Source of the DNA: Cytophagaceae bacterium
GTDB lineage: Bacteria; Bacteroidota; Bacteroidia; Cytophagales; Cyclobacteriaceae
DNA: 64,000 nucleotides
Reading direction: 5' to 3'
NCBI GenBank assembly: GCA_006969745.1
Contig: CP030886.1
Coordinates: 1 to 64,000, forward strand
Part shown: in pieces, positions 1-64,000 of the stretch
Layout: each line of letters opens with the position of its first letter
Numbering within the stretch: the stretch's first letter is position 1
Notes under the pieces: model-generated
Told to the model about the DNA's origin: nothing
Databases searched by the model: none
The model's input: only the letters and a program-made list of their open reading frames with translations
Program-made: the position numbers and the translations under genes

Positions 1-1
1 C

Positions 2-640
2 GAAAACTTTTTGAGGCAATTGCGAAAGATCCTTCGGGCAAACGATATGCATCTGTTAGCAGAAAGGATGTCTAAAGCAGCTGATTATTTTGGTGAAAAC
101 CTCACCTCGCTGATTGATCGGATAATAGCACAAAACCGGACCCTGAAATCACAGACACAAGCAAAGACCTATCGAGCTGAACTGTTAGAACTTAAAGAGC
201 TCATTGCAAAACAACTAAGGCAAATAGTCAAGCTGAATCTACTCATTCAACACATCAATGAAGGCGTCCCATTGACAAAAGAAAGGCTTAGACAGAGTAC
301 GCCTCTAAAAGAACTATCTAAGGCTGTTGCCAAAGACAAAACACCAACTGCTGAGATTAGCTATAATATGTATAAGGAAGGAAAATCAGTTAAAGTAATT
401 GCAGATGAACGCGGTTTGGTAGAAGGTACAATAGAAAGCCATCTGGCCCAGTATGTAGAAAATGGGAAGCTTGATGTAAGCGACTTTTTGAAACCCACAA
501 AGTTGAAGGCTATTATGAAATGCTATACTGAAGGGTTGACCAAATCAGGAGAAATTAAATCAGCACTTCCGGATAGCTACACCTGGGGAGAAATAAAAAT
601 GGGAATTGCACATGCTATATCAAGTGATCTACCTGATTGA
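2..640 (+). CDS. C-terminal part of a helicase-like protein with HTH tail (truncated by window edge)
   Basis: The reading frame is open to the first bases of the window, so the gene starts upstream. The visible ~212 residues are a charged, helical segment (first ~95 residues) followed by a region resembling the C-terminal helix-turn-helix domain attached to Bacteroidota ATP-dependent helicases (stretch around SYNMYKEGKSVKVIADERG, then EGTIESHL). The helicase motor is outside the window, so assignment rests only on this tail. The stop overlaps the 3' end of the convergent phosphatase gene by about 26 bp. Another HTH-tailed protein is possible. Confidence 0.5.
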   Translation, partial: ENFLRQLRKILRANDMHLLAERMSKAADYFGENLTSLIDRIIAQNRTLKSQTQAKTYRAELLELKELIAKQLRQIVKLNLLIQHINEGVPLTKERLRQSTPLKELSKAVAKDKTPTAEISYNMYKEGKSVKVIADERGLVEGTIESHLAQYVENGKLDVSDFLKPTKLKAIMKCYTEGLTKSGEIKSALPDSYTWGEIKMGIAHAISSDLPD

Positions 641-1226
641 ATGCCTTTAGGTAAAATGACTCCCTTCGATAGCCAAGGACATAGTAGCCGCAGTTTTGAT
701 GAGGAAAGCCATCCATGAAGTTTAATGGATAATTTAGTGTCCAGCAGAGTAATACTCGCAATGCTCTGCCATGCATACAGATAAGTACATGCTCTCCCTC
801 ACTTTCTAAAACAAGCTTCATCGCCTCTTGCTGTCTTTCCATAACCTGAATTGGGTTTTCTCCGCCACCCACGTTCAAATCCAACTCACCTCTCCTCCAT
901 CCATTGACAGTATCTGCATAAAGTGTTTTGGCCTCATATGATGCAACCTGTCCCTCTTGATTGCCCCAACTAATTTCATCAAATCCCTCATGAGCGATAA
1001 TCGGAGTTCCATTTAGCGAAAACTGCCCGACAGTTTCATGAGTTCTTATCAAAGCAGAAGTAAAAACAGTATCAAAAGAAATGTGGGATAATGAGTCTCC
1101 GGCCTTTTTTGCTTGCCTAATTCCCTCGTCATTCAGCGACGCATTGACACCTCTTCCCTGCACCATTCCATTTTTATTAAAATCAGTCTCACCATGTCGA
1201 AGTATGTATATGGTCTTGCTTTTCAA
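615..1226 (-). CDS. Histidine phosphatase superfamily (phosphoglycerate mutase-like) protein
   Basis: 203 residues. The N-terminus has the RHG catalytic motif (YILRHGETDFN), in which the histidine becomes phosphorylated. A second conserved region lies near the C-terminus (LICMHGRALRVLL) and supplies the second catalytic histidine. Size fits a single-domain cytoplasmic member (CobC/GpmB-like). The substrate cannot be told from sequence. It is convergent with the upstream helicase-like gene and divergent from the thioesterase gene, whose start lies 29 bp away, so both promoters must be in or around that short gap. Confidence 0.85.
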   Translation of the reverse strand: MKSKTIYILRHGETDFNKNGMVQGRGVNASLNDEGIRQAKKAGDSLSHISFDTVFTSALIRTHETVGQFSLNGTPIIAHEGFDEISWGNQEGQVASYEAKTLYADTVNGWRRGELDLNVGGGENPIQVMERQQEAMKLVLESEGEHVLICMHGRALRVLLCWTLNYPLNFMDGFPHQNCGYYVLGYRRESFYLKAFNQVDHLI

Positions 1227-1254
1227 AGCTGCTTTACGTTGGTTTGCTTATATA

Positions 1255-1689
1255 ATGGCAAAAGAACAAATTTTCCCCGAATACCTTGAGCTCGATGCAA
1301 TCAATAGCATGTCGAAAGGATGTATGGTGGAACACCTTGGGATTGTGTTTACGAAAATAGGCGAAGACTATCTTGTAGCCACTATGCCCGTGGATCATCG
1401 AACAAAGCAGCCCATGGGATTGTTGCATGGTGGAGCATCAGTTGCTCTTGCCGAAACTATGGGGAGCATCGGTTCTACTGTTACCATCGACTTAAATAAG
1501 CAATATCCTGTTGGATTAGAGATTAATACAAATCACATAAAGTCGGCCAAAAGTGGCAAAGTGACGGGTGTGGCAAAACCAGTTCATCTGGGTCGCAGTA
1601 CCCAGGTTTGGGGCATCGAAATCAGGAATGATGATGATCAATTAGTGGCTGTTAGTCGAATTACATTAGCAATTTTAGACAGAAAATAG
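1255..1689 (+). CDS. menI: PaaI-type hotdog thioesterase, probable DHNA-CoA thioesterase
   Basis: 144 residues from the ATG at 1255; the frame is open further upstream but that part overlaps the phosphatase gene on the other strand and has no family similarity. The hotdog core carries the motif GLLHGGASVALAETMGS, where a Gly-Gly-Ala turn and the following Glu form the active site of the PaaI/YbgC class. It sits directly before menF with a 1-bp overlap, so the likely job is hydrolysis of 1,4-dihydroxy-2-naphthoyl-CoA in menaquinone synthesis. The family is seen in the sequence; the substrate is inferred from context. Confidence 0.8.
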   Translation: MAKEQIFPEYLELDAINSMSKGCMVEHLGIVFTKIGEDYLVATMPVDHRTKQPMGLLHGGASVALAETMGSIGSTVTIDLNKQYPVGLEINTNHIKSAKSGKVTGVAKPVHLGRSTQVWGIEIRNDDDQLVAVSRITLAILDRK

Positions 1690-2855
1690 TGGTTGAAAGA
1701 CTTCAAAAAGCATTAGAACTATTTCAGAAAGATAAGCTTTTAAAAAAGCTACAAGCTTCTGGCTACGCGTATGCAGCCTGGCGAATGCCCAATGAAAAGG
1801 AAATACGACTTATCATTTCTCTTAGTGGTGTTGAAAAACAAGATGACTTTCAACTTGACGGCTGTGGGCAAGGATTCATAATCAATCAATTCTCAGACAA
1901 TCACCCGATCAGGCCGCATTTCATATCTGCCGATATTATCGTACATGAAGAAGAAGTAATCATAGGTCCAACGGTTAAATCATCTCAAATAGACCAGTTC
2001 AAGAAAGACCTTGAGCAAAACGACGACAATCAAAGCCCCAATCAGCTCATCGACGCTCAGTCACAGTGTGAAGACTTTGAAGCTCTAGTAGAAGCAGCTG
2101 TTCATGGCATCAAGGCTGGCAAATTTGAAAAAGTTGTATTATCCAGATATAAAGATGTAGCCCTAAATCCTGAGTTTTCAGCGTGGGAGCTTTTTCAAGA
2201 AATTGCCAAGAAATACTCAAACGCATTTGTCAGTATGACATTCGTTCCTGAGAGTGGACTATGGATTGGAGCCACACCTGAATTATTGCTTTCTGATGAT
2301 CAAAAGCAATTTCGTACCGTTGCCTTGGCAGGAACTAAAACGCTAAATACAGAGCAAAATCTCAGTGAGATCGCCTGGACGCAAAAAGAAATTGAAGAGC
2401 AAGCTTTTGTGAGCAGATATATAATCAACTGTTTCAAAAAAATCCGATTGAGAGAGTTTCATGAGCATGGACCAAAGACCGTGCAAGCAGGTAATCTGGC
2501 ACACTTAAAAACAGAATTCATAGTCGATTATGAAGACTTGTCTTTTGAAAATTTAGCTGACCAGATGCTACATCTCCTCCATCCCACCTCTGCCGTTTGC
2601 GGTATGCCCATTGAGAGTTCCAAACCATGGATTGAAGAAGTTGAGAAATATGACAGAGAATTTTATTCAGGATTTCTGGGTCCGGTCAATTTTGATAATT
2701 CAACCAGCCTTTTTGTGAACCTCAGGTGTATGAAAGTAACTGAAAATAACGCGAGATTTTTCGCAGGAGCCGGAATCACAGAAGACTCAGTAGCAAGTAG
2801 GGAGTTTCTTGAGACTGAAATGAAAATGAATGTTTTGATGTCAATCCTTAAGTAA
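1689..2855 (+). CDS. menF: Isochorismate synthase
   Basis: 388 residues, GTG start overlapping the thioesterase stop by one base. It converts chorismate to isochorismate, the first committed step of menaquinone synthesis. The C-terminal chorismate-binding domain shows KVVLSRYKD, WIGATPELLL, VALAGTK, HPTSAVCGMP and the end motif RFFAGAGITEDSVASREF. The N-terminal ~100 residues are the variable region usual for MenF/EntC. The menF stop and menD start are directly adjacent, showing translational coupling in the order thioesterase-menF-menD-menB. Confidence 0.92.
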   Translation: MVERLQKALELFQKDKLLKKLQASGYAYAAWRMPNEKEIRLIISLSGVEKQDDFQLDGCGQGFIINQFSDNHPIRPHFISADIIVHEEEVIIGPTVKSSQIDQFKKDLEQNDDNQSPNQLIDAQSQCEDFEALVEAAVHGIKAGKFEKVVLSRYKDVALNPEFSAWELFQEIAKKYSNAFVSMTFVPESGLWIGATPELLLSDDQKQFRTVALAGTKTLNTEQNLSEIAWTQKEIEEQAFVSRYIINCFKKIRLREFHEHGPKTVQAGNLAHLKTEFIVDYEDLSFENLADQMLHLLHPTSAVCGMPIESSKPWIEEVEKYDREFYSGFLGPVNFDNSTSLFVNLRCMKVTENNARFFAGAGITEDSVASREFLETEMKMNVLMSILK

Positions 2856-4493
2856 GTGCTAGATCCAGCAGTCTTCAATACAGCCCAGATTTGCCATCAA
2901 TTAGGGGTTAAACATGCTGTAATGTCCCCCGGATCGCGAAATGCGCCACTTACTATTTCATTTGCACGGAACACTAAAATTGAGAAATGGATAATACCAG
3001 ATGAACGTGCCGCAGGATTTATTGCTCTCGGGATTGCTCAAGAAACAAATACACCTGTAGTATTATGTTGTACAAGCGGCACAGCATTACTCAACTATGC
3101 TCCCGCCATTGCCGAAGCCTATTATCGGGAAATACCTTTAGTTGTACTTTCAGCTGACAGACCTCCTGCGCTTATCGATCAGCGAGATGGCCAAACGATA
3201 AGGCAGTTCGAAGCATTAAAGAATCATGTAAAGAAATCTGTACAACTCCCACTTATCAACTCACAGGAAGAATCTGAAGTGTATAGCTCCAAATTGAAGG
3301 ATGCACTCTTACTAAGTGGCTCATTGCCAATAGGCCCGGTTCACATCAACATTCCGTTTGCTGAGCCATTCTACCCGGAAGACGCGAGCTCACTTGCTTA
3401 CAAAGAAGTACTGATTCCTAAAGAAGAAAAGCCAAAAAATCAGTTATCTGATTTTGACACCACACCTTTTCAGAAGGTTTTAATTCTTGTCGGCCAGCAA
3501 TCGGCTGATGAAGAATTATCATTAGAAATAGCTCAAGTATCTGATCTGCTTCCGGTTTTAAAGTTTCCACTAAACAATCTTTCCTCCGGAATTGAACAGG
3601 CAGACATATTCATCCAAAACCAAAAAGAGCTACAACCAGATTTGCTGATCACGAGTGGCCTCTCAGTATTGTCTAAAAAACTAAAACTATTCCTTAGAGC
3701 AAATACACCATCAAAACATATTCATCTGGATCAAGCTGGAGTTGAGGTGGACACCTTTCAATCAAATCCTGAGCTAATTAAAGCATCACTGACACAATTC
3801 TTGAAGAACCATTCATTCACTCACATCAATCCAAACTACCGAAATCTATGGGTTGATTTGTCGGAAAGATCGAAGACTGGACTAGCTAGCTTTATGAATG
3901 AGATAGTATTTTCAGAATCTTCAGCGGCATATACCATTTTAAAATCCATACCGGAGCATTCAAACTTGCACTTAAGCAATTCAATGCCGGTACGATTTGC
4001 AGATATGTTTGGTGTACCCAAACGAGTGACATGCTTTAGTAATCGTGGAACCAGCGGTATTGATGGATGTACGTCTACTGCCTTCGGCACTTCATTGGTC
4101 TCGAAAAAGCTAAACACACTTCTTACTGGTGATCTTGCATTTTTATATGATAGAAACGCCTTCTTTCACAATTATCATCCTTCAAACCTGAGAATCATTA
4201 TTCTCAATAATCAAGGCGGTGGAATATTTAGGCTGATTGATGGTCCGTCTAAATTAGAGGAGCTAGAAGCATATTTCGAAACACGACATAATCGAACGGC
4301 AGAATATATTTGCGCAGAAAATGACCTTGAATACTGTGTTGCAAATGACATGAAAAGTCTGAATGATCAATTAGGTCATTTTTATCAACCATCAGAAAAA
4401 GCTAAAGTATTGGAAGTCTTTACTGATCCTGATACCAACCAACATGTGTACAAAGAATTAAAAAATTATATCAATGAGCGAATCAAAAATTGA
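2856..4493 (+). CDS. menD: 2-succinyl-5-enolpyruvyl-6-hydroxy-3-cyclohexene-1-carboxylate synthase
   Basis: 545 residues, GTG start directly after the menF stop. It is a thiamine-diphosphate enzyme joining isochorismate and 2-oxoglutarate. Visible motifs: MSPGSRNAPLT near the N-terminus, the cofactor glutamate region DERAAGFIALG, CCTSGTALLNY, LSADRPPAL, and in the C-terminal domain NRGTSGIDGCTSTAFG and LTGDLAFLYD with NNQGGGIF (ThDP/metal binding). Length is normal for the family. The 3' end overlaps menB by 20 bp. Confidence 0.95.
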   Translation: MLDPAVFNTAQICHQLGVKHAVMSPGSRNAPLTISFARNTKIEKWIIPDERAAGFIALGIAQETNTPVVLCCTSGTALLNYAPAIAEAYYREIPLVVLSADRPPALIDQRDGQTIRQFEALKNHVKKSVQLPLINSQEESEVYSSKLKDALLLSGSLPIGPVHINIPFAEPFYPEDASSLAYKEVLIPKEEKPKNQLSDFDTTPFQKVLILVGQQSADEELSLEIAQVSDLLPVLKFPLNNLSSGIEQADIFIQNQKELQPDLLITSGLSVLSKKLKLFLRANTPSKHIHLDQAGVEVDTFQSNPELIKASLTQFLKNHSFTHINPNYRNLWVDLSERSKTGLASFMNEIVFSESSAAYTILKSIPEHSNLHLSNSMPVRFADMFGVPKRVTCFSNRGTSGIDGCTSTAFGTSLVSKKLNTLLTGDLAFLYDRNAFFHNYHPSNLRIIILNNQGGGIFRLIDGPSKLEELEAYFETRHNRTAEYICAENDLEYCVANDMKSLNDQLGHFYQPSEKAKVLEVFTDPDTNQHVYKELKNYINERIKN

Positions 4494-5322
4494 ATGGAAG
4501 AGCGCTGACGGCTTTGAAGACATAACTTATAAGAAATGTGGCAAGGTTGCCAGAATCGCATTCAACCGACCTGAAGTGAGAAATGCCTTTCGGCCGAAAA
4601 CAGTGGCAGAACTGTACAAAGCATTTCTTGATGCACGCGAAGATGTAAATATCGGTGTCGTCCTTTTAAGTGGTGAAGGGCCATCCAAGAAAGATGGCGG
4701 ATGGGCATTTTGCAGCGGCGGAGATCAGAATGCTCGCGGACATCAAGGCTACGTAGATGAAGACGGTATGCCTAGATTAAATATTCTTGAAGTACAGCGA
4801 CTTATCCGATTCATGCCAAAAGTGGTTATTGCAGTAGTTCCCGGGTGGTCTGTTGGCGGAGGGCATAGCTTACACACAGTGTGTGACCTAACGCTCGCTA
4901 GTAAGGAACACGCCATATTTAAACAAACCGATGCAGATGTCACCAGTTTTGACGGAGGATACGGCTCTGCCTATTTAGCTAAGATGGTTGGTCAGAAAAG
5001 AGCACGTGAAATCTTCTTTCTTGGGCGTAATTATTCTGCACAGGAGGCATATGAGATGGGCATGGTAAATGCTGTAATACCACACGACGAGCTCGAAAAT
5101 GAATCTTATCAATGGGCTCAAGAGATTTTGGCTAAATCACCTACTTCAATTAAAATGCTGAAGTTTGCTTTCAATCTGACTGATGATGGCATGGTTGGAC
5201 AGCAAGTGTTTGCTGGTGAGGCCACACGACTGGCCTACATGACCGATGAGGCTAAAGAAGGTAGAAATGCATTCCTTGAAAAGAGGAAGCCTGACTTTAA
5301 TGACATCAAATGGATTCCTTAA
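4474..5322 (+). CDS. menB: 1,4-dihydroxy-2-naphthoyl-CoA synthase
   Basis: 282 residues of the crotonase fold; it cyclises o-succinylbenzoyl-CoA to DHNA-CoA. Motifs include FCSGGDQNARG (oxyanion-hole region), PGWSVGGGHSLH, and DVTSFDGGYGSAYLA, which is characteristic of MenB. Last gene of the plus-strand men block; it ends at a bidirectional terminator shared with the convergent FecR gene. MenC and MenA are not encoded in this window, so the pathway must be completed elsewhere. Confidence 0.95.
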   Translation: MSESKIEWKSADGFEDITYKKCGKVARIAFNRPEVRNAFRPKTVAELYKAFLDAREDVNIGVVLLSGEGPSKKDGGWAFCSGGDQNARGHQGYVDEDGMPRLNILEVQRLIRFMPKVVIAVVPGWSVGGGHSLHTVCDLTLASKEHAIFKQTDADVTSFDGGYGSAYLAKMVGQKRAREIFFLGRNYSAQEAYEMGMVNAVIPHDELENESYQWAQEILAKSPTSIKMLKFAFNLTDDGMVGQQVFAGEATRLAYMTDEAKEGRNAFLEKRKPDFNDIKWIP

Positions 5323-5327
5323 AGCAA

Positions 5328-5352
5328 AAAAGGGGTGTTTAGCACCCCTTTC
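5328..5352. terminator. Bidirectional terminator between menB and the FecR gene
   Basis: Hairpin AGGGGTG (5331-5337) / CACCCCT (5343-5349) with a 5-nt loop, an A-run on the left and a T-rich run on the right, so it can stop transcription from both sides. The stop codon of the FecR gene (5339-5341) lies in the loop, giving an extremely compact gene end. Confidence 0.85.
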
Positions 5353-6262
5353 CTTTTAATATTGCTTTTCCATTCGAATATTCATATTGCATACCGAAGG
5401 TTCGTGCGATGATTTCAATCGCATCTTTAGGTTTCTTTTTATTGAATTTAGCAGTGAGTTTACAATCGTTAAATGCTGAATTTTCGAATTGCACATCTAT
5501 TCCGTAAACATCTTCAATCACCTGCTTCACATCTGACATACTGGATTCGTTGAAATCTATGATTTTAGTCTTCCAGGCCAAATAATTAAGATTGTTGGTG
5601 TTCTTCTTTATGATTCCCGTATTTGTACTGGTTACGAGCCCGGTCTCGCCTTTCCCAAGCTTCACAGAAACTGATCCGGCACCATTCACATTCTTTGATA
5701 ACTCAACAACACCGGATTCTACGCTAACCTCTGTTTTGGCACCGTAGGTATCCACGACAAATGAAGTGCCTAACACTTGTACCTTGGCATTGTCTGTGTG
5801 TATAATGAACGGTCGAGTCTCATCTCTTTCAATATCAAAATAGGCTTTACCGGTCACACGCACTTCTCTTATGTTTTCATCAAAGTTGATGATCTCTAAT
5901 TGGGAATCTTCGTGTAGGGCAATCTTGCTTCCATCTGTAAGCAATTGATTAGCAGAGTTGCTGTCAGTTCCATTTTGGTTTAAAACAAACAGCAATGAAA
6001 TTGCTAAAACTAAAACAGCAGCGCTGGCATATTTCACCCAACTCTGCATGATAAAAGGAACCTGCTTCGCTTGAGGTTCTTTTAAAATTTTATCTAAAAC
6101 ATGAGACGGTGGCGGTGTCTCAGGTTCTGAAATCAACCAAGTAGATTTAGCTTCAAAAAAAGCCTCAGCATTACTTTCTGATTCCGTTCTCCAGCTTTCA
6201 ACCAAGGATATTTCGTCTTTGGTTGCATTGCCAGAAAAATATTTTGCTAGTACTTCTTCCAT
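5339..6262 (-). CDS. FecR-family anti-sigma factor
   Basis: 307 residues: a cytoplasmic N-terminal part (~1-85), one membrane segment (VKYASAAVLVLAISLLFVL, about residues 85-105), a periplasmic FecR domain (FDIERDETRPFIIHTDNAKV, VLGTSFVVDTY), and a C-terminal DUF4974-type domain (TAKFNKKKPKDAIEIIARTF). It should hold the neighbouring ECF sigma factor inactive until a periplasmic signal arrives. It is the third gene of the operon sigma - STN protein - fecR, after the STN protein rather than directly after sigma. Confidence 0.88.
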   Translation of the reverse strand: MEEVLAKYFSGNATKDEISLVESWRTESESNAEAFFEAKSTWLISEPETPPPSHVLDKILKEPQAKQVPFIMQSWVKYASAAVLVLAISLLFVLNQNGTDSNSANQLLTDGSKIALHEDSQLEIINFDENIREVRVTGKAYFDIERDETRPFIIHTDNAKVQVLGTSFVVDTYGAKTEVSVESGVVELSKNVNGAGSVSVKLGKGETGLVTSTNTGIIKKNTNNLNYLAWKTKIIDFNESSMSDVKQVIEDVYGIDVQFENSAFNDCKLTAKFNKKKPKDAIEIIARTFGMQYEYSNGKAILKGKGC

Positions 6263-6320
6263 TTTAATGTTATCGTCTGGTTATTAACAACTTAGAACAC
6301 CTACACCCCTTAAGGCTTTT

Positions 6321-7727
6321 TTACAAATTATCATATTTTGGGTCATAATTTATGGGTACTAAATCCGCAGTTCTTTCCCAGGCCCAGTATCCATAGGTTG
6401 TCAATCCAAATCTATCCATCACTTCCCCTGACAAATCTAATCTAACAGAGTTACGCAACAGCCTTAAAGCCGATATTTGGTTCCCCGGTTCTTTTACCAG
6501 AATGCTATCCGAAGTTATATAGTCGGCATATAAGGTCTCAACAAAGTTACTGCTCCTTAGGAAATCTTCACTCTCCTTTTCTTTTCGATACTCGACGGCT
6601 AAAAAGTTTTTGAAATCCAGCTCATAATGATCACCCTTAAAGATCAATATATCTGAAATGGAAAGTTCGTTTTCTTTCTTAATCTCAAAGTCATCTAAAC
6701 TGCGCACTCGGTAGATTCTAAAACCTTCTTTTTTTAATTCTCCGCTAAGCAGTGATTTTTTGAAATGATTGAAAGAACCAAAGTAGCTCTGTTTGCGATT
6801 CTTTCGCCATTCTCTCTTCTCAGCGGTATTTAAAGGTTCTAAATTCTTAAACCTGATTTTTCCCCTGAACCTTAAGTCTGACTCTTCTTTTCGAAATGAC
6901 TCGAGAAAATAGCTCACTCTATAGCCCAGTGCATCGTTTCTAATTTGCAATGGAAACTGTGCAAAAGCGCTGAGTGAATTTCTATCAGCATTAAATGTAA
7001 AATCCAAGGCTTCCGGATTCTCTATTACAGATTTTTGTGCGTTCTCTGATTGGCCAAGGATCTCCGTCCTAAAGACAGCATAGTGTTGCTGCCAGCTTGT
7101 TTCAGCACGGTTAATTCTATTTGATATTACTTCTACTTCTTCCAATTGGCCAAGATCTAGCTCCATCTGATGTACTTGAATTCTGGCGCCACCATTCATT
7201 TCAGAGACTTGATAGACTGCATTTTCATACCCAACATGAGAAAATACAATGTCATATAAACCCGGTGGGATAGACTCAAGTTTATAGTTTCCATCAATAT
7301 CGCTGGATACGCCAATGGTAGTCCCATCCAGAAAGATGTTGGCATTATTCAAAGGATCACCATTTTCATCATATACAGTTCCAGATATTGAAAAGAAGTT
7401 CTTTTTCTTAATTACTCGTTCGCCTGGTGGTAAATAGTTGAGTATTATCTGATCTTTGAAAAAAGAGTATTTCAATCCTGTACCGGTAAGAAGGCGAGAC
7501 AGAAATACATCTATTGGGGTATTATCACCGGTGATTGTGTATCGGCTACCCTTTGGTAAAAGGTCAGAATTGTAGCTGAAGAAATAGTTAGTTTGAGCGC
7601 TGAGACTGTCAAAAATTACCTCAAGTGGAAGATCCTCAAAGTGTCCATTGATCAAATCCTTTTTACGGCTCTGACCATACCCCTGACAAAGAATCAAACA
7701 CAAGACTGCTATCAGACTAGCTCGCAT
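6321..7727 (-). CDS. Exported STN plus carboxypeptidase-regulatory-like domain protein without a TonB barrel
   Basis: 468 residues. Signal peptide MRASLIAVLCLILCQGYGQ, then an STN-type domain (about 25-100: DLPLEVIFDSLSAQTNYFF), then a carboxypeptidase-D regulatory-like beta domain (about 115-200: ISGTVYDENGDPLNNANIF). In SusC/FecA receptors these precede a plug and a 22-strand barrel of 600+ residues; here only ~265 residues of unknown fold follow and no plug motif is seen. It overlaps the sigma-factor gene by 11 bp, so it is probably the outer-membrane or periplasmic signal component of the sigma/FecR switch rather than a transporter. Confidence 0.7.
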   Translation of the reverse strand: MRASLIAVLCLILCQGYGQSRKKDLINGHFEDLPLEVIFDSLSAQTNYFFSYNSDLLPKGSRYTITGDNTPIDVFLSRLLTGTGLKYSFFKDQIILNYLPPGERVIKKKNFFSISGTVYDENGDPLNNANIFLDGTTIGVSSDIDGNYKLESIPPGLYDIVFSHVGYENAVYQVSEMNGGARIQVHQMELDLGQLEEVEVISNRINRAETSWQQHYAVFRTEILGQSENAQKSVIENPEALDFTFNADRNSLSAFAQFPLQIRNDALGYRVSYFLESFRKEESDLRFRGKIRFKNLEPLNTAEKREWRKNRKQSYFGSFNHFKKSLLSGELKKEGFRIYRVRSLDDFEIKKENELSISDILIFKGDHYELDFKNFLAVEYRKEKESEDFLRSSNFVETLYADYITSDSILVKEPGNQISALRLLRNSVRLDLSGEVMDRFGLTTYGYWAWERTADLVPINYDPKYDNL

Positions 7728-8274
7728 CTCTCAGATTTTTTAGATCCTGGAGGTTTTCTCGAAGTACCTTAAGGGCTTTGCCCATTTGCACTTCTACGGT
7801 TTTAACCGAAATTTCTAAATGATCTGCTATTTCTTGATACTTAAGTCCCTCGAAGCGACTCAGTTTAAATATTTCTGCACATCGGGGTGGTAACTTGTCG
7901 ATTTCTGATTTAATTCTATTCCTGAGGTGCTCAGGATCTCCTTCGGTAAATTCATTCTGATAGGTAGATTCCATGAAATGGATCATGTGTTGCCTATATC
8001 CGTCTTTCACCTTTTCATGCTTCAGTGTATTTAAACAAGAATTATGAACTGATCTGTACAAATAGCTCTTGATAGATGAATCTTCTGAAAGAGAATCGCA
8101 CTTTTCCCAGAATTTGACAAAAACATCTTGCGCAATTTCCTCGGCTTCTTCGCGCGTATCCATGAAGCGAGCGGCATACAAAACCATGATGTTGTAATAT
8201 TGGTTAAATACGAGTTCGAAAGCCCGCTTATCTTTGTTTATTAACCGATGTACAATTACCTCTTCGTTTTCCAA
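7717..8274 (-). CDS. ECF (sigma-70 family) RNA polymerase sigma factor
   Basis: 185 residues. Region 2 (about 10-80) includes AEEIAQDVFVKFWE; region 4 (about 125-175) includes LPPRCAEIFKLSRFEGLKYQEIA and a helix-turn-helix. The start is a TTG; an in-frame stop lies four codons upstream and no ATG occurs before residue ~30, so TTG is the best choice. First gene of the FecR operon. Only 5 bp separate its start from the divergent menE start, so each promoter must lie inside the other gene. Confidence 0.9.
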   Translation of the reverse strand: MENEEVIVHRLINKDKRAFELVFNQYYNIMVLYAARFMDTREEAEEIAQDVFVKFWEKCDSLSEDSSIKSYLYRSVHNSCLNTLKHEKVKDGYRQHMIHFMESTYQNEFTEGDPEHLRNRIKSEIDKLPPRCAEIFKLSRFEGLKYQEIADHLEISVKTVEVQMGKALKVLRENLQDLKNLRDAS

Positions 8275-8279
8275 GCGCA

Positions 8280-9293
8280 GTGATTATTAAATCAAAAAAT
8301 TTCGACCTAAAGTTAGAAGAAATTCTAAAAGATGAACTTCCTACCGAAAGATATAACGAGCACGAAAAATTTGTGTTGGAAATTATCCGAAAGTGGCATT
8401 CAAACATGCAATTCTTTACACATCAATCCTCAGGCTCTACTGGAAGACCCAAGAAAATCAATATTAGTAGGGAAAAGATTGAAATAAGCGCTCGTGCAAC
8501 AATGGATTTTATCGATCCAAAAAAGCGAATAAAAACCTCTCTTCTCTGCCTCAATCCAAATCACATTGGTGGAGCCATGGTTGTCTATAGAAGTATGGTA
8601 TTTGACCATGACCTAACGGTTGTGGAACCAGCCTCCGATCTTTCCAGAGCAATTGAAAATAAATCATATGATTTGGCTTCTATGGTACCTATGCAGTTTG
8701 AAAAACTTACAGCTTCGCAAATTGATCAATTTGGCACTATTTTGATTGGAGGTGCACCAGTTGGTGTAAAAAATATCATGAGTAAGGCTCAGATATATTC
8801 AACCTTTGGTATGACTGAAACGGTATCTCATATCGCTCTAAGGAAAATAGATGATGAAGTGTATACAACAACAGGTGACACACAGATTGCCACTACGGAC
8901 GGTAATCTTTTGAAAATACGCGGAGCAATAACCAATCATAAATGGCTGACTACCAATGATATAATTGAATTTATATCACCTAATAAATTCAAATGGATCG
9001 GTAGGGAAGATTTTATAATTAACTCTGGTGGAATCAAGGTAAATCCGGAGGAAATTGAGAATCTGCTTCATGAAAGAATAGCAGATGAATTTATCATTAG
9101 CTCCCTCCCTGATAGCCAACTTGGAAGAAAAGTTGTGCTTTTATCGAGTGGTAATGAGAGAAGTTTTGATTTTAGTGAACTTGACAAATACCATACGCCA
9201 AAAGAGATTTACTTCAATCAAAAGATATTCAAGACAGAATCTGGTAAAATCGATCGAAGGAAAACTCAATCCAACTTTGAACAAAACTTATGA
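8280..9293 (+). CDS. menE: o-Succinylbenzoate-CoA ligase (short MenE-type AMP-forming ligase)
   Basis: 337 residues with a GTG start. ANL-superfamily motifs: the phosphate loop SSGSTGRPKKI (about residues 48-58), STFGMTETVSHIA (adenylate site), and the hinge region WIGREDFIINSGGIKV, with GKIDRR near the C-terminus providing the catalytic lysine. The protein is shorter than E. coli MenE, as is common in Bacteroidota. It should make o-succinylbenzoyl-CoA for MenB. It is cut off from menF-D-B by the inverted sigma/FecR operon. Confidence 0.88.
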   Translation: MIIKSKNFDLKLEEILKDELPTERYNEHEKFVLEIIRKWHSNMQFFTHQSSGSTGRPKKINISREKIEISARATMDFIDPKKRIKTSLLCLNPNHIGGAMVVYRSMVFDHDLTVVEPASDLSRAIENKSYDLASMVPMQFEKLTASQIDQFGTILIGGAPVGVKNIMSKAQIYSTFGMTETVSHIALRKIDDEVYTTTGDTQIATTDGNLLKIRGAITNHKWLTTNDIIEFISPNKFKWIGREDFIINSGGIKVNPEEIENLLHERIADEFIISSLPDSQLGRKVVLLSSGNERSFDFSELDKYHTPKEIYFNQKIFKTESGKIDRRKTQSNFEQNL

Positions 9294-9958
9294 GAATTAT
9301 TCTTTCCTATCAAACGCAGCAATTACCTGCTCCATATGCTTATGCTGCTGTGATGACAATCGATACAAAAAATCAGGGCATGTTAGATGTGGAGTTCAGC
9401 TTGGAGTATCTAGACAGAGATGAACTGTCAGATGATGAATTACACGCTGAAGGTTTCACCAGGAATGACAATTTTGAATGGAAAGGTGAAATAACTAATC
9501 AATGGAGAGATGAAGTTGAGGGCTTAAAGGATCTCTCCTATAAGCAAGAGCCTCATTCAGATGTATACCTTCATGTAGCTATTGATGAAAAGTCGCTAAA
9601 CTTTCCCGAACAAATTGATCAGGCAGATATGCTTTTTCAAGAACTGCTGCAAGCAATTCTTGAAAAAGCAGAACTTGAAGCACCTCTTAGCATCGAAATT
9701 ATTCTTGATAAAAGACCTTATAAGTTAATATGGGTTTTTTCTGAAAGGCTAATCAAAGTCAATGGCGAGGAAAGCAAGGAATGGAAAAGTGGCAGGACAC
9801 TTCTAAAAACCATTTATGGTTTAGATTTCGCATCAGCTCCGCAGAGTAAAAAACCAGGAAATAGCTCAATTAATTTAGGTGAAGGATTGTGGTATCAAAT
9901 CAGCGATAAAACGGTAAAAAATAAGCTAGCTGAGCTCGTAAATAGCTTAATGAATTAG
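9290..9958 (+). CDS. Unrecognised protein co-transcribed with menE
   Basis: 222 residues; the start overlaps the menE stop by 4 bp (ATGA), so it is translated with menE. It is soluble with no signal peptide or membrane segment, acidic in the first half, with a helical middle (ADMLFQELLQAILEKAEL). I recognise no domain. Position suggests a role near menaquinone synthesis, but this is inference from coupling only. Confidence 0.65.
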   Translation: MRIILSYQTQQLPAPYAYAAVMTIDTKNQGMLDVEFSLEYLDRDELSDDELHAEGFTRNDNFEWKGEITNQWRDEVEGLKDLSYKQEPHSDVYLHVAIDEKSLNFPEQIDQADMLFQELLQAILEKAELEAPLSIEIILDKRPYKLIWVFSERLIKVNGEESKEWKSGRTLLKTIYGLDFASAPQSKKPGNSSINLGEGLWYQISDKTVKNKLAELVNSLMN

Positions 9959-10050
9959 TTTATACTATCAGTCTGGTCTTGCTATTGATGCGCTAAAAAC
10001 GTAAATTCAGGATGATTAACATTCGAATTTTCAACCTTTAACTCAACCTT

Positions 10051-10407
10051 ATGAAAAGCTTAGGATTTATTGGAAAACTCATGTATGCAGGGCCAATGGC
10101 TATGTTTGGTATTTTTCACCTTATGGGTGCCGATGACATGACTGGGATGGTACCTGACTTCTTGCCAGCACCCATTTTCTTCGTTTACCTCACCGGTATT
10201 GCTCTTATTCTTGCTGCTGTAGCTATTATCATTGGCAAGAAGGCCAAATTAGCCACACAGCTATTGGGTCTGATGCTTGCCTTGTTCGCTGTTTTAATCC
10301 ATTTATCTGGATTTTTAAGTCAAGATCCAGTAAGTTCGTCGATGTTCTTAAAAGACATGGCATTGGCTGGTGGTGCATGGTTTATGAGTGCTCACCTGTC
10401 CGACTAA
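10051..10407 (+). CDS. DoxX-like small membrane protein
   Basis: 118 residues with four hydrophobic helices (GKLMYAGPMAMFGIFHLMG; PIFFVYLTGIALILAAVAIII; LATQLLGLMLALFAVLIHL; a short C-terminal one), the layout and opening typical of the DoxX family of inner-membrane proteins. Function in this context is unknown. It is a single-gene unit followed by a strong terminator. Confidence 0.7.
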   Translation: MKSLGFIGKLMYAGPMAMFGIFHLMGADDMTGMVPDFLPAPIFFVYLTGIALILAAVAIIIGKKAKLATQLLGLMLALFAVLIHLSGFLSQDPVSSSMFLKDMALAGGAWFMSAHLSD

Positions 10408-10449
10408 GAAAAAACCTTATTCTAGATTCTAGATAAGTATGAAGAGAGG

Positions 10450-10478
10450 CCCTGACAACATAATGTCAGGGTTTTTTT
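10450..10478 (+). terminator. Rho-independent terminator after the DoxX-like gene
   Basis: Perfect 8-bp stem CCCTGACA (10450-10457) / TGTCAGGG (10464-10471), 6-nt loop, then seven T residues. The convergent radical SAM gene ends just beyond it at 10480. Confidence 0.9.
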
Positions 10479-10479
10479 A

Positions 10480-11529
10480 TTAGAATAAACTATAGCTACC
10501 TCCTTTTCGAAAGTGTGTTGTTGACAATGGCTTAAATGACTTATCGCCAAAGTATTTGCGCTTACTCACCACAAACAGCTTGCGTATAATTTCGGATATC
10601 TTTCCATCTCCCTTTATTCTTCTTCCATATTCAGTATCATTCACATTTCCACCATGTAGCTCCTGGATTTGATTCCAGACTTTGTCTACCCTGTCCGGAA
10701 AGTTCTTATTCAACCAATCATAAAATATCTTACCTATCTGTCCATTTAGTCTCACGACAGTATAGCTGGCAAACGATGCACCTGCATTTGAAGCTTCCTT
10801 TAGTATGTCCGGTATTTCGTGATGATTGAGTCCCGGTATAATTGGTGCTTCCATTACTCCTACCGGGATATTTTCCTTTGCGAGCAGCTCCATTGCCTGA
10901 AGTTTCTTAACTGCACTTGCAGTTCTGGGCTCCAATTTTTGTCTTAATTTTTCATCCAGTGAGGTTATTGAAAATATGACCTGAACCAGATTAGATTGAG
11001 CCAGTTCTTTTAATAAATCGATATCTCGTGTAACTAACGCATTCTTGGTAATAATCCCGACCGGATTTTGATACTTATTAAACACCTCAAGCAAGCTTCT
11101 GGTCAATTGGTATTTACGCTCTATCGGTTGATAACAATCCGTATTCCCACTGAGCATGATGGTTCGAGGTTTGTAAGTAGGACTTAAAAGTTCATTTTCC
11201 AAAAGCTTTGGTGCATCTGGTTTCACTATGAGTTTGGTTTCAAAATCCAGACCAGCACTAAAGCCCCAATATTCATGTGAATTTCTGGCATAGCAATACA
11301 CACATCCGTGCTCACATCCCTGGTAAGGGTTAATGGATGCACTCATACCAATATCCGGGCTTTTGTTAGTTGAGATTATCTTCTTTGGTGTTTCCTTGAA
11401 TATCTCGACATGGGGTTTGCCATCTATCAACTCCTCATCTAATCCATCATAATCTTCAGTATCCAGTCTTTGCGATGCAAACTTGTTTGCCACATTTATC
11501 TGTGCGCCTTTTCCCCTTAAGTAATCCAT
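10480..11529 (-). CDS. Radical SAM protein of the PA0069 / spore-photoproduct-lyase-like family
   Basis: 349 residues. The Cx3Cx2C iron-sulfur motif (CEHGCVYCYAR) lies at about residues 74-84, preceded by SASINPYQG and followed by WGFSAGLDFETKLIVK, the pattern of the PA0069 family. Further motifs: TIMLSGNTDCYQPIE and GVMEAPIIPGLNHHEI. Members bind a 4Fe-4S cluster and S-adenosylmethionine; the reaction is not established for this family. The next gene on the same strand (rhomboid) ends 28 bp upstream of its start. Confidence 0.85.
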   Translation of the reverse strand: MDYLRGKGAQINVANKFASQRLDTEDYDGLDEELIDGKPHVEIFKETPKKIISTNKSPDIGMSASINPYQGCEHGCVYCYARNSHEYWGFSAGLDFETKLIVKPDAPKLLENELLSPTYKPRTIMLSGNTDCYQPIERKYQLTRSLLEVFNKYQNPVGIITKNALVTRDIDLLKELAQSNLVQVIFSITSLDEKLRQKLEPRTASAVKKLQAMELLAKENIPVGVMEAPIIPGLNHHEIPDILKEASNAGASFASYTVVRLNGQIGKIFYDWLNKNFPDRVDKVWNQIQELHGGNVNDTEYGRRIKGDGKISEIIRKLFVVSKRKYFGDKSFKPLSTTHFRKGGSYSLF

Positions 11530-11557
11530 TCATTAAAATTACTAAATATATTAGTAA

Positions 11558-12103
11558 TTAAAATTTATTGGCTTTGGAAAAAGTATAAGCTGTGACCAAC
11601 CCAACCACTGCACCCATGAGATGAGATTCCCAGCTTATTCTGTCATCGAATGAAAGCAGTCCGTAAGCCATCCCACCATAGGAAAAAATGACAATGGCAC
11701 TAATGATTACTGATTTGAAATTTCGTTTGAATAGTCCATAGAAAACAAGGAAAGAAGCCAAGGCATAAATAAGGCCACTAGCGCCTATATGATAAAATGG
11801 TCTTCCGAAGATCCATACCAGAATGTTGGTGAAGAAATAGGCTTGAAAAAATACGCGAATAGCTAATGAAGGAAAGAAAAAAAACAAGCTCCCACCCAGT
11901 ACCAGCAGTGGAATACTATTTGACATCAGGTGGTTGAAATTGCCGTGAAGCAGTGGTGCCATTACCACTCCTACCAAGCCGGTGATTGATCGAGGGTAAA
12001 TACCCAAGTATCCTAAATCTACCTGAAGATAGTATTCGATTGCAAACACAAGCCACATTAAGAAGCAGAGCCTGAGAGGTGGAACAATTCCTGACTTATG
12101 CAT
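11558..12103 (-). CDS. Rhomboid-family intramembrane serine protease
   Basis: 181 residues and about six membrane helices. Catalytic features are present: HGNFNHLMSN in the second helix, the serine in GASGLIYAL, and the histidine in ESHLMGAVVG. It should cut membrane-protein substrates within the inner membrane; the substrate is unknown. The length is the minimal six-helix core with no extra domains. Confidence 0.85.
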   Translation of the reverse strand: MHKSGIVPPLRLCFLMWLVFAIEYYLQVDLGYLGIYPRSITGLVGVVMAPLLHGNFNHLMSNSIPLLVLGGSLFFFFPSLAIRVFFQAYFFTNILVWIFGRPFYHIGASGLIYALASFLVFYGLFKRNFKSVIISAIVIFSYGGMAYGLLSFDDRISWESHLMGAVVGLVTAYTFSKANKF

Positions 12104-12122
12104 GGAAGTAAATTAAAATAAA

Positions 12123-12153
12123 AAACCCTGACCTCATTGCTGAAATCAGGGTT
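12123..12153 (-). terminator. Terminator downstream of the TerB-like gene
   Basis: On the minus strand: CCCTGA ... TCAGGG stem around a ~14-nt loop, followed by a run of T. It separates the 12174-12635 gene from the rhomboid gene on the same strand. Confidence 0.75.
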
Positions 12154-12173
12154 AGATTTAATTTCTTAAGCAG

Positions 12174-12635
12174 TTAAGCTAATTCCTTAATCATCTTCAA
12201 TTCCATCAACTTTGATTCTTCATAGCTTACAGATAAGTAGCCTAATACGCCACCGGAAGCCTCAGCAATTTTCTTAGCGAGATCCTTAAGACTCGCGTGG
12301 TATTTCACTGCGAAATTTTTGTCAATCTTTGGGAGTATGAAGTTTAACTTTCTAAGCTCGGTAGTGATGGCAGAAATTCTGGCATCAGTTCCTGAAGGAA
12401 GTTCATCAATCAGCCTGTTGAAGTTTTCTTCGAACCCTTCTCCTACTAACTTATAAAACTCATGCAATTGCTCACGAGATCTGCTTTGTTTGCTACGAGC
12501 TACATCAATAGCCTCTCTTCGCTCCGATTTGTCAATCTTACCGTCTGCTCCGGCAATTAAAATAGCTACATATACAGGCGCTTGAAGCATTACCTGAATT
12601 TCATCTTCTCTTAGTGGTTCAAATTCTGGGATCAT
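12174..12635 (-). CDS. TerB-like helical protein
   Basis: 153 residues, all-helical and soluble. The segment AILIAGADGKIDKSERREA resembles the acidic metal-binding start of TerB/DjlA-type domains (A-DG-ID--E). Role unknown; TerB-like domains often bind metals or serve as protein-interaction modules. Ends before a terminator; monocistronic. Confidence 0.55.
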   Translation of the reverse strand: MIPEFEPLREDEIQVMLQAPVYVAILIAGADGKIDKSERREAIDVARSKQSRSREQLHEFYKLVGEGFEENFNRLIDELPSGTDARISAITTELRKLNFILPKIDKNFAVKYHASLKDLAKKIAEASGGVLGYLSVSYEESKLMELKMIKELA

Positions 12636-12765
12636 TCCTTTGGGATTTCAAATTTTCGGCTCGAAAATACAAAATTATTTCTGTGAAGAAGCTGACAACA
12701 CACCTAAATTTTGGTATGTTTTTTACCTAGATGCTATTACTTTTATCAAACGGATTAAGCGAACT

Positions 12766-13089
12766 ATGGAAAAAATTGATTTTACGTATCTGGAAGTACT
12801 GAGTGAAGACGATGATGATTTCAAATCTGAATTTATTGAGACATTTGAAACAACCTACAAATCTTTAACGCAAAAGATGAAGGATGAGCTGGCAGCAAAT
12901 GATTTAGACAACCTTGCAAAATCGGCACACCAATTAAAGCCATCGGCTAAAATGATCCAACTGTCATGCGCAGAGACTTTGGAAGAGATTCAGCATCATC
13001 CTGAAAAGGCTAATAGCAAGGCGCTGGACGATATTACAGCCCAATGTGAGGACGCTCTAAAGCAACTGAAAGACTGGGCTAGCCATTAA
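12766..13089 (+). CDS. Histidine-containing phosphotransfer (Hpt) domain protein
   Basis: 107 residues from the ATG at 12766 (an upstream in-frame extension shows no homology and starts inside the divergent gene's promoter zone). The single domain is a four-helix Hpt module with AHQLKPSAKMI; the histidine is the predicted phosphorylation site. It would relay phosphate between hybrid kinases and response regulators; the partner is not adjacent. The 3' end overlaps the convergent sanA-like gene by 11 bp. Confidence 0.8.
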   Translation: MEKIDFTYLEVLSEDDDDFKSEFIETFETTYKSLTQKMKDELAANDLDNLAKSAHQLKPSAKMIQLSCAETLEEIQHHPEKANSKALDDITAQCEDALKQLKDWASH

Positions 13090-13726
13090 TAGGCAGCGAT
13101 ATTTCTTCGCCAAGATATTTTGGTTTTCGCTGTAGGATATACAAATCCAGCACAGCCATGGTTCTGGCCAGAACTTCTCTCAAAGCGAGTGTATGCCCAA
13201 TTGGACCACCATCATCGGCTGAAACGGCTATGGCATCCATATCAAAATACTTTGCGATAAATAATGAACGATAGCAGTGAAACTCTTGTGTTACAATGGT
13301 CACTTTATTTTGCCCAAAAACTTCATTGCACCTGACCACTGAATCAAGTGTGCGAAGGCCTGCAAAATCAAGCGAAATATCTTCCTCTGGAATATTGAGA
13401 TCCCCTAGTGCTTTAAGCATATCTCTGGGCTCATTGTAATACTTTGTTCGGTTGTCTCCACTTACGAGTATGTGTTTGACCTTTTCGCTTGAATGCAAAA
13501 TAGCAGCTGTATTCATTCGCTCCACAAAAAATCGATTGGGATTGCCGTCTACTGTGCGCTTACTGGTTCCGAGTATAAGTGCGACCTCATTTTCGGGTGC
13601 AGAAGCGGAGTTGTATATGTAATCTTTAGTGGATTGAACCACCCAAATATTCGTTCCAAGAACGAAGAGAATTAAGCTTAATGTCGTCCACAGCCCAATT
13701 TGAATCAACTTTCTAAACTTGGTCAT
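13079..13726 (-). CDS. SanA/YdcF-like (DUF218) membrane-anchored protein
   Basis: 215 residues from the ATG at 13726, which overlaps the trmH stop (ATGA). One N-terminal membrane anchor (LIQIGLWTTLSLILFVLG), then a DUF218 domain: VALILGTSK, ILVSGDNRTKYYNEPRDM, LDFAGLRTLDSVVR, TIVTQEFHCYRS. In enterobacteria SanA affects envelope permeability to vancomycin at high temperature; the biochemical activity is unclear. Last gene of the parE-parC-trmH run. Confidence 0.82.
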   Translation of the reverse strand: MTKFRKLIQIGLWTTLSLILFVLGTNIWVVQSTKDYIYNSASAPENEVALILGTSKRTVDGNPNRFFVERMNTAAILHSSEKVKHILVSGDNRTKYYNEPRDMLKALGDLNIPEEDISLDFAGLRTLDSVVRCNEVFGQNKVTIVTQEFHCYRSLFIAKYFDMDAIAVSADDGGPIGHTLALREVLARTMAVLDLYILQRKPKYLGEEISLPING

Positions 13727-14385
13727 ACAGACACTCCTTTCGTCTTTAAGATCAAATCGGCTTCTCGCACAATCTTGCGGTACCAATTGGCCCGTAAATT
13801 CAATTTTTCCTTATCAGTCAATTGTGGCCATTCACCTAGCCTGGATTTCAAAACCGTCAGGCAAATGGCTGCACTCACTGATAAGTTAAAACTCTCGGTG
13901 AATCCATTCATTGGAATGTGAACAAAGGCGTCAGCTTTTTCCCCTGCTTCTTGTGTAATTCCGTCGGCCTCTGTACCAAATACAATGGCCATTTTCTCGT
14001 TCGGATCTAGATCAAATATGGATTGTGATGTTTCATGCAAAGACGTGGCGTAGATCTTGTATCCGTTTTGACGCAATGAATCGAAGCATTCGGACACATT
14101 ATCCTCCGAACGATCATGGTGATGGAGTGTAACCCATTTTGCAGCACCTTGAGTAATGCCCGTATTGACAGAGTATTCATTTTTATTCTTAATGAAATGC
14201 AAATCCTGAATGCCCATACATTCGGCTGTCCTCAAGACCGCACTTACGTTATGCGGCTTATCTATGTCTTCGAATGCCAGGGTCAAATGACGTGTCCGTT
14301 TTTCTAAAACCCGCTTAATATGAGCAAGCTTATTGTCAGAGACAAACTCTTCAAGCACATCTATTATGTCCTGGGCATTCTTCAT
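13723..14385 (-). CDS. trmH: TrmH-type tRNA 2'-O-ribose methyltransferase (SPOUT)
   Basis: 220 residues. Three SPOUT motifs are visible: DKPHNVSAVLRTAECMG (motif 1, catalytic Arg), MAIVFGTEADGITQEA (motif 2) and IPMNGFTESFNLSVSAAI (motif 3), forming the knotted SAM site. Best match is tRNA (guanosine-18-2'-O)-methyltransferase, though an rRNA target cannot be excluded. It overlaps the parC stop by 4 bp. Confidence 0.88.
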   Translation of the reverse strand: MKNAQDIIDVLEEFVSDNKLAHIKRVLEKRTRHLTLAFEDIDKPHNVSAVLRTAECMGIQDLHFIKNKNEYSVNTGITQGAAKWVTLHHHDRSEDNVSECFDSLRQNGYKIYATSLHETSQSIFDLDPNEKMAIVFGTEADGITQEAGEKADAFVHIPMNGFTESFNLSVSAAICLTVLKSRLGEWPQLTDKEKLNLRANWYRKIVREADLILKTKGVSV

Positions 14386-16976
14386 TCTTCTTTATTGCCT
14401 CCGAATAGACCCAATTGATTTTCTTCTTCTTCTACCTCTGACTGAATCGTGCTTTTGATGGCCTCCAGGTCAATCTTTGGTTCCTCTTTGGGCTTTTCAT
14501 CTTTTATGAGATCAACTGAAATCACTTGCTGAACCGGGAGCTTATTGCCAATGGCCTTCCAGCCTTTAATGTCAATCAAACTCATCAAATCAAGCTTTTT
14601 CTTTTCGTGCTTTCTACCCTCTTTGTAGGTGACTTCCACATCCGTTTCAATTCCCTTGGATATAAAAACGAGCTTAGAGCTTCTGGCTTCTGTCACAAAT
14701 GGGAATTTCTTATTAGGTGTATTGGTCTCTATAATGAATCGCTTGACATAGAAAGTCTTGGATTCTCCGTCGTAGTGGATAGCATTGAAAGAAGCATCCT
14801 GATCCAGCTTATAGATTCCCATTACATTGTTAAAATCGTAATGGTTGGTGAGTTCAAATGAAGTAGTCTCATAGCTGCCATCTTTGTAGAATGCCACAAT
14901 CTGATCTTCCGACATGAAATTACCCAGGTGGTCACCTCTCTCTTCTCGATTTAATCTACCGACGGTCGGGTCGTACCAGATATCCACACCTCCCAATGTA
15001 GACTTACCTTCTTCTTTCAATACTACCTTTCTAACCGGATATTTCGTCAAAATATTTCCACCTGCACCACGGCCTTTGATTTCAATTTCTGAGAAGTCAA
15101 AATCAAAAACTTTCTTTCTTGCTTTGCTAGCCTGTGTCAGGGAAACAGTAACGATCTCCGCTTCTCCATTTGGGTTGGCTGTGAAGTAATGAACCTTCCC
15201 TTTGCCTCCTTTGGTAAGGTCATACTCGCGATCTCTTGTGACCGAGAGTACCTGAAAACGCTTCACGTATGAATTGCCTGATTTTGCATCCACATAGGCC
15301 ATATTGTAAACCATACGTTCATCATTTTTCTTGAAGACCCCTACATGCAGTATGTCTTTACCAACAAAGGTTTTATCCTGAATTCTGGTGACTACGCATT
15401 TACCGTCTTTGGTAAAGGCAATGATGTCGTCGATATCAGAACAGTCACATACAAATTCATCTTTCTTAAGACCATAGCCGACGAAACCATCCTGCCTGTT
15501 TACATATAGCTTTGCATTGTTGGCTGCAACCACAGTTACGTTGATGGTGTCGAAGTTGGTAATCTCCGTCTTACGCTCACGTCCTTTGCCATATTTCTCC
15601 AATAAGTTTTGATAGTATGCTATTGCATAATCTGTCAGGTTATCTAAATGATGATCTACTTTCTCTATCTGATCTGATAAATCCTGGATCTGAGCATCTA
15701 CCTTACTCGTATCGAAGCGTGTAATGCTACTGAGTGGCTTATCGATGAGTCTCTTGTAGTCTTCGTTGGTGATCTCACGATAGAATGTATCAAAGAATGG
15801 TGTAAACAGGGTATTCAAGACTTCATAGCACTTCTGAAGATCACCTGAGTTTTCATAGTCAGGATGCTTATACATCCCTTCGTTGATAAAGATCTTGAGC
15901 AGGTTGCTGAAGAAGATCTTCTCTTTTAGCTCGGCTTTTTCAATCTCAAGTTCTTGTCGCAACAGATCAATGGTCTGATCTACTGATTGCTTAAGAATCT
16001 CAGACACACCCAAAAACATCGGTTTATCTTCAACAATAACACAGGCATTTGGTGATATGGAAACTTCACAATCGGTAAATGCAAAAAGTGCATCCATTGT
16101 AATGTCCGGTGAAATACCTGAAGCCAGGCTTACTAATATTTCAATGTCCTTCGCAGTATTATCTACTACCTGCTTGATCTTAATCTTACCCTTGTCATTG
16201 GCTTTTACAATGGATTCAATCAATGAAGTGGTGGTGGTCCCGTAAGGAATGTCCTTGATTACAAGCGTGGACTTATCTCGCTCCTCAATGGTTGCCCGCA
16301 CACGTACTTTACCTCCACGTTTTCCATCGTTATAATCCGTGACATCAATTTTACCACCGGTTAAAAAATCGGGGTAGAGTTTTACTTTCTTTCCTTTCAA
16401 TGTGGCAATACAGCCTTCCAAAATCTCGCAGAAATTGTGAGGGAGCATTTTAGTGGAAAGCCCCACGGCAATACCTTCAACACCTTGAGCAAGGAGCAAT
16501 GGGAATTTGACCGGGAATGTCACAGGCTCCTTCTTGCGTCCATCGTAAGAAAGCTGCCATTCGGTTGTCTGTGGATTGAAAATGACTTCCAATGCAAACT
16601 TGGAAAGTCGTGCTTCAATGTATCGAGCTGCAGCGGCAGAGTCTCCGGTACGTACATCGCCCCAGTTACCTTGTGTATCGATCAGCAGATCTTTTTGGCC
16701 AAGGTTGACAATGGCGTCACCTATGGATGCATCTCCATGCGGATGGTACTGCATTGCGCTACCAATTATGTTGGCGACTTTATTGTATCGGCCATCATCC
16801 ATTTCTTTCATGGCATGCAATATTCGCCGCTGAACGGGCTTTAACCCATCATTTATTGCAGGCACAGCACGCTCCAATATTACATAGGATGCATAATCCA
16901 GAAACCAGTTTTCATACATCCCCGATATAGGAATGACGTCATGTATCTGCTCCTCGTTTTCGTGTTCTTCTCCCAT
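14382..16976 (-). CDS. parC: DNA topoisomerase IV subunit A
   Basis: 864 residues. The N-terminal breakage-reunion domain includes DGLKPVQRRILHAM, QYHPHGDASIGDAIV and AAARYIEARLS, with the catalytic tyrosine at residue 119. A coiled coil follows (around 430-470), then a C-terminal region with degenerate beta-pinwheel repeats. Its partner parE is four genes upstream on the same strand, which supports topoisomerase IV rather than gyrase, although no gyrA is available for comparison. It decatenates daughter chromosomes. Confidence 0.92.
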   Translation of the reverse strand: MGEEHENEEQIHDVIPISGMYENWFLDYASYVILERAVPAINDGLKPVQRRILHAMKEMDDGRYNKVANIIGSAMQYHPHGDASIGDAIVNLGQKDLLIDTQGNWGDVRTGDSAAAARYIEARLSKFALEVIFNPQTTEWQLSYDGRKKEPVTFPVKFPLLLAQGVEGIAVGLSTKMLPHNFCEILEGCIATLKGKKVKLYPDFLTGGKIDVTDYNDGKRGGKVRVRATIEERDKSTLVIKDIPYGTTTTSLIESIVKANDKGKIKIKQVVDNTAKDIEILVSLASGISPDITMDALFAFTDCEVSISPNACVIVEDKPMFLGVSEILKQSVDQTIDLLRQELEIEKAELKEKIFFSNLLKIFINEGMYKHPDYENSGDLQKCYEVLNTLFTPFFDTFYREITNEDYKRLIDKPLSSITRFDTSKVDAQIQDLSDQIEKVDHHLDNLTDYAIAYYQNLLEKYGKGRERKTEITNFDTINVTVVAANNAKLYVNRQDGFVGYGLKKDEFVCDCSDIDDIIAFTKDGKCVVTRIQDKTFVGKDILHVGVFKKNDERMVYNMAYVDAKSGNSYVKRFQVLSVTRDREYDLTKGGKGKVHYFTANPNGEAEIVTVSLTQASKARKKVFDFDFSEIEIKGRGAGGNILTKYPVRKVVLKEEGKSTLGGVDIWYDPTVGRLNREERGDHLGNFMSEDQIVAFYKDGSYETTSFELTNHYDFNNVMGIYKLDQDASFNAIHYDGESKTFYVKRFIIETNTPNKKFPFVTEARSSKLVFISKGIETDVEVTYKEGRKHEKKKLDLMSLIDIKGWKAIGNKLPVQQVISVDLIKDEKPKEEPKIDLEAIKSTIQSEVEEEENQLGLFGGNKEE

Positions 16977-17294
16977 TTAAAAACTATATTGACTCATTAG
17001 GTAATAACCTATTACTATTAAAACTGAGACTAGATTTCCTACCAGGAAATAGTCGTTTGATATCTTATCATCGTCTTTTAGACGTGTGGCAATTTTTAGC
17101 GCTCCAAAAAAAGCCATCCCCTGGGGCAAATTCACCAGCAATATGATGTACAGAAATCCACGCTCGAGTGCACCGCGCAAGATGCTGCTCAGAGTTAGTG
17201 AACGCTGAAACATCTTAGTGATCAGAAAAAAGACTCCCAGGGAAATCAATTCTCCCACCACATAGATCGCGATATGGTAAATGTTGCTATCCAT
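16977..17294 (-). CDS. Small membrane protein between satD-like gene and parC
   Basis: 105 residues with three to four hydrophobic helices (IAIYVVGELISLGVFFLIT; GFLYIILLVNLPQGMAFFGA; LVGNLVSVLIVIGYYLM). No family recognised. It overlaps the upstream SatD-type gene by 8 bp and abuts parC, so the three are very likely co-translated. Confidence 0.65.
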   Translation of the reverse strand: MDSNIYHIAIYVVGELISLGVFFLITKMFQRSLTLSSILRGALERGFLYIILLVNLPQGMAFFGALKIATRLKDDDKISNDYFLVGNLVSVLIVIGYYLMSQYSF

Positions 17295-17904
17295 CGATCA
17301 GGTGGTGTATTAATTCTTTGCATAGCAAATACTCATCTATGGCCAGGCTTTTTCTTCTTCGCCATAAACTAGACTCATCTTTCGATTCGATTTTGGCCAT
17401 TGCTTTATAATCATGCCCTTGCAGGAAGCCGGATACTGTGCTTCTATCTTTGGGGTGCCAGCCATCAATAAAATGCTGTGTTATCTTCATCATTTTATTG
17501 ATTTGATCGCTCGCATTAATGGATAACAAAAAACGTCCATTATCCTTCTTCATATCGTTGAGCATCTTCCGTGCATCTGTCAGACCAGGCCCTAGCATTT
17601 CATAGGCTTTGTCTGGATTTATGGGTGTTTCTACTTCTCCTTCGTTCAAGACATAGCGAAGTTTAAAATCAAATTCTTCTTCCAGTATGTATTCTTCCAT
17701 AGCTAGAATGATATCCACACCTTTGGATGCAGATGACACGATTCCCTGAAATTCATCGCCCAGTGTTATTGTCAATGGTGAGTCAATGGAATCTCCATAG
17801 ATCTTATTAGCCCATTGCACAAGCACTTGAAAGTCTGACATCAAGACCTTACTATCTTTTTCGTGACTGCTCACGATATCCGCCATTAGAATGAAGCTGC
17901 CCAT
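17287..17904 (-). CDS. SatD-family protein
   Basis: 205 residues beginning MGSFILMADIVSSHEK, with LTITLGDEFQGIV in the middle, the conserved core of the SatD family. A C-terminal winged-helix-like segment is plausible. SatD was named from a streptococcal acid-tolerance locus; its biochemical function is not known. Co-operonic with a small membrane protein and the topoisomerase IV genes. Confidence 0.7.
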   Translation of the reverse strand: MGSFILMADIVSSHEKDSKVLMSDFQVLVQWANKIYGDSIDSPLTITLGDEFQGIVSSASKGVDIILAMEEYILEEEFDFKLRYVLNEGEVETPINPDKAYEMLGPGLTDARKMLNDMKKDNGRFLLSINASDQINKMMKITQHFIDGWHPKDRSTVSGFLQGHDYKAMAKIESKDESSLWRRRKSLAIDEYLLCKELIHHLIDG

Positions 17905-17968
17905 AGTTTATTTTACAAAACTCAAGTTATTGTATTTTTTTTACAATAATTTATTTTTTGCATAATTA

Positions 17969-18475
17969 TTACAATAAATTACTTGGTAAAGCTTGTCCTG
18001 AACCTATTTTATCATGATATTCATGATGAGCTTTTCTCACCAAGCCTCGAATCCTATTGAGTTCTGCATCTATTCTTTTATGATTTAAAGGGTACCAAAG
18101 TGATGGTTTGCAGATTACTTCATTGCCAAATTGGTCGTGATGATACAAGGTGAACTTATATAACCCATCCAAACTCATGATTTCAATGTCCTTAACCTCG
18201 TAAAAAGGTATTTGTATTTCGTACTCTCCTTCCTTCACATATAGATTTTCCTTATCGTAGGATACTTCTTTGATCTTCTTCAGAAAATCCCTCACCCTTG
18301 GCCAGTACACAAATACGCCCAATACTATGTAACTGACTGCTATGAGCCTGCTGGTCCAGTTGTCACTAAACCCCATAATGTAGATATAAGCTAACATTAT
18401 CATCGAAAGCATGATGGCAGTGAATATCTTGTATCGCTTTATTGATTGTATCGATAGTGATTTGGAACGTTCCAT
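17969..18475 (-). CDS. Membrane protein with PH-like C-terminal domain
   Basis: 168 residues. Two adjacent membrane helices (IFTAIMLSMIMLAYIYIMGF; LIAVSYIVLGVFVYW) are followed by a ~90-residue soluble domain of alternating strands (NLYVKEGEYEIQIPFYEVKDIEI) resembling bacterial PH-like domains. Its ATG overlaps the parE stop by one base. No function recognised. Confidence 0.6.
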   Translation of the reverse strand: MERSKSLSIQSIKRYKIFTAIMLSMIMLAYIYIMGFSDNWTSRLIAVSYIVLGVFVYWPRVRDFLKKIKEVSYDKENLYVKEGEYEIQIPFYEVKDIEIMSLDGLYKFTLYHHDQFGNEVICKPSLWYPLNHKRIDAELNRIRGLVRKAHHEYHDKIGSGQALPSNLL

Positions 18476-20340
18476 TAAGCTGTTGCCACTTCTTCCACAA
18501 GATCTTTCTCCACACGAAGCTTATCAATGATGAATTGCTGTCGATCCGGTGTATTCTTACCCATATAGAAAGTCAACAAATCCTGAATGCTGGTATCTTT
18601 CTGAAGAATCACCGGGTCTAATCGGATGTTATCACCAATGAACTCAGCGAATTCTCCGGGACTGATCTCTCCCAGTCCTTTAAATCGGGTGATCTCTGGC
18701 TTGTTTCCAAGCTTTGCAATCGCATTTCTTCGTTCTTCTTCTGAATAGCAATAGATCGTTTCCTTCTTATTTCTCACTCGAAACAATGGTGTTTCAAGTA
18801 TAAAAATGTGATTGTTTCTTACCAGCTCAGGAAAAAATTGCAGGAAGTATGTCAATAATAGCAGGCGGATGTGCATTCCATCTACATCGGCGTCAGTAGC
18901 TATTACAATCTTTCTATATCGTAATCCTTCAAGGCCATCTTCTATATTTAAAGCATGCTGCAGGAGATTGAATTCCTCGTTTTCATAGACTACTTTTTTG
19001 GTATGTCCAAAGCAGTTAAATGGCTTACCTCTGAGAGAGAAAACGGCTTGTGTTTGCACATTCCTTGATTTGGTAATGGATCCACTCGCAGAGTCGCCCT
19101 CCGTGATGAAGATCATGGTCTCATCCTTGATCTCCTCGTCTCCTTTCTTGTCATTGAAGTGGATGCGACAGTCTCTCAGCTTCTTGTTGTGAAGGTTGGC
19201 CTTCTTCGCACGCTCATTAGCCAATTTCTTAATACCGGCAATTTCTTTGCGTTCACGCTCAGACTGCTGGATACGCTTCAGTAAAGCTTCTGCTGTGTCT
19301 GAGTTTCTATGCAAGAAGTTGTCGAGTTCTGTTTTCACAAAGTCATTGACGAACGTTCGCATGGTCGGTCCTTCGGGCCCAACGTTCTGCGAACCAAGTT
19401 TCGTTTTGGTCTGACTTTCAAATACCGGCTCTTGTACTCGAACAGCTATGGCTCCTATTATTGCTGAACGTACATCTGACGCATCGAAATTCTTTCCATA
19501 AAATTCTCGAACAGTTTTCACTAAGGCTTCTCTAAAAGCAGCCAGATGAGTTCCACCTTGCGTGGTGTATTGACCATTGACGAATGAATAGTATTCTTCG
19601 CCGTACTGATTGGCATGTGTGAGAGCTACTTCAATATCCTCACCTTTTAAATGGATGATAGGGTATCGGATATTCTCAACGTCTGCCTTTCTGGTCAGCA
19701 GGTCTTTAAGTCCATTTTCAGAGTGGTATTTCTTGCCATTCAAGACAATGGTTAGTCCTGCGTTTAGGTAGGCATAGTTCCACATCAAATTGTCTAAATA
19801 CTCAGGAATGAAGTGGTAATTTTTGAATACAGAATCGTCTGGTTCAAAAATGATTTGAGTTCCGTTTCTTCCTTCAGCTTTTTGGACTTTGGCATCATTC
19901 GTAACTTCTCCTCTTTCAAACTCCGCAACTTTGGTTTCTCCATCACGGTAGCTTTGAACTTTGAAGTAATTGGAGAGTGCATTCACTGCCTTGGTACCTA
20001 CACCATTTAGTCCTACAGATTTTTGAAAAGCACCAGAATCGTACTTACCTCCTGTGTTGATCTTACTGACACAATCCACCACTTTTCCCAGCGGAATTCC
20101 TCGACCATAATCACGGACTGTGACACGATGATCGGTCACCTTCACCTCGATGGTTCGGCCGTGGCCCATCATGTGCTCATCTATACTGTTGTCGATGATT
20201 TCTTTTACCAACACATAAATCCCATCGTCCGGAGAGCTACCATCTCCCAATTTACCGATATACATTCCCGGTCTGAGTCGGATGTGCTCCTTCCAGTCCA
20301 GTGATTTAATACTGTCCTCAGTATATATCGCTTCAGCCAT
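18475..20340 (-). CDS. parE: DNA topoisomerase IV subunit B
   Basis: 621 residues. GHKL ATPase motifs: [26 protein letters not shown] and [15 protein letters not shown] transducer domain follows, then TOPRIM with [11 protein letters not shown] and [16 protein letters not shown] (Mg-binding DxD). The length and the lack of a long gyrase insert fit ParE. First gene of the minus-strand run leading through parC to the sanA-like gene. Confidence 0.92.
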
Positions 20341-20481
20341 CTAATAAAGTCGTTATGAATGATTTAATAATCTCTATTCCAAAGTAATGATAAAAATCCA
20401 ACACTTACACGTAACAACCTAACGTATATGGATAGCTTTACTTGAAATATGACAATTTAAGAAACTGAAATAGAGGTAGTT

Positions 20482-20916
20482 CTATTTCTTTTTGATAAGA
20501 AAAAAAATCAAACCAATTACCCAAATAATCAGAAAGATGGGACCTAAATAGTTTAAGTATCCAAAGCTGGACGGATTGATATGGCCGGTATTATTAATCA
20601 CTCCTATGAACCCAATCATGGAAGCCAAATAGAAATTAACGATGAACAGTATGGCACGTATCCAGGCTGCCAAGTCTTCCGACAAATTTCTTGATCCGAG
20701 GGAAACTCCTATCCGAATAATAACATTAACGATCACAAAACTCCCAAAGGCATAATAGAAGAAGGTCTGTTTATGAATGTCTTTTAATCCTTCCAAATTC
20801 ATGTCCACCATTATAGGCAGATAAGCATATACCAGCAGCAGAATAACTGAGAAGAGTAAGACCGAGACAGAGTTAAAGACTTTTATCGCTTTGATCATGG
20901 CCGCAAATGTAAGCAT
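20482..20916 (-). CDS. Four-helix membrane protein of unknown function
   Basis: 144 residues with four hydrophobic helices (VFNSVSVLLFSVILLLVYAYL; TFFYYAFGSFVIVNVIIRI; AILFIVNFYLASMIGFIGV; YLGPIFLIIWVIGLIFFLI) and a lysine-rich C-terminus. An internal ATG at 20898 is an alternative start. It is divergent from the desaturase gene 38 bp away. Unrecognised. Confidence 0.6.
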   Translation of the reverse strand: MLTFAAMIKAIKVFNSVSVLLFSVILLLVYAYLPIMVDMNLEGLKDIHKQTFFYYAFGSFVIVNVIIRIGVSLGSRNLSEDLAAWIRAILFIVNFYLASMIGFIGVINNTGHINPSSFGYLNYLGPIFLIIWVIGLIFFLIKKK

Positions 20917-20954
20917 GAGTCTAAGATTATTTCACGTGATCGTTAAATTTGGGT

Positions 20955-22160
20955 ATGGATTTCAACCCGGTTATACTCTCTATTCCACTATACTTTTTAC
21001 TCATTGGTTTTGAGTTGGTATATCAGCTTGTAAAAAAGGTGAAGATTTATCGTACCAATGACGCGATTACAAACATAAGCTGTGGTATTTCATCTCAGGT
21101 GACCAATGCGATCTGGGGCATACTGTCGGTAGCACTTTATCAGTTTGTTTACACTAATTGGTCCATTATGGAGATCCCTAATACCTGGTGGAGCTATTTG
21201 ATTCTATTTCTACTGGTAGACCTCTGCTATTATTGGTTTCATCGTGCGAGTCATGAGGTAAACTTTCTATGGAATACCGCTCATGTTGTACACCATCAGA
21301 GCGAAGACTACAACCTCTCTGTAGCATTGCGACAAGCATCTTTTGGTGGAGTATTTTCCATGCTTTTTTATCTGCCGTTGGCACTCATCGGGTTCAACGC
21401 CTATGCTTTTCTTGCGGTAAAAGGTATCAATTTGATTTACCAATTCTGGATTCATACTGAAGCCATTGATAAGCTTCCCCGCTGGTTTGAATACGTTTTT
21501 AACACACCCTCTCATCACAGGGTACACCATGGCAGAAATCCTAAATACATCGATCGCAATCATGCCGGGACATTGATGATCTGGGATCGTATGTTTGGCA
21601 CCTTTCAGGCTGAGGAAGAAAAGCCAACGTATGGAGTAACCAAACCAACAAATACCTGGAATCCGGTTTGGGCTAACGTTTTACCAATTGTAGATATGAC
21701 AAACCAGGTGAAAGCCACTCCTGGCTTTTGGAACAAACTAAAGGTGCTTTTCTACAAGCCCGGTTGGCAGCCGGTGGAGCTTGGTGGCTATCAAATGGCA
21801 CCGGAAGTAGACAAGCAAACCTATCAGAAATTTGATGTACATCCGCACATGCCGATGATTCGGTATGTATTCGTTCAATTTGTTTTGGTACTTACATTCA
21901 CAGCTTTGTTCCTGTTTACTCATACGAATTATGAATTCTATCCCAAGCTGGCTCTCGCAGGGTTTATCATGTGGTCCATTGGTCAGCTTGGCATCCTAAT
22001 GGAAAATCGAAAAAATTGGATTCCATCCGAATACCTTCGGCTGCTAGCCTCGGCAGCAATCATTGTTTTCTTGGTTGGTGAAACAGCCTCCTACATTATT
22101 GCAGCAGGATTTGTGATTGTTTTTGGCATCTGGTTATCCAAAGCTTCAAGAGAGATTTAA
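20955..22160 (+). CDS. Fatty acid hydroxylase / sterol desaturase superfamily membrane protein
   Basis: 401 residues from the ATG at 20955. Membrane helices surround a histidine-box di-iron site: WFHRASHEVNFLW, HVVHHQSEDYNLS and SHHRVHHG. After the catalytic core there is a C-terminal extension with four more hydrophobic helices, longer than typical ~270-residue members. Probably hydroxylates or desaturates a lipid; the substrate is unknown. It ends with a 4-bp overlap of the convergent SRPBCC gene. Confidence 0.85.
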   Translation: MDFNPVILSIPLYFLLIGFELVYQLVKKVKIYRTNDAITNISCGISSQVTNAIWGILSVALYQFVYTNWSIMEIPNTWWSYLILFLLVDLCYYWFHRASHEVNFLWNTAHVVHHQSEDYNLSVALRQASFGGVFSMLFYLPLALIGFNAYAFLAVKGINLIYQFWIHTEAIDKLPRWFEYVFNTPSHHRVHHGRNPKYIDRNHAGTLMIWDRMFGTFQAEEEKPTYGVTKPTNTWNPVWANVLPIVDMTNQVKATPGFWNKLKVLFYKPGWQPVELGGYQMAPEVDKQTYQKFDVHPHMPMIRYVFVQFVLVLTFTALFLFTHTNYEFYPKLALAGFIMWSIGQLGILMENRKNWIPSEYLRLLASAAIIVFLVGETASYIIAAGFVIVFGIWLSKASREI

Positions 22161-22675
22161 TCTATTTTAGCTGCATAGTCATCTTCTAAAGCCATGTGTT
22201 TCGACCAGAAACCTGTGGACTCTTTACCATTTAATTGATCCATCAGGATATCTAAATGAGTATGCCAACCGGCCAGCGTGCCCACTCGAGTCTCTTTAGA
22301 GTCTGGCAATTTTTCATGTGTCAGGGTCAGTTTGACCATATCGCCCTGCTCCTTTAGTTCGAAGGTGACTTGTCCTTCCCATTCCATGACAAAGACTGTC
22401 GGCTTCTCAGCACGCACGACAACAGCCCTGGATTCAAATCCATCTCCATAGTCCTTGTATTTCTCCGGCGTCTGCTCAGCCGGAGAGCCAAGCTGGGAAT
22501 TATAAAATACGAACTGGATGTCATCTCCTGGGATTAATCCTGAAGTACCTGCGCAAAACCATTTGCTGCGCTTCTCAGCATTGGTAATGTACTCCCAGAT
22601 GCGTTCGATAGGACCAGGTAATAGTCGTTCAAACAAAAGTGTGGTTGGTGTAACGAGTTTTCCGTGTGTATTCAT
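22157..22675 (-). CDS. SRPBCC (AHSA1-like) domain protein
   Basis: 172 residues. AHSA1-type START-fold features: LLPGPIERIWEYITNAEKRSKWF at the N-terminus and GWHTHLDILMDQLNG near the C-terminus. This family usually sits beside an ArsR regulator, as here (10-bp gap), and probably binds a small hydrophobic ligand. Function unproven. Confidence 0.82.
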   Translation of the reverse strand: MNTHGKLVTPTTLLFERLLPGPIERIWEYITNAEKRSKWFCAGTSGLIPGDDIQFVFYNSQLGSPAEQTPEKYKDYGDGFESRAVVVRAEKPTVFVMEWEGQVTFELKEQGDMVKLTLTHEKLPDSKETRVGTLAGWHTHLDILMDQLNGKESTGFWSKHMALEDDYAAKID

Positions 22676-22684
22676 AGTAGTAGT

Positions 22685-23002
22685 TTATTTCTCATCTTTC
22701 TCTTCCTTTAATAAGGCTTCCAGCTTATCCAAACTTGTATTCCAGAATTGGCGATATTGATGGACCCAAAGGGCAATCTCCCCTAGCCTGTCCAGCTGTG
22801 CATGGCAAAACCGTTCCCGACCTTTCTTTTCCATTTTTAGGAGTCCGCATTCTTTGAGGATCCGCAGGTGCTTGGATACAGCAGGCCTGCTCATCTCAAA
22901 GTTGTCCGCCAACTCATTCACATTTAAGGACTGGTTAGAAACAAGACCTATAATCTCCCTCCTTGTTGGATCAGCTATCGCTTGGAATACATCTCTGCGC
23001 AT
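22685..23002 (-). CDS. ArsR-family winged-helix repressor
   Basis: 105 residues from the ATG at 23002 (MRRDVFQAIADPTRREII is the canonical family opening; the longer frame upstream adds 14 unrelated residues). HTH region: VNELADNFEMSRPAVSKHLRIL. No metal-binding CVC motif is seen, so it belongs to the metal-independent group coupled to SRPBCC proteins. It probably represses its own two-gene operon. Confidence 0.85.
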   Translation of the reverse strand: MRRDVFQAIADPTRREIIGLVSNQSLNVNELADNFEMSRPAVSKHLRILKECGLLKMEKKGRERFCHAQLDRLGEIALWVHQYRQFWNTSLDKLEALLKEEKDEK

Positions 23003-23100
23003 AATATGAAACCTTTCGGTTACAAATATAAGAAAAGAAACCAATCGGTTACATTTATTTATAAATATTTTAACTCCGCTCCTTTTATCATCTTTGCAGC

Positions 23101-24462
23101 ATGGCTCACATAAACGACACCATTACCGCACTTGCTACACCTCCGGGGCAAGGTGCCCTTGGCATCATTCGGGTTTCCGGAAGTCAAACCATACCCATTG
23201 TAAATGAGCTATTTAAAGGGAAAAACCTGACCAAGGTTGATTCCCATACTATTCACCTGGGAACGATCCGGAACGATCAGAATGAAATTATTGATGAGGT
23301 GCTGGTATCGATCTTCAAAGGCCCTCACTCCTACACCAAAGAAGATGTGATAGAGATATCCAGTCACGGCTCGCAATACATCCTGCAAAAGATTTTGAGT
23401 TTGCTTGTAAGTAAAGGTGCACGATTGGCAAAGCCCGGGGAGTTTACCCAAAAAGCATTTTTGAATGGACGCTTTGACTTGACACAAGCCGAGGCTGTTG
23501 CAGACTTGATCGCTTCAGAAAATGCAGGAATGCAACAAACAGCCATGAACCAAATGCGAGGTGGTTTTTCGGATGAGATCAAAAACCTAAGGGAACAACT
23601 GGTTCATTTCGCTTCGATGATTGAGCTAGAGCTAGACTTTGCAGAAGAAGATGTAGAGTTTGCCGATAGACAAGGACTGATTGACTTGATCAATAAGATA
23701 CAAACATTGATTCAGTCGCTTATCGCCAGCTTTGAATACGGTAACGTTTTGAAAAATGGAGTGCCGACTGTTATTGCAGGCAAGCCGAATGCAGGCAAGT
23801 CAACATTGCTTAATGCACTCTTAAATGAAGAAAAGGCCATCGTATCAGATGTAGCAGGCACCACCCGTGACTTCATTGAAGATCAGATCTACATTGACGG
23901 TATCTCATTCCGATTCATTGATACAGCAGGAATCCGTGAGACCGATGACAAAGTAGAAAGCATTGGGGTGCAACGCACACTGGAGAAGATGAAGCAGGCG
24001 GGGCTAGTGATCTATTTGTTTGATTTAGTCAATGAATCCATCGATTCGATTGAAGAGCAGCTGAAAGGGCTTCAGGCTTCTGACGTTCCCTATATACTTG
24101 TCGGCAATAAGGTAGATCAGGCAGACGCTTCTCTAAAAACCCGACTTTCAAAAGAAGATGCGGTCTTTATTTCGGCCAAAGAGAAAGACAACCTGGATAC
24201 CCTCAAGGAACGACTAAAGACAGTCGTGGACAAACCTGCGCAATCAAATGTAATTGTGACTAACACACGACACCTGGAAAGCCTGCAACAAACCGATGAT
24301 GCACTCAAAAGAGTGATCGAAGGCATCAACAACCAGATGAGCAACGATCTGGTCGCTCAGGACATCCGCTCGGCCCTCTTCCACCTGGGAGAGATTACTG
24401 GTGAGGTCACGACCGATGATTTGTTGGAGAATATATTTAGCAAGTTTTGTATTGGGAAGTGA
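23101..24462 (+). CDS. mnmE: tRNA modification GTPase MnmE
   Basis: 453 residues. N-terminal tetrahydrofolate-binding domain (DTITALATPPGQGALGIIRV), G domain with GKPNAGKSTLLNALL, DVAGTTRD, DTAGIRETDD and NKVD, and the C-terminal FCIGK motif carrying the conserved cysteine. With MnmG it installs cmnm5U/nm5U at the tRNA wobble position. The gene is complete, but its final 18 bp are the attachment site of the island that begins at the next base. The last ~42 codons recur as a diverged copy at 38689-38817. Confidence 0.96.
   Translation: MAHINDTITALATPPGQGALGIIRVSGSQTIPIVNELFKGKNLTKVDSHTIHLGTIRNDQNEIIDEVLVSIFKGPHSYTKEDVIEISSHGSQYILQKILSLLVSKGARLAKPGEFTQKAFLNGRFDLTQAEAVADLIASENAGMQQTAMNQMRGGFSDEIKNLREQLVHFASMIELELDFAEEDVEFADRQGLIDLINKIQTLIQSLIASFEYGNVLKNGVPTVIAGKPNAGKSTLLNALLNEEKAIVSDVAGTTRDFIEDQIYIDGISFRFIDTAGIRETDDKVESIGVQRTLEKMKQAGLVIYLFDLVNESIDSIEEQLKGLQASDVPYILVGNKVDQADASLKTRLSKEDAVFISAKEKDNLDTLKERLKTVVDKPAQSNVIVTNTRHLESLQQTDDALKRVIEGINNQMSNDLVAQDIRSALFHLGEITGEVTTDDLLENIFSKFCIGK
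24445..24462 (+). other. Left attachment site (attL) at the mnmE 3' end
   Basis: TTTTGTATTGGGAAGTGA encodes F-C-I-G-K-stop of mnmE. It matches the copy at 44801-44818 in 16 of 18 positions, and the copies at 38800-38817 (16/18) and 36069-36086 (13/18). The 3' end of mnmE/trmE is an established integration site for tyrosine-integrase islands such as SGI1, which supports the interpretation. Confidence 0.85.
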
Positions 24463-24615
24463 GATTGGGACAGATCTGATCTAATTCTACTTATTGTATG
24501 ATTTGATTCACTAGAAAGGATCTCAGAATAATTAAACGATCCGTTTTTTGAGACTTTGATTGAATGAGCGTTCAAAAGTCTGTAACTTTTGAGAGCTTAA
24601 TATTTCAAAACAAAG

Positions 24616-25896
24616 TTGAAGTTGGTAGGAAATTATATCGTAATAAGATTCAAAGGAGAGTTAGCATCTCTTCATGATAAGTACACAATAGAAATCAGCC
24701 AGCTATTCGCTAAAGATTTTTTCTTGGCAGGATTGATTGCCACTAGACCATGCCATTTACAGGTTGAAGTAAAGAAATATATCGAAAGTGAAAACGAACT
24801 ATTGGTAAGAATTGTATCATATAATGAGGAGGCTGGCCAATTCACATATTTACAAAATGAAAATCAAAATCTCTTAACCAAAATTACCTCAATTAGAATC
24901 ACAGGTGGCTCGGAGACCATGAGTCTATATGCAATGGGGTTAAAGGATTCACCATCTAAGAAACCAAAACTGAAATATGATCAAGTTAAGTTACCTATTG
25001 AAGATTCAAAAAAGCCGATAGAATCAAAGATCAAAAAGCATCAACTTACTCTTAATATTAATTTCTCAATTAAGAAACTAACCTTTGATAAGGGATGTGT
25101 TTTCTTCGAATACAAAATTACTGAGCTTGATAGCAAGGTTGAGATTGTTGTTGAGAATGGTTTTATAGATCCTGTACACGACTCAATAAAACCTTACTTC
25201 AGTAAAATTCTTGAACTCGAGAAAATCAATGTTAATGTAACAATTGAATATAGTCAGAACACAGATCATCGTTCCTCTATAAAAACGATTACAGATTTAA
25301 AAGCCAGTTCAAATGATATTGATCGTATAACACCTGAATTAATTGAAAGAGTTAAGTATAAGTATTTAAAAAATAAGATAAGACAAGATAATCTGAATGA
25401 AAAGTCTCTACTTACTAAAGAGGAATTCTTGCAATTAAATGATGGCAGTGAGAACATCAAAGAATTGTATGAAAGTGATGAGGCTTTACTCGAAGCTCTT
25501 ACAAATGTTACCCAAACAAAACACCATCAGCACCTTCTTTTTCTTTCGGAAATTCATGATCATAAGACAATGAGATTAAGGTTTATTCCTAGACCCATTT
25601 CGTTTATGTTTCTTGTTAATGGTGAATCAAAAGACTACTTCGTGTGGGAAACCTCAGACACAAAAGAAGCAACTTATGTATGGTCGAATCCAATAAAAGA
25701 TATTGAAAAAAGAAAGCCTGACTTAATGAAAAGATTAGGTGAAATTGATTTAATAATTACGCGAATTCTTAATGAAGGCAAAAATCAGTATATCGAAGAA
25801 AGCGAGGAAGGTTTCACAAGAGTTCGTCATACATACTTAGATAACTCAGATGGATTTAACCGGTGGAAAAAGGATTTACTTAACACTATTATTTAA
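24616..25896 (+). CDS. Unrecognised island protein, first gene of a two-gene module
   Basis: 426 residues from a TTG start. No signal peptide or membrane helix. It appears to have an N-terminal beta-rich part (about 1-105), a lysine-rich linker (about 110-140), a second beta-rich part (about 145-215) and a helical C-terminal half. I recognise no catalytic motif. It lies 5 bp upstream of the HEPN-like gene, so the two are probably one operon and may work together. AT-rich codon use marks it as acquired. Confidence 0.6.
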   Translation: MKLVGNYIVIRFKGELASLHDKYTIEISQLFAKDFFLAGLIATRPCHLQVEVKKYIESENELLVRIVSYNEEAGQFTYLQNENQNLLTKITSIRITGGSETMSLYAMGLKDSPSKKPKLKYDQVKLPIEDSKKPIESKIKKHQLTLNINFSIKKLTFDKGCVFFEYKITELDSKVEIVVENGFIDPVHDSIKPYFSKILELEKINVNVTIEYSQNTDHRSSIKTITDLKASSNDIDRITPELIERVKYKYLKNKIRQDNLNEKSLLTKEEFLQLNDGSENIKELYESDEALLEALTNVTQTKHHQHLLFLSEIHDHKTMRLRFIPRPISFMFLVNGESKDYFVWETSDTKEATYVWSNPIKDIEKRKPDLMKRLGEIDLIITRILNEGKNQYIEESEEGFTRVRHTYLDNSDGFNRWKKDLLNTII

Positions 25897-25901
25897 ATAG
25901 A

Positions 25902-27014
25902 ATGGTTAATAGAAGAGTTTTATCAATTCTATCTGAGATAAATTCCAAGTATCCTGCCGGAATAATTCTAAGAAACGGCAACCCTGATTATGATCTACTA
26001 ATTGATGAAATAGCTAAAAATGAAGAGTTCAATGAATACGAAGATGGGATTCATCAATTTGCACATTTTGGATTCACTGTTAGTCACGACCGACTAGCCT
26101 CTTGGTTGATTGAGCGGTCAATAGAAACAACCCCCTCACAGGCTCTTAATGAGTTAAAAAAATACTCTGAATCAAAGTCTATACTTATACAGTTAATAGG
26201 AGTCATTGATAACTACTTTGAAACCTCACTTAGCGAAGAATTCCATTTTTGCAATGGTGTTATCCTTAAGCAGGATTTCATAGATCTGCCATTAGGAAAC
26301 GAAACAATTCGATCTCCGATTAACATGCCTCATTGCTTGCTTGAAATAGAATTTCAACAGTTTAAAAAAAGCAAGAAGAATAACGCTCCATATGATAAAA
26401 TTCATCAAGTCGTTAATGCTCTTGGATTGGTAACTCCAATTGATCTAGGAATAAACCTGCTTGCAATTGGTTACTTTCCTTCACAAAGCACTGTTATACC
26501 GATGGGCAATATTCCCAAAGGATGGTCTATGCAGTCATCAAAAAGAACAAGCCTAATACCTCCCCTCATCAAGCATCACTTATTGCGTGCTAATCACATG
26601 ATAGAGAAAATGAATAATTGCAACGAAAAAGTGAAACAATTAATTGATGTTTCATTGAAAAGAATAAATGAATATGGATTCAGCATGAATCCAATTGATA
26701 GAGCTATTGATTTAAGAATTTGTATGGAATCTCTTTTCTTAGGCCCAGATAACAATGATCACAATCAGCTTCGTTATAGACTTGCACTTAGAGGAGCAAG
26801 GTATGTGAGCAATACTATAGAAGAGCGTGAGAAAAATTTTACAACATTAAAAAAGGCTTACGACTTAACATCAACTGCCGTACATACAGGAAAATTGAAC
26901 AAAGCTCACGATCAAACAATTTTGGATCAGGCAGCAAGCATAACACGAAATGCATTAATCAAAATTATTGAGGAAGGAAAGCCTGTTGATTGGTTAAAAG
27001 TAGAGCTCTCTTAA
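25902..27014 (+). CDS. ApeA-like HEPN-domain protein, possibly missing the catalytic arginine
   Basis: 370 residues. The C-terminal ~120 residues resemble Apea-like HEPN domains: IDRAIDLRICMESLFLG, LRYRLALRGARYV, and YDLTSTAVHTGKL near residue 325. Active HEPN RNases have Rx4-6H, usually YDLRSxxVH; here a threonine stands where the arginine is expected, so RNase activity is doubtful. The N-terminal ~240 residues are unrecognised and could be a sensor. HEPN proteins of this type occur in anti-phage systems; the role here is inferred from family and location. Confidence 0.6.
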   Translation: MVNRRVLSILSEINSKYPAGIILRNGNPDYDLLIDEIAKNEEFNEYEDGIHQFAHFGFTVSHDRLASWLIERSIETTPSQALNELKKYSESKSILIQLIGVIDNYFETSLSEEFHFCNGVILKQDFIDLPLGNETIRSPINMPHCLLEIEFQQFKKSKKNNAPYDKIHQVVNALGLVTPIDLGINLLAIGYFPSQSTVIPMGNIPKGWSMQSSKRTSLIPPLIKHHLLRANHMIEKMNNCNEKVKQLIDVSLKRINEYGFSMNPIDRAIDLRICMESLFLGPDNNDHNQLRYRLALRGARYVSNTIEEREKNFTTLKKAYDLTSTAVHTGKLNKAHDQTILDQAASITRNALIKIIEEGKPVDWLKVELS

Positions 27015-27072
27015 TCGGGTACATCAAGCTTAGACACAAAAATGGGCGTATCCCTATGAAGAATTGTCTAAT

Positions 27073-27831
27073 TCAATTTTTAAAAAACTCTAGCAAAATA
27101 GCTTCGACGACCTTAAATAAAATAACTCCTATTGTAACCCAACTAAAGTAGAAGGGAAATCTAAAATCCATTCTATTTATCGCGTTCATCTTTCGTGAAA
27201 ACGGAACCTCTCTCTCAAATATCTTTTCTTCTTTTTCACTCAAACTATATTGAAACTTCACTCCTTCCTCGTCTCTAATGAAGCCATTTAACTGTATTAA
27301 TTCCTCTTGCAGCTTCTTATTGTCTGGATTAAAAACCATACGTCTTTCACCAGTAATAACAGCAGGAGATCTCAAATCAAATAAGAGCTCTATCTGATCA
27401 TCTGAATTGGTCTCTTTGAAACTGGATAATAAATTTTCACCATACTTGTTGCGTACTCTTAATATCGCGGTTTGACTAGCAACCTCTTTACGAAAAGCAT
27501 ATTTTAGAGAAATTCTAAGATTTAGTCTATTGTTTAAATCTTTATAATGGATACTATATAGATACAAATAATAGAGGAAAACCGAAACTAGAGCAATAGG
27601 AATTACTATTGGATTTTCAACTGATCCCTTAACAAATCCTAAACCAATAGATTCGACTGAAATGCCTGCTGCAAGAAAGGTTGATACAGTACCTGCAGCA
27701 ATTAAAAGGTTCCTTCTTAACCTACCAAGCCTATCGATTAAGTCTTTCAGTTTCTTTTGGCTATCAAAAAAAGTTTTAGTCTTTAGCCTTTTTATAATTG
27801 TCTCAATTTCCTCTTTTGGGAGTGATTGCAT
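27073..27831 (-). CDS. Three-helix membrane protein of unknown function
   Basis: 252 residues. Two membrane helices near the N-terminus (about 41-62 and 74-93), a ~130-residue soluble domain, and a C-terminal helix (about 228-249). The N-terminal ~40 residues are a charged helix. It is the only minus-strand gene in the left part of the island apart from the controller gene and is convergent with the HEPN-like gene. No family recognised. Confidence 0.6.
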   Translation of the reverse strand: MQSLPKEEIETIIKRLKTKTFFDSQKKLKDLIDRLGRLRRNLLIAAGTVSTFLAAGISVESIGLGFVKGSVENPIVIPIALVSVFLYYLYLYSIHYKDLNNRLNLRISLKYAFRKEVASQTAILRVRNKYGENLLSSFKETNSDDQIELLFDLRSPAVITGERRMVFNPDNKKLQEELIQLNGFIRDEEGVKFQYSLSEKEEKIFEREVPFSRKMNAINRMDFRFPFYFSWVTIGVILFKVVEAILLEFFKN

Positions 27832-27999
27832 CTCACATTTATAAGTTATTTGTTAAATATACCACCAATAGAATACTCAAAATCCTACTTTGGTTTAGTG
27901 GCCACTTCACATTAGATCAATCTTGTATTATCCATCGTACGTATACAAGCTTTTACGAGCTTACCTTCGTATTGTTAATAACGGCTTTTAGATTTGCAA

Positions 28000-29124
28000 A
28001 TGAGTTCTAAAGGCATCAAAGTAAATCTTCGAACCAAGCAACTAAAGGATAAGCGACACTCCTACTACCTTCACTACTACAACCCTATAACTAGAAAAAG
28101 ACGCAAAGAATATCTTGGCCTTTACATCTACAATAAACCAAAAGATGAGTTCCAGAAAGAACACAATGAAGAGATTAAACGATTGGCAAATAGCATTTAT
28201 GCGAAGAGGGTATTAGCAATTCAGGAAGGTAAATTCGGATTCATTCCAAAAGAGAAATTAGATATTTCACTCCTATCCTATTTCGAAACGATCTTGGAGC
28301 AAAAAAAACGTTCGACTAGTGAATCGAATTATTCCAATTGGAAGTCGACATTCAAACATCTGAAGCATTTTACTAGAGATGATATTAAACTCATAGATGT
28401 AGATGAGGAATGGATGAATTCCTTTAGAGATTTCCTTCAAACTGAAAACCTAAACCGAGGTGTTAGAAAACTCTCTCAGAATGCAGCTTCCTCTTATTTC
28501 AACAAATTCAAGGCTGCAATGAATGAAGCCTTTAACAACAAATTGATTTTGGATAATCCTTCCACCAGAGTCAGATCCATCAAGCCCGGAGAAACAAAAA
28601 GAGAATTCCTTACAGAAGATGAGATCAAACTTCTCTTTAGAACAGATTGTAAGGACCCTAGAATCAAGAAAGTATTCCTCTTTGGGATTCTTACTGGATT
28701 AAGGTTTTCGGATGCTACACAGCTTCTATGGAGCGATCTTCAATACTCATCTGAATCAGGTTGGTTTATTCGCTTTCAACAGCAGAAAACCAAAGGCCAT
28801 GAAACCTTGCCAATCAATGATCAAGTGATCAACCTACTAGGAGAAAAAGGCCCAGATGAGGAGCGGATCTTTAAAGGTGTAAAGTACTCAGCACACAATA
28901 ACCACATTTTGCTATCCTGGGTCAAAGATGCAGGAATCAAAAAGCATATCACCTTCCATTCTTCCAGACATACTCATGCTTGTCTTTTGCTCGATAAAGG
29001 AATTGATATCTATACAGTGTCAAAGATGCTTGGTCATCGTGAGATTAAAACCACTTCCATCTACTTGAAGGTGATGGATAAGAACAAAGCTAAAGCTGCT
29101 CAAGCCCTTCCTTCTTTTTCTTAG
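28000..29124 (+). CDS. Tyrosine recombinase/integrase of the island
   Basis: 374 residues from the ATG at 28000 (a TTG two codons upstream is possible). N-terminal Arm/AP2-like DNA-binding region (SYYLHYYNPITRKRRKEYLGLY), a SAM-like core-binding domain (about 85-185), and the catalytic domain with R235 (TGLRFSD), Lys in QQQKTKG, H320/R323 (HSSRHTHA), H346 (LGHRE) and Y355 (SIYLKV). All catalytic residues are present, so it should be active. It is the only integrase in the island and the likely enzyme acting on the mnmE-type att sites. Unusually, it lies 3.5 kb inside rather than beside attL. Confidence 0.92.
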   Translation: MSSKGIKVNLRTKQLKDKRHSYYLHYYNPITRKRRKEYLGLYIYNKPKDEFQKEHNEEIKRLANSIYAKRVLAIQEGKFGFIPKEKLDISLLSYFETILEQKKRSTSESNYSNWKSTFKHLKHFTRDDIKLIDVDEEWMNSFRDFLQTENLNRGVRKLSQNAASSYFNKFKAAMNEAFNNKLILDNPSTRVRSIKPGETKREFLTEDEIKLLFRTDCKDPRIKKVFLFGILTGLRFSDATQLLWSDLQYSSESGWFIRFQQQKTKGHETLPINDQVINLLGEKGPDEERIFKGVKYSAHNNHILLSWVKDAGIKKHITFHSSRHTHACLLLDKGIDIYTVSKMLGHREIKTTSIYLKVMDKNKAKAAQALPSFS

Positions 29125-29166
29125 TATTTAGTCTTTTCCTTATATATTCGGAATTCTATACACCAA

Positions 29167-29910
29167 GTGACTATCATGGATTTTGATAAAGAGTTAAAAT
29201 CATTAGAGGATAAAGTCATTCATAATCCTCAAGAATATCTTGCTGAGGAGATCCTAGAAGATTACTTCATGGCAATTCGTTTTGAGGATTATACAGTAAG
29301 TGACTTGGATTATATAATTGATGAAGATGATTGGCACTGGTATTGGTCTAGCATTAGAAGAGAAATAGATGGTATAAAACACTCTTTATCCCAGGCTCTT
29401 TTTGATAAAGATAAAAAGAAGCTTGGCTGGTTAAAGTCCTTAATTAAGCTACAAATTGAAGTAGATTCAAAACTGCTAGAAATTAACAATCATCTAACAC
29501 ATAGTGATCTAAGTAGTGAGGAAGGTAAGTGGCTATCTCCTATTATGACAGGCAAAGGTTGGAATGAGGCAAGCTGTTTAAAAGTTTATAATTATCTCAA
29601 GAAAAGGGAGCTGATTCATGAGAAAAGACCTCATAGCATCCTTGACAGATTTAAAGAGAATAAAATCGATCACAAGCTTCGGTGGATGCTAAATCAAAGA
29701 GAGTTGGTAAACCTCTTTGTAATCTTATCTTCTGATCAATTCGATATTGTATCTACTTCAAAGGGTAGCCCATCTGCATTTTTCAGACATTTTAAATGGA
29801 AATCAAAATCCAAAAATCCAATTCAAAGTGCAATTGCTGATCTTAATTCGATAACTAGAAACTCGATCAATAAAAACTCTCCATTAAGAGATTTATACCA
29901 ATTGCAATGA
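29167..29910 (+). CDS. Unrecognised island protein downstream of the integrase
   Basis: 247 residues, acidic N-terminus (EEILEDYFMAIRFEDY), soluble and helical. The C-terminal half (LRWMLNQRELVNLFVILSS) faintly recalls RteC-type regulators found beside Bacteroidota integrases, but I cannot confirm this. It is 42 bp after the integrase on the same strand. Confidence 0.55.
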   Translation: MTIMDFDKELKSLEDKVIHNPQEYLAEEILEDYFMAIRFEDYTVSDLDYIIDEDDWHWYWSSIRREIDGIKHSLSQALFDKDKKKLGWLKSLIKLQIEVDSKLLEINNHLTHSDLSSEEGKWLSPIMTGKGWNEASCLKVYNYLKKRELIHEKRPHSILDRFKENKIDHKLRWMLNQRELVNLFVILSSDQFDIVSTSKGSPSAFFRHFKWKSKSKNPIQSAIADLNSITRNSINKNSPLRDLYQLQ

Positions 29911-29992
29911 TGCGCTTTAGTTGTTTTAGTTAAAGCTATCTAAACCAATTTCCTAATGGTTGTTCGCATAATTTGCGTCAAATAAGAAGCAA

Positions 29993-30904
29993 ATGATCGA
30001 CACCATTGTGGCAACTTTAGAACACCCAAACATTAGAGGAATTCTCGACAACTTACAAAGCTACTCCTTAACGGATCATGGATCACATGAAACCATTAGA
30101 GGTAAGTATCGAAACCTAAACGTTGAAATTGAGGTCTCAAAATCGAGAAATAAGCTCATAACCTTACTTGGGAGCCTTCATAAATTTTACAAGGGAAATA
30201 ACATATCACAGTTTGCATTCTCAGAAGTTCGAGAAGCAATAGAAGAATTAGAAGATGAATTGATGGCCCCAATCGGCAAAGCTGAGTTAGCGAGAATAGA
30301 TATCGGTGCAAATATTCGAACAAAGGAAAAACCTTACAGGTATCTGGTAAACCTTGATTACCTACCAAAGTATCGGAAATCAATTATCAGGAATTACGAA
30401 ACAGTATACTTTACTGCACATAACAGAGAGTTAGCCTTCTATGATAAAATAAGAGAATCTCGTCTTACAATGATTCATAAGAATGAACACCTATTAAGGT
30501 ACGAATACAGGTTTAAGAATTCAATTTGCCAACAATTAAGTCGAAATCAAATCACCGTTGACCTCCTTAAAGAGGAGAAGTTTCAAACTGAATTGGCAAC
30601 AAGGTGGAAAGATGAGTACATGCGCATTAAGCGAGATTCAGATGTAGTATTCAATGGGGAACCCTTGATACCAAACATAAGAGATTTTCTAACCCAGAAT
30701 GGTATCAAATCGCTAGGGGGATTAAATAGGACTTTACTTCTTTTCGAAGATTCATTTTCAAAGTACAATAAGTCTTCAAATCATAAGTCGAGAGTAAAAA
30801 GTTGGTTGAACAAAACATATAAGTCCAATGCTTTTTTAAGCACCAAGCATCTCAGAGAACTTGACTTTAAAATAGTTAAAAGAGCGAGAAGGTGGCCTTC
30901 ATGA
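29993..30904 (+). CDS. Phage/plasmid replication-initiator-like protein (gpII/X, Phage_CRI type)
   Basis: 303 residues. The central pattern ELARIDIGANIRTKEKPYRY, then VYFTAHNRELAFYDKIRE and LRYEYRFKN, fits the replication initiators of filamentous phages and related plasmids (Phage_CRI family). Those proteins nick the origin for rolling-circle replication. In an integrated element this would allow replication after excision. No origin was identified. Family assignment is by motif pattern only. Confidence 0.6.
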   Translation: MIDTIVATLEHPNIRGILDNLQSYSLTDHGSHETIRGKYRNLNVEIEVSKSRNKLITLLGSLHKFYKGNNISQFAFSEVREAIEELEDELMAPIGKAELARIDIGANIRTKEKPYRYLVNLDYLPKYRKSIIRNYETVYFTAHNRELAFYDKIRESRLTMIHKNEHLLRYEYRFKNSICQQLSRNQITVDLLKEEKFQTELATRWKDEYMRIKRDSDVVFNGEPLIPNIRDFLTQNGIKSLGGLNRTLLLFEDSFSKYNKSSNHKSRVKSWLNKTYKSNAFLSTKHLRELDFKIVKRARRWPS

Positions 30905-31026
30905 CCCTTCTATGCCCGCTTTTGTGCAGGCCTAGTCCTTATAATAATGATAATCAGACAGTTAACAAAATAAAATAGATTCTAGAAGAGAATGTACTGA
31001 TGGTTTAAACTATAAAAAATCTTACA

Positions 31027-31458
31027 ATGAGAAAAATCAATGAAAACCCTCTACTTGGCTCCTTGAGCTTGGAATACACTGAAATACATAGGTTCGAAAT
31101 AAATAAATCAATTATTAATGACTCAAGATTTTATAAAGCGATTTGCATATCCAAACAAATGGATGAAGTAATAACATTAGTACCCATTAAAGATGGTTTG
31201 TTTGAAATTAACATTAATCAAGAGGTAGTCGGAAATGTAGAGTTTATTCATCTCGCCAATTTATTAATTGGATATGGCTCAATAAGTAATGATTATGCAT
31301 TTTATATAACACATTTAGATGAATTTGATGATTGGGAGTTACACATAATTGAAAGGCACGGCATACCACAGGAGTCTCTTATCAACTATTACTTCTTCCT
31401 AAATCATTATGGCATTTTTAGCGAGGCCATTAATGAGTTTGCAGATGTAATTCAATAG
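31027..31458 (+). CDS. Small unrecognised island protein
   Basis: 143 residues, acidic, soluble, mixed alpha/beta, no signal peptide. The 122-bp gap in front is AT-rich and could hold its promoter. No motif recognised; possible accessory or anti-defence protein by location only. Confidence 0.5.
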   Translation: MRKINENPLLGSLSLEYTEIHRFEINKSIINDSRFYKAICISKQMDEVITLVPIKDGLFEININQEVVGNVEFIHLANLLIGYGSISNDYAFYITHLDEFDDWELHIIERHGIPQESLINYYFFLNHYGIFSEAINEFADVIQ

Positions 31459-31553
31459 AGGGGTCAAAACTTGCCCCCTTATCTTCTCAATATATATTAT
31501 CCCCTTTTATAGATTGGTCGGGTCAAATATTGCCACAACTTTCTTATACACGA

Positions 31554-31766
31554 CTAAACACCCTTGGTTAATTCTGAAATCGAAATATCAAAGACAGAGG
31601 CTATCTTCTTAATATTCTTTAAAGCAGGATTTCGCTCACCTCTCTCTACTCTACCAACATAGGTTCGATCAAAACCACAGAGTTGAGCCATCTTCTCTTG
31701 ACTCCAACCTTTTTTGGTTCGTAACTCACGAACTCTATTACCAAACTTTGAAAGGATATCTTCCAC
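31554..31766 (-). CDS. XRE-family controller (C-protein-like) regulator
   Basis: 70 residues with GTG start: a single HTH_3 domain, VRELRTKKGWSQEKMAQLCGF then YVGRVERGERNPALKN. Length and single-domain form match C proteins that time restriction-modification expression. A restriction-methylase set lies 1-3 kb away. It is divergent from the 31835 gene, with repeated TAAGTC elements in the 68-bp gap. Confidence 0.75.
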   Translation of the reverse strand: MEDILSKFGNRVRELRTKKGWSQEKMAQLCGFDRTYVGRVERGERNPALKNIKKIASVFDISISELTKGV

Positions 31767-31777
31767 CTATCAAAGAA

Positions 31778-31818
31778 GCCAATAAGTCTCACTTGATTCA
31801 ACCGCCAATAAGTCACAT
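31778..31818. promoter_or_regulatory. Candidate operator of the XRE controller
   Basis: Direct repeat GCCAATAAGTC at 31778-31788 and 31804-31814, 26 bp apart, with a local inverted pair AAGT-N3-ACTT at 31784-31794. It sits 12 bp upstream of the controller GTG and before the divergent gene, where C-boxes usually lie. The TAAGTC half-site recurs at the second XRE gene (39226-39231). Confidence 0.5.
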
Positions 31819-31834
31819 TTATTAAATTAGTGAT

Positions 31835-32212
31835 ATGAAACCAGTGTTCATCATTCTATTGCTAATTGGCTATAACCCTATTCAGGAAGGCAAACTACTA
31901 TTCACTACAAATCATCTGGATGTTAAAAGGCTCTCACAGCCAGAAGAGAAATACACAACTATTGACATTAGTTGGGTTTGGGATTACTACAGCACTACTA
32001 CCCTACTTATCAAACAACCAGATAATGATGAGCCAAACACAGTTTATGAAATACAAAGTCTGATTCAAGATGGTCAGACATATTACCTGACAGCCAAAAG
32101 AACCTTTAGTCAGGAATACTGTGAAATCATATTAAACCGCACAGCCAAATCGGTTGAGATTAAATCCCTTAGTCCTGTTCAAGGAATCAATTTAAAGTAC
32201 TATCATAAATGA
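31835..32212 (+). CDS. Small exported protein of unknown function (first of a pair)
   Basis: 125 residues. The first ~17 residues (MKPVFIILLLIGYNP) could be a short signal peptide or anchor. The rest is beta-rich with no recognised domain. It overlaps the next gene by 4 bp (ATGA), so the two form a translationally coupled pair inserted between the controller and the endonuclease candidate. Confidence 0.5.
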   Translation: MKPVFIILLLIGYNPIQEGKLLFTTNHLDVKRLSQPEEKYTTIDISWVWDYYSTTTLLIKQPDNDEPNTVYEIQSLIQDGQTYYLTAKRTFSQEYCEIILNRTAKSVEIKSLSPVQGINLKYYHK

Positions 32213-32628
32213 TTTTCAAAATCATCCTGTTATTTCAATTCCTAGCCATTTATTCATCTTCGAATAGAGATTCTTTCTTATATCTGGAAAGTATCACTAG
32301 AAATCATTTAAACGAACTCCAGCTAGAAGTTTACAAATTCAAGAGCAACAACTATATCAAATCTAAAGGCGATGAACATTTGGGGTCATTTAAAGAAGCC
32401 TCTTACCATACATTCAATTTTAACAATAACACCGTCACATTTCGCTCAAGATTCACAGAGTGGAAAGACATCACAATCAAGTTCAAATCCTACTACAAGG
32501 AATACTCTGACTATATCCTAGTATGCGAACATGAATTCATCAAGGAGATATGGTTCAATCCTGAATATGAATCAATAGAGCATGAGTATCATTCAGGACT
32601 TCACTACACATTTACAGAGATTAATTAA
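32209..32628 (+). CDS. Small exported protein of unknown function (second of a pair)
   Basis: 139 residues with a hydrophobic N-terminus (MIFKIILLFQFLAIYSSS) that looks like a signal peptide. The remainder is charged and beta-rich. Coupled to the preceding gene by a 4-bp overlap. Function unknown. Confidence 0.5.
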   Translation: MIFKIILLFQFLAIYSSSNRDSFLYLESITRNHLNELQLEVYKFKSNNYIKSKGDEHLGSFKEASYHTFNFNNNTVTFRSRFTEWKDITIKFKSYYKEYSDYILVCEHEFIKEIWFNPEYESIEHEYHSGLHYTFTEIN

Positions 32629-32707
32629 CTATTCAATGCACTATTAGTTTAATGCATTATTGTGAAGAATACCGCTATACTATAACTTTCCAACAAACAA
32701 GAAGGTT

Positions 32708-33412
32708 ATGGCTACACTTGGTAAAATGCCAAATATCATACTCGACCAAAATGAGCTAAATAATTTTGGAAATCAATGGACCGCTAACAATGGTGAACTG
32801 AAAAGATCACCACCATATTCTTCTTTGGAGTTAGGTTCTTTCTTTGACGCAGCCGTTGGTAAAGCATTAAGTGTTTTACTTGGCAACATTCCAATTATAA
32901 AACCTTCTTCAACAAGCTTGTTGCCGGTCAATAGTGATGCAGTTGAAGTAGGCCCTGTAAGAATCATAGGTGGTATTAGACCTCAAAATTTTGATGTTGG
33001 GTATCGGCCGGATGGAGTTAGATTCATATTTGATAGTAAAACACTTAATGAAGAAAAGAGTGTGAGAAAAAACTATCAAAATATGATTAATGATCTAGGA
33101 ACCGAAGCAACAACAGTACATTCTAGATTTCCATACGCTATTGTTGCTTTCTTGGTAGCTATTCCTGAGCCCTGTTTAAATTCTCCACAAAAAGAGGCGA
33201 TTACAAGTACCTTAGAAAGACTATCTCAAAGGACAAGTCCAATTGATAGTTCACACAAAGCAGAAGCAATAAGCTTAGTAATATGGCGGCCTAATGATGG
33301 CTCAATTAATCCAAATTGGCCGCCTCCAAGTTCCCCTTTAAGAATAGAATCTTTTAGCGATCAAATTAATTATTCTTATCATGAAAGATACAAGGGTATG
33401 GATCCTCACTAA
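32708..33412 (+). CDS. Putative PD-(D/E)xK restriction endonuclease
   Basis: 234 residues. The segment RPDGVRFIFDSK gives P101-D102, D109 and K111, a compact PD-x6-DxK arrangement typical of PD-(D/E)xK nucleases. It lies 44 bp upstream of a DNA methyltransferase and downstream of a C-protein-like gene, the usual make-up of a Type II restriction-modification system. I recognise no named endonuclease family, so the call rests on the motif and context. Confidence 0.6.
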   Translation: MATLGKMPNIILDQNELNNFGNQWTANNGELKRSPPYSSLELGSFFDAAVGKALSVLLGNIPIIKPSSTSLLPVNSDAVEVGPVRIIGGIRPQNFDVGYRPDGVRFIFDSKTLNEEKSVRKNYQNMINDLGTEATTVHSRFPYAIVAFLVAIPEPCLNSPQKEAITSTLERLSQRTSPIDSSHKAEAISLVIWRPNDGSINPNWPPPSSPLRIESFSDQINYSYHERYKGMDPH

Positions 33413-33456
33413 GACACCTTAATTTGTTTATTTAGCGAGATAAGAAAGTTAGTGAA

Positions 33457-35076
33457 TTGAATAAGATTACAAATAAACTACGTGGAGGCTATTACACTCC
33501 AAAACAGATAACAGACTTTATAACAAGATGGACAATTGATAAACCAGGCAATGTTTTAGAGCCAAGCTGTGGAGATGGGAATTTTATTGAAAGTGTAGTT
33601 CAAAGATTTGAATCTTTAAAATGTGATGTAAAAGGACAACTAACCGCTGTTGAACTAATCAAAGAAGAAATTGATAAAGCCAAAAAAAGATTTAAGGATA
33701 GCTTATCTCCACGTAATTTCATAAACACTGACTTCTTTCACTATCTAAAGAAACATCACTATGAAAAACCAACTTTTTCAAAGCCCTTTGATTTTATTGT
33801 AGGTAATCCCCCTTTCATTAGATATCAAGATTTCCCAGAAGAACATAGGGAAATTGCTTTTGAGATGATGAATGATTTAGGATTGCCTCACAATAGGCTT
33901 ACAAACATCTGGGTTCCTTTCTTGATATTATGCTCTAATCTTCTTTCAAGCCATGGTAGAATGGGATTGGTAATTCCTGCAGAGCTATTTCAGGTAAACT
34001 ATTCTTCATCTGCAAGAAAGTTTCTTAGTGAGTATTTTGACCGTGTATCAATTGTAACATTTAAAAAGCTTGTCTTCAAAAGTATCCAGCAAGAGGTGGT
34101 AATACTTCTATGTGAAAGGAAAACAAGACAAGAAAAAGGCATAAGAGTTGTTGAACTAGAAAACTTAGAAGATCTAGAAACACTTTCAATTGATAGCTTC
34201 AATGACATTCCAGTAAAAGAGCTAGACCACTCCCAAGAAAAGTGGATTAAGTATTTTCTCGATCAAGACGAAATTGAGTTCTTGAGGAAAATAAAGAATA
34301 GTAAAAACTATGAAAAATTAGAAGAATATGCTTCTGTAGACGTTGGCATTGTTACAGGTAGGAACGAATTTTTTATGATGAACCATTCGCACGTCAAAAA
34401 GTGGGGTGTCGGTAAATCTATCATACCTGTAATTGGCAAATCTGATCAACTTAAAGGAATCACTCTAAGTGAACAGAGATATAAAGTCTTGAGTGAGTCA
34501 GACAAAAAAGTGTTTATGTTCTACCCTAGCATACCTCCTAATAAGAATGAAAAAAAATACATACTTTATGGCGAAGAAAATGGTTTTAACCTTGGTTACA
34601 AATGTAGAATAAGGAAAAATTGGTTTGTAGTACCATCTATTTCAATTCCAGATGCATTTGCGTTAAGACAAGTCAATCACTATCCTAAAATTGTTCTTAA
34701 TGATACAGGAGCTTCTTCTACAGATACTATACACAGACTTAATTTCCATGTTAATGAATCTAAGCCAAAAAAAGTTGCCTGCTTTATAAACTCTCTAACC
34801 TTTGCGTTTTCAGAAATAACAGGAAGAAGTTATGGAGGTGGTGTAATGACTTTTGAACCAACAGAGGTGGAAGAATTACCTTTTGTGTTTTCTGAAAAAG
34901 TTAATCCTTATGAAATTGACGAGTTAATTCAAAATAACGAAGTTGAAAAAGCATTAGACCTGAATGACAAGATATTATTTCTTGATACAGGTAAATTCTC
35001 TCAATCAGAGGTTCTCAAGTTGAGAAATATTTGGAAGAAGTTGAGAGATCGGAGACTATACAGAAAAAAGAGGTAA
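33457..35076 (+). CDS. DNA (adenine-N6-type) methyltransferase, TaqI/Eco57I-like
   Basis: 539 residues, TTG start. Motif X/I region GGYYTPKQITDFITRW and LEPSCGDGNF (SAM binding, about residues 36-45), then the catalytic motif IV VGNPPFIRY with N117-P-P-F120. This gamma-type order (I before IV) with NPPF indicates N6-adenine methylation. The C-terminal ~250 residues would be the target-recognition domain. It presumably protects host DNA against the adjacent endonuclease candidate. Confidence 0.85.
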   Translation: MNKITNKLRGGYYTPKQITDFITRWTIDKPGNVLEPSCGDGNFIESVVQRFESLKCDVKGQLTAVELIKEEIDKAKKRFKDSLSPRNFINTDFFHYLKKHHYEKPTFSKPFDFIVGNPPFIRYQDFPEEHREIAFEMMNDLGLPHNRLTNIWVPFLILCSNLLSSHGRMGLVIPAELFQVNYSSSARKFLSEYFDRVSIVTFKKLVFKSIQQEVVILLCERKTRQEKGIRVVELENLEDLETLSIDSFNDIPVKELDHSQEKWIKYFLDQDEIEFLRKIKNSKNYEKLEEYASVDVGIVTGRNEFFMMNHSHVKKWGVGKSIIPVIGKSDQLKGITLSEQRYKVLSESDKKVFMFYPSIPPNKNEKKYILYGEENGFNLGYKCRIRKNWFVVPSISIPDAFALRQVNHYPKIVLNDTGASSTDTIHRLNFHVNESKPKKVACFINSLTFAFSEITGRSYGGGVMTFEPTEVEELPFVFSEKVNPYEIDELIQNNEVEKALDLNDKILFLDTGKFSQSEVLKLRNIWKKLRDRRLYRKKR

Positions 35077-35129
35077 CAATGTATTGAGCTTATTTATGGC
35101 AAATAACTCAAATTGAATACCTTTATTTC

Positions 35130-36002
35130 ATGGGTAAAAAGCTTACTGTATTTCTAATTGACGGGGCAGATAATGGACCAAGAACTATCGAAATAGGAAA
35201 TTGGTCAGGCAAAGCGATTAATACTCCTAGAAGTCAACTTACCAAACTTATCGAACGAGATGAATACGATAAGCCAGGGGTATATGTACTCAAAGCAATT
35301 CCTCAGAAGGATATTTACTCTGAAAGAATATACATTGGAGAAGCTGAAAATCTGAAAACTCGATTGAAACAACACTTGAAAGACAGTGACAAAGATTTTG
35401 GTGAATGTCTAATCTTTATTAGTAAAGATGAGCTTCTAACCAAATCACACGTCAAGTACATCGAATCACGACTAATTGAATTAACAAAAGTAGCCAAGAA
35501 TGCAGAACTAGATAATTCAACATCCCCCTCCAAACCATCACTATCGGAGGCAGATATTTCTGATATGGAATACTTCATTAATCAAATCAAATTGATTCTT
35601 CCAACCGCAGGTTACTCATTTTTGATACCTACCACATCACAGTCTATAGAGAGTCAAAAACCTGAAGATGAAAAATCAATAGTGGAAACCTCATTTGATA
35701 TAAAGACCCAATCACTTTCTGCAACAATGGTTGAGACTGAAGATGGTTTTGTAGTTATAAGAGGATCACAAGCTAATCTTAATACCTCCAAATCAATCGC
35801 AAAAGGATGGTTACAATTAAGAGAAAAGCTTCTTGACAATGGGAATTTAGTTAGAAATGGAGATCACCTTCAATTCACAGAGAATGTAGTTTTCTCAAGT
35901 CCTAGTGCAGCATCTTCCGTTGTATTGGGAAGACAGTCTGCGGGTCCGCTAGAGTGGATTAGATTTGATGGAAAGAGCTTAAAGGACCTGGAATCTGAAT
36001 AA
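35130..36002 (+). CDS. GIY-YIG nuclease with C-terminal DUF4357
   Basis: 290 residues. GIY-YIG domain at about 45-125: PGVYVLKA, RIYIGEAENLKTRLKQH (the two tyrosines and arginine), with the metal-binding glutamate in KYIESRLIEL. The C-terminal ~80 residues match DUF4357 (VIRGSQANLNTSKSI ... SSVVLGRQSAGPLEW). This architecture is common beside restriction-modification genes, but its role is not established. It lies 53 bp after the methyltransferase and is the last gene of cassette 1. Confidence 0.82.
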   Translation: MGKKLTVFLIDGADNGPRTIEIGNWSGKAINTPRSQLTKLIERDEYDKPGVYVLKAIPQKDIYSERIYIGEAENLKTRLKQHLKDSDKDFGECLIFISKDELLTKSHVKYIESRLIELTKVAKNAELDNSTSPSKPSLSEADISDMEYFINQIKLILPTAGYSFLIPTTSQSIESQKPEDEKSIVETSFDIKTQSLSATMVETEDGFVVIRGSQANLNTSKSIAKGWLQLREKLLDNGNLVRNGDHLQFTENVVFSSPSAASSVVLGRQSAGPLEWIRFDGKSLKDLESE

Positions 36003-36068
36003 ATGCCATATTATCCTTTCCAATTTGTTCAGTAAAATCACCATGTGTTTTCTTTGAATGCTATTCCT

Positions 36069-36086
36069 AGCTATATTGGGAAGTAA
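36069..36086 (+). other. Internal att-like site between cassette 1 and the retron
   Basis: AGCTATATTGGGAAGTAA matches the copy at 44801-44818 in 15 of 18 positions; the last 13 are identical and the similarity runs on (AAGTAACAAACA versus AAGTAATAAACA). It is in non-coding DNA between the GIY-YIG gene and the retron. It is the weakest of the four copies, but its placement exactly between gene modules supports it. Confidence 0.65.
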
Positions 36087-36214
36087 CAAACAAGGAGTTG
36101 TGCGTAATAGTATGAAGGAAATATGAATAGAACGGGTTCTATAACGACCGTTTTATTGGCAAATTCTAGTATTTTCTCTAAACATGAACCTCATATAATT
36201 ATCTACAATAATAA

Positions 36215-37039
36215 ATGAATGCTCAAGACTCATACTCAAGGTTATTTACAATTTTTGATTCAAAGAATTGGCTTAAAAATACATTTAGTGATGACGCCCT
36301 TGAAAGCTTGGTTAATATTATTGACAACCTTAAAAGTGAGGAACAGGCTCTAATTCTTGATCTTTTACAAAGATATAATTGGATTAAATTCAACGAACTT
36401 GAATCTGGTTTAATAAAAACTGTGAAGAACATTGAATCAATCCTATCAAAGCAGAAAAAGATCTACGTAGGTCCTGTAACCAAAAAGAGTGATTCTGGTG
36501 AAATGAAAAGTGGTTTCGGTTTCACTTACATGATTAAATCTCATTCAAGTAGATCATCAAAAATTAATAGTCAAAATACAAGGTTTATTAGCCAATATGA
36601 ATCCTTAATAATAAAATCAAATGAAGCTATTGTGATTACAGATGATTACATTGGGAGCGGTAAAACTGTTACTGACTCTATTGACGAATTAACTCGTGAT
36701 TTAAACATTTCTAATGATCAAATCTACATAGCTGTTTTTGCTGCCCAAAAAAGTGCACTTCAAACCTTAAAAGAAAAGAAGATAAAGACTTATTGTGTTC
36801 TACAACTTGGGAAAGGAATAAGTGACTTTTACAAAAAAGAAGCTATTTCTGAGAAATTACAGCTCATGAAAAAGATTGAAAAGCTATTGCCAAGATTAAA
36901 AACTGATTACAGTCTTGGATTTAGACAGACAGAAGCTCTCATTACTTTTACAGAAAGAACACCAAACAACACATTTCCAATCTTTTGGTTAAAACATGAA
37001 GTCAATGGAAAAGAGTACACAGCCCCATTTCCCAGATAA
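36215..37039 (+). CDS. Phosphoribosyltransferase-like retron-associated protein
   Basis: 274 residues. A PRPP-binding motif is clear: IVITDDYIGSGKTVTDS at about residues 139-155 (two aspartates then the G-S-G-K-T loop), the signature of type I phosphoribosyltransferases. The rest does not match a salvage enzyme. It is followed by a winged-helix gene and a reverse transcriptase, an arrangement described for one retron class (type III in the published retron scheme, from memory). It is probably the effector of the retron. Confidence 0.75.
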   Translation: MNAQDSYSRLFTIFDSKNWLKNTFSDDALESLVNIIDNLKSEEQALILDLLQRYNWIKFNELESGLIKTVKNIESILSKQKKIYVGPVTKKSDSGEMKSGFGFTYMIKSHSSRSSKINSQNTRFISQYESLIIKSNEAIVITDDYIGSGKTVTDSIDELTRDLNISNDQIYIAVFAAQKSALQTLKEKKIKTYCVLQLGKGISDFYKKEAISEKLQLMKKIEKLLPRLKTDYSLGFRQTEALITFTERTPNNTFPIFWLKHEVNGKEYTAPFPR

Positions 37040-37352
37040 ACATTCGCTTTTTCTTATAATCGATGTTGTAATAAAGAATGCATCAATTAGAAAAGTTAGA
37101 AGGCATGGACTTAATTATAACCAAATATTTATGCTTACTAAATATGCTTTGCAAAATGGTTACATCAAAAATAAAAGGGGAAAGTTGGTAATTACTAGAA
37201 AAGGAAAGAAATATCACAGTTCAAACCAAGAGGAATTTAGGATCAAGAATAAAGATGAATGGATCGATTTTGATAAGGAATCAAAAGTTGCTAAAATTAG
37301 TAAAACCGCTATATTTGTTCCAAAGCAGGATGAATTAACATTCCTCCTTTAA
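36996..37352 (+). CDS. Winged-helix protein of the retron operon
   Basis: 118 residues; an internal ATG (MEKSTQ, 37005) is an alternative start. It overlaps the PRTase-like gene by 30-40 bp. The segment LNYNQIFMLTKYALQNGYIK followed by KRGKLVITRKGKKY has the helix-helix-wing pattern of a winged helix. DNA-binding partners of this kind occur with retron effectors and may contact the msDNA or regulate the operon. Role inferred. Confidence 0.65.
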   Translation: MKSMEKSTQPHFPDKHSLFLIIDVVIKNASIRKVRRHGLNYNQIFMLTKYALQNGYIKNKRGKLVITRKGKKYHSSNQEEFRIKNKDEWIDFDKESKVAKISKTAIFVPKQDELTFLL

Positions 37353-37526
37353 AGGTACAGGAACAGAGAGTCTTTGTTCCTTGAGTGAATGTTCTTTCTA
37401 GCACCCCGCTTTTTAACCCAACCTTCGACAAAGTCGACCCTAAAGGGATCGGTTGAATTAAAAAGCGGTGTTCACTAATTTGAGTGAGGGAGAAACAAAC
37501 TCCCCACTCAATTAACGACCTCTCAA
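37353..37526 (+). ncRNA. Candidate retron msr-msd RNA
   Basis: 174 bp directly upstream of the reverse transcriptase. Visible structure: hairpin GGAACA/TGTTCC (37360-37380); an 11-bp stem 37406-37416 / 37458-37468 enclosing CAACC/GGTTG and two small hairpins (TCGAC/GTCGA and CCC/GGG); and a 12-bp stem at 37480-37511 with one bulged A. TTGAGTG occurs at 37381-37387 and 37480-37486, and both can pair with CACTCAA (37505-37511), giving a possible a1/a2 switch. The exact msr/msd limits and branching G are not determined. Confidence 0.6.
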
Positions 37527-38564
37527 GTGAATTTTGAACCCTATAAAATCTTCTTTACTAATGAGGCAATCAATGCTGGGTATTCGAAAGAGAACATTGA
37601 TCTATGCTTAAAATATGCAAAGCCAATTATCGAGAATGGATTGCCAGTAATTTATAATACAACGCACCTTTCGGGACTTGTTGGATATTCGAAAGAATAT
37701 ATTAAGAAAGCCGTCTATAACACCCCTTACTATTATCGCAGTTTTAAAATTAAAAAGAGAAATGGCAGCTTAAGAGAAATTTCAGAACCACTACCTAGCT
37801 TAAAAGAAATCCAATTATGGATCCTAAATGAAATTCTCTACAAAGTGAAAGTAAGTGTCTTTGCAAAAGCGTATAGGCCCGATATTGGCTTAATAGAGAA
37901 CATCAAGTACCATACAAATCAACCCAAAGTGTTTTCACTCGACATAGAAAATTTCTACCCTTCAATTAGTCGGGAAGCGATCCAAAAGTTATTTGAAAGC
38001 TGGGGATACTCTGAAATACTTTCAAACTTACTCTCAAAGCTTTGTACCCTAAATGAATCATTACCTCAAGGAGCACCAACAAGTCCATATCTTTCAAATC
38101 TATTTTTCAGCCCTCTCGATATCGAAATTTCAGAATATTGCAAAAGAAGGAAAATAATGTACACTAGATACGCTGATGATATGACCTTTTCTGGAGATTT
38201 TGACCATCAAGAATTAAATGACTGGATCAAAGAAAAGTTATCAGAAAAAGAACTTTCACTAAATGAAAATAAGACACAGCTTATGCTCCCTAATAATCGT
38301 CAAGTTGTAACTGGTATAGTAGTTAATGAGAAAACTCAGGTTCCTATTGAAAAAAGGAAACGATTAAGACAAACCATGTTTTATATCAAAAAGTTTGGAT
38401 TCATAGATCATATGAAACATGAAAAAATCAACAAAGGAAACTATTTAGAACACCTAATCGGAAAGGTGAATTTTGTATTACAGATGAATCCTAGTGATAG
38501 CGAGTTTTTAGAATATAAAAAAATACTTAATTCAATCAAGACCGAGTCAAAAAATCAATCTTGA
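37527..38564 (+). CDS. Retron-type reverse transcriptase
   Basis: 345 residues, GTG start. Motif A SLDIENFYPSI (D139), motif B LPQGAPTSPYLSNL, the catalytic YADD box at 215-218 (RYADDMTFSG), and the retron-specific VTG motif (VVTGIVVN) are all present. NIKYH replaces the usual NAxxH of the X region. No fused effector domain. It should copy part of the upstream RNA into msDNA. Together with the PRTase-like and winged-helix genes it forms a self-contained retron of about 2.4 kb. Confidence 0.9.
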   Translation: MNFEPYKIFFTNEAINAGYSKENIDLCLKYAKPIIENGLPVIYNTTHLSGLVGYSKEYIKKAVYNTPYYYRSFKIKKRNGSLREISEPLPSLKEIQLWILNEILYKVKVSVFAKAYRPDIGLIENIKYHTNQPKVFSLDIENFYPSISREAIQKLFESWGYSEILSNLLSKLCTLNESLPQGAPTSPYLSNLFFSPLDIEISEYCKRRKIMYTRYADDMTFSGDFDHQELNDWIKEKLSEKELSLNENKTQLMLPNNRQVVTGIVVNEKTQVPIEKRKRLRQTMFYIKKFGFIDHMKHEKINKGNYLEHLIGKVNFVLQMNPSDSEFLEYKKILNSIKTESKNQS

Positions 38565-38673
38565 CGGACTTATTGTTTGAATTCTACAGCTTCATTAGAT
38601 CAGTTTCTTTCCCGTTTTCATCTCTAAACTATCAAATAGCTGTCCTTTTTTCTCGTTTAGCCCCTATCCTTTC

Positions 38674-38817
38674 GAAGCAATCAACATGCAGATGAGTAAT
38701 GATCTTGTAGCCCAGGACATTCGCTCTGCCCTCTTCCATTTGGGAGAGATCACTGGTGAAGTGACTACTGATGACTTACTAGAGAATATCTTTAGTAAGT
38801 TTTGTATCGGGAAGTAA
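38674..38817 (+). pseudogene. mnmE: Detached 3' end of a diverged mnmE, with an internal att site at 38800-38817
   Basis: The 129 bp at 38689-38817 encode 42 residues identical to the MnmE C-terminus ([12 protein letters not shown] to FCIGK). By my count they differ from the intact gene at 22 nucleotides including the stop (TAA versus TGA), all synonymous. Weaker similarity extends upstream to 38674. The terminal 18 bp TTTTGTATCGGGAAGTAA is the third att copy. The fragment comes from a functional mnmE of another lineage, carried in or displaced by integration. Confidence 0.9.
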
Positions 38818-38978
38818 TTCAAGTCCCTCTGTATCTCCTATCCTATTCCATCCTCAAGATCATCCACTAGAGAGACTCCTAGATATCTCATTTTGAAAGT
38901 TGGATGACTCGTTGGAATGAAGAGCGAGTAAATTGGCTTAACTTTTGGTAGTGATATATAATACTAATAACTCTAATC

Positions 38979-39197
38979 ATGATGATGGAAATTAGGAAAG
39001 CACGCCTCAATAAAATCGAAGAAGAATCTCTTAAGATTGTTACCCAGAATCAGCTTGCGGTTAAGATTGGCAAGGATGCAGACTACATATCCAAGCTTGA
39101 AAGAGGAAAAAGAACACCATCACTCAGAACACTACAGGAAATCTGTAACGAGCTAGGGGTTAAAATGAATTATTTATTTTTCATAATTGGTATATGA
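38979..39197 (+). CDS. XRE-family regulator of cassette 3
   Basis: 72 residues; the HTH_3 domain covers most of it (QNQLAVKIGKDADYISKLERG, TPSLRTLQEICNELG). Like the cassette 1 controller it is a single-domain protein of C-protein size. It is the first gene after the internal att site and precedes the four-gene operon in the same direction, with a palindrome between them, so it probably times expression of the downstream methyltransferase operon. The 414-bp stretch before it otherwise holds only the mnmE fragment. Confidence 0.78.
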   Translation: MMMEIRKARLNKIEEESLKIVTQNQLAVKIGKDADYISKLERGKRTPSLRTLQEICNELGVKMNYLFFIIGI

Positions 39198-39209
39198 ATT
39201 GAGTAAAAG

Positions 39210-39232
39210 TGACTTAAACTTAAAATAAGTCA
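39210..39232. promoter_or_regulatory. Palindromic candidate operator before the HIT operon
   Basis: Inverted repeat TGACTTA (39210-39216) - N9 - TAAGTCA (39226-39232), between the XRE gene and the operon start. The TAAGTC half-site is also in the two repeats before the other XRE gene of the island, so both regulators may bind related sites. Confidence 0.55.
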
Positions 39233-39329
39233 ACCAAACATACTGGATAATCCAATTTTTTGAAGCATTTAAAAGACAGTTAAGTGGAAATGATGTTTAA
39301 TTGTTATAATTACCTGTTTCTTGATAGGT

Positions 39330-39932
39330 ATGAATAGCCAACAGACAGAATGTGAACTTTGCAATGCAATAAAAGACTCAAGTAGTCTTAATCCTAAAAT
39401 TTGGAATACTCCTCTTTACGAGACAGATAGTTTTATAATCTTGCCTTCTATTGGTCCGCTTGTGTCTGGTCACGTTTTAATTTGCAGCAAAAATCATTAT
39501 CAGAGCCTTAGTTTCATGAAGAAGGAACATGTTTTAGAACTGAAGTCCTTATTGCATAAACTAGAAAAAAGGGACTTTATGAAAGATTGTCTGATATCTG
39601 AACATGGCTCTAGCTGGGATCAAAAAGGCGGAGCTTGCGTAATCCACACTCACCTGCATATTATTCCAAGTTTTAGCAGAGACGTTGATATTTTAGAAGG
39701 GCATTTACCTGTTTTTGATGTTGATGAATTAGATCAAGTTCTTAATATAGATGATCCTTACCTACTGAACTTTAATCTAAATAACAAGATCAAAGTATAT
39801 GAAGCCTATAATATTCCAAGTCAACAAATTAGAATGGCTCTTTGCAAAAAATATGGATTTAAGAGGCAAGATTGGAGGCAAGATGAAAAGTTAGATTTAA
39901 TAAAAAAGTCTATTGATTTATGGAAAAATTAA
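39330..39932 (+). CDS. HIT-family protein
   Basis: 200 residues from the ATG at 39330. The HIT signature HTHLHIIPS (H106, H108, H110) is preceded by GPLVSGHVLICSKNHYQSL, typical of the fold. HIT proteins hydrolyse or transfer nucleoside monophosphates. The C-terminal ~70 residues extend beyond a minimal HIT domain. The gene abuts the ThiL-like gene with no gap and is the first gene of the operon. A nucleotide-linked substrate is likely, but its identity is unknown. Confidence 0.75.
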   Translation: MNSQQTECELCNAIKDSSSLNPKIWNTPLYETDSFIILPSIGPLVSGHVLICSKNHYQSLSFMKKEHVLELKSLLHKLEKRDFMKDCLISEHGSSWDQKGGACVIHTHLHIIPSFSRDVDILEGHLPVFDVDELDQVLNIDDPYLLNFNLNNKIKVYEAYNIPSQQIRMALCKKYGFKRQDWRQDEKLDLIKKSIDLWKN

Positions 39933-40961
39933 ATGAATAGACTAGATCCTGATAAAGCCCCTAAGCTCATAAGAGAGTTGTTTTCAAACTCAGCTATTGA
40001 CCCATCAATCAAAACCAATATTGATGATGATGATTGTGCAGTGTTTAAAATTGGCAAGCTTTATTATGGAATTACCACTGACTTTTTGAATTCGAAAACA
40101 ATTGCTGAAGAGTTGGATATAGGTAGTTTTCGTGAATTTGGCAGACTTGTGGCTGCAGCAAACCTCTCTGACTTGATTGGTTCCGGATTTAAGCCCTATG
40201 CATTTCTTTTATCAGTAATGCTTAAAAAAGGTAGCTCAGATTCTGATTTTAAAGAATTAATGAAGGGAGTTAAAGAAGTGCTGGACACATTTGAAATTTC
40301 ATTGATTGGTGGTGATACAAAGCTAGGTAAAGAATTTTCTGTAGCTGGATTTGGAATTGGTATTTCAGAATACAAACCATTTCTGAAAAAGAATGCCAAA
40401 GAAGGTGATCTCATTTTCACTACAGGGGAATTAGGTTCAACATGTGCTGTAGCGATTGGATATAATGCGATTTTTGATAAGAACTGGAGAAGATGGGCAA
40501 CTCAGGTTGTTGTAGATCCTTCATTACCATTTAAAAAAACGAGTCATTTAGCCAAAAAGAATATTTGTAATTGCGGGACTGATATTAGCGATGGCCTAGG
40601 CCGTGATCTAAATGACCTTTGCAGATCTAGTAATGTTGGAGCAATTGTAGATGTAGATAAAATTCCGATTAATTCTCAAGTGCATTTAGTTTCAAGAAAA
40701 TTGGATATAGAGCCATGGTCATTTGCATTCGGCATTGGCGGTGATTTTGAATCAATTGTATGTGTATCACCAAAACATAAAGACACATTAGTCTCCCTTG
40801 GATTCACTTTAATAGGAGAAATCACTAAAGAAAAAGATATGCTTATAAATAACTATGGAAAAATATCTGCTATGCCAATTAAAGGACATAATGACTTATT
40901 CAAAAAATCATTCTCTGGAGAGGCATCTCACCTTTTAAAAGAAATTAAGAATAATGATTAA
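39933..40961 (+). CDS. AIR-synthase-fold kinase-like protein related to ThiL
   Basis: 342 residues. N-terminal ATP/Mg region DDDDCAVFKIGKLYYGITTDF, then GGDTKLGKEF, and the C-terminal domain motif GTDISDGLGRDL, all characteristic of ThiL (thiamine-monophosphate kinase) and relatives such as HypE and SelD. In a methyltransferase operon a role in thiamine synthesis is unlikely, so the fold has probably been recruited to phosphorylate or activate another small molecule. It follows the HIT gene directly and overlaps the next gene by 8 bp. Confidence 0.72.
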   Translation: MNRLDPDKAPKLIRELFSNSAIDPSIKTNIDDDDCAVFKIGKLYYGITTDFLNSKTIAEELDIGSFREFGRLVAAANLSDLIGSGFKPYAFLLSVMLKKGSSDSDFKELMKGVKEVLDTFEISLIGGDTKLGKEFSVAGFGIGISEYKPFLKKNAKEGDLIFTTGELGSTCAVAIGYNAIFDKNWRRWATQVVVDPSLPFKKTSHLAKKNICNCGTDISDGLGRDLNDLCRSSNVGAIVDVDKIPINSQVHLVSRKLDIEPWSFAFGIGGDFESIVCVSPKHKDTLVSLGFTLIGEITKEKDMLINNYGKISAMPIKGHNDLFKKSFSGEASHLLKEIKNND

Positions 40962-42174
40962 TAACTCAGATATTAACCAAGTTCTCACTAGACTTAGTAG
41001 GCAAATCCAAGACCAAGTAACCAATGGTCCTCAAACTGAATTTCTTGTAGCACGAAACATTCCTAATATTTTCTGCTGTGGTCAATTCTTCAATGAGAGT
41101 GCCTCTAAGCAACGTGGCTTACATGGTACGGCAGGTGCAATTAGAATAATTGGTGATAATCCAGAAGTTGATCCCGAAAGAGTACCTGAACTAATAAACG
41201 GACTAATAGCATATATAAAAAATCGATTTCAAATTGAATTTGAGATTCGTGATTATGATGCTGGAAATCTTAAAAGTGAAGATGTTAATACAATAAAAAT
41301 TGCAGAAAAGTTAACTGCCCTAAACTGTATAAGCCATGATAGCCCTGAAAAAAATGAGCTTCGTACATCAATAATTAATTTACTCGTCGAAAAGTTAGAA
41401 GAGAATGGATGGGGATATGATTTGACAAATAATAACCCGAAAGTTCTACCGACAATTTTTGTATTAAAAGCATTGCATGGTAATGTAAGTGTTCAAACCT
41501 TAAGAAGACCACTTGATTGGTTAATTGATGAATTAAAAAGGACAAATCCAGATTCTGAGATTTCCGAGTTTTACATAAAAGTACTTGCTTTGGACCTGTT
41601 TACATTCTATTGGGAAGATGAGGTGACCCATAAGGAACTACGCAAGATATTTAATAGTATATGGAAACAAACGAAGGAATTGTTTGGCCAAAATATCGAA
41701 CAGAATATTGAATATGAGATTAACTCTAACCACTCATACATAAGAATACCATGGCAATTATACATTATTGCATTATCTGCTAAACTAAATATCTGGACAT
41801 ATAGCGGGCAAACGATCCAAAGAAAATTGAAAGGAATTAAGCTTAGCGTCTTAAATGGTGGTTTTAAGTATGCACACAGTGGGCCTGGACTTTCAGTAAG
41901 AACAAATGCTATTTTGTATGAGAATCTCCAAAAGGTGAAAAAACAGCAGTCCAATGATAGCTTAATTAAGTTTTTATTTTTTCTTAATAAGCTAACAAGC
42001 ATCGTGACTGGAAAATGGTCAAAACTGACTATAAGATTACTTGCACTCATTTTTATACTATTGGCTCTTTTGTCTAATTTTATTGAATTGGGATTTGGTG
42101 ACAGCATTTTTAAAGACACAAAAAATGATATAATCGCTGGACTCATTTTTTCTCTCTCTTTCAATAGGAGATAA
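40954..42174 (+). CDS. Helical protein with terpenoid-cyclase-like repeat and C-terminal membrane anchor
   Basis: 406 residues. QRGLHGTAGAIRIIG near residue 55 and NGWGYDLTNNNPKVLPTIFVL near 151 recall the alpha/alpha-toroid repeats of prenyltransferase/terpene-cyclase-like proteins, but the catalytic DxDD was not found. One membrane helix lies at about 357-380 (LLALIFILLALLSNFIEL) with a short tail, so the protein is probably membrane-tethered. It could be a sensor or effector of the operon. The fold call is tentative; the anchor and operon position are clear. Confidence 0.55.
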   Translation: MINNSDINQVLTRLSRQIQDQVTNGPQTEFLVARNIPNIFCCGQFFNESASKQRGLHGTAGAIRIIGDNPEVDPERVPELINGLIAYIKNRFQIEFEIRDYDAGNLKSEDVNTIKIAEKLTALNCISHDSPEKNELRTSIINLLVEKLEENGWGYDLTNNNPKVLPTIFVLKALHGNVSVQTLRRPLDWLIDELKRTNPDSEISEFYIKVLALDLFTFYWEDEVTHKELRKIFNSIWKQTKELFGQNIEQNIEYEINSNHSYIRIPWQLYIIALSAKLNIWTYSGQTIQRKLKGIKLSVLNGGFKYAHSGPGLSVRTNAILYENLQKVKKQQSNDSLIKFLFFLNKLTSIVTGKWSKLTIRLLALIFILLALLSNFIELGFGDSIFKDTKNDIIAGLIFSLSFNRR

Positions 42175-42180
42175 TAGTAA

Positions 42181-44649
42181 ATGCTCGAATTCAATGACAT
42201 GTTATATGGTAAGATTTTCTTACCGGAGTGGATTTACCCCTTCTTAAAGTCTCCTGAGATTGCAAGATTGAGAGGTATAAGACTTTCGAACATTGATTCA
42301 ATTCAATTTAAGGATTTTAGTAGCCCAAATAGATTTGATCACTCTCTTGGAGTAATTCATTTAGGGATAATTGCTTCTTCAGTAAGAGGACTTGATCAAA
42401 GAGAAACAATTCACCTGCTTTTGGCATGCCTATACCATGATGTCGCAACTCCTCCATTCGCACATTCTCTTGAGTTTGTTTTACCTAATTTTTCTCATGA
42501 AAATGAGGCTAGAATTATATTAGATAATGTAAAAGAAGGGTCAGATTTAAACTCATCCAATATTTCAATTTACAAGTCAGAGACGGTTCAGTTCAATCAT
42601 CTTGTAGATTCGTTACAAAAAGAATTCAAGATTAAGCTTGATGCAAGTAGAATACTAGATATAATAACTGGAGATGATGCAGAATTGGGCTTTTTAGTTA
42701 ATGGCCTAGTTGATTTGGATAATGCTGACAACGTAACAAGAGCTTCATTACACCTTGGTATTAGGATTGATCCTGAAGTACCAATTGGAATAGCTAGATA
42801 TTTAGGGAGTTTAAATTCAATACCGTTAAGCATATCTGAAATAAAAAATGATTATGTTCGAAAATGGTATGGGTACAGAGAATTGATGTATGACTCTTTT
42901 AAGGATGCCAATGATGAAGAAAATGGCAGAACCTCTTTATTGTATCATATCCTAAGGAGATGTCTCAATAGTGGGATAGGCACAGATTCAATAATTAGGA
43001 ATACGGAAAGTGAATTGCTATACATGATTGAAAATAGAGAACTAAATGAAAGCTCTAAATATAGATTTAGCCTAAATGAGCTTTCTAGGAGATATCAACT
43101 ATTAGAAAAGCCACAGCTCTTTTTAGAGATTACTTTTAATACGAGTGAAGTAATTAAGGAATTAAAAAATCCTGAATTTAGCAATTGGTTGGATTCAAAA
43201 TTGGTTGGAGATAAAGCCGAATTGTTTTGCTTTGTGTCATTTAAGAAGAATCTCGAAAAAAAGAAAATCGAAAATTGCAAATTGCAAGTGTTTCTATTGG
43301 AAGGAAAAATTACTCTTTTCAATATTCCTTCTTATCTGAAATCTTTGCTGGAAAGGCGAGAATTAGAATACCAAAGTTTATCTCCAAGTCAATTAAGATC
43401 GGAGCTAGAACAAGCTTTCAAAATAGAAATTAATGATCTAGTATCTAAAAAGCCATGGAAAGAGACAAAACTGTGTCAGAATGAAGACGTAGTTTCAAAT
43501 CTTCACCGAATAGGGAACTGGGCCTTTAAATTATCAAGGAATGAAAGCTTACATTCGTATCCAGCAACCTTCGTTCACAACATTCCAGCTAATCTTCTAA
43601 GCAGCTTAAATGTTAGCAACGAAGATGTCTTAGATTGCTTCGGAGGAACTGGACAGACAGGAATTGAGGCAATCAAATTCAGATGCAGACCAATCATATG
43701 TGATGCAAATCCATTTGCATCTCTAATCTCAAAAGTGCGTCTTTCTTTTTACTCTAAAGAAGTGATAAGTGAAATTGATAATCTCAATATCAGCTCTATA
43801 GAAAAATCAATTGAATTCAAAACACACTTAGATTATGAAGAAGTTCTAAAATGGTATCATCCCAAGACATTTAGTCAACTTAGCGCAATTAAAACTTATA
43901 TACAGAGCATTGAAAACCAGACTTTGAAAGACTTCTATAATGTGTGTTTCTCTGGTATACTTCAATCATGCACAGAGAGGAAGGGTAAACATTTTGCTTA
44001 TTTTGCTGATAATACTCCTCTCCCTAAAGGAGTTGACAGACCTAATTATCAAAATGCGCTTAACCTATTTGAAAACAAAGTCAGAAGAAACTTAAGAATC
44101 CTTAGCTCTCAACAAATCAAAATAGCTAAGTTGGGGATTAATTGTGAAGAAGCTCTGAATGCTTCAATTGTAAGAAATATTCCTATTCAAACACTTAATA
44201 ATGAAGAGATTGGAATCGATAAGAATAGTGTTGCTGCAGTTATAACATCTCCTCCTTATATAGGGATGGTTGATTATACTCTTGGCATGAGGCTTTCATA
44301 TTTTTGGTTTAAGGAATATGATATGGATAACGATTTTAAGTATGAGATAGGTCCACGGAGAGGGAGATTTAAACCAAACCAAAGTGGAGAAGAATATTTT
44401 GCAATGATGAAAGTATTTGCTTCTAAGATGTCTACATTAATTAAGGATGGTGGCTATCTATGCACCGTTGTAGGAAAACCCTCCTCAAGTAAGTTTTCAA
44501 ACCTTAATATATTTGAAGATGTTAACGAGTTAATGGGTAATTATAATTTTGAAAAAATTTGGCATAAAAAAAGACCTATTAACTGGCAAAATCACCCATT
44601 TAAATCTATCAACGAGGAATTAATATCTGTTTATAAATTGCATATGTAA
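42181..44649 (+). CDS. HD phosphohydrolase - DNA methyltransferase fusion
   Basis: 822 residues. The N-terminal HD domain is of the dGTPase/SAMHD1 type: RFDHSLGVIHL (H54), CLYHDVATPPFAHS (H86, D87) and a later DLDNADNVTRA aspartate near 180, so the metal site looks complete. The C-terminal half is a SAM methyltransferase: DCFGGTGQTGIEA (motif I, ~484) and ITSPPYIGM (motif IV, SPPY at ~690), the form of N4-cytosine or N6-adenine amino-methylases. About 200 residues between the motifs may recognise DNA. I do not know this fusion as a named family. Last gene of the operon, 6 bp after the membrane-anchored gene. Confidence 0.75.
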   Translation: MLEFNDMLYGKIFLPEWIYPFLKSPEIARLRGIRLSNIDSIQFKDFSSPNRFDHSLGVIHLGIIASSVRGLDQRETIHLLLACLYHDVATPPFAHSLEFVLPNFSHENEARIILDNVKEGSDLNSSNISIYKSETVQFNHLVDSLQKEFKIKLDASRILDIITGDDAELGFLVNGLVDLDNADNVTRASLHLGIRIDPEVPIGIARYLGSLNSIPLSISEIKNDYVRKWYGYRELMYDSFKDANDEENGRTSLLYHILRRCLNSGIGTDSIIRNTESELLYMIENRELNESSKYRFSLNELSRRYQLLEKPQLFLEITFNTSEVIKELKNPEFSNWLDSKLVGDKAELFCFVSFKKNLEKKKIENCKLQVFLLEGKITLFNIPSYLKSLLERRELEYQSLSPSQLRSELEQAFKIEINDLVSKKPWKETKLCQNEDVVSNLHRIGNWAFKLSRNESLHSYPATFVHNIPANLLSSLNVSNEDVLDCFGGTGQTGIEAIKFRCRPIICDANPFASLISKVRLSFYSKEVISEIDNLNISSIEKSIEFKTHLDYEEVLKWYHPKTFSQLSAIKTYIQSIENQTLKDFYNVCFSGILQSCTERKGKHFAYFADNTPLPKGVDRPNYQNALNLFENKVRRNLRILSSQQIKIAKLGINCEEALNASIVRNIPIQTLNNEEIGIDKNSVAAVITSPPYIGMVDYTLGMRLSYFWFKEYDMDNDFKYEIGPRRGRFKPNQSGEEYFAMMKVFASKMSTLIKDGGYLCTVVGKPSSSKFSNLNIFEDVNELMGNYNFEKIWHKKRPINWQNHPFKSINEELISVYKLHM

Positions 44650-44800
44650 TTAAGGCTTATTATCCTATTTACATTTATTGAGTTTACATGTCTTTATATT
44701 TTAGCACGAGTATAGAATTATTTGTCTTTCTTTTGTAATTCGATTTATCAAACTATTTCATAATGAACTAATAATTAGATAGTTAAATTATTTTATTACA

Positions 44801-44818
44801 TTCTGTATTGGGAAGTAA
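44801..44818 (+). other. Right attachment site (attR) of the island
   Basis: TTCTGTATTGGGAAGTAA, again reading F-C-I-G-K-stop although there is no mnmE gene here. It marks the right boundary: AT-rich island DNA lies before it, and after it come a terminator and chromosomal genes with ordinary codon use. The 244-bp gap 44650-44893 contains nothing else recognisable. Confidence 0.82.
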
Positions 44819-44839
44819 TAAACATCATCTGATATCAAC

Positions 44840-44868
44840 AAAAAAAAACCTCACAGCTGTGAGGTCTT
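44840..44868. terminator. Terminator for the 44894 gene
   Basis: Perfect 16-bp palindrome CCTCACAGCTGTGAGG (44849-44864) with an A-run on its left, giving a U-run on the minus strand, and TCTTTT on its right. It can serve the minus-strand gene that ends at 44894 and also stop transcription leaving the island. Confidence 0.85.
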
Positions 44869-44893
44869 TTGATTTGTAATTAGTTACAATGAA

Positions 44894-45589
44894 TCAGTTA
44901 CACTCATTCTCAAAGTAGTGCACGTGTTTTGCAAAGTCCTTGAAGTTTGTATCAAACTTCTTCAGTAGTTCGGAACATCCATCAAAAATGGAACTCATCG
45001 ACTTCTTGTATTTTCCTTTTTCAACATAAACACCATAAGCGCCGCCACGGGTGACATAGTATGATTTATCTAGTCCGCCAGTTAAACCTCCGGTTAGCTT
45101 TGTACCTCCAGTCTGCTTGGCACGAGGATCCGCATAAGCCTGCATCTTAGAATCAAATCCGGGATTTAGCAACTGCAAAATTCTAGGCTTCCCTTTTTTG
45201 TCAACTACACGTCTAAAAATGTAATAATCGGCATCAAGCATACTATAGTCTGTGCGAGTCGCATCTTTCAGGGAATTTGTTGATTCCAGTGAACTGGTGA
45301 TCGCTTTCAGTTTGCTCATTCCCTTGGCCCATACGCCTACTTCCTTCATATCTGGAATCTTGTATTTCACCTTCTCTCCGGTGACAGTATCTTTTAATGT
45401 CAGGCTAAGCATGCCATTCATTCCTCCTGTCATGACCACTGTTTTGCCCCAAATTTTTGAGTCATCATTTTTAACAATGTAGGTTGTTTGACCAGCGGCG
45501 GTTGTAAAACTTATGGTAGGCATAAAGGATTGAGCACTTAAGTAATACATGCTCGTTATTACCAGACTAAATAGTGTAAGTCTTTTCAT
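44894..45589 (-). CDS. Exported protein of unknown function with a decayed paralogue nearby
   Basis: 231 residues with a signal peptide (MKRLTLFSLVITSMYYLSAQ). The mature part is beta-rich (TYIVKNDDSKIWGK, LTLKDTVTGEKVKYKI) with a glycine-rich stretch (QTGGTKLTGGLTGGLDKS) and a C-terminus ending YFENECN. No domain recognised. The same layout, broken by frameshift and deletion, occurs at 49352-49750. Confidence 0.7.
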   Translation of the reverse strand: MKRLTLFSLVITSMYYLSAQSFMPTISFTTAAGQTTYIVKNDDSKIWGKTVVMTGGMNGMLSLTLKDTVTGEKVKYKIPDMKEVGVWAKGMSKLKAITSSLESTNSLKDATRTDYSMLDADYYIFRRVVDKKGKPRILQLLNPGFDSKMQAYADPRAKQTGGTKLTGGLTGGLDKSYYVTRGGAYGVYVEKGKYKKSMSSIFDGCSELLKKFDTNFKDFAKHVHYFENECN

Positions 45590-45724
45590 TGGTGTAAGTT
45601 ATTTTGGTGTTTAATTGTTTTAACAATTAGTAAAGTAGTGGATATTTATTACACCGGTTTCCACATAGACTTTTAATCCTATATGTGAGTACGTTACCCA
45701 ATTCCCTTTTGAGAGAAAAAAGTC

Positions 45725-46321
45725 TCAAGCTTCAAGGACTGAATCGTCCTTCAACTCTTTGTAGAAGTTCATAATGTAGAAAATGGTTATCAATGTGCCG
45801 AGCCTGCTAACCGAAAAGTAAATGTATGTAAACATGGACTGTGTCTCACCAGGAGCCATTGTATTTACCAGTACATGGCAAAATAGGACAGTGCCTCCCA
45901 CCACCATGCCTGCATACCCGGCTTGCTGCAACAGTGGCCGTTCAGAGGCTTGTGAAAATGCCATGCTCATCGAAAACAGGATCACGGCTATCAGGTGTAT
46001 GATTACCACATAATCAAACAGGTATTCGTTATCTACTCCCATTACAAAATGTGTGTATTCAAGTGTATAGAATGTCAGAAAAGTGATCATAGATAATAAA
46101 CTGATCCAAAAAGCAACCTTATACTGTTTTGAAAGCCAGTATTTCAACATGATAATTTCACAAGCCAGTATGATCATACCATGAACAACTACCAGGTTGG
46201 GAAATATCACAAATTCATAGAATTCTATTCCATGAATCATGTTGTTTGCTATCCACAAGAAATCAAAAGCCAGCATTCCTGTGAGGCACAGGATTGCTGC
46301 TAAGTACAAATTCCGACTCAT
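45725..46321 (-). CDS. Polytopic membrane protein of unknown function
   Basis: 198 residues with about six membrane helices spaced through its length (for example LYLAAILCLTGMLAFDFLWI and VVIIHLIAVILFSMSMAF). No conserved catalytic motif seen. Minus strand, 29 bp after the M28 peptidase start region, probably an independent unit. Confidence 0.6.
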   Translation of the reverse strand: MSRNLYLAAILCLTGMLAFDFLWIANNMIHGIEFYEFVIFPNLVVVHGMIILACEIIMLKYWLSKQYKVAFWISLLSMITFLTFYTLEYTHFVMGVDNEYLFDYVVIIHLIAVILFSMSMAFSQASERPLLQQAGYAGMVVGGTVLFCHVLVNTMAPGETQSMFTYIYFSVSRLGTLITIFYIMNFYKELKDDSVLEA

Positions 46322-46350
46322 AATCTAAAGATACTAAGCTTATACATTAT

Positions 46351-47889
46351 TTACTCAGATGCAATTTCATCCACTTTCTCTCTCGGTAGCATCTCATCGC
46401 GCATAGCTGTATTGTACACAAACCCAGCAACGATCGTTGCGATCTGCTGAAGGTCTTCGATGACCAAACGCTCGTAGGTGTCCATATTCGTATGATGTGA
46501 GCGAGTGCTATACTCAATGGGATCCTGGATGAACTGGAAACCAGGGATACCTACGGCATCAAAGCCGAGATGATCTGTGCCGCCCGTGTTACGGGTGGTG
46601 ATAGTAGTATTCTCCATAATGTCATCATATGACTTAAACCACTCTTTGAAGATCGGTCCTACTTCTTCATTGCCCTGAAGGTAGATGCCACGAACTCTTC
46701 CGGTACCATTGTCAATATTGTAGTAAGCTGAGATCTTTTCATGCTCAGGTTTCAGATTCATCGTTTCTGAGTCGCCAAAATGATTTTTCACGTAGTTACG
46801 CGAACCGTATATTCCTTGTTCTTCACCTCCCCAAAGTGCGATCCTTATTGTCCGCTTTGGCTGCAGGCCTGTTGCTTGTAAGATCCTAACTGCCTCCATC
46901 ATTACAATGCATCCAGCTCCATTGTCCGTAGCACCAGTCGCACTGTGCCATGAGTCCAGATGTCCTCCAAGCATCACCACTTCATCCTTCAGCTTTTTGT
47001 CTGTACCGGGTATTTCAGCAATTACATTATATCCTTGAAGATCGTCTTCATTGAAGGTGGTCTTAACCTCTCCTTCCACTTCTACATCTACCCCGTTAGC
47101 TACTAGTCGGGCCAGTAGGTTTGCGTGTTCTGGGGCCATCTCCAATTCAGCAACTCCAATTGGTGTGTCTTTCTTATATCCCTGAGGGCTGGTTGTGAAT
47201 AGGGTGCCATGACGACCTCTCACTCCTTTAATGATCAAAGCCACTCCTTCTTCTGTCAGGAAGTTATTCAATGTTTCACTAAAGGCTCTGCGTTTTCTCC
47301 ATGCAGCGATCTGTTCCGGTGTCCACCCACCTCCTTCTGCCCGCGGCTCGGTCATCTCGTCCAACTCTTCTTCGGTATATCTTCTAGCATCTGCTTTAAA
47401 ATTTGGAGACTGATCACCACGTGGCTTAAAAGCAACAATCGCACCCTCAAGTTTTCCTCTATACGTTTCAAAATCTTCTTCATTATTGATCTCAATAAAC
47501 TGTACTTTTCCGGATACAGCACCATCCGTGCTGCCGGTCCATGCTTTCGGTACAGCAATGAGTGGCAAATAATATGGCTTAGTCATTGCCACATAGCTCT
47601 TGTTCATCTCCCATCCTTTTCCAAACTCACCCCAGGCCTCTTTTTGTGCATTTTCCAATCCCCATTCGGTCAATTGATTAATGGCATATGCAGCCGCACG
47701 TTCATAGCCTTTGGAATTTGACAGACGCGGGCCTGCTTTGTCTATGAGTTCGAAGGCAATCTGCTCCACTTGTGAGTTTTCAAGACCTTCTTTTTTGATT
47801 TTTTCAATGGCTTCATCATTGACGGCTTCCTGACCGAACGATATAAAGGCAATAAAAAGTACCGGGATGGATAACATTCGAAATTTCAT
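46351..47889 (-). CDS. Secreted M28-family zinc aminopeptidase with PA domain
   Basis: 512 residues. Signal peptide MKFRMLSIPVLFIAFISFGQ; a protease-associated (PA) insert in the first half (about 120-265, GAIVAFKPRGDQ); then the M28 metal ligands: GGHLDSWHSATGATDNGAG (His, Asp), WGGEEQGIYGS (catalytic Glu plus Glu ligand), YNIDNGTGR (Asp) and RSHHTNMDTYERL (His). All five ligands appear intact. It probably releases N-terminal amino acids from extracytoplasmic peptides. Confidence 0.9.
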   Translation of the reverse strand: MKFRMLSIPVLFIAFISFGQEAVNDEAIEKIKKEGLENSQVEQIAFELIDKAGPRLSNSKGYERAAAYAINQLTEWGLENAQKEAWGEFGKGWEMNKSYVAMTKPYYLPLIAVPKAWTGSTDGAVSGKVQFIEINNEEDFETYRGKLEGAIVAFKPRGDQSPNFKADARRYTEEELDEMTEPRAEGGGWTPEQIAAWRKRRAFSETLNNFLTEEGVALIIKGVRGRHGTLFTTSPQGYKKDTPIGVAELEMAPEHANLLARLVANGVDVEVEGEVKTTFNEDDLQGYNVIAEIPGTDKKLKDEVVMLGGHLDSWHSATGATDNGAGCIVMMEAVRILQATGLQPKRTIRIALWGGEEQGIYGSRNYVKNHFGDSETMNLKPEHEKISAYYNIDNGTGRVRGIYLQGNEEVGPIFKEWFKSYDDIMENTTITTRNTGGTDHLGFDAVGIPGFQFIQDPIEYSTRSHHTNMDTYERLVIEDLQQIATIVAGFVYNTAMRDEMLPREKVDEIASE

Positions 47890-48050
47890 ATGAGTGAGGT
47901 TTAAGGTTTTGAAATGTGCTTATCAAATATACCACACTAAAAATCTGGAATGAATGATTTTTTGATCAGCGGAACCTCTGTCTATAAATTGATGAGACCA
48001 ATTTTACCAGGATTTGTAAATGCCTCGTAAATTATGGTCAACTTTAGTTC

Positions 48051-48353
48051 ATGAATATTTTACTATTCTTAATTTTCGGAATTCTGACCATTTTACCCGG
48101 CGCACTCATTTTTCTGGGTGCCTCTCGGTTTAAGAAAATTGTGAAGCAACCAGCCAGCGTTCTGATACTGCTTGGTTCTATATTTGTTCTCTTGCACTTA
48201 GTGGTGCAGTCAGGCACATACTATTATTCGTTTATGGGTGATGCAGAATCGCTGGCAGACTATACGCTCACCAAGTCTTGGGTCAGTCCGGTGACAGAAT
48301 ACATTGGTTTGGTGCTAATTGCCTCCGGACTTTTGATTTTTAAAAAGAAATAG
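48051..48353 (+). CDS. Small membrane protein of unknown function
   Basis: 100 residues with three hydrophobic helices (ILLFLIFGILTILPGALIFLG; ASVLILLGSIFVLLHLVVQ; YIGLVLIASGLLIF) and a lysine tail. No family recognised. 54 bp upstream of the IF2-N-like gene on the same strand. Confidence 0.6.
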   Translation: MNILLFLIFGILTILPGALIFLGASRFKKIVKQPASVLILLGSIFVLLHLVVQSGTYYYSFMGDAESLADYTLTKSWVSPVTEYIGLVLIASGLLIFKKK

Positions 48354-48407
48354 TGCCTCCTTAGGCGCTAAAAAACTACTTTTGCGAAAGTCAACTACCT
48401 AACCAAA

Positions 48408-49304
48408 ATGAGACTCGGACAACTCGCCAAAAAACATGACATTCCAGTAAAGGAAATCATCAGCTATCTGGAGAACGAGACGGGTGAGAAATTTCATCCA
48501 AATGCCAAGCTTTATGACGCGTTGGAATCAAAGGTGTTTGAACATTTCGAATTGATGCCTGAGACGATTCCTGTGGAAGATAAAAGCGAACCTGCTGCCA
48601 ACGAAAACGAAAGTGATGTTGAAACCGAAATCATAGCTGACGACAAAATTTCGGTAGAGGCAAAGACTCTTTTACCTGCTACCCCTGAAGAAGAAATTGC
48701 TGCTTTGGATGGAGAATTGGCCCAACGAGAAGAGCTTCCATCATTAGATGTAGAACTGGATAAAAATGAAAAGGACCACAAGGTGGAACCCGCAGCAGAT
48801 GAAGTAATACAAACTGACAGACTGCTGGAATTATTGGAGTCTGAAGAGCCCTCTGCAGATTTGGATAAGATTAAACTAATCAAGGCCCCCAAAAAAGAGC
48901 TTTCAGGACTTAAGGTTGTGGGCAAAGTGGATTTACCAGCGCCAAAGGAGAAAAAAGAAAAGCACAGCGAGGTTATCACTGAAAAGGATCTTAAGGAATA
49001 TCGCAATCCACGTAAAAAAAGACAACCACTTTCGGAGGAGGAAAAGGAAAAGCGTAGGTTAAAGGCGAAACGCAAAAAGGAAGCCTACGAAGCTCGTCAG
49101 GAAAAACGAAGAAAAGAACGAGAAGAGCAAGAAAGAAAAGCCCGGAAAGAAGAGCATTATAAGCAGAAACTGGAGCAAGCCAAGGCTATACAGCAAAAGC
49201 GAAGACCAAAGCTGGAGACTCCTGTGGCTCCTGAACTAAATGAAAAGACGCGTCCTGAACCAAAAACATTGCTGGGTAAATTCTGGCGCTGGATGAATAC
49301 CTGA
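48408..49304 (+). CDS. IF2-N-like domain protein with long charged tail
   Basis: 298 residues. The N-terminus (MRLGQLAKKHDIPVKEIISY ... NPNAK-like FHPNAKLYDALE) resembles the small IF2_N domain at the start of bacterial translation initiation factor 2, but no GTPase domain follows. Residues ~65-170 are acidic, and ~175-280 are very rich in Lys/Glu/Arg, probably one long helix (EEKEKRRLKAKRKKEAYEAR). It may be a ribosome- or nucleic-acid-associated protein; function unknown. Confidence 0.55.
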   Translation: MRLGQLAKKHDIPVKEIISYLENETGEKFHPNAKLYDALESKVFEHFELMPETIPVEDKSEPAANENESDVETEIIADDKISVEAKTLLPATPEEEIAALDGELAQREELPSLDVELDKNEKDHKVEPAADEVIQTDRLLELLESEEPSADLDKIKLIKAPKKELSGLKVVGKVDLPAPKEKKEKHSEVITEKDLKEYRNPRKKRQPLSEEEKEKRRLKAKRKKEAYEARQEKRRKEREEQERKARKEEHYKQKLEQAKAIQQKRRPKLETPVAPELNEKTRPEPKTLLGKFWRWMNT

Positions 49305-49351
49305 TAAACAAAAAAACCAGAAAGTAATTCCGGGTTTTTGTATAGTCAATT

Positions 49352-49750
49352 TCACTCGCATTTATTCTCATAAAAGAACACATGCTCCGAGAGGTCAGAC
49401 CACTTTGGGTTTTTGCCAAGTTCGAGCCATTTCTTGTATTGATCCGGCAGACTCAAGAGAGTTTGTAATCGTTCCAAGCTTTGATCCTTCCTCGGCATCT
49501 ATGCCTACCTCATTCATATCTTCAATCTGTACTTCGTTTTCTCACCCGAAACAGGATCTTTCAAAACGATCCAGATAAGACCATTCACTCCAACCATTCC
49601 AGACTTTGCTATCCCATCTATCCGTGAATTATCATTCTTAATTATATAGGTGTTTTTATTCCATTGTTGTCCAAAGGCAGGAATAAAGCTCTGAGCATCT
49701 GCGATTTTACAAATACTGACCACCAGGCCCAGTAATAACGTTTTCTTCGT
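49352..49750 (-). pseudogene. Decayed paralogue of the 44894-45589 exported protein
   Basis: On the minus strand the expected start at 49750 reads ACG, followed by a signal-peptide-like KKTLLLGLVVSICKIADAQ and YIIKNDNSRI, LKDPVSGEKTKYRL, all matching the intact gene. The frame then shifts (DMNEVGIDAEEGSK, ITNSLESAGS), about 100 codons are missing, and a third frame supplies the end (DLSEHVFFYENKCE, compare KHVHYFENECN). Start loss, frameshift and deletion together make it non-functional. It fills most of the 609-bp gap 49305-49913. Confidence 0.85.
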
Positions 49751-49913
49751 ATCAAATTAATTTGGTGTAGTTGTCTGTTAAACTTTGAAACAAGCTAACC
49801 TCAATTATATACATCTACTGTTATTTTACATATTGACAAATATTATGTGCTGATAAAATCGATTCGTAGAATTTATCTATATATTTTAACATATACACTG
49901 CACTTAAATTGCG

Positions 49914-51464
49914 ATGGAAAAAGTTTTTGATTATCTTAAAAGACCATCGACCTATAACTTATTGAGCCTGAGATTTTTAACCATAACTGTTTTATGCTAT
50001 ATAGCAACCACCCTTGCAGCACAGACTAGTGTTGATAGTTTATGGCGTGTAGTTGAGGAATCACAAGATCCAATTGTCAAAATAGACGCCCTCAACAAAA
50101 TCGCATATGAGTTAAGGTCAGTAAATCCAGACAGTACCCTCCTGATAGGAACGCAGAGCGAAGCAATGTCCATTGCCAACAATTATCAATTAGGAGTTGG
50201 CGATGCAAAAATGCGCAGAGCTATAGCACATACCAATCTGGGCAACTATTACCGTGCATTACAGCTTTATCTCGAATCTCAGTCAATCTTTAATGAGCTG
50301 GATAATCCCGACCGAGTCGCTTCATGCCTCAATAATATAGGAAGGTTATATAACTTCATTGGTGATCACCAACGGGCACTTAAATACTACCAACAGGCGG
50401 CCACAAGATTCGCAGAGCTCAAAGACACTCGCGAAGGGAATATGCTCAACAACATAGGATACATTTATAAGTTAGAGGGCAAATACTCGCTGGCACTCGA
50501 ATACCTGTACAGGTCTTGGGAGAGCGCACACAAAGTCAATGATCCTAGTAGATCACTTTATCCTATTTACAACATTGGCAGTGTCTACATGCTTTCCAAT
50601 GAATTAGATTCTGCTTTTAAGTATTTGGATAGCTCTATGAATTTAGCCTACGAGCTAAGGAATCAATACATTTTGAGTCTTACCAAAATCGACCTTGGCC
50701 AACTGTATCTTAAGATTGATGAACCTCGAAATGCGGAGGCCTCCTTCAAAGAAGCTTATGAAGTAGCTTCAGCAGCCGGGATGCGATCTGAATTAAGAGA
50801 TGCGGCTCGTCACCTTTCCAGTGTTTATGAGGATCAAAATGATTTAAGACAAGCATTGGAATTTAGAAAAATATACCAAGCCACCAATGATTCGCTATTC
50901 AATAGAGATCTGGCAAGACGCATTGCTTTACAGGAGGCTGAATACGAATATCAACAGCTGCAGGTGCAGCAGGAAATAGAACAAGAGAAGGAAAAGCTGA
51001 GACAAGAAAGGGAATTATCCAATGCCCTATGGACGAGAAACACGTTGATTATCGGGTTTATTGCAATGAGTGTAATCTCCTATCTACTTTATCGAAACTT
51101 CACGAGGAAGCGCATTGCAAATGAAGAATTGATAGCTCTAAATAAACAAATCGAACAACAGGCCAAAGAACTCCAGCTGGCAAATCAGGAAATCATTGTG
51201 ATGAATAACAATCTGGAAAAGATTGTAAACAAACGGACCCAGGAACTGAAGCTTAGAAATCAGCAATTAAAAGAATACCTCTCTTCTAACTCTCACATCG
51301 TGCGTGCACCTTTAGCTAGAATTTTAGGGCTGGTAGATTTGTATGATCCCAAAGACCCTGTTAATCTCCCATTTATCAATGAAAGCCTACAGGAGTCTGC
51401 CACTGAGCTAGACAATGCTTTGCGAAGCATCAATGAAAAGTTGAGTGACGGGAATGGAGAATAA
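49914..51464 (+). CDS. TPR sensor protein with DHp-like end but no kinase domain
   Basis: 516 residues: signal or anchor helix (~22-40), about six tetratricopeptide repeats (~85-340, for example ALKYYQQAATRFAEL), a membrane helix (~378-395), a coiled coil (~400-455), and a C-terminal segment SNSHIVRAPLARILGLVDLY that resembles the H-box dimerisation helix of histidine kinases. The protein ends ~50 residues later with no ATPase domain. Full-length Bacteroidota TPR histidine kinases continue for about 150 residues. It could be phosphorylated in trans or act as a decoy. Confidence 0.72.
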   Translation: MEKVFDYLKRPSTYNLLSLRFLTITVLCYIATTLAAQTSVDSLWRVVEESQDPIVKIDALNKIAYELRSVNPDSTLLIGTQSEAMSIANNYQLGVGDAKMRRAIAHTNLGNYYRALQLYLESQSIFNELDNPDRVASCLNNIGRLYNFIGDHQRALKYYQQAATRFAELKDTREGNMLNNIGYIYKLEGKYSLALEYLYRSWESAHKVNDPSRSLYPIYNIGSVYMLSNELDSAFKYLDSSMNLAYELRNQYILSLTKIDLGQLYLKIDEPRNAEASFKEAYEVASAAGMRSELRDAARHLSSVYEDQNDLRQALEFRKIYQATNDSLFNRDLARRIALQEAEYEYQQLQVQQEIEQEKEKLRQERELSNALWTRNTLIIGFIAMSVISYLLYRNFTRKRIANEELIALNKQIEQQAKELQLANQEIIVMNNNLEKIVNKRTQELKLRNQQLKEYLSSNSHIVRAPLARILGLVDLYDPKDPVNLPFINESLQESATELDNALRSINEKLSDGNGE

Positions 51465-51484
51465 TTGGATTGGTGATTGCAGTT

Positions 51485-51766
51485 TCACCTCCCACACGAA
51501 TGCTGCTCTGCACTCGCTGATTTGGTATTCTTGTTCAATGTAAGCCAATCGGTTTGCTTATGGCAATCATGGCAAAGCGGCACAATACGCCAGGTATTAT
51601 CTCCTGCTTTACGTTTTACATGAGCACCTACCTTGGCAGGGTTCGTACAGTTTTTGGTTCTGCATGTCCCCACATCTTCTTTGGCAATGCGTTCCCAATG
51701 CTTGAGCCATGAGCTACAGCATTCGCATGCCCGCGCATTGTTTCTGTGTATCACTTTTACATCCAT
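51485..51766 (-). CDS. HNH-like zinc-binding protein
   Basis: 93 residues from the ATG at 51766 (MDVKVIHRNNA; the frame upstream looks spurious). Cysteine pairs CECC and CRTKNC, then AHVKRKAGDNTWRIVPLCHDCH, fit a treble-clef HNH-like fold with AH as the catalytic-type motif. Whether it cleaves DNA is not clear. It is convergent with the TPR gene. Confidence 0.6.
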   Translation of the reverse strand: MDVKVIHRNNARACECCSSWLKHWERIAKEDVGTCRTKNCTNPAKVGAHVKRKAGDNTWRIVPLCHDCHKQTDWLTLNKNTKSASAEQHSCGR

Positions 51767-51852
51767 AGCTTTAGTAAGATAATGGATTGTGATGAGTAAT
51801 GGAATCATAAAAAAGATGAAAGAAAATCCTGTTGTAGCTCAGTTTGAATAAA

Positions 51853-54800
51853 TCAGTCAGCTACCAACTCTTCACTAATTTTATCGATTTCTTCTTCAAC
51901 ACGATTCAGGAAATCAGGCAGGCGCTTCCAGAAATCGTCCGATCGATAGTCGGGCATACGGGATGCTAGATCGCGGAGGTCAATGTTTGCTAGATTAGAT
52001 TTCATCTTGTGAAGGTGATCGTAAGCCTTTTCCCGATCTTCCTCTCCCATCATTTCACGAGCACCAACAATACCATCACTAATTGATTTTACAGCCATAT
52101 CTACAATCATCCGCACCTTTTCCTCATCGCCACCCAAAAGTTCATGGAGGAAACTAAATGGCAAGCTCTTGGATGGTTGACTGATGCCAACAGCATCCTT
52201 AGCCAGCAGCTTTCTGAAAGATTTTTTACCAAGCCTGCTTACCTTTTCATATAGATCTTCTGGATCAAATGGTTTAGACACAATTTCATTCATCCCACTT
52301 CTCTCCATTTTTGAGCGAGATTCTAATAATGTACTGGCAGTGAGTGCTATTATTGGTAGCTTCTTGAAGTATTCATCATTCATAGCTCTGATTTGACGAG
52401 TTGCTTCATATCCATCCATCACCGGCATTCGCACATCAATAATCATCAGGTCGTAAGATTTGCTTACTATCTTTTCTAGAGCTTCCTCTCCATTATTCGC
52501 CAAATCAACGGAAATACCCCAGCGTGTCAGGAATCCTTTCGCTATTTCTTGATTTGCACGATTATCTTCCACCAACAACACTTTTAAATTCAGATCTGAC
52601 TCTACGTGTTTCGATTTTTTCTTGCGCCTTGATTTAGTCGCGGAAGTACCAAAAGGCAGGGAGAAATAAAATGTCGTCCCCTTTCCTTCTTCAGACACAA
52701 CTTCCAGGCTACCACCCATCATGTCTACGAGGCGTTTGGATATTGACAAACCTAGGCCGGTACCGCCGGCTTTCGAGGTATAGGAATTATTGACTTGTTT
52801 AAAACTTTCAAAAATCAACTCAAGCTTATCGGCAGGAATACCAATGCCTGAATCTCTTACGGTGAATTGCACCACTCCGTCTCCTCCTGGCTCTACATCC
52901 AACTCAACCTCTCCTTTTTCTGTAAACTTCAGTGCATTGCTCAATAAATTATTGAGAATTTGAGTTAAACGAATGCCATCCAATACATAATGATCAGGCA
53001 AAGCATTGGCGTACTTGTGCCTCAGTTTTACATTACCACCTTGGGGCACTGACTTCCAGGTTTCAATGATGTTTTCTATTAGCTCATGAAGATTTACATC
53101 TTCCTTCACAATCTCTAAATTGCCGGATTCGATTTTCTGAAAATCAAGGATATCATTAATAAGTGTCAGTAGATTGTTACTGCCAAATTTTAGCATCTTG
53201 AGACGAGCACTTCCACTTAACTCCGGATGTTCCATTTCCAACAGGTTGGTCGTCCCAATAATCGCATTTAGTGGTGTTCGTATTTCATGACTCATGGTGG
53301 AAAGGAATTGCTCCTTTATCCTGCTAGCATCCTCTGCCTCCTCTTTAGCTTTTCGTAGTTCTACTTCCTGCCTCTTAAGTTCCGTAAGATCATTAGAGAA
53401 AATGATTATACCTCCCACCTTATCCTTGCCGGTGTACCACGGGTGTATTTCTCCTTGTAGCCATTGTTCTTCTCCGTTGGCTCTGGTAAATTTTTGAATA
53501 CCGGGTTTAACTATTTCTCCGCTCAATGCACGCTGATGTATTTTCTTCCATTCAGCAGTGATCTCAGGGAATATTTTATAATGAGACTTTCCAATGATGT
53601 CCCCGACGATGTTTTGATCCTTATACCATCTTTTGCTGGCGGAGATATAGTTCATGTGCTTATCCAACATGGCGATAGCCGCCGGAGCACTGGAGATAAA
53701 GGTTTTCAATAGATTTTGCTCTTCCTGTATTTTGGAGACGCTTTCTCTCTGCTCCATGAGTCCGCCTACCCACCTGGCAACCATAGATATAAAATCAATT
53801 TCATATTCTGAGAATGGCTCTTTACGTTCCTTTGCGCTAGTGAAATTGACAGTTCCGGTTATTTTACCATCCACTCTATAAGCGGCCCCAATATATGATT
53901 CAAGCTTGAATGACTCAAAACATGGATGCCCACTATATTTTGATTCACTCATCTGATCAATGCCAAGCACCTTGCCTTGCTGTGCAAGAGTGAGATCACA
54001 ATAAGTGTTGCCAAGTTTAAATTTTTGATTAAGCTTCAGGCCGCTGGATTTTGGATAAAAGGAAGATATTCTGTACTCGTCCATCCAAATTGTGCTGACA
54101 ATACCTGTCTCCAATCCTAGGTAATCGACGCATAATTTGAGCCCATGCTCTATTCGCTGCTGAACACTCATATCAGGTGAAGTATTCAGTTCATTTAGAA
54201 GTTTCAGCCCCTGCTTGTATTTTTCTTCCTTACTATTCGAGGTTTTCAGCTCCGTTATGTCTTTTGCAACGCAGTATATGTGCTCTACCCAACCTTTGTC
54301 GTTAAATGCAAAATCGGCACTTTGTCCTATCCATTTTATCTCATTGCTGGCTGTCAGAATCGGGAATTCATAATAGCTTTCAACGATCTTATTGACGCGA
54401 ATATTGGTGTAGAATTCAATGACCTCCGTGCGATGGCTTGGCACAATGTTATCAAACCATTTTTTCGAATTGATTTCCTCGAGTGAATAGCCCACAAAAC
54501 GTTCAAAAGCTGGATTAATGTAGATGTATTCGCCATCTGCATTCAATTCATAAATAATGTCATGTGTGCCATTAACTACCTGCTCGTAGCGTTCTTTTGA
54601 GTGCAATACCTCTTTGAAATGTTTACGTTGCCTCAAAATGCGAACCTGGACCAATTGTATGGTAAATATGAGCACAACAGACGCTGCAAAAATTACCGAT
54701 CCTCCAATCATCAGGTACTGATTTGCAATTGATTCGGAGAGGCGTTGGTTGGTACTAACGGATAGTGACTGATATTCTTCTATCAGGTCATTCATGGCCG

Positions 54801-55290
54801 GTAGAAAAGTATCTTCGTGCTTAAGAATACTTGATCGAAAAAGGCCAACATTTGCTGCTTCCTGAATTCCATAACTACTTCTAATCAGCGCAGAGATTGC
54901 CGGTGTTACCAATTGATATAAACTATCTACATTCTTTACTTCTACGTCATGGTCTGCCAGTTGAAGGTTGGCAGCCTCAATTTCCTGATGATTTTGATGA
55001 AATCGTGCTAATGATGAATCCAGCAACTGGATAGTAAGCTCGTGATCTTCTGAATTGGACTCGAGAAGCAGCGCATTTTTAGTGAGATACTGACTTAATG
55101 TACGTTGCTTTCGGCATGTGTTTAGAATTTCATCGACTTTAGAGTTTACCTCAGCAATACTTTGCACTTGTCGATGTGCGAAGAAAGTAGTGATAAGCAC
55201 AGCCGCAACTCCTGCAATAAAAGCAAGTACGATTCGAATTGTTAGTTTTCTAACATTGAGTTCAGAAAAGTTCTTAGTGCTTATTTCCAT
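51853..55290 (-). CDS. Large hybrid histidine kinase with PAS, GAF, REC and Hpt domains
   Basis: 1145 residues. Two membrane helices (~15-37 and ~190-212) bracket a helical extracytoplasmic sensor; then PAS (~225-345), GAF (~370-525), PAS (~535-650), HisKA with STMSHEIRTPLNAIIG (~690), HATPase (NLLSNALKFT, DSGIGIPADKLELIF, GGTGLGLSISKRLV), a receiver domain (LVEDNRANQEIA, IIDVRMPVMDGYEATRQI) and a C-terminal Hpt (HLHKMKSNLANI). A complete internal phosphorelay is encoded. No cognate output regulator is adjacent. Confidence 0.93.
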   Translation of the reverse strand: MEISTKNFSELNVRKLTIRIVLAFIAGVAAVLITTFFAHRQVQSIAEVNSKVDEILNTCRKQRTLSQYLTKNALLLESNSEDHELTIQLLDSSLARFHQNHQEIEAANLQLADHDVEVKNVDSLYQLVTPAISALIRSSYGIQEAANVGLFRSSILKHEDTFLPAMNDLIEEYQSLSVSTNQRLSESIANQYLMIGGSVIFAASVVLIFTIQLVQVRILRQRKHFKEVLHSKERYEQVVNGTHDIIYELNADGEYIYINPAFERFVGYSLEEINSKKWFDNIVPSHRTEVIEFYTNIRVNKIVESYYEFPILTASNEIKWIGQSADFAFNDKGWVEHIYCVAKDITELKTSNSKEEKYKQGLKLLNELNTSPDMSVQQRIEHGLKLCVDYLGLETGIVSTIWMDEYRISSFYPKSSGLKLNQKFKLGNTYCDLTLAQQGKVLGIDQMSESKYSGHPCFESFKLESYIGAAYRVDGKITGTVNFTSAKERKEPFSEYEIDFISMVARWVGGLMEQRESVSKIQEEQNLLKTFISSAPAAIAMLDKHMNYISASKRWYKDQNIVGDIIGKSHYKIFPEITAEWKKIHQRALSGEIVKPGIQKFTRANGEEQWLQGEIHPWYTGKDKVGGIIIFSNDLTELKRQEVELRKAKEEAEDASRIKEQFLSTMSHEIRTPLNAIIGTTNLLEMEHPELSGSARLKMLKFGSNNLLTLINDILDFQKIESGNLEIVKEDVNLHELIENIIETWKSVPQGGNVKLRHKYANALPDHYVLDGIRLTQILNNLLSNALKFTEKGEVELDVEPGGDGVVQFTVRDSGIGIPADKLELIFESFKQVNNSYTSKAGGTGLGLSISKRLVDMMGGSLEVVSEEGKGTTFYFSLPFGTSATKSRRKKKSKHVESDLNLKVLLVEDNRANQEIAKGFLTRWGISVDLANNGEEALEKIVSKSYDLMIIDVRMPVMDGYEATRQIRAMNDEYFKKLPIIALTASTLLESRSKMERSGMNEIVSKPFDPEDLYEKVSRLGKKSFRKLLAKDAVGISQPSKSLPFSFLHELLGGDEEKVRMIVDMAVKSISDGIVGAREMMGEEDREKAYDHLHKMKSNLANIDLRDLASRMPDYRSDDFWKRLPDFLNRVEEEIDKISEELVAD

Positions 55291-55429
55291 TAAATAGAGC
55301 GAGTGCGAGCAGTGTCTCTTCTTGGTGATAATGCAAATTACGACATCATATTGGTACTATCCTACCTCTTTCGATGTATCAAATTACACCTACGATGTAG
55401 CAACTGATGTCACAGACTAGGATTTTTGA

Positions 55430-57942
<2,513 letters not shown>

Positions 57943-57951
57943 CCTATGCCA

Positions 57952-58419
57952 TCAATCTAGTCCCAATACTACAAAAGCTTCATGATTATTCCACTTAATT
58001 GGAATAACGTACATTGAAACGTTTTCCGGGATGTTTAGTTCAGGTGGCATTCCTTCAAATACAGTTGGTACAGAGATCATAAAGTTTGCTCCTAAATTGG
58101 CTCGTACATTACCTGCTACGACGTTTGAAATTTCACCCGCCATATCAAGAATATCTTCTTCAGAAGGATCTTCTATTCCAATAAACATATTGATTAGGTC
58201 TGCAAACATTTCCCGATTCGCAGAAATGTATACAAATCCTTTTCGGCTACCGGATATGCCAATCATACCGGTAAAATCCTTTAGCACCAATCCATCTGAT
58301 TCCTTGAGGTATGGAACTTTCATGTCGGAATCGATCTCGGTGAGGTGCTTAAAGTAATTGCTCACCGAGTTGATGAACAGATTACAGGTCGCCTCGAATT
58401 CTTCTTTCCTACTCTCCAT
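57952..58419 (-). CDS. CheX-type CheY phosphatase
   Basis: 155 residues. The family motif ExxN is present in ILDMAGEISNVVAGNVRANLG; these residues insert into the CheY active site to speed dephosphorylation. A single motif fits CheX rather than CheC. It overlaps the upstream response-regulator gene by 11 bp, so that regulator is its likely substrate. Confidence 0.75.
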   Translation of the reverse strand: MESRKEEFEATCNLFINSVSNYFKHLTEIDSDMKVPYLKESDGLVLKDFTGMIGISGSRKGFVYISANREMFADLINMFIGIEDPSEEDILDMAGEISNVVAGNVRANLGANFMISVPTVFEGMPPELNIPENVSMYVIPIKWNNHEAFVVLGLD

Positions 58420-58783
58420 CCCTTTTCAAAAGTTTATCAAATGATCGGGCAAGATCATCTGCATTGACTGGCTTGTACATAAATCCTCTTGCTCCTTTGT
58501 CGAGAGCAATCAGTCCAGTCAATTTATCTGCTAAGGCTGTGATAATCATAACCTTAGTTTCAGGATTGATTTTCATTATTTCTTCGAGACATGCGATCCC
58601 ATCCATTTCAGGCATGGTAATATCAAGAGTCACAACGTCTGGTCTCTTATCCATCACCATCTGTACTGCTTCTACTCCATTAGCCGCCTGACCAATTATT
58701 TCTAGGTCATAATCGGCAAGGTTTTTCTCTATGGTTCTTCGCATTACCGATGAATCATCAACTATCAATAACTTTTTCTTCAT
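58409..58783 (-). CDS. CheY-like single-domain response regulator
   Basis: 124 residues, receiver domain only: LLIVDDSSVMRR (acidic pair), DVVTLDITMPEMDG (phospho-acceptor Asp), MIITALAD (Thr) and FMYKPVNADD (Lys). It overlaps the kinase gene upstream by 4 bp and the CheX-type gene downstream, so kinase, regulator and phosphatase are translationally coupled. Confidence 0.9.
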   Translation of the reverse strand: MKKKLLIVDDSSVMRRTIEKNLADYDLEIIGQAANGVEAVQMVMDKRPDVVTLDITMPEMDGIACLEEIMKINPETKVMIITALADKLTGLIALDKGARGFMYKPVNADDLARSFDKLLKRDGE

Positions 58784-61386
58784 TCTTCATCTCCTTTCTC
58801 TACATTCAGCACTGGCAGTTTTATGATCATTTCAAATGACTTACCGTCAACGGAGGTGATATCGTAGGCTCCCTTATATTGATCGAGTATGCTTTTCACA
58901 AGGTGCATACCTTGTCCTCTTCCTGCATTTGTTCCTGACTTATCTGCTGTCGAGAATCCTTCTCTAAATATAAGGCTCTGGATTTCAAACTCTTCCATGC
59001 CTTTAAGGTCAGTATCAGTGACCAATCCTTTATCAAGAGCTTGCCGTTTGATCCTTTCTATATCCAATCCTCGCCCGTCGTCTTTATAGCGGATAAACAT
59101 CTCATTGTCGCTTTTTGAAAGCTCTATCAAAAGTTCGCCCATTATCACTTTTCCTTCACTCATTCGAACACTTGGAGCCTCTATGCCATGAACTACTGAA
59201 TTTCTAATCAGTTGAATCATCATGTCTTTAAATGGCTCTATATAAGCTTCCGGCAGTACAACATTATCAATATTGTCAAACGTGAGGTTGACCGTTTTGC
59301 CTTCCTCTTTTGCAATGAGTTCAGCTCCCCTTTCCAGTGAATCTATAACCATGATATTGGAGACAGAATCACCCTCAGCAGGGAATTTCTTATAAATGTT
59401 AATGATCTTATAAAGCATTTCTGCTATTTCGGCAATCATCCGATCAGCTTCGTCTACTTCGTAGAGTATAGCTAGGAAATCTTTACCTCTTACTTCTTTG
59501 GACTGAAGGGCAGTTATTGAATCTTCTATCTCGTGGAATTTATTGGCCATCAATTCCATTCCTATCACCACGGCATTTCCTTTCAAATTGTGAATGATGT
59601 CAAATGTGAAGCTTAGCAGTTCGCCATATTCATCGTTTTCATTTTTCTCGTATCTCTCGGAAATGCTTTTGAGCATCTTACGCGAATTGTGAAGGAATCC
59701 TCGCAATATTGATGGATCAATTTTTAGAATACTAAGTACTCTTTCAGTTTCCTGCTGTTTCTTCTTCTCTGCTTCGTTCAGGTGCTGTTGCAGTAGGATT
59801 GATTCTGTTTCATCGGAAACAGAAACCATTATATTCTGGATTTTTTCTTTTCTAAATATTCGCGTGAATTCTACTCTAATATATTTGGTAGCAACGATTC
59901 CATTTTGCTCTGTGTGAATTTTCACCTGATCAATTGGGTTGAGTTGATTTACAACTTCCTCATCCATGTCTTCATTGAATAGGTGTCTCATAAACATCTC
60001 AAGCGCTTCCAGCTCTCGTGGTAGAATGAGTGGACGCATGAAATTTGCAAAGTTTTCTCCAGCGATTCGATCGTTGCTAAAGATCTCCTTCATCGCTTTG
60101 GAATGAAACTTTGAGATTTTAAACTCCTTGTCCAGAAGAAAAATGCCTTGCTCAATATTTTCAAAAACAACCAAAGAGACACCATAGATATTCTTATATA
60201 GAAATTTGGCTTTGTCTCGCTGCTTTCTGAGCTCAAACTGTGATTTGCGGATTTCTAATACCATTCTATTGAAGGTATTGGCGTATTGTCCGAGTTCATC
60301 TTTGGTAGGTATTACCACCTTTTTGGTCATATCACCTGCTGAGATTCTTCTTGTGTATGCTTCCAGTATGCTAACATTCTTAAGAAGGTTGGTAACGATA
60401 GTCGTCATTAACCAAAAAGCTATAATGCCAATGGTAACATCCAAAATAAGGAAGGTCCAAAAATTTCTGACTGATGTCTGAGCAATGTTCTGGGTTCTCT
60501 TCTGAATATTATCTGACATGTAGTCTTCTACGTCTTTCAACCGGTTGATTTTGATGGTACTTGATTCGTACCAGTGATCAGGGTTTTCTGATAACGTATC
60601 ATTAGCAAATAACACTTCCCGCATACGATCAACTTCCTCTATTTCCTCTCCACTTACTATCTGATTGTAGTATTCAATTGACTCTTGGTTGGCAATGATA
60701 TTGAATGCATCCAAGTAGGAATTCTGGTTAGCGACCAGTGTTGTGAATCGATTGTAGAGTGTGAAATCAATGTGATTTCTTGAAAAGGCCTGGGTTCCGA
60801 TCGCACGTTCAATACTCGCAAACTCCTTCGATTTTAAAAAGTAGATAATTGCGTGGATTTGCTGAGCTATTTCCTTATCCCTTGTTTCATCAATCAACTT
60901 AATGACCGTATTCAGCGCATTGTTATTGATTTCGGAAAACCGATCAATTGATGATTCAGAGGAAATGCGATGCTCATCGATGTTTTTTCTCAGCGTACTG
61001 AGTTTATCAAAATATGCATTGAGCTGATCCAAATCGGTCCTATGTAACTCAAGTAAATCCTCAAGGTCACCATTTGTCAGCTCATTATAATACTGCTGTA
61101 AGGTACTGTCTGTACTTTCTCTTTGTTTATTGAGCTTAACACCAAAGCTTTCACCTTGATTGGCCAAAAAACCTGAGGAGATACTGCGTTCCTTTTGAAT
61201 TTCATGAACTACATGATTGATTTCTATGCCTACACGAATTGCTTTATTTAATCTGACGCTGTCTGAATAGTCGAGGTAATGATACCTGACTTGCAAATAG
61301 TCAAATGCCAAAATGATAACGATAAGCGGAATAATTATAACCGCAAATTTTTGGCGTATGGGTAAGTTGGTTAATCTTTTTATCAT
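58780..61386 (-). CDS. NIT-HAMP sensor kinase with CheA-like Hpt and ATPase domains
   Basis: 868 residues. Membrane helix ~13-30; extracytoplasmic NIT (nitrate/nitrite-sensing-like) domain ~45-290 with HEIQKERSISSGFL; second helix ~303-325; HAMP ~330-385; PAS-like region ~395-520; coiled coil; Hpt-like helix bundle with IIHNLKGNAV (~600); and a CheA-type ATPase (LIRNSVVHGIEAPS, DDGRGLD, GRGQGMHLV). The CheW-like domain of true CheA is absent, so it would not join a receptor array by the usual route. It probably phosphorylates the coupled CheY. Confidence 0.82.
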   Translation of the reverse strand: MIKRLTNLPIRQKFAVIIIPLIVIILAFDYLQVRYHYLDYSDSVRLNKAIRVGIEINHVVHEIQKERSISSGFLANQGESFGVKLNKQRESTDSTLQQYYNELTNGDLEDLLELHRTDLDQLNAYFDKLSTLRKNIDEHRISSESSIDRFSEINNNALNTVIKLIDETRDKEIAQQIHAIIYFLKSKEFASIERAIGTQAFSRNHIDFTLYNRFTTLVANQNSYLDAFNIIANQESIEYYNQIVSGEEIEEVDRMREVLFANDTLSENPDHWYESSTIKINRLKDVEDYMSDNIQKRTQNIAQTSVRNFWTFLILDVTIGIIAFWLMTTIVTNLLKNVSILEAYTRRISAGDMTKKVVIPTKDELGQYANTFNRMVLEIRKSQFELRKQRDKAKFLYKNIYGVSLVVFENIEQGIFLLDKEFKISKFHSKAMKEIFSNDRIAGENFANFMRPLILPRELEALEMFMRHLFNEDMDEEVVNQLNPIDQVKIHTEQNGIVATKYIRVEFTRIFRKEKIQNIMVSVSDETESILLQQHLNEAEKKKQQETERVLSILKIDPSILRGFLHNSRKMLKSISERYEKNENDEYGELLSFTFDIIHNLKGNAVVIGMELMANKFHEIEDSITALQSKEVRGKDFLAILYEVDEADRMIAEIAEMLYKIINIYKKFPAEGDSVSNIMVIDSLERGAELIAKEEGKTVNLTFDNIDNVVLPEAYIEPFKDMMIQLIRNSVVHGIEAPSVRMSEGKVIMGELLIELSKSDNEMFIRYKDDGRGLDIERIKRQALDKGLVTDTDLKGMEEFEIQSLIFREGFSTADKSGTNAGRGQGMHLVKSILDQYKGAYDITSVDGKSFEMIIKLPVLNVEKGDEE

Positions 61387-61401
61387 GAAATATGCATGCG
61401 G

Positions 61402-61764
61402 TTATGCAAGTACTTTTTCGACAACTTTTAGCAGATCTTCCTCTGTAAATGGTTTTACAATATATTCGGATGCTCCGAGTGAAAGTCCTTTATTAACTAC
61501 TGTTTGCTGTCCTACAGCGCTTACCATGATTACTTTGGAAGGGACTTCCTCATCTTTCAACACTTTCAATATTTCAAATCCCATCATATCGGGAAGAATA
61601 TTATCCAGCGTTATCAAATCTGGCTGAAGTTGCACGGCCAGGTCTATGGCACTTTCTCCATTCTGCGCTTCTCCAACTACCTCAAAACCTGCCCCTTCCA
61701 TTGCGGTTTTTATTAATGACCTCATATAAATGGAGTCATCTACAATTAATACTGTTTTGCTCAT
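61402..61764 (-). CDS. CheY-like single-domain response regulator
   Basis: 120 residues: VLIVDDSIYMRSLI, DLITLDNILPDMMGFEIL (phospho-Asp), KVIMVSAVGQQ (Ser at the Thr/Ser switch) and YIVKPFTEED. Very similar to the regulator at 62515-62877, with the same NILPDM and SAVGQQ segments, so the two are probably duplicates. Followed 15 bp later by the NIT kinase gene. Confidence 0.9.
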   Translation of the reverse strand: MSKTVLIVDDSIYMRSLIKTAMEGAGFEVVGEAQNGESAIDLAVQLQPDLITLDNILPDMMGFEILKVLKDEEVPSKVIMVSAVGQQTVVNKGLSLGASEYIVKPFTEEDLLKVVEKVLA

Positions 61765-61842
61765 TTTACTTTTTATTACTGTTTTATCACTTAATTAACG
61801 ATTTATCATGTTTGACACATGAACTAGGGTGATAATGAGTAA

Positions 61843-62439
61843 CTACACTAGCTTCTTAATTTTGTCTACAAATTTATTATGAAATACCCATATAAAATCA
61901 GGGCAGATGTCTAGTTCTTTTCCATGAAAAACTGCTTTAAAATGAATTATTGATTCAAATTCACTTGACTCCTGAACGATAAATTCATTCAATTCCGTTG
62001 CTTTTAATACCTTCAATGAAGGTACATTTCCATAGATCTCTACATCTAGAAAATTTGAAAATTCTGTAATTACGGCAGCTGAAACCATATTGTCTATTTC
62101 GGTTAGAAAACCGAGCTTCATAATTACACTTTCTTTGGAATTGTCATTGGCTATTTTTTCCGGCAGACATGCTTGGTAAAGTTTGGCAACTTCTTTCTCT
62201 GAGAAAATTAAATGACTGGTTCCTTTAAGCTCGCCCATCAACTCTGTTTTGATGAGGTGAACGTCCTGATTAGGTCCTCCAAACCGATTGAGGTCTAATT
62301 CTGCATTGACATAATCAATCTGCTCTATGTTAATAGGGCTTTGGAGAATTTGTTCCATTGAGGATTTAGCCATTGATAGACCGTCAAAGATCAGCTTGGT
62401 GGCTACTTTCATTTCGCTATCATTCAATTCTGCCATCAT
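61843..62439 (-). CDS. CheC-type CheY phosphatase
   Basis: 198 residues. One ExxN motif is clear (LGFLTEIDNMVSAAVITEFS) and the first half (DGLSMAKSSMEQIL) could hold a degenerate second one. It lies between two near-identical CheY genes and so probably dephosphorylates them. Assignment is by motif and context. Confidence 0.65.
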   Translation of the reverse strand: MMAELNDSEMKVATKLIFDGLSMAKSSMEQILQSPINIEQIDYVNAELDLNRFGGPNQDVHLIKTELMGELKGTSHLIFSEKEVAKLYQACLPEKIANDNSKESVIMKLGFLTEIDNMVSAAVITEFSNFLDVEIYGNVPSLKVLKATELNEFIVQESSEFESIIHFKAVFHGKELDICPDFIWVFHNKFVDKIKKLV

Positions 62440-62514
62440 ATACTTTTATGGTTTTTAGTGGTTTGGTTAAAATAGTCTATTATTCTTAATCTAATTAAGG
62501 TTTTAGGCGAACTA

Positions 62515-62877
62515 TTAGGTTTCTTCATCGAGTTGCTTCAAAATGGCGACTAATTCTGAGTTGTCAAATGGCTTTACCAGGTAATGCTTCGCTCCACTGT
62601 TCATTGCATCCACAATCGCTGACTGCTGCCCAACGGCACTAATCATTATTACCTTGGAAGTAAAATCATCTGTATTTAATGTCTTGAGTACGTCCAGACC
62701 CGTCATATCTGGAAGTATGTTGTCTAATGTAATTACATCAGGTTTCAGCTCCATAGCCAGATCAATGGCTTCTTCACCGTTCTTAGCTTCTCCTACTATT
62801 TCGTAACCTTCTTCTCCAAGTAAAGTTCTTAAGCTAGATCTAATGTATGTTGAATCATCTACTATAAGTACTCGCAT
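62515..62877 (-). CDS. CheY-like single-domain response regulator
   Basis: 120 residues: VLIVDDSTYIRSSL, DVITLDNILPDMTGLDVL (phospho-Asp), KVIMISAVGQQ and YLVKPFDNSE. Paralogue of the 61402 regulator. 10 bp after cheR on the same strand. Confidence 0.9.
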   Translation of the reverse strand: MRVLIVDDSTYIRSSLRTLLGEEGYEIVGEAKNGEEAIDLAMELKPDVITLDNILPDMTGLDVLKTLNTDDFTSKVIMISAVGQQSAIVDAMNSGAKHYLVKPFDNSELVAILKQLDEET

Positions 62878-62887
62878 AGTTTTCTCT

Positions 62888-63673
62888 TTAGTTGGTTGTG
62901 GCGATCTTCTTGTACATACGTGTTTTCACATCATAGATTCCGAATTTATCTTTTCCATAATCCGGCATTATATCGTAATAGCCTATAATCAAATATCCAT
63001 CATCTTTCAAGCAACTGTGTAGCAGATCTAATACTCTATGTTTGAGACTTTCGTCAAAATAGATCATCACATTTCTACAAAAAATGATATCGAACTTCTC
63101 GTTCATTGGATCCATCACCAAATTGTGCTTTTTGAAGGTGACGTTGGCCTGGTACTTTGATTTAATGGTGGCATGCTTATCCTTAAAATCAAAATAGTCT
63201 TCCATATCCCTGTTTGGAAGAAACTTTAGAAAAGGCACCAGGTATTGTTTCAGTGTGACCAAGGAGTAATCTCCTTTTTTTGCTTTGGCCAGTGCTTTGT
63301 TACTTAAATCAGTAGCTATTAGTTTGGTTCTATTGAGAAGATTGAGCGTTTCGAGTACAATATTCATTGTGTAAACTTCTTCCCCCGTAGAGCATCCCGC
63401 ATGCCATATCTTCATCGTTTTGTTTGGAATCTCCGGTATAACTGTATCTCTGAGCTTAATCCATACATCGGGATTTCTGAAAAGTTCAGTCAGATTTACC
63501 AAAAGATCATCGATAGCATTCAAAAAGAACTCGTTGTCTCTCAGAACTAATGACCAGAGCTCAATAATAGACTCCATGTTGTGCTTCAACATCAGCCGTA
63601 TGATTCCTCTTTTTAGAGATGTACGCTCATAATTGGTAAAATCAAGGCCATACCGATTGTTGATGGCTTGCAT
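62888..63673 (-). CDS. cheR: CheR-type chemotaxis methyltransferase
   Basis: 261 residues. N-terminal helical domain (~1-75), then the SAM-binding domain with IWHAGCSTGEEVYTM, KLIATDLSNKALAKAK and FDIIFCRNVMIYF. These are hallmark CheR motifs; the enzyme methylates glutamates on chemoreceptors. No methyl-accepting receptor or CheB is in the window. Lies between the partial CheA and a CheY gene. Confidence 0.9.
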   Translation of the reverse strand: MQAINNRYGLDFTNYERTSLKRGIIRLMLKHNMESIIELWSLVLRDNEFFLNAIDDLLVNLTELFRNPDVWIKLRDTVIPEIPNKTMKIWHAGCSTGEEVYTMNIVLETLNLLNRTKLIATDLSNKALAKAKKGDYSLVTLKQYLVPFLKFLPNRDMEDYFDFKDKHATIKSKYQANVTFKKHNLVMDPMNEKFDIIFCRNVMIYFDESLKHRVLDLLHSCLKDDGYLIIGYYDIMPDYGKDKFGIYDVKTRMYKKIATTN

Positions 63674-63720
63674 TAGAGCGGTTAACTCTTCATCGCTGAT
63701 GGTATCGGTTGTTAGAGTGG

Positions 63721-64000
63721 TTATGATACTACTTTTTTAACGGTTGATTGAAATAATACATCCATAATTGAGGCGACATCTAAGACAGGACAGACATTAC
63801 CGGAACCTAAAATTGTGGTTCCGCTCAATAATCGACTGTTATCTAAAGGTTTGGGCAATTTCTTCTCTATGATTTCTTTCTGGCGCTGAAGCTTATCTAC
63901 TACCAAACCGAGTAAGCGGCCCGAATGCGTGGTGATGATTACATTTAACTCTTTATCAGTATCCAATGTTTTAAGCTCCTCTCCTCCAATCATATTCTGA
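63721..64000 (-). CDS. C-terminal CheW-like domain, probably of CheA (truncated by window edge)
   Basis: About 93 residues are visible and the frame stays open to the window edge. The segment NVIITTHSGRLLGLVVDKLQRQKEIIEKKL and SGTTILGSGNVCPVLDVASIM matches the end of the regulatory (P5/CheW-like) domain of CheA. It could also be a stand-alone CheW; most of the gene is outside. First gene of the chemotaxis-like cluster as seen here. Confidence 0.75.
   Translation of the reverse strand, partial: QNMIGGEELKTLDTDKELNVIITTHSGRLLGLVVDKLQRQKEIIEKKLPKPLDNSRLLSGTTILGSGNVCPVLDVASIMDVLFQSTVKKVVS

Follow-up and report, generated by a model that had tools for sequence, protein, structure and literature searches.

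Among the antiviral enzymes of humans, SAMHD1 holds a central place. The protein described here, encoded in the window (the whole stretch of 64,000 nucleotides of contig CP030886.1 that was analysed), has an HD half that shares its whole fold and metal ligands with the SAMHD1/COG1078-type proteins of human, Enterococcus (EF1143) and Rhizophagus, but differs from them in the absence of the HDxGH histidine, in the family signature DxDNxDNVxR and in its DNA methyltransferase (MTase) partner. The anti-phage dGTPases (PADLOC dGTPase, TIGR01353) are also HD hydrolases in a defence context; however, the locus studied here is a multi-gene system with an MTase and a membrane protein, and its scores lie far under the dGTPase cut-off. 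On the other side of the fusion, TTHA0409, M.PvuII, M.RsrI and CcrM share the DPFxGxG and TSPPY motifs, whereas here the motif order is reversed and an HD partner or fusion takes the place of the restriction enzyme. CBASS, Pycsar and the type VI-B Csx27 systems are similar in joining soluble nucleotide-acting enzymes to a swappable membrane protein, but in contrast to CBASS and Pycsar the core is an HD protein plus an MTase, and no nucleotide cyclase family was matched among the cassette genes of the window. As for the insertion site, SGI1-type genomic islands are inserted at the 3' end of trmE/mnmE and are flanked by short repeats (PMC8409611). The elements of the window share the site and the short repeats with these islands of gammaproteobacteria, but they occur in another host lineage, use another integrase and carry defence genes instead of antibiotic resistance.

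The fusion is encoded on the forward strand at positions 42181..44649, in an open reading frame of 822 aa that starts with ATG and has no internal stop. Residues 1-420 (42181..43440) constitute the SAMHD1-fold HD half, as defined by alignment and fold match, and residues 432-822 (43474..44646) the DNA methyltransferase half, recognized by Pfam, PADLOC and profile comparison. Both domains scored over the Pfam gathering cut-off (HD, residues 51-123, E 4e-5; N6_N4_Mtase, residues 685-818, E 7.5e-11), and PADLOC type II MTase models covered residues 434-781. Thus, the intact reading frame and the domain matches bear out the preliminary description, which had proposed a single 822-residue polypeptide holding an HD domain and a methyltransferase. 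The structure was predicted from alignment A6, containing fused plus HD proteins, because in alignments A2, A4 and A5 the mixture of fused, HD-only and MTase-only rows scrambled the middle of the protein. The resulting AlphaFold model of the fusion had a mean pLDDT of 83.6, with most of the HD part above 90.

The first relatives obtained by tblastn, one on plasmid pA of R. etli and the other in a genome of the window's phylum, were split: HD and MTase are encoded there by separate genes that overlap and are ordered as in the fusion. A scan with the HD alignment found 61 loci among 84,980 genomes and 3 more in viral contigs, counts that are lower bounds and biased because the scan patterns came from three sequences. 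Taking together the scan loci, the window and the earlier tblastn loci, the HD gene was directly followed by the MTase in 57 of 69 loci (5 fused and 52 split, by simple gene calling); among the other 12, four ran into a contig end and the remainder had weaker or different HD proteins. The 52 split pairs are found in bacteria and archaea, always as adjacent and usually as overlapping genes, HD then MTase. The five fused proteins come from the window, Sedimentisphaerales, Armatimonadota, Planctomycetota and Bacteroidales, at least three phyla, and form one clade in the HD tree (support 100/100). Split relatives are present in most lineages, as could be expected if a sequencing error had joined two genes or if the protein were a decaying passenger, but the four further fused orthologues, with 36-38% identity, spread over three phyla and with all active sites intact, make such an origin barely conceivable. 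They also show that homologues are not always split, whereas invariably split homologues were what the preliminary description had named as fatal to its proposal. A missed stop or a frameshift is in practice excluded, since the four fused orthologues and the 52 split pairs exist with the same gene order. The 822-aa protein is therefore a genuine natural fusion and not an artefact.

Another aspect to mention is the C-terminus of the split HD proteins. Of 56 split HD proteins, 15 end in QLxLF-like peptides, which resemble bacterial sliding-clamp binding motifs, and among 488 other proteins 6 do so (Fisher p 8e-12). This enrichment is to be taken as a lead, since the search pattern was defined with examples already at hand and the proteins share ancestry. 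Such C-terminal peptides can be seen in the split HD proteins of loci L022, L036, L046 and L065, among others. In the fused proteins, no clamp motif was found at the equivalent place.

Regarding the HD half, the fold search matched the catalytic core of SAMHD1 whole (Z 27.7, 333 residues aligned, model residues 1-422), and Foldseek agreed with this match. When the HD-family profile was compared with the PDB, the SAMHD1 of Rhizophagus (2e-30), EF1143 (1e-27) and human SAMHD1 (~1e-23) were retrieved. The metal site that had been proposed, H54, H86-D87 and an aspartate near residue 180, proved invariant in an alignment of 57 rows, mostly paired and fused proteins, and D180 is the exact residue; the codons lie at 42340-42342, 42436-42441 and 42718-42720, respectively. 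Along with these ligands, R51, H95 (42463-42465), D178, N181, D183, N184, R187, W229, R233 and Y237 are invariant in the same alignment. A SAMHD1/COG1078-like fold with the H, HD and D metal ligands is thus present. By alignment, H54, H86-D87 and D180 correspond to H167, H206-D207 and D311 of SAMHD1, whose H215, D218 and H233 have equivalents here too, D218 as E98.

The family departs from the known enzymes in the HDxGH histidine, which is typical of dGTPases and SAMHD1 and occupies the position of SAMHD1 H210. This histidine is absent here (HDVAT) and in 57 of 57 alignment rows, where position 90 is T, I, S, N, C or A. In addition, at the positions that match K312, Y315 and D319 of SAMHD1 in the alignment, the residues are N, N and A. 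The best score against any NCBIfam dGTPase family was 14.5 bits, with every cut-off above 150; TIGR01353 gave 12.5 bits in the fusion protein, in a range of 12.5-20 bits against a curated cut-off of 152, and the PADLOC dGTPase model (E 0.002) was far under its cut-off. A plain dGTPase is ruled out by these family scores and the lost histidine. Consequently, of the label "dGTPase/SAMHD1-type" given previously, the SAMHD1 fold with its intact metal site stands and membership in the dGTPase family does not, and the same holds for the interpretation as a whole, in which a SAMHD1-type HD domain fused to an MTase in a defence context is retained. The site for metal catalysis is kept, but dNTP triphosphohydrolysis cannot be assumed from the sequence, given the lost histidine and the changes at the K312, Y315 and D319 positions, and the hydrolase activity may be different or weak.

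Since the HD half filled the fold-search list, the MTase half was compared by sequence profile, which matched TTHA0409 and other N4-cytosine and N6-adenine DNA methyltransferases in the PDB with E-values down to 8.9e-20. The two motifs noticed in the preliminary description, FGGTG and TSPPY, were both recovered by family alignment, the former within motif I, DCFGGTG (residues 485-491, 43633-43653), and the latter as motif IV (residues 689-693, 44245-44259). Motif I and a catalytic (S/N/D)PP(Y/F), the marks of SPPY/DPPY amino-methyltransferases, are therefore present, with motif I ahead of SPPY, opposite to the solved enzymes that were matched. G489, W558, D610, S690, P691, Y693, D698, Y699, E722, R726, R729, R798 and E813 are invariant in the family, which also has motifs of its own, EIGxRxxR and DN. 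Conservation spans the whole MTase, unlike the variable recognition parts of restriction MTases. The target base is probably N4-cytosine or N6-adenine; the SPPY motif and the N4 enzymes among the best matches favour the former, although they are not decisive.

In the window, the fusion is the last of five genes on the forward strand. The first one past the left attachment site encodes a Cro/C1-type HTH protein, a probable regulator (38979..39197), followed by a HIT-domain protein with intact HTHLH triad (39321..39932, with TTG at 39321 or ATG at 39330 as start) and by a ThiL-like kinase of the AIR-synthase superfamily (39933..40961), below the TIGR01379 thiL cut-off. The HIT triad is missing in 4 of 8 HIT relatives. 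The fourth gene (40954..42174) encodes a 406-aa protein with a predicted alpha/alpha toroid structure (pLDDT 83.6) and, by structure and hydropathy, C-terminal hydrophobic helices forming a membrane hairpin; its gene lies directly upstream of the HD-MTase at all five fused loci. The nearest folds, with weak scores, were terpene-cyclase-like enzymes and C3d. A thioester protein, suggested by the CGQF motif and the C3d-like fold, was discarded because the relatives of the toroid carry WGQF. No further member of the window's toroid protein was found in 395 genomes of the phylum, plasmids and viral contigs. No nuclease family was matched among the five genes in Pfam, PADLOC and NCBIfam, nor was a known toxin domain, a small toxin or an antitoxin seen in this cassette.

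The insertion site of the unit is the gene at 23101-24462 which, from reading its translation, is mnmE. Its intact 3' end contains the attachment core (24445..24462) that forms the left boundary of a neighbouring element. A 145-bp copy of the mnmE end at about 38672..38817, with 86% identity to the mnmE end of the sister genome G428, delimits the 6-kb unit on the left, and a third core, a 17-bp exact match at about 44801..44818 and 152 bases beyond the HD-MTase stop codon, delimits it on the right; all three are on the forward strand. Allowing up to 3 mismatches, three core matches were found in the window against 0.39 expected. Because copies of the mnmE end bound the interval, 38818-44800 holds exactly the HTH, HIT, ThiL-like, toroid and HD-MTase genes. 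The neighbouring element (24463-38817) carries a tyrosine integrase (27994..29124, forward strand), a G2P-like replication protein, an Eco57I-like MTase, a GIY-YIG/DUF4357 protein and a type III-A retron. GC content is 0.33-0.36 at about 24-46 kb and 0.37-0.44 outside. In the sister species G428, the flanking genes are 0.9 kb apart and the HD-MTase and both elements are absent; since that spacer stays between the flanking genes, the site is small and not perfectly empty. Direct repeats of the target-gene end, an integrase and absence in a relative, all features of a mobile island, were thus found, and the HD-MTase unit is a complete five-gene mobile cassette inserted at mnmE. In the region 23101-46351 as a whole, mobile elements are thus arranged in tandem at the 3' end of mnmE, the second unit being without its own integrase.

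The surroundings of the unit include defence genes. The type III-A retron (36215-38564) is complete by PADLOC proteins (PRTase, 1.7e-72; winged helix, 2.3e-23; reverse transcriptase, 2.7e-150), and at 33457-36002 the Eco57I-like MTase is followed by the GIY-YIG/DUF4357 protein, which matches the PADLOC candidate PDC-S14; this pair is likely of the restriction-modification type. At other HD-MTase loci, the neighbours include proteins recognized by models of type I restriction and of MADS. Location in defence islands is suggestive of a defence role, not proof of it. A PAPS-reductase-like gene, DndC-like by eye, was observed upstream of the fused type A system of Armatimonadota (L027:955-2274). 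Furthermore, on a Sinorhizobium plasmid, near a Shedu gene, a cluster encodes radical SAM, exonuclease, AAA ATPase, PIN, XRE and QueC-like proteins and another HD family (L025:2625-9667), possibly a related nucleotide-type system.

Clustering of neighbour proteins, together with Pfam and NCBIfam matches, revealed at least six interchangeable cassettes around the conserved HD-methyltransferase core, all of them contributing enzymes that act on nucleotides or small molecules. Type A, present in the window and the other fused loci, consists of HIT, ThiL-like kinase and alpha/alpha-toroid membrane protein; the HIT gene was unrecovered in two fused loci, and related sets appear in two split loci. 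In type A', HIT and the toroid membrane protein are accompanied by a second SPPY MTase. Type B (22 loci in the tree) has a flavoprotein and a guanylate-kinase/DCD protein, the latter with a membrane segment at its C-terminus, and in many cases a small membrane protein as well; its DCD domain keeps a strict ILSNGPQxDPGF, and since the deaminase glutamate is absent, nucleotide binding rather than deamination is suggested. Type C combines B12-radical SAM and DUF4062-NACHT proteins, sometimes with a membrane protein weakly similar to Csx27 of type VI-B CRISPR. Type D carries a small SAM methyltransferase, a dNMP-kinase-like P-loop protein and a polytopic membrane protein; phages and E. coli yielded no close copies of the type D pair. 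Type E has a membrane protein and a carbamoyltransferase-ASCH protein, and type F a QueC-like PP-loop ATPase, a membrane protein and a second SPPY MTase, to which L044 adds a CMP-kinase-like gene. In two loci a TrmO-like protein lies by a second SPPY MTase on the opposite strand, adjoining type F systems (L059:9353-11175 and L066:9426-11285), and in L082:3974-9416 type B remnants (flavoprotein and kinase/DCD) on the minus strand adjoin a type D HD-MTase system.

According to hydropathy and one predicted structure, membrane proteins are present in types A, A', B, D, E and F and in part of C. Membrane segments were predicted by hydropathy in 21 of 24 members of family f2, 10/10 of f3, 7/7 of f10, 4/4 of f16, 3/3 of f24, 3/3 of f20, 4/5 of f12 and 3/5 of f11, compared with a background of 73/342. 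Seven changes, the fewest possible, suffice to account for the cassette types on the HD tree, compared with a mean of 35.2 after shuffling, and archaea are intermixed with bacteria in types B and C. Given this agreement with the HD tree and the mixture of the two domains of life, core and cassette have been transferred together between lineages.

We propose, with a probability of roughly 0.4, that the window's unit is one version of a widespread anti-phage system with a constant core of SAMHD1-fold hydrolase and DNA MTase and with a membrane effector. The MTase would mark or read DNA, and since the C-terminus of many split HD proteins resembles a clamp-binding motif, it would likely do so close to the replication fork. 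An abnormal state of DNA or nucleotides would then alter the nucleotide hydrolysis catalysed by the HD half, the cassette enzymes (here HIT and ThiL-like) would produce, activate or remove a signal or toxin derived from nucleotides, and growth arrest would be executed by the membrane protein. A membrane effector is argued for because the nucleotide-type chemistry varies among cassettes while the membrane protein recurs, and phage defence is the role that we infer from the location in islands and from the partners of NACHT and Csx27-like type. The main alternative is hypermodification of DNA or nucleotides, in which the cassette would make a modified nucleotide or base, the HD protein would remove the competing or modified dNTP, much as DatZ removes a competing dNTP in Z-genome phages, and the MTase would perform one step, the modified DNA being protective. 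Nucleotide kinases, DCD-like, B12-radical SAM, carbamoyltransferase-ASCH and QueC-like PP-loop proteins and flavoproteins are the enzyme types to be expected from such a pathway, and an MTase conserved throughout suits a constant target. It explains the enzymes better than the defence model and the membrane proteins worse: a membrane protein in nearly every cassette and the NACHT protein are left aside, the type B DCD domain has no deaminase glutamate, and the HIT/ThiL/toroid set of the window shows no obvious base chemistry. For these reasons we consider it rather unlikely.

The model of the preliminary description, in which infection would lead the HD half to drain dNTPs, as anti-phage dGTPases do, and self DNA marked by the MTase would restrain it, draws on the SAMHD1 fold, the intact metal site and an MTase fused or adjacent in 57 loci; the scores far below the dGTPase cut-offs, the histidine lost in all members, the changed dNTP-contact positions and the conserved cassettes and membrane proteins that it does not explain make it less probable still. 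Maintenance of the element, or addiction-like competition between elements, would agree with the att-like repeats that exactly delimit the cassette, with its place in a tandem mobile array and with its own HTH regulator. Nevertheless, the same core stands beside restriction and MADS-like genes at other loci and no small toxin or antitoxin was seen in the cassette, so that we give this explanation little credit. Even less can be given to a restriction-modification-like system in which host DNA would be shielded by the MTase and the HD half would act as a metal-dependent nuclease like that of Cas3: an HD protein beside a DNA MTase with intact catalytic motifs, and clamp-like C-termini suggesting action on DNA, would fit, but the nearest relatives belong to the SAMHD1/dNTPase branch of HD proteins and not to Cas3, the MTase does not vary as target-recognition parts do, and the cassettes and membrane proteins would be superfluous. 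The anti-phage reading with a membrane effector is thus the one that we prefer, probably as a mobile system that connects the state of DNA with the processing of nucleotides and with action at the membrane, its function and substrate being read from the domains and their company. More generally, the loci may represent a mobile class of bacterial and archaeal immune systems, in which an HD plus MTase core would read the state of DNA or replication and drive swappable cassettes of nucleotide chemistry and membrane effectors, a proposal to which we assign slightly less than even odds.

No named-system model in PADLOC 2023, Pfam or NCBIfam (June 2026) matched the HD, toroid or cassette proteins, the resemblances in the catalogues being a generic MTase, HTH, a weak dGTPase, Csx27 and PDC-M51A, and no description of the HD-MTase pair was found in the open-access literature. 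On these sources, the family is provisionally undescribed. All its folds are already known; the novelty lies in the architecture, an unchanging pair of HD and MTase joined by exchangeable cassettes, since membership in the dGTPase family and in the catalogued systems failed. The unit is directly testable, as it is 6 kb, self-contained and mobile, and the six cassette types offer natural comparisons. If a DNA-modification pathway were at work instead, several new DNA chemistries would be revealed. If the defence reading is true, a SAMHD1 fold coupled to DNA methylation and to swappable effectors would constitute a new immune logic, possibly with a new nucleotide signal or modified nucleotide.
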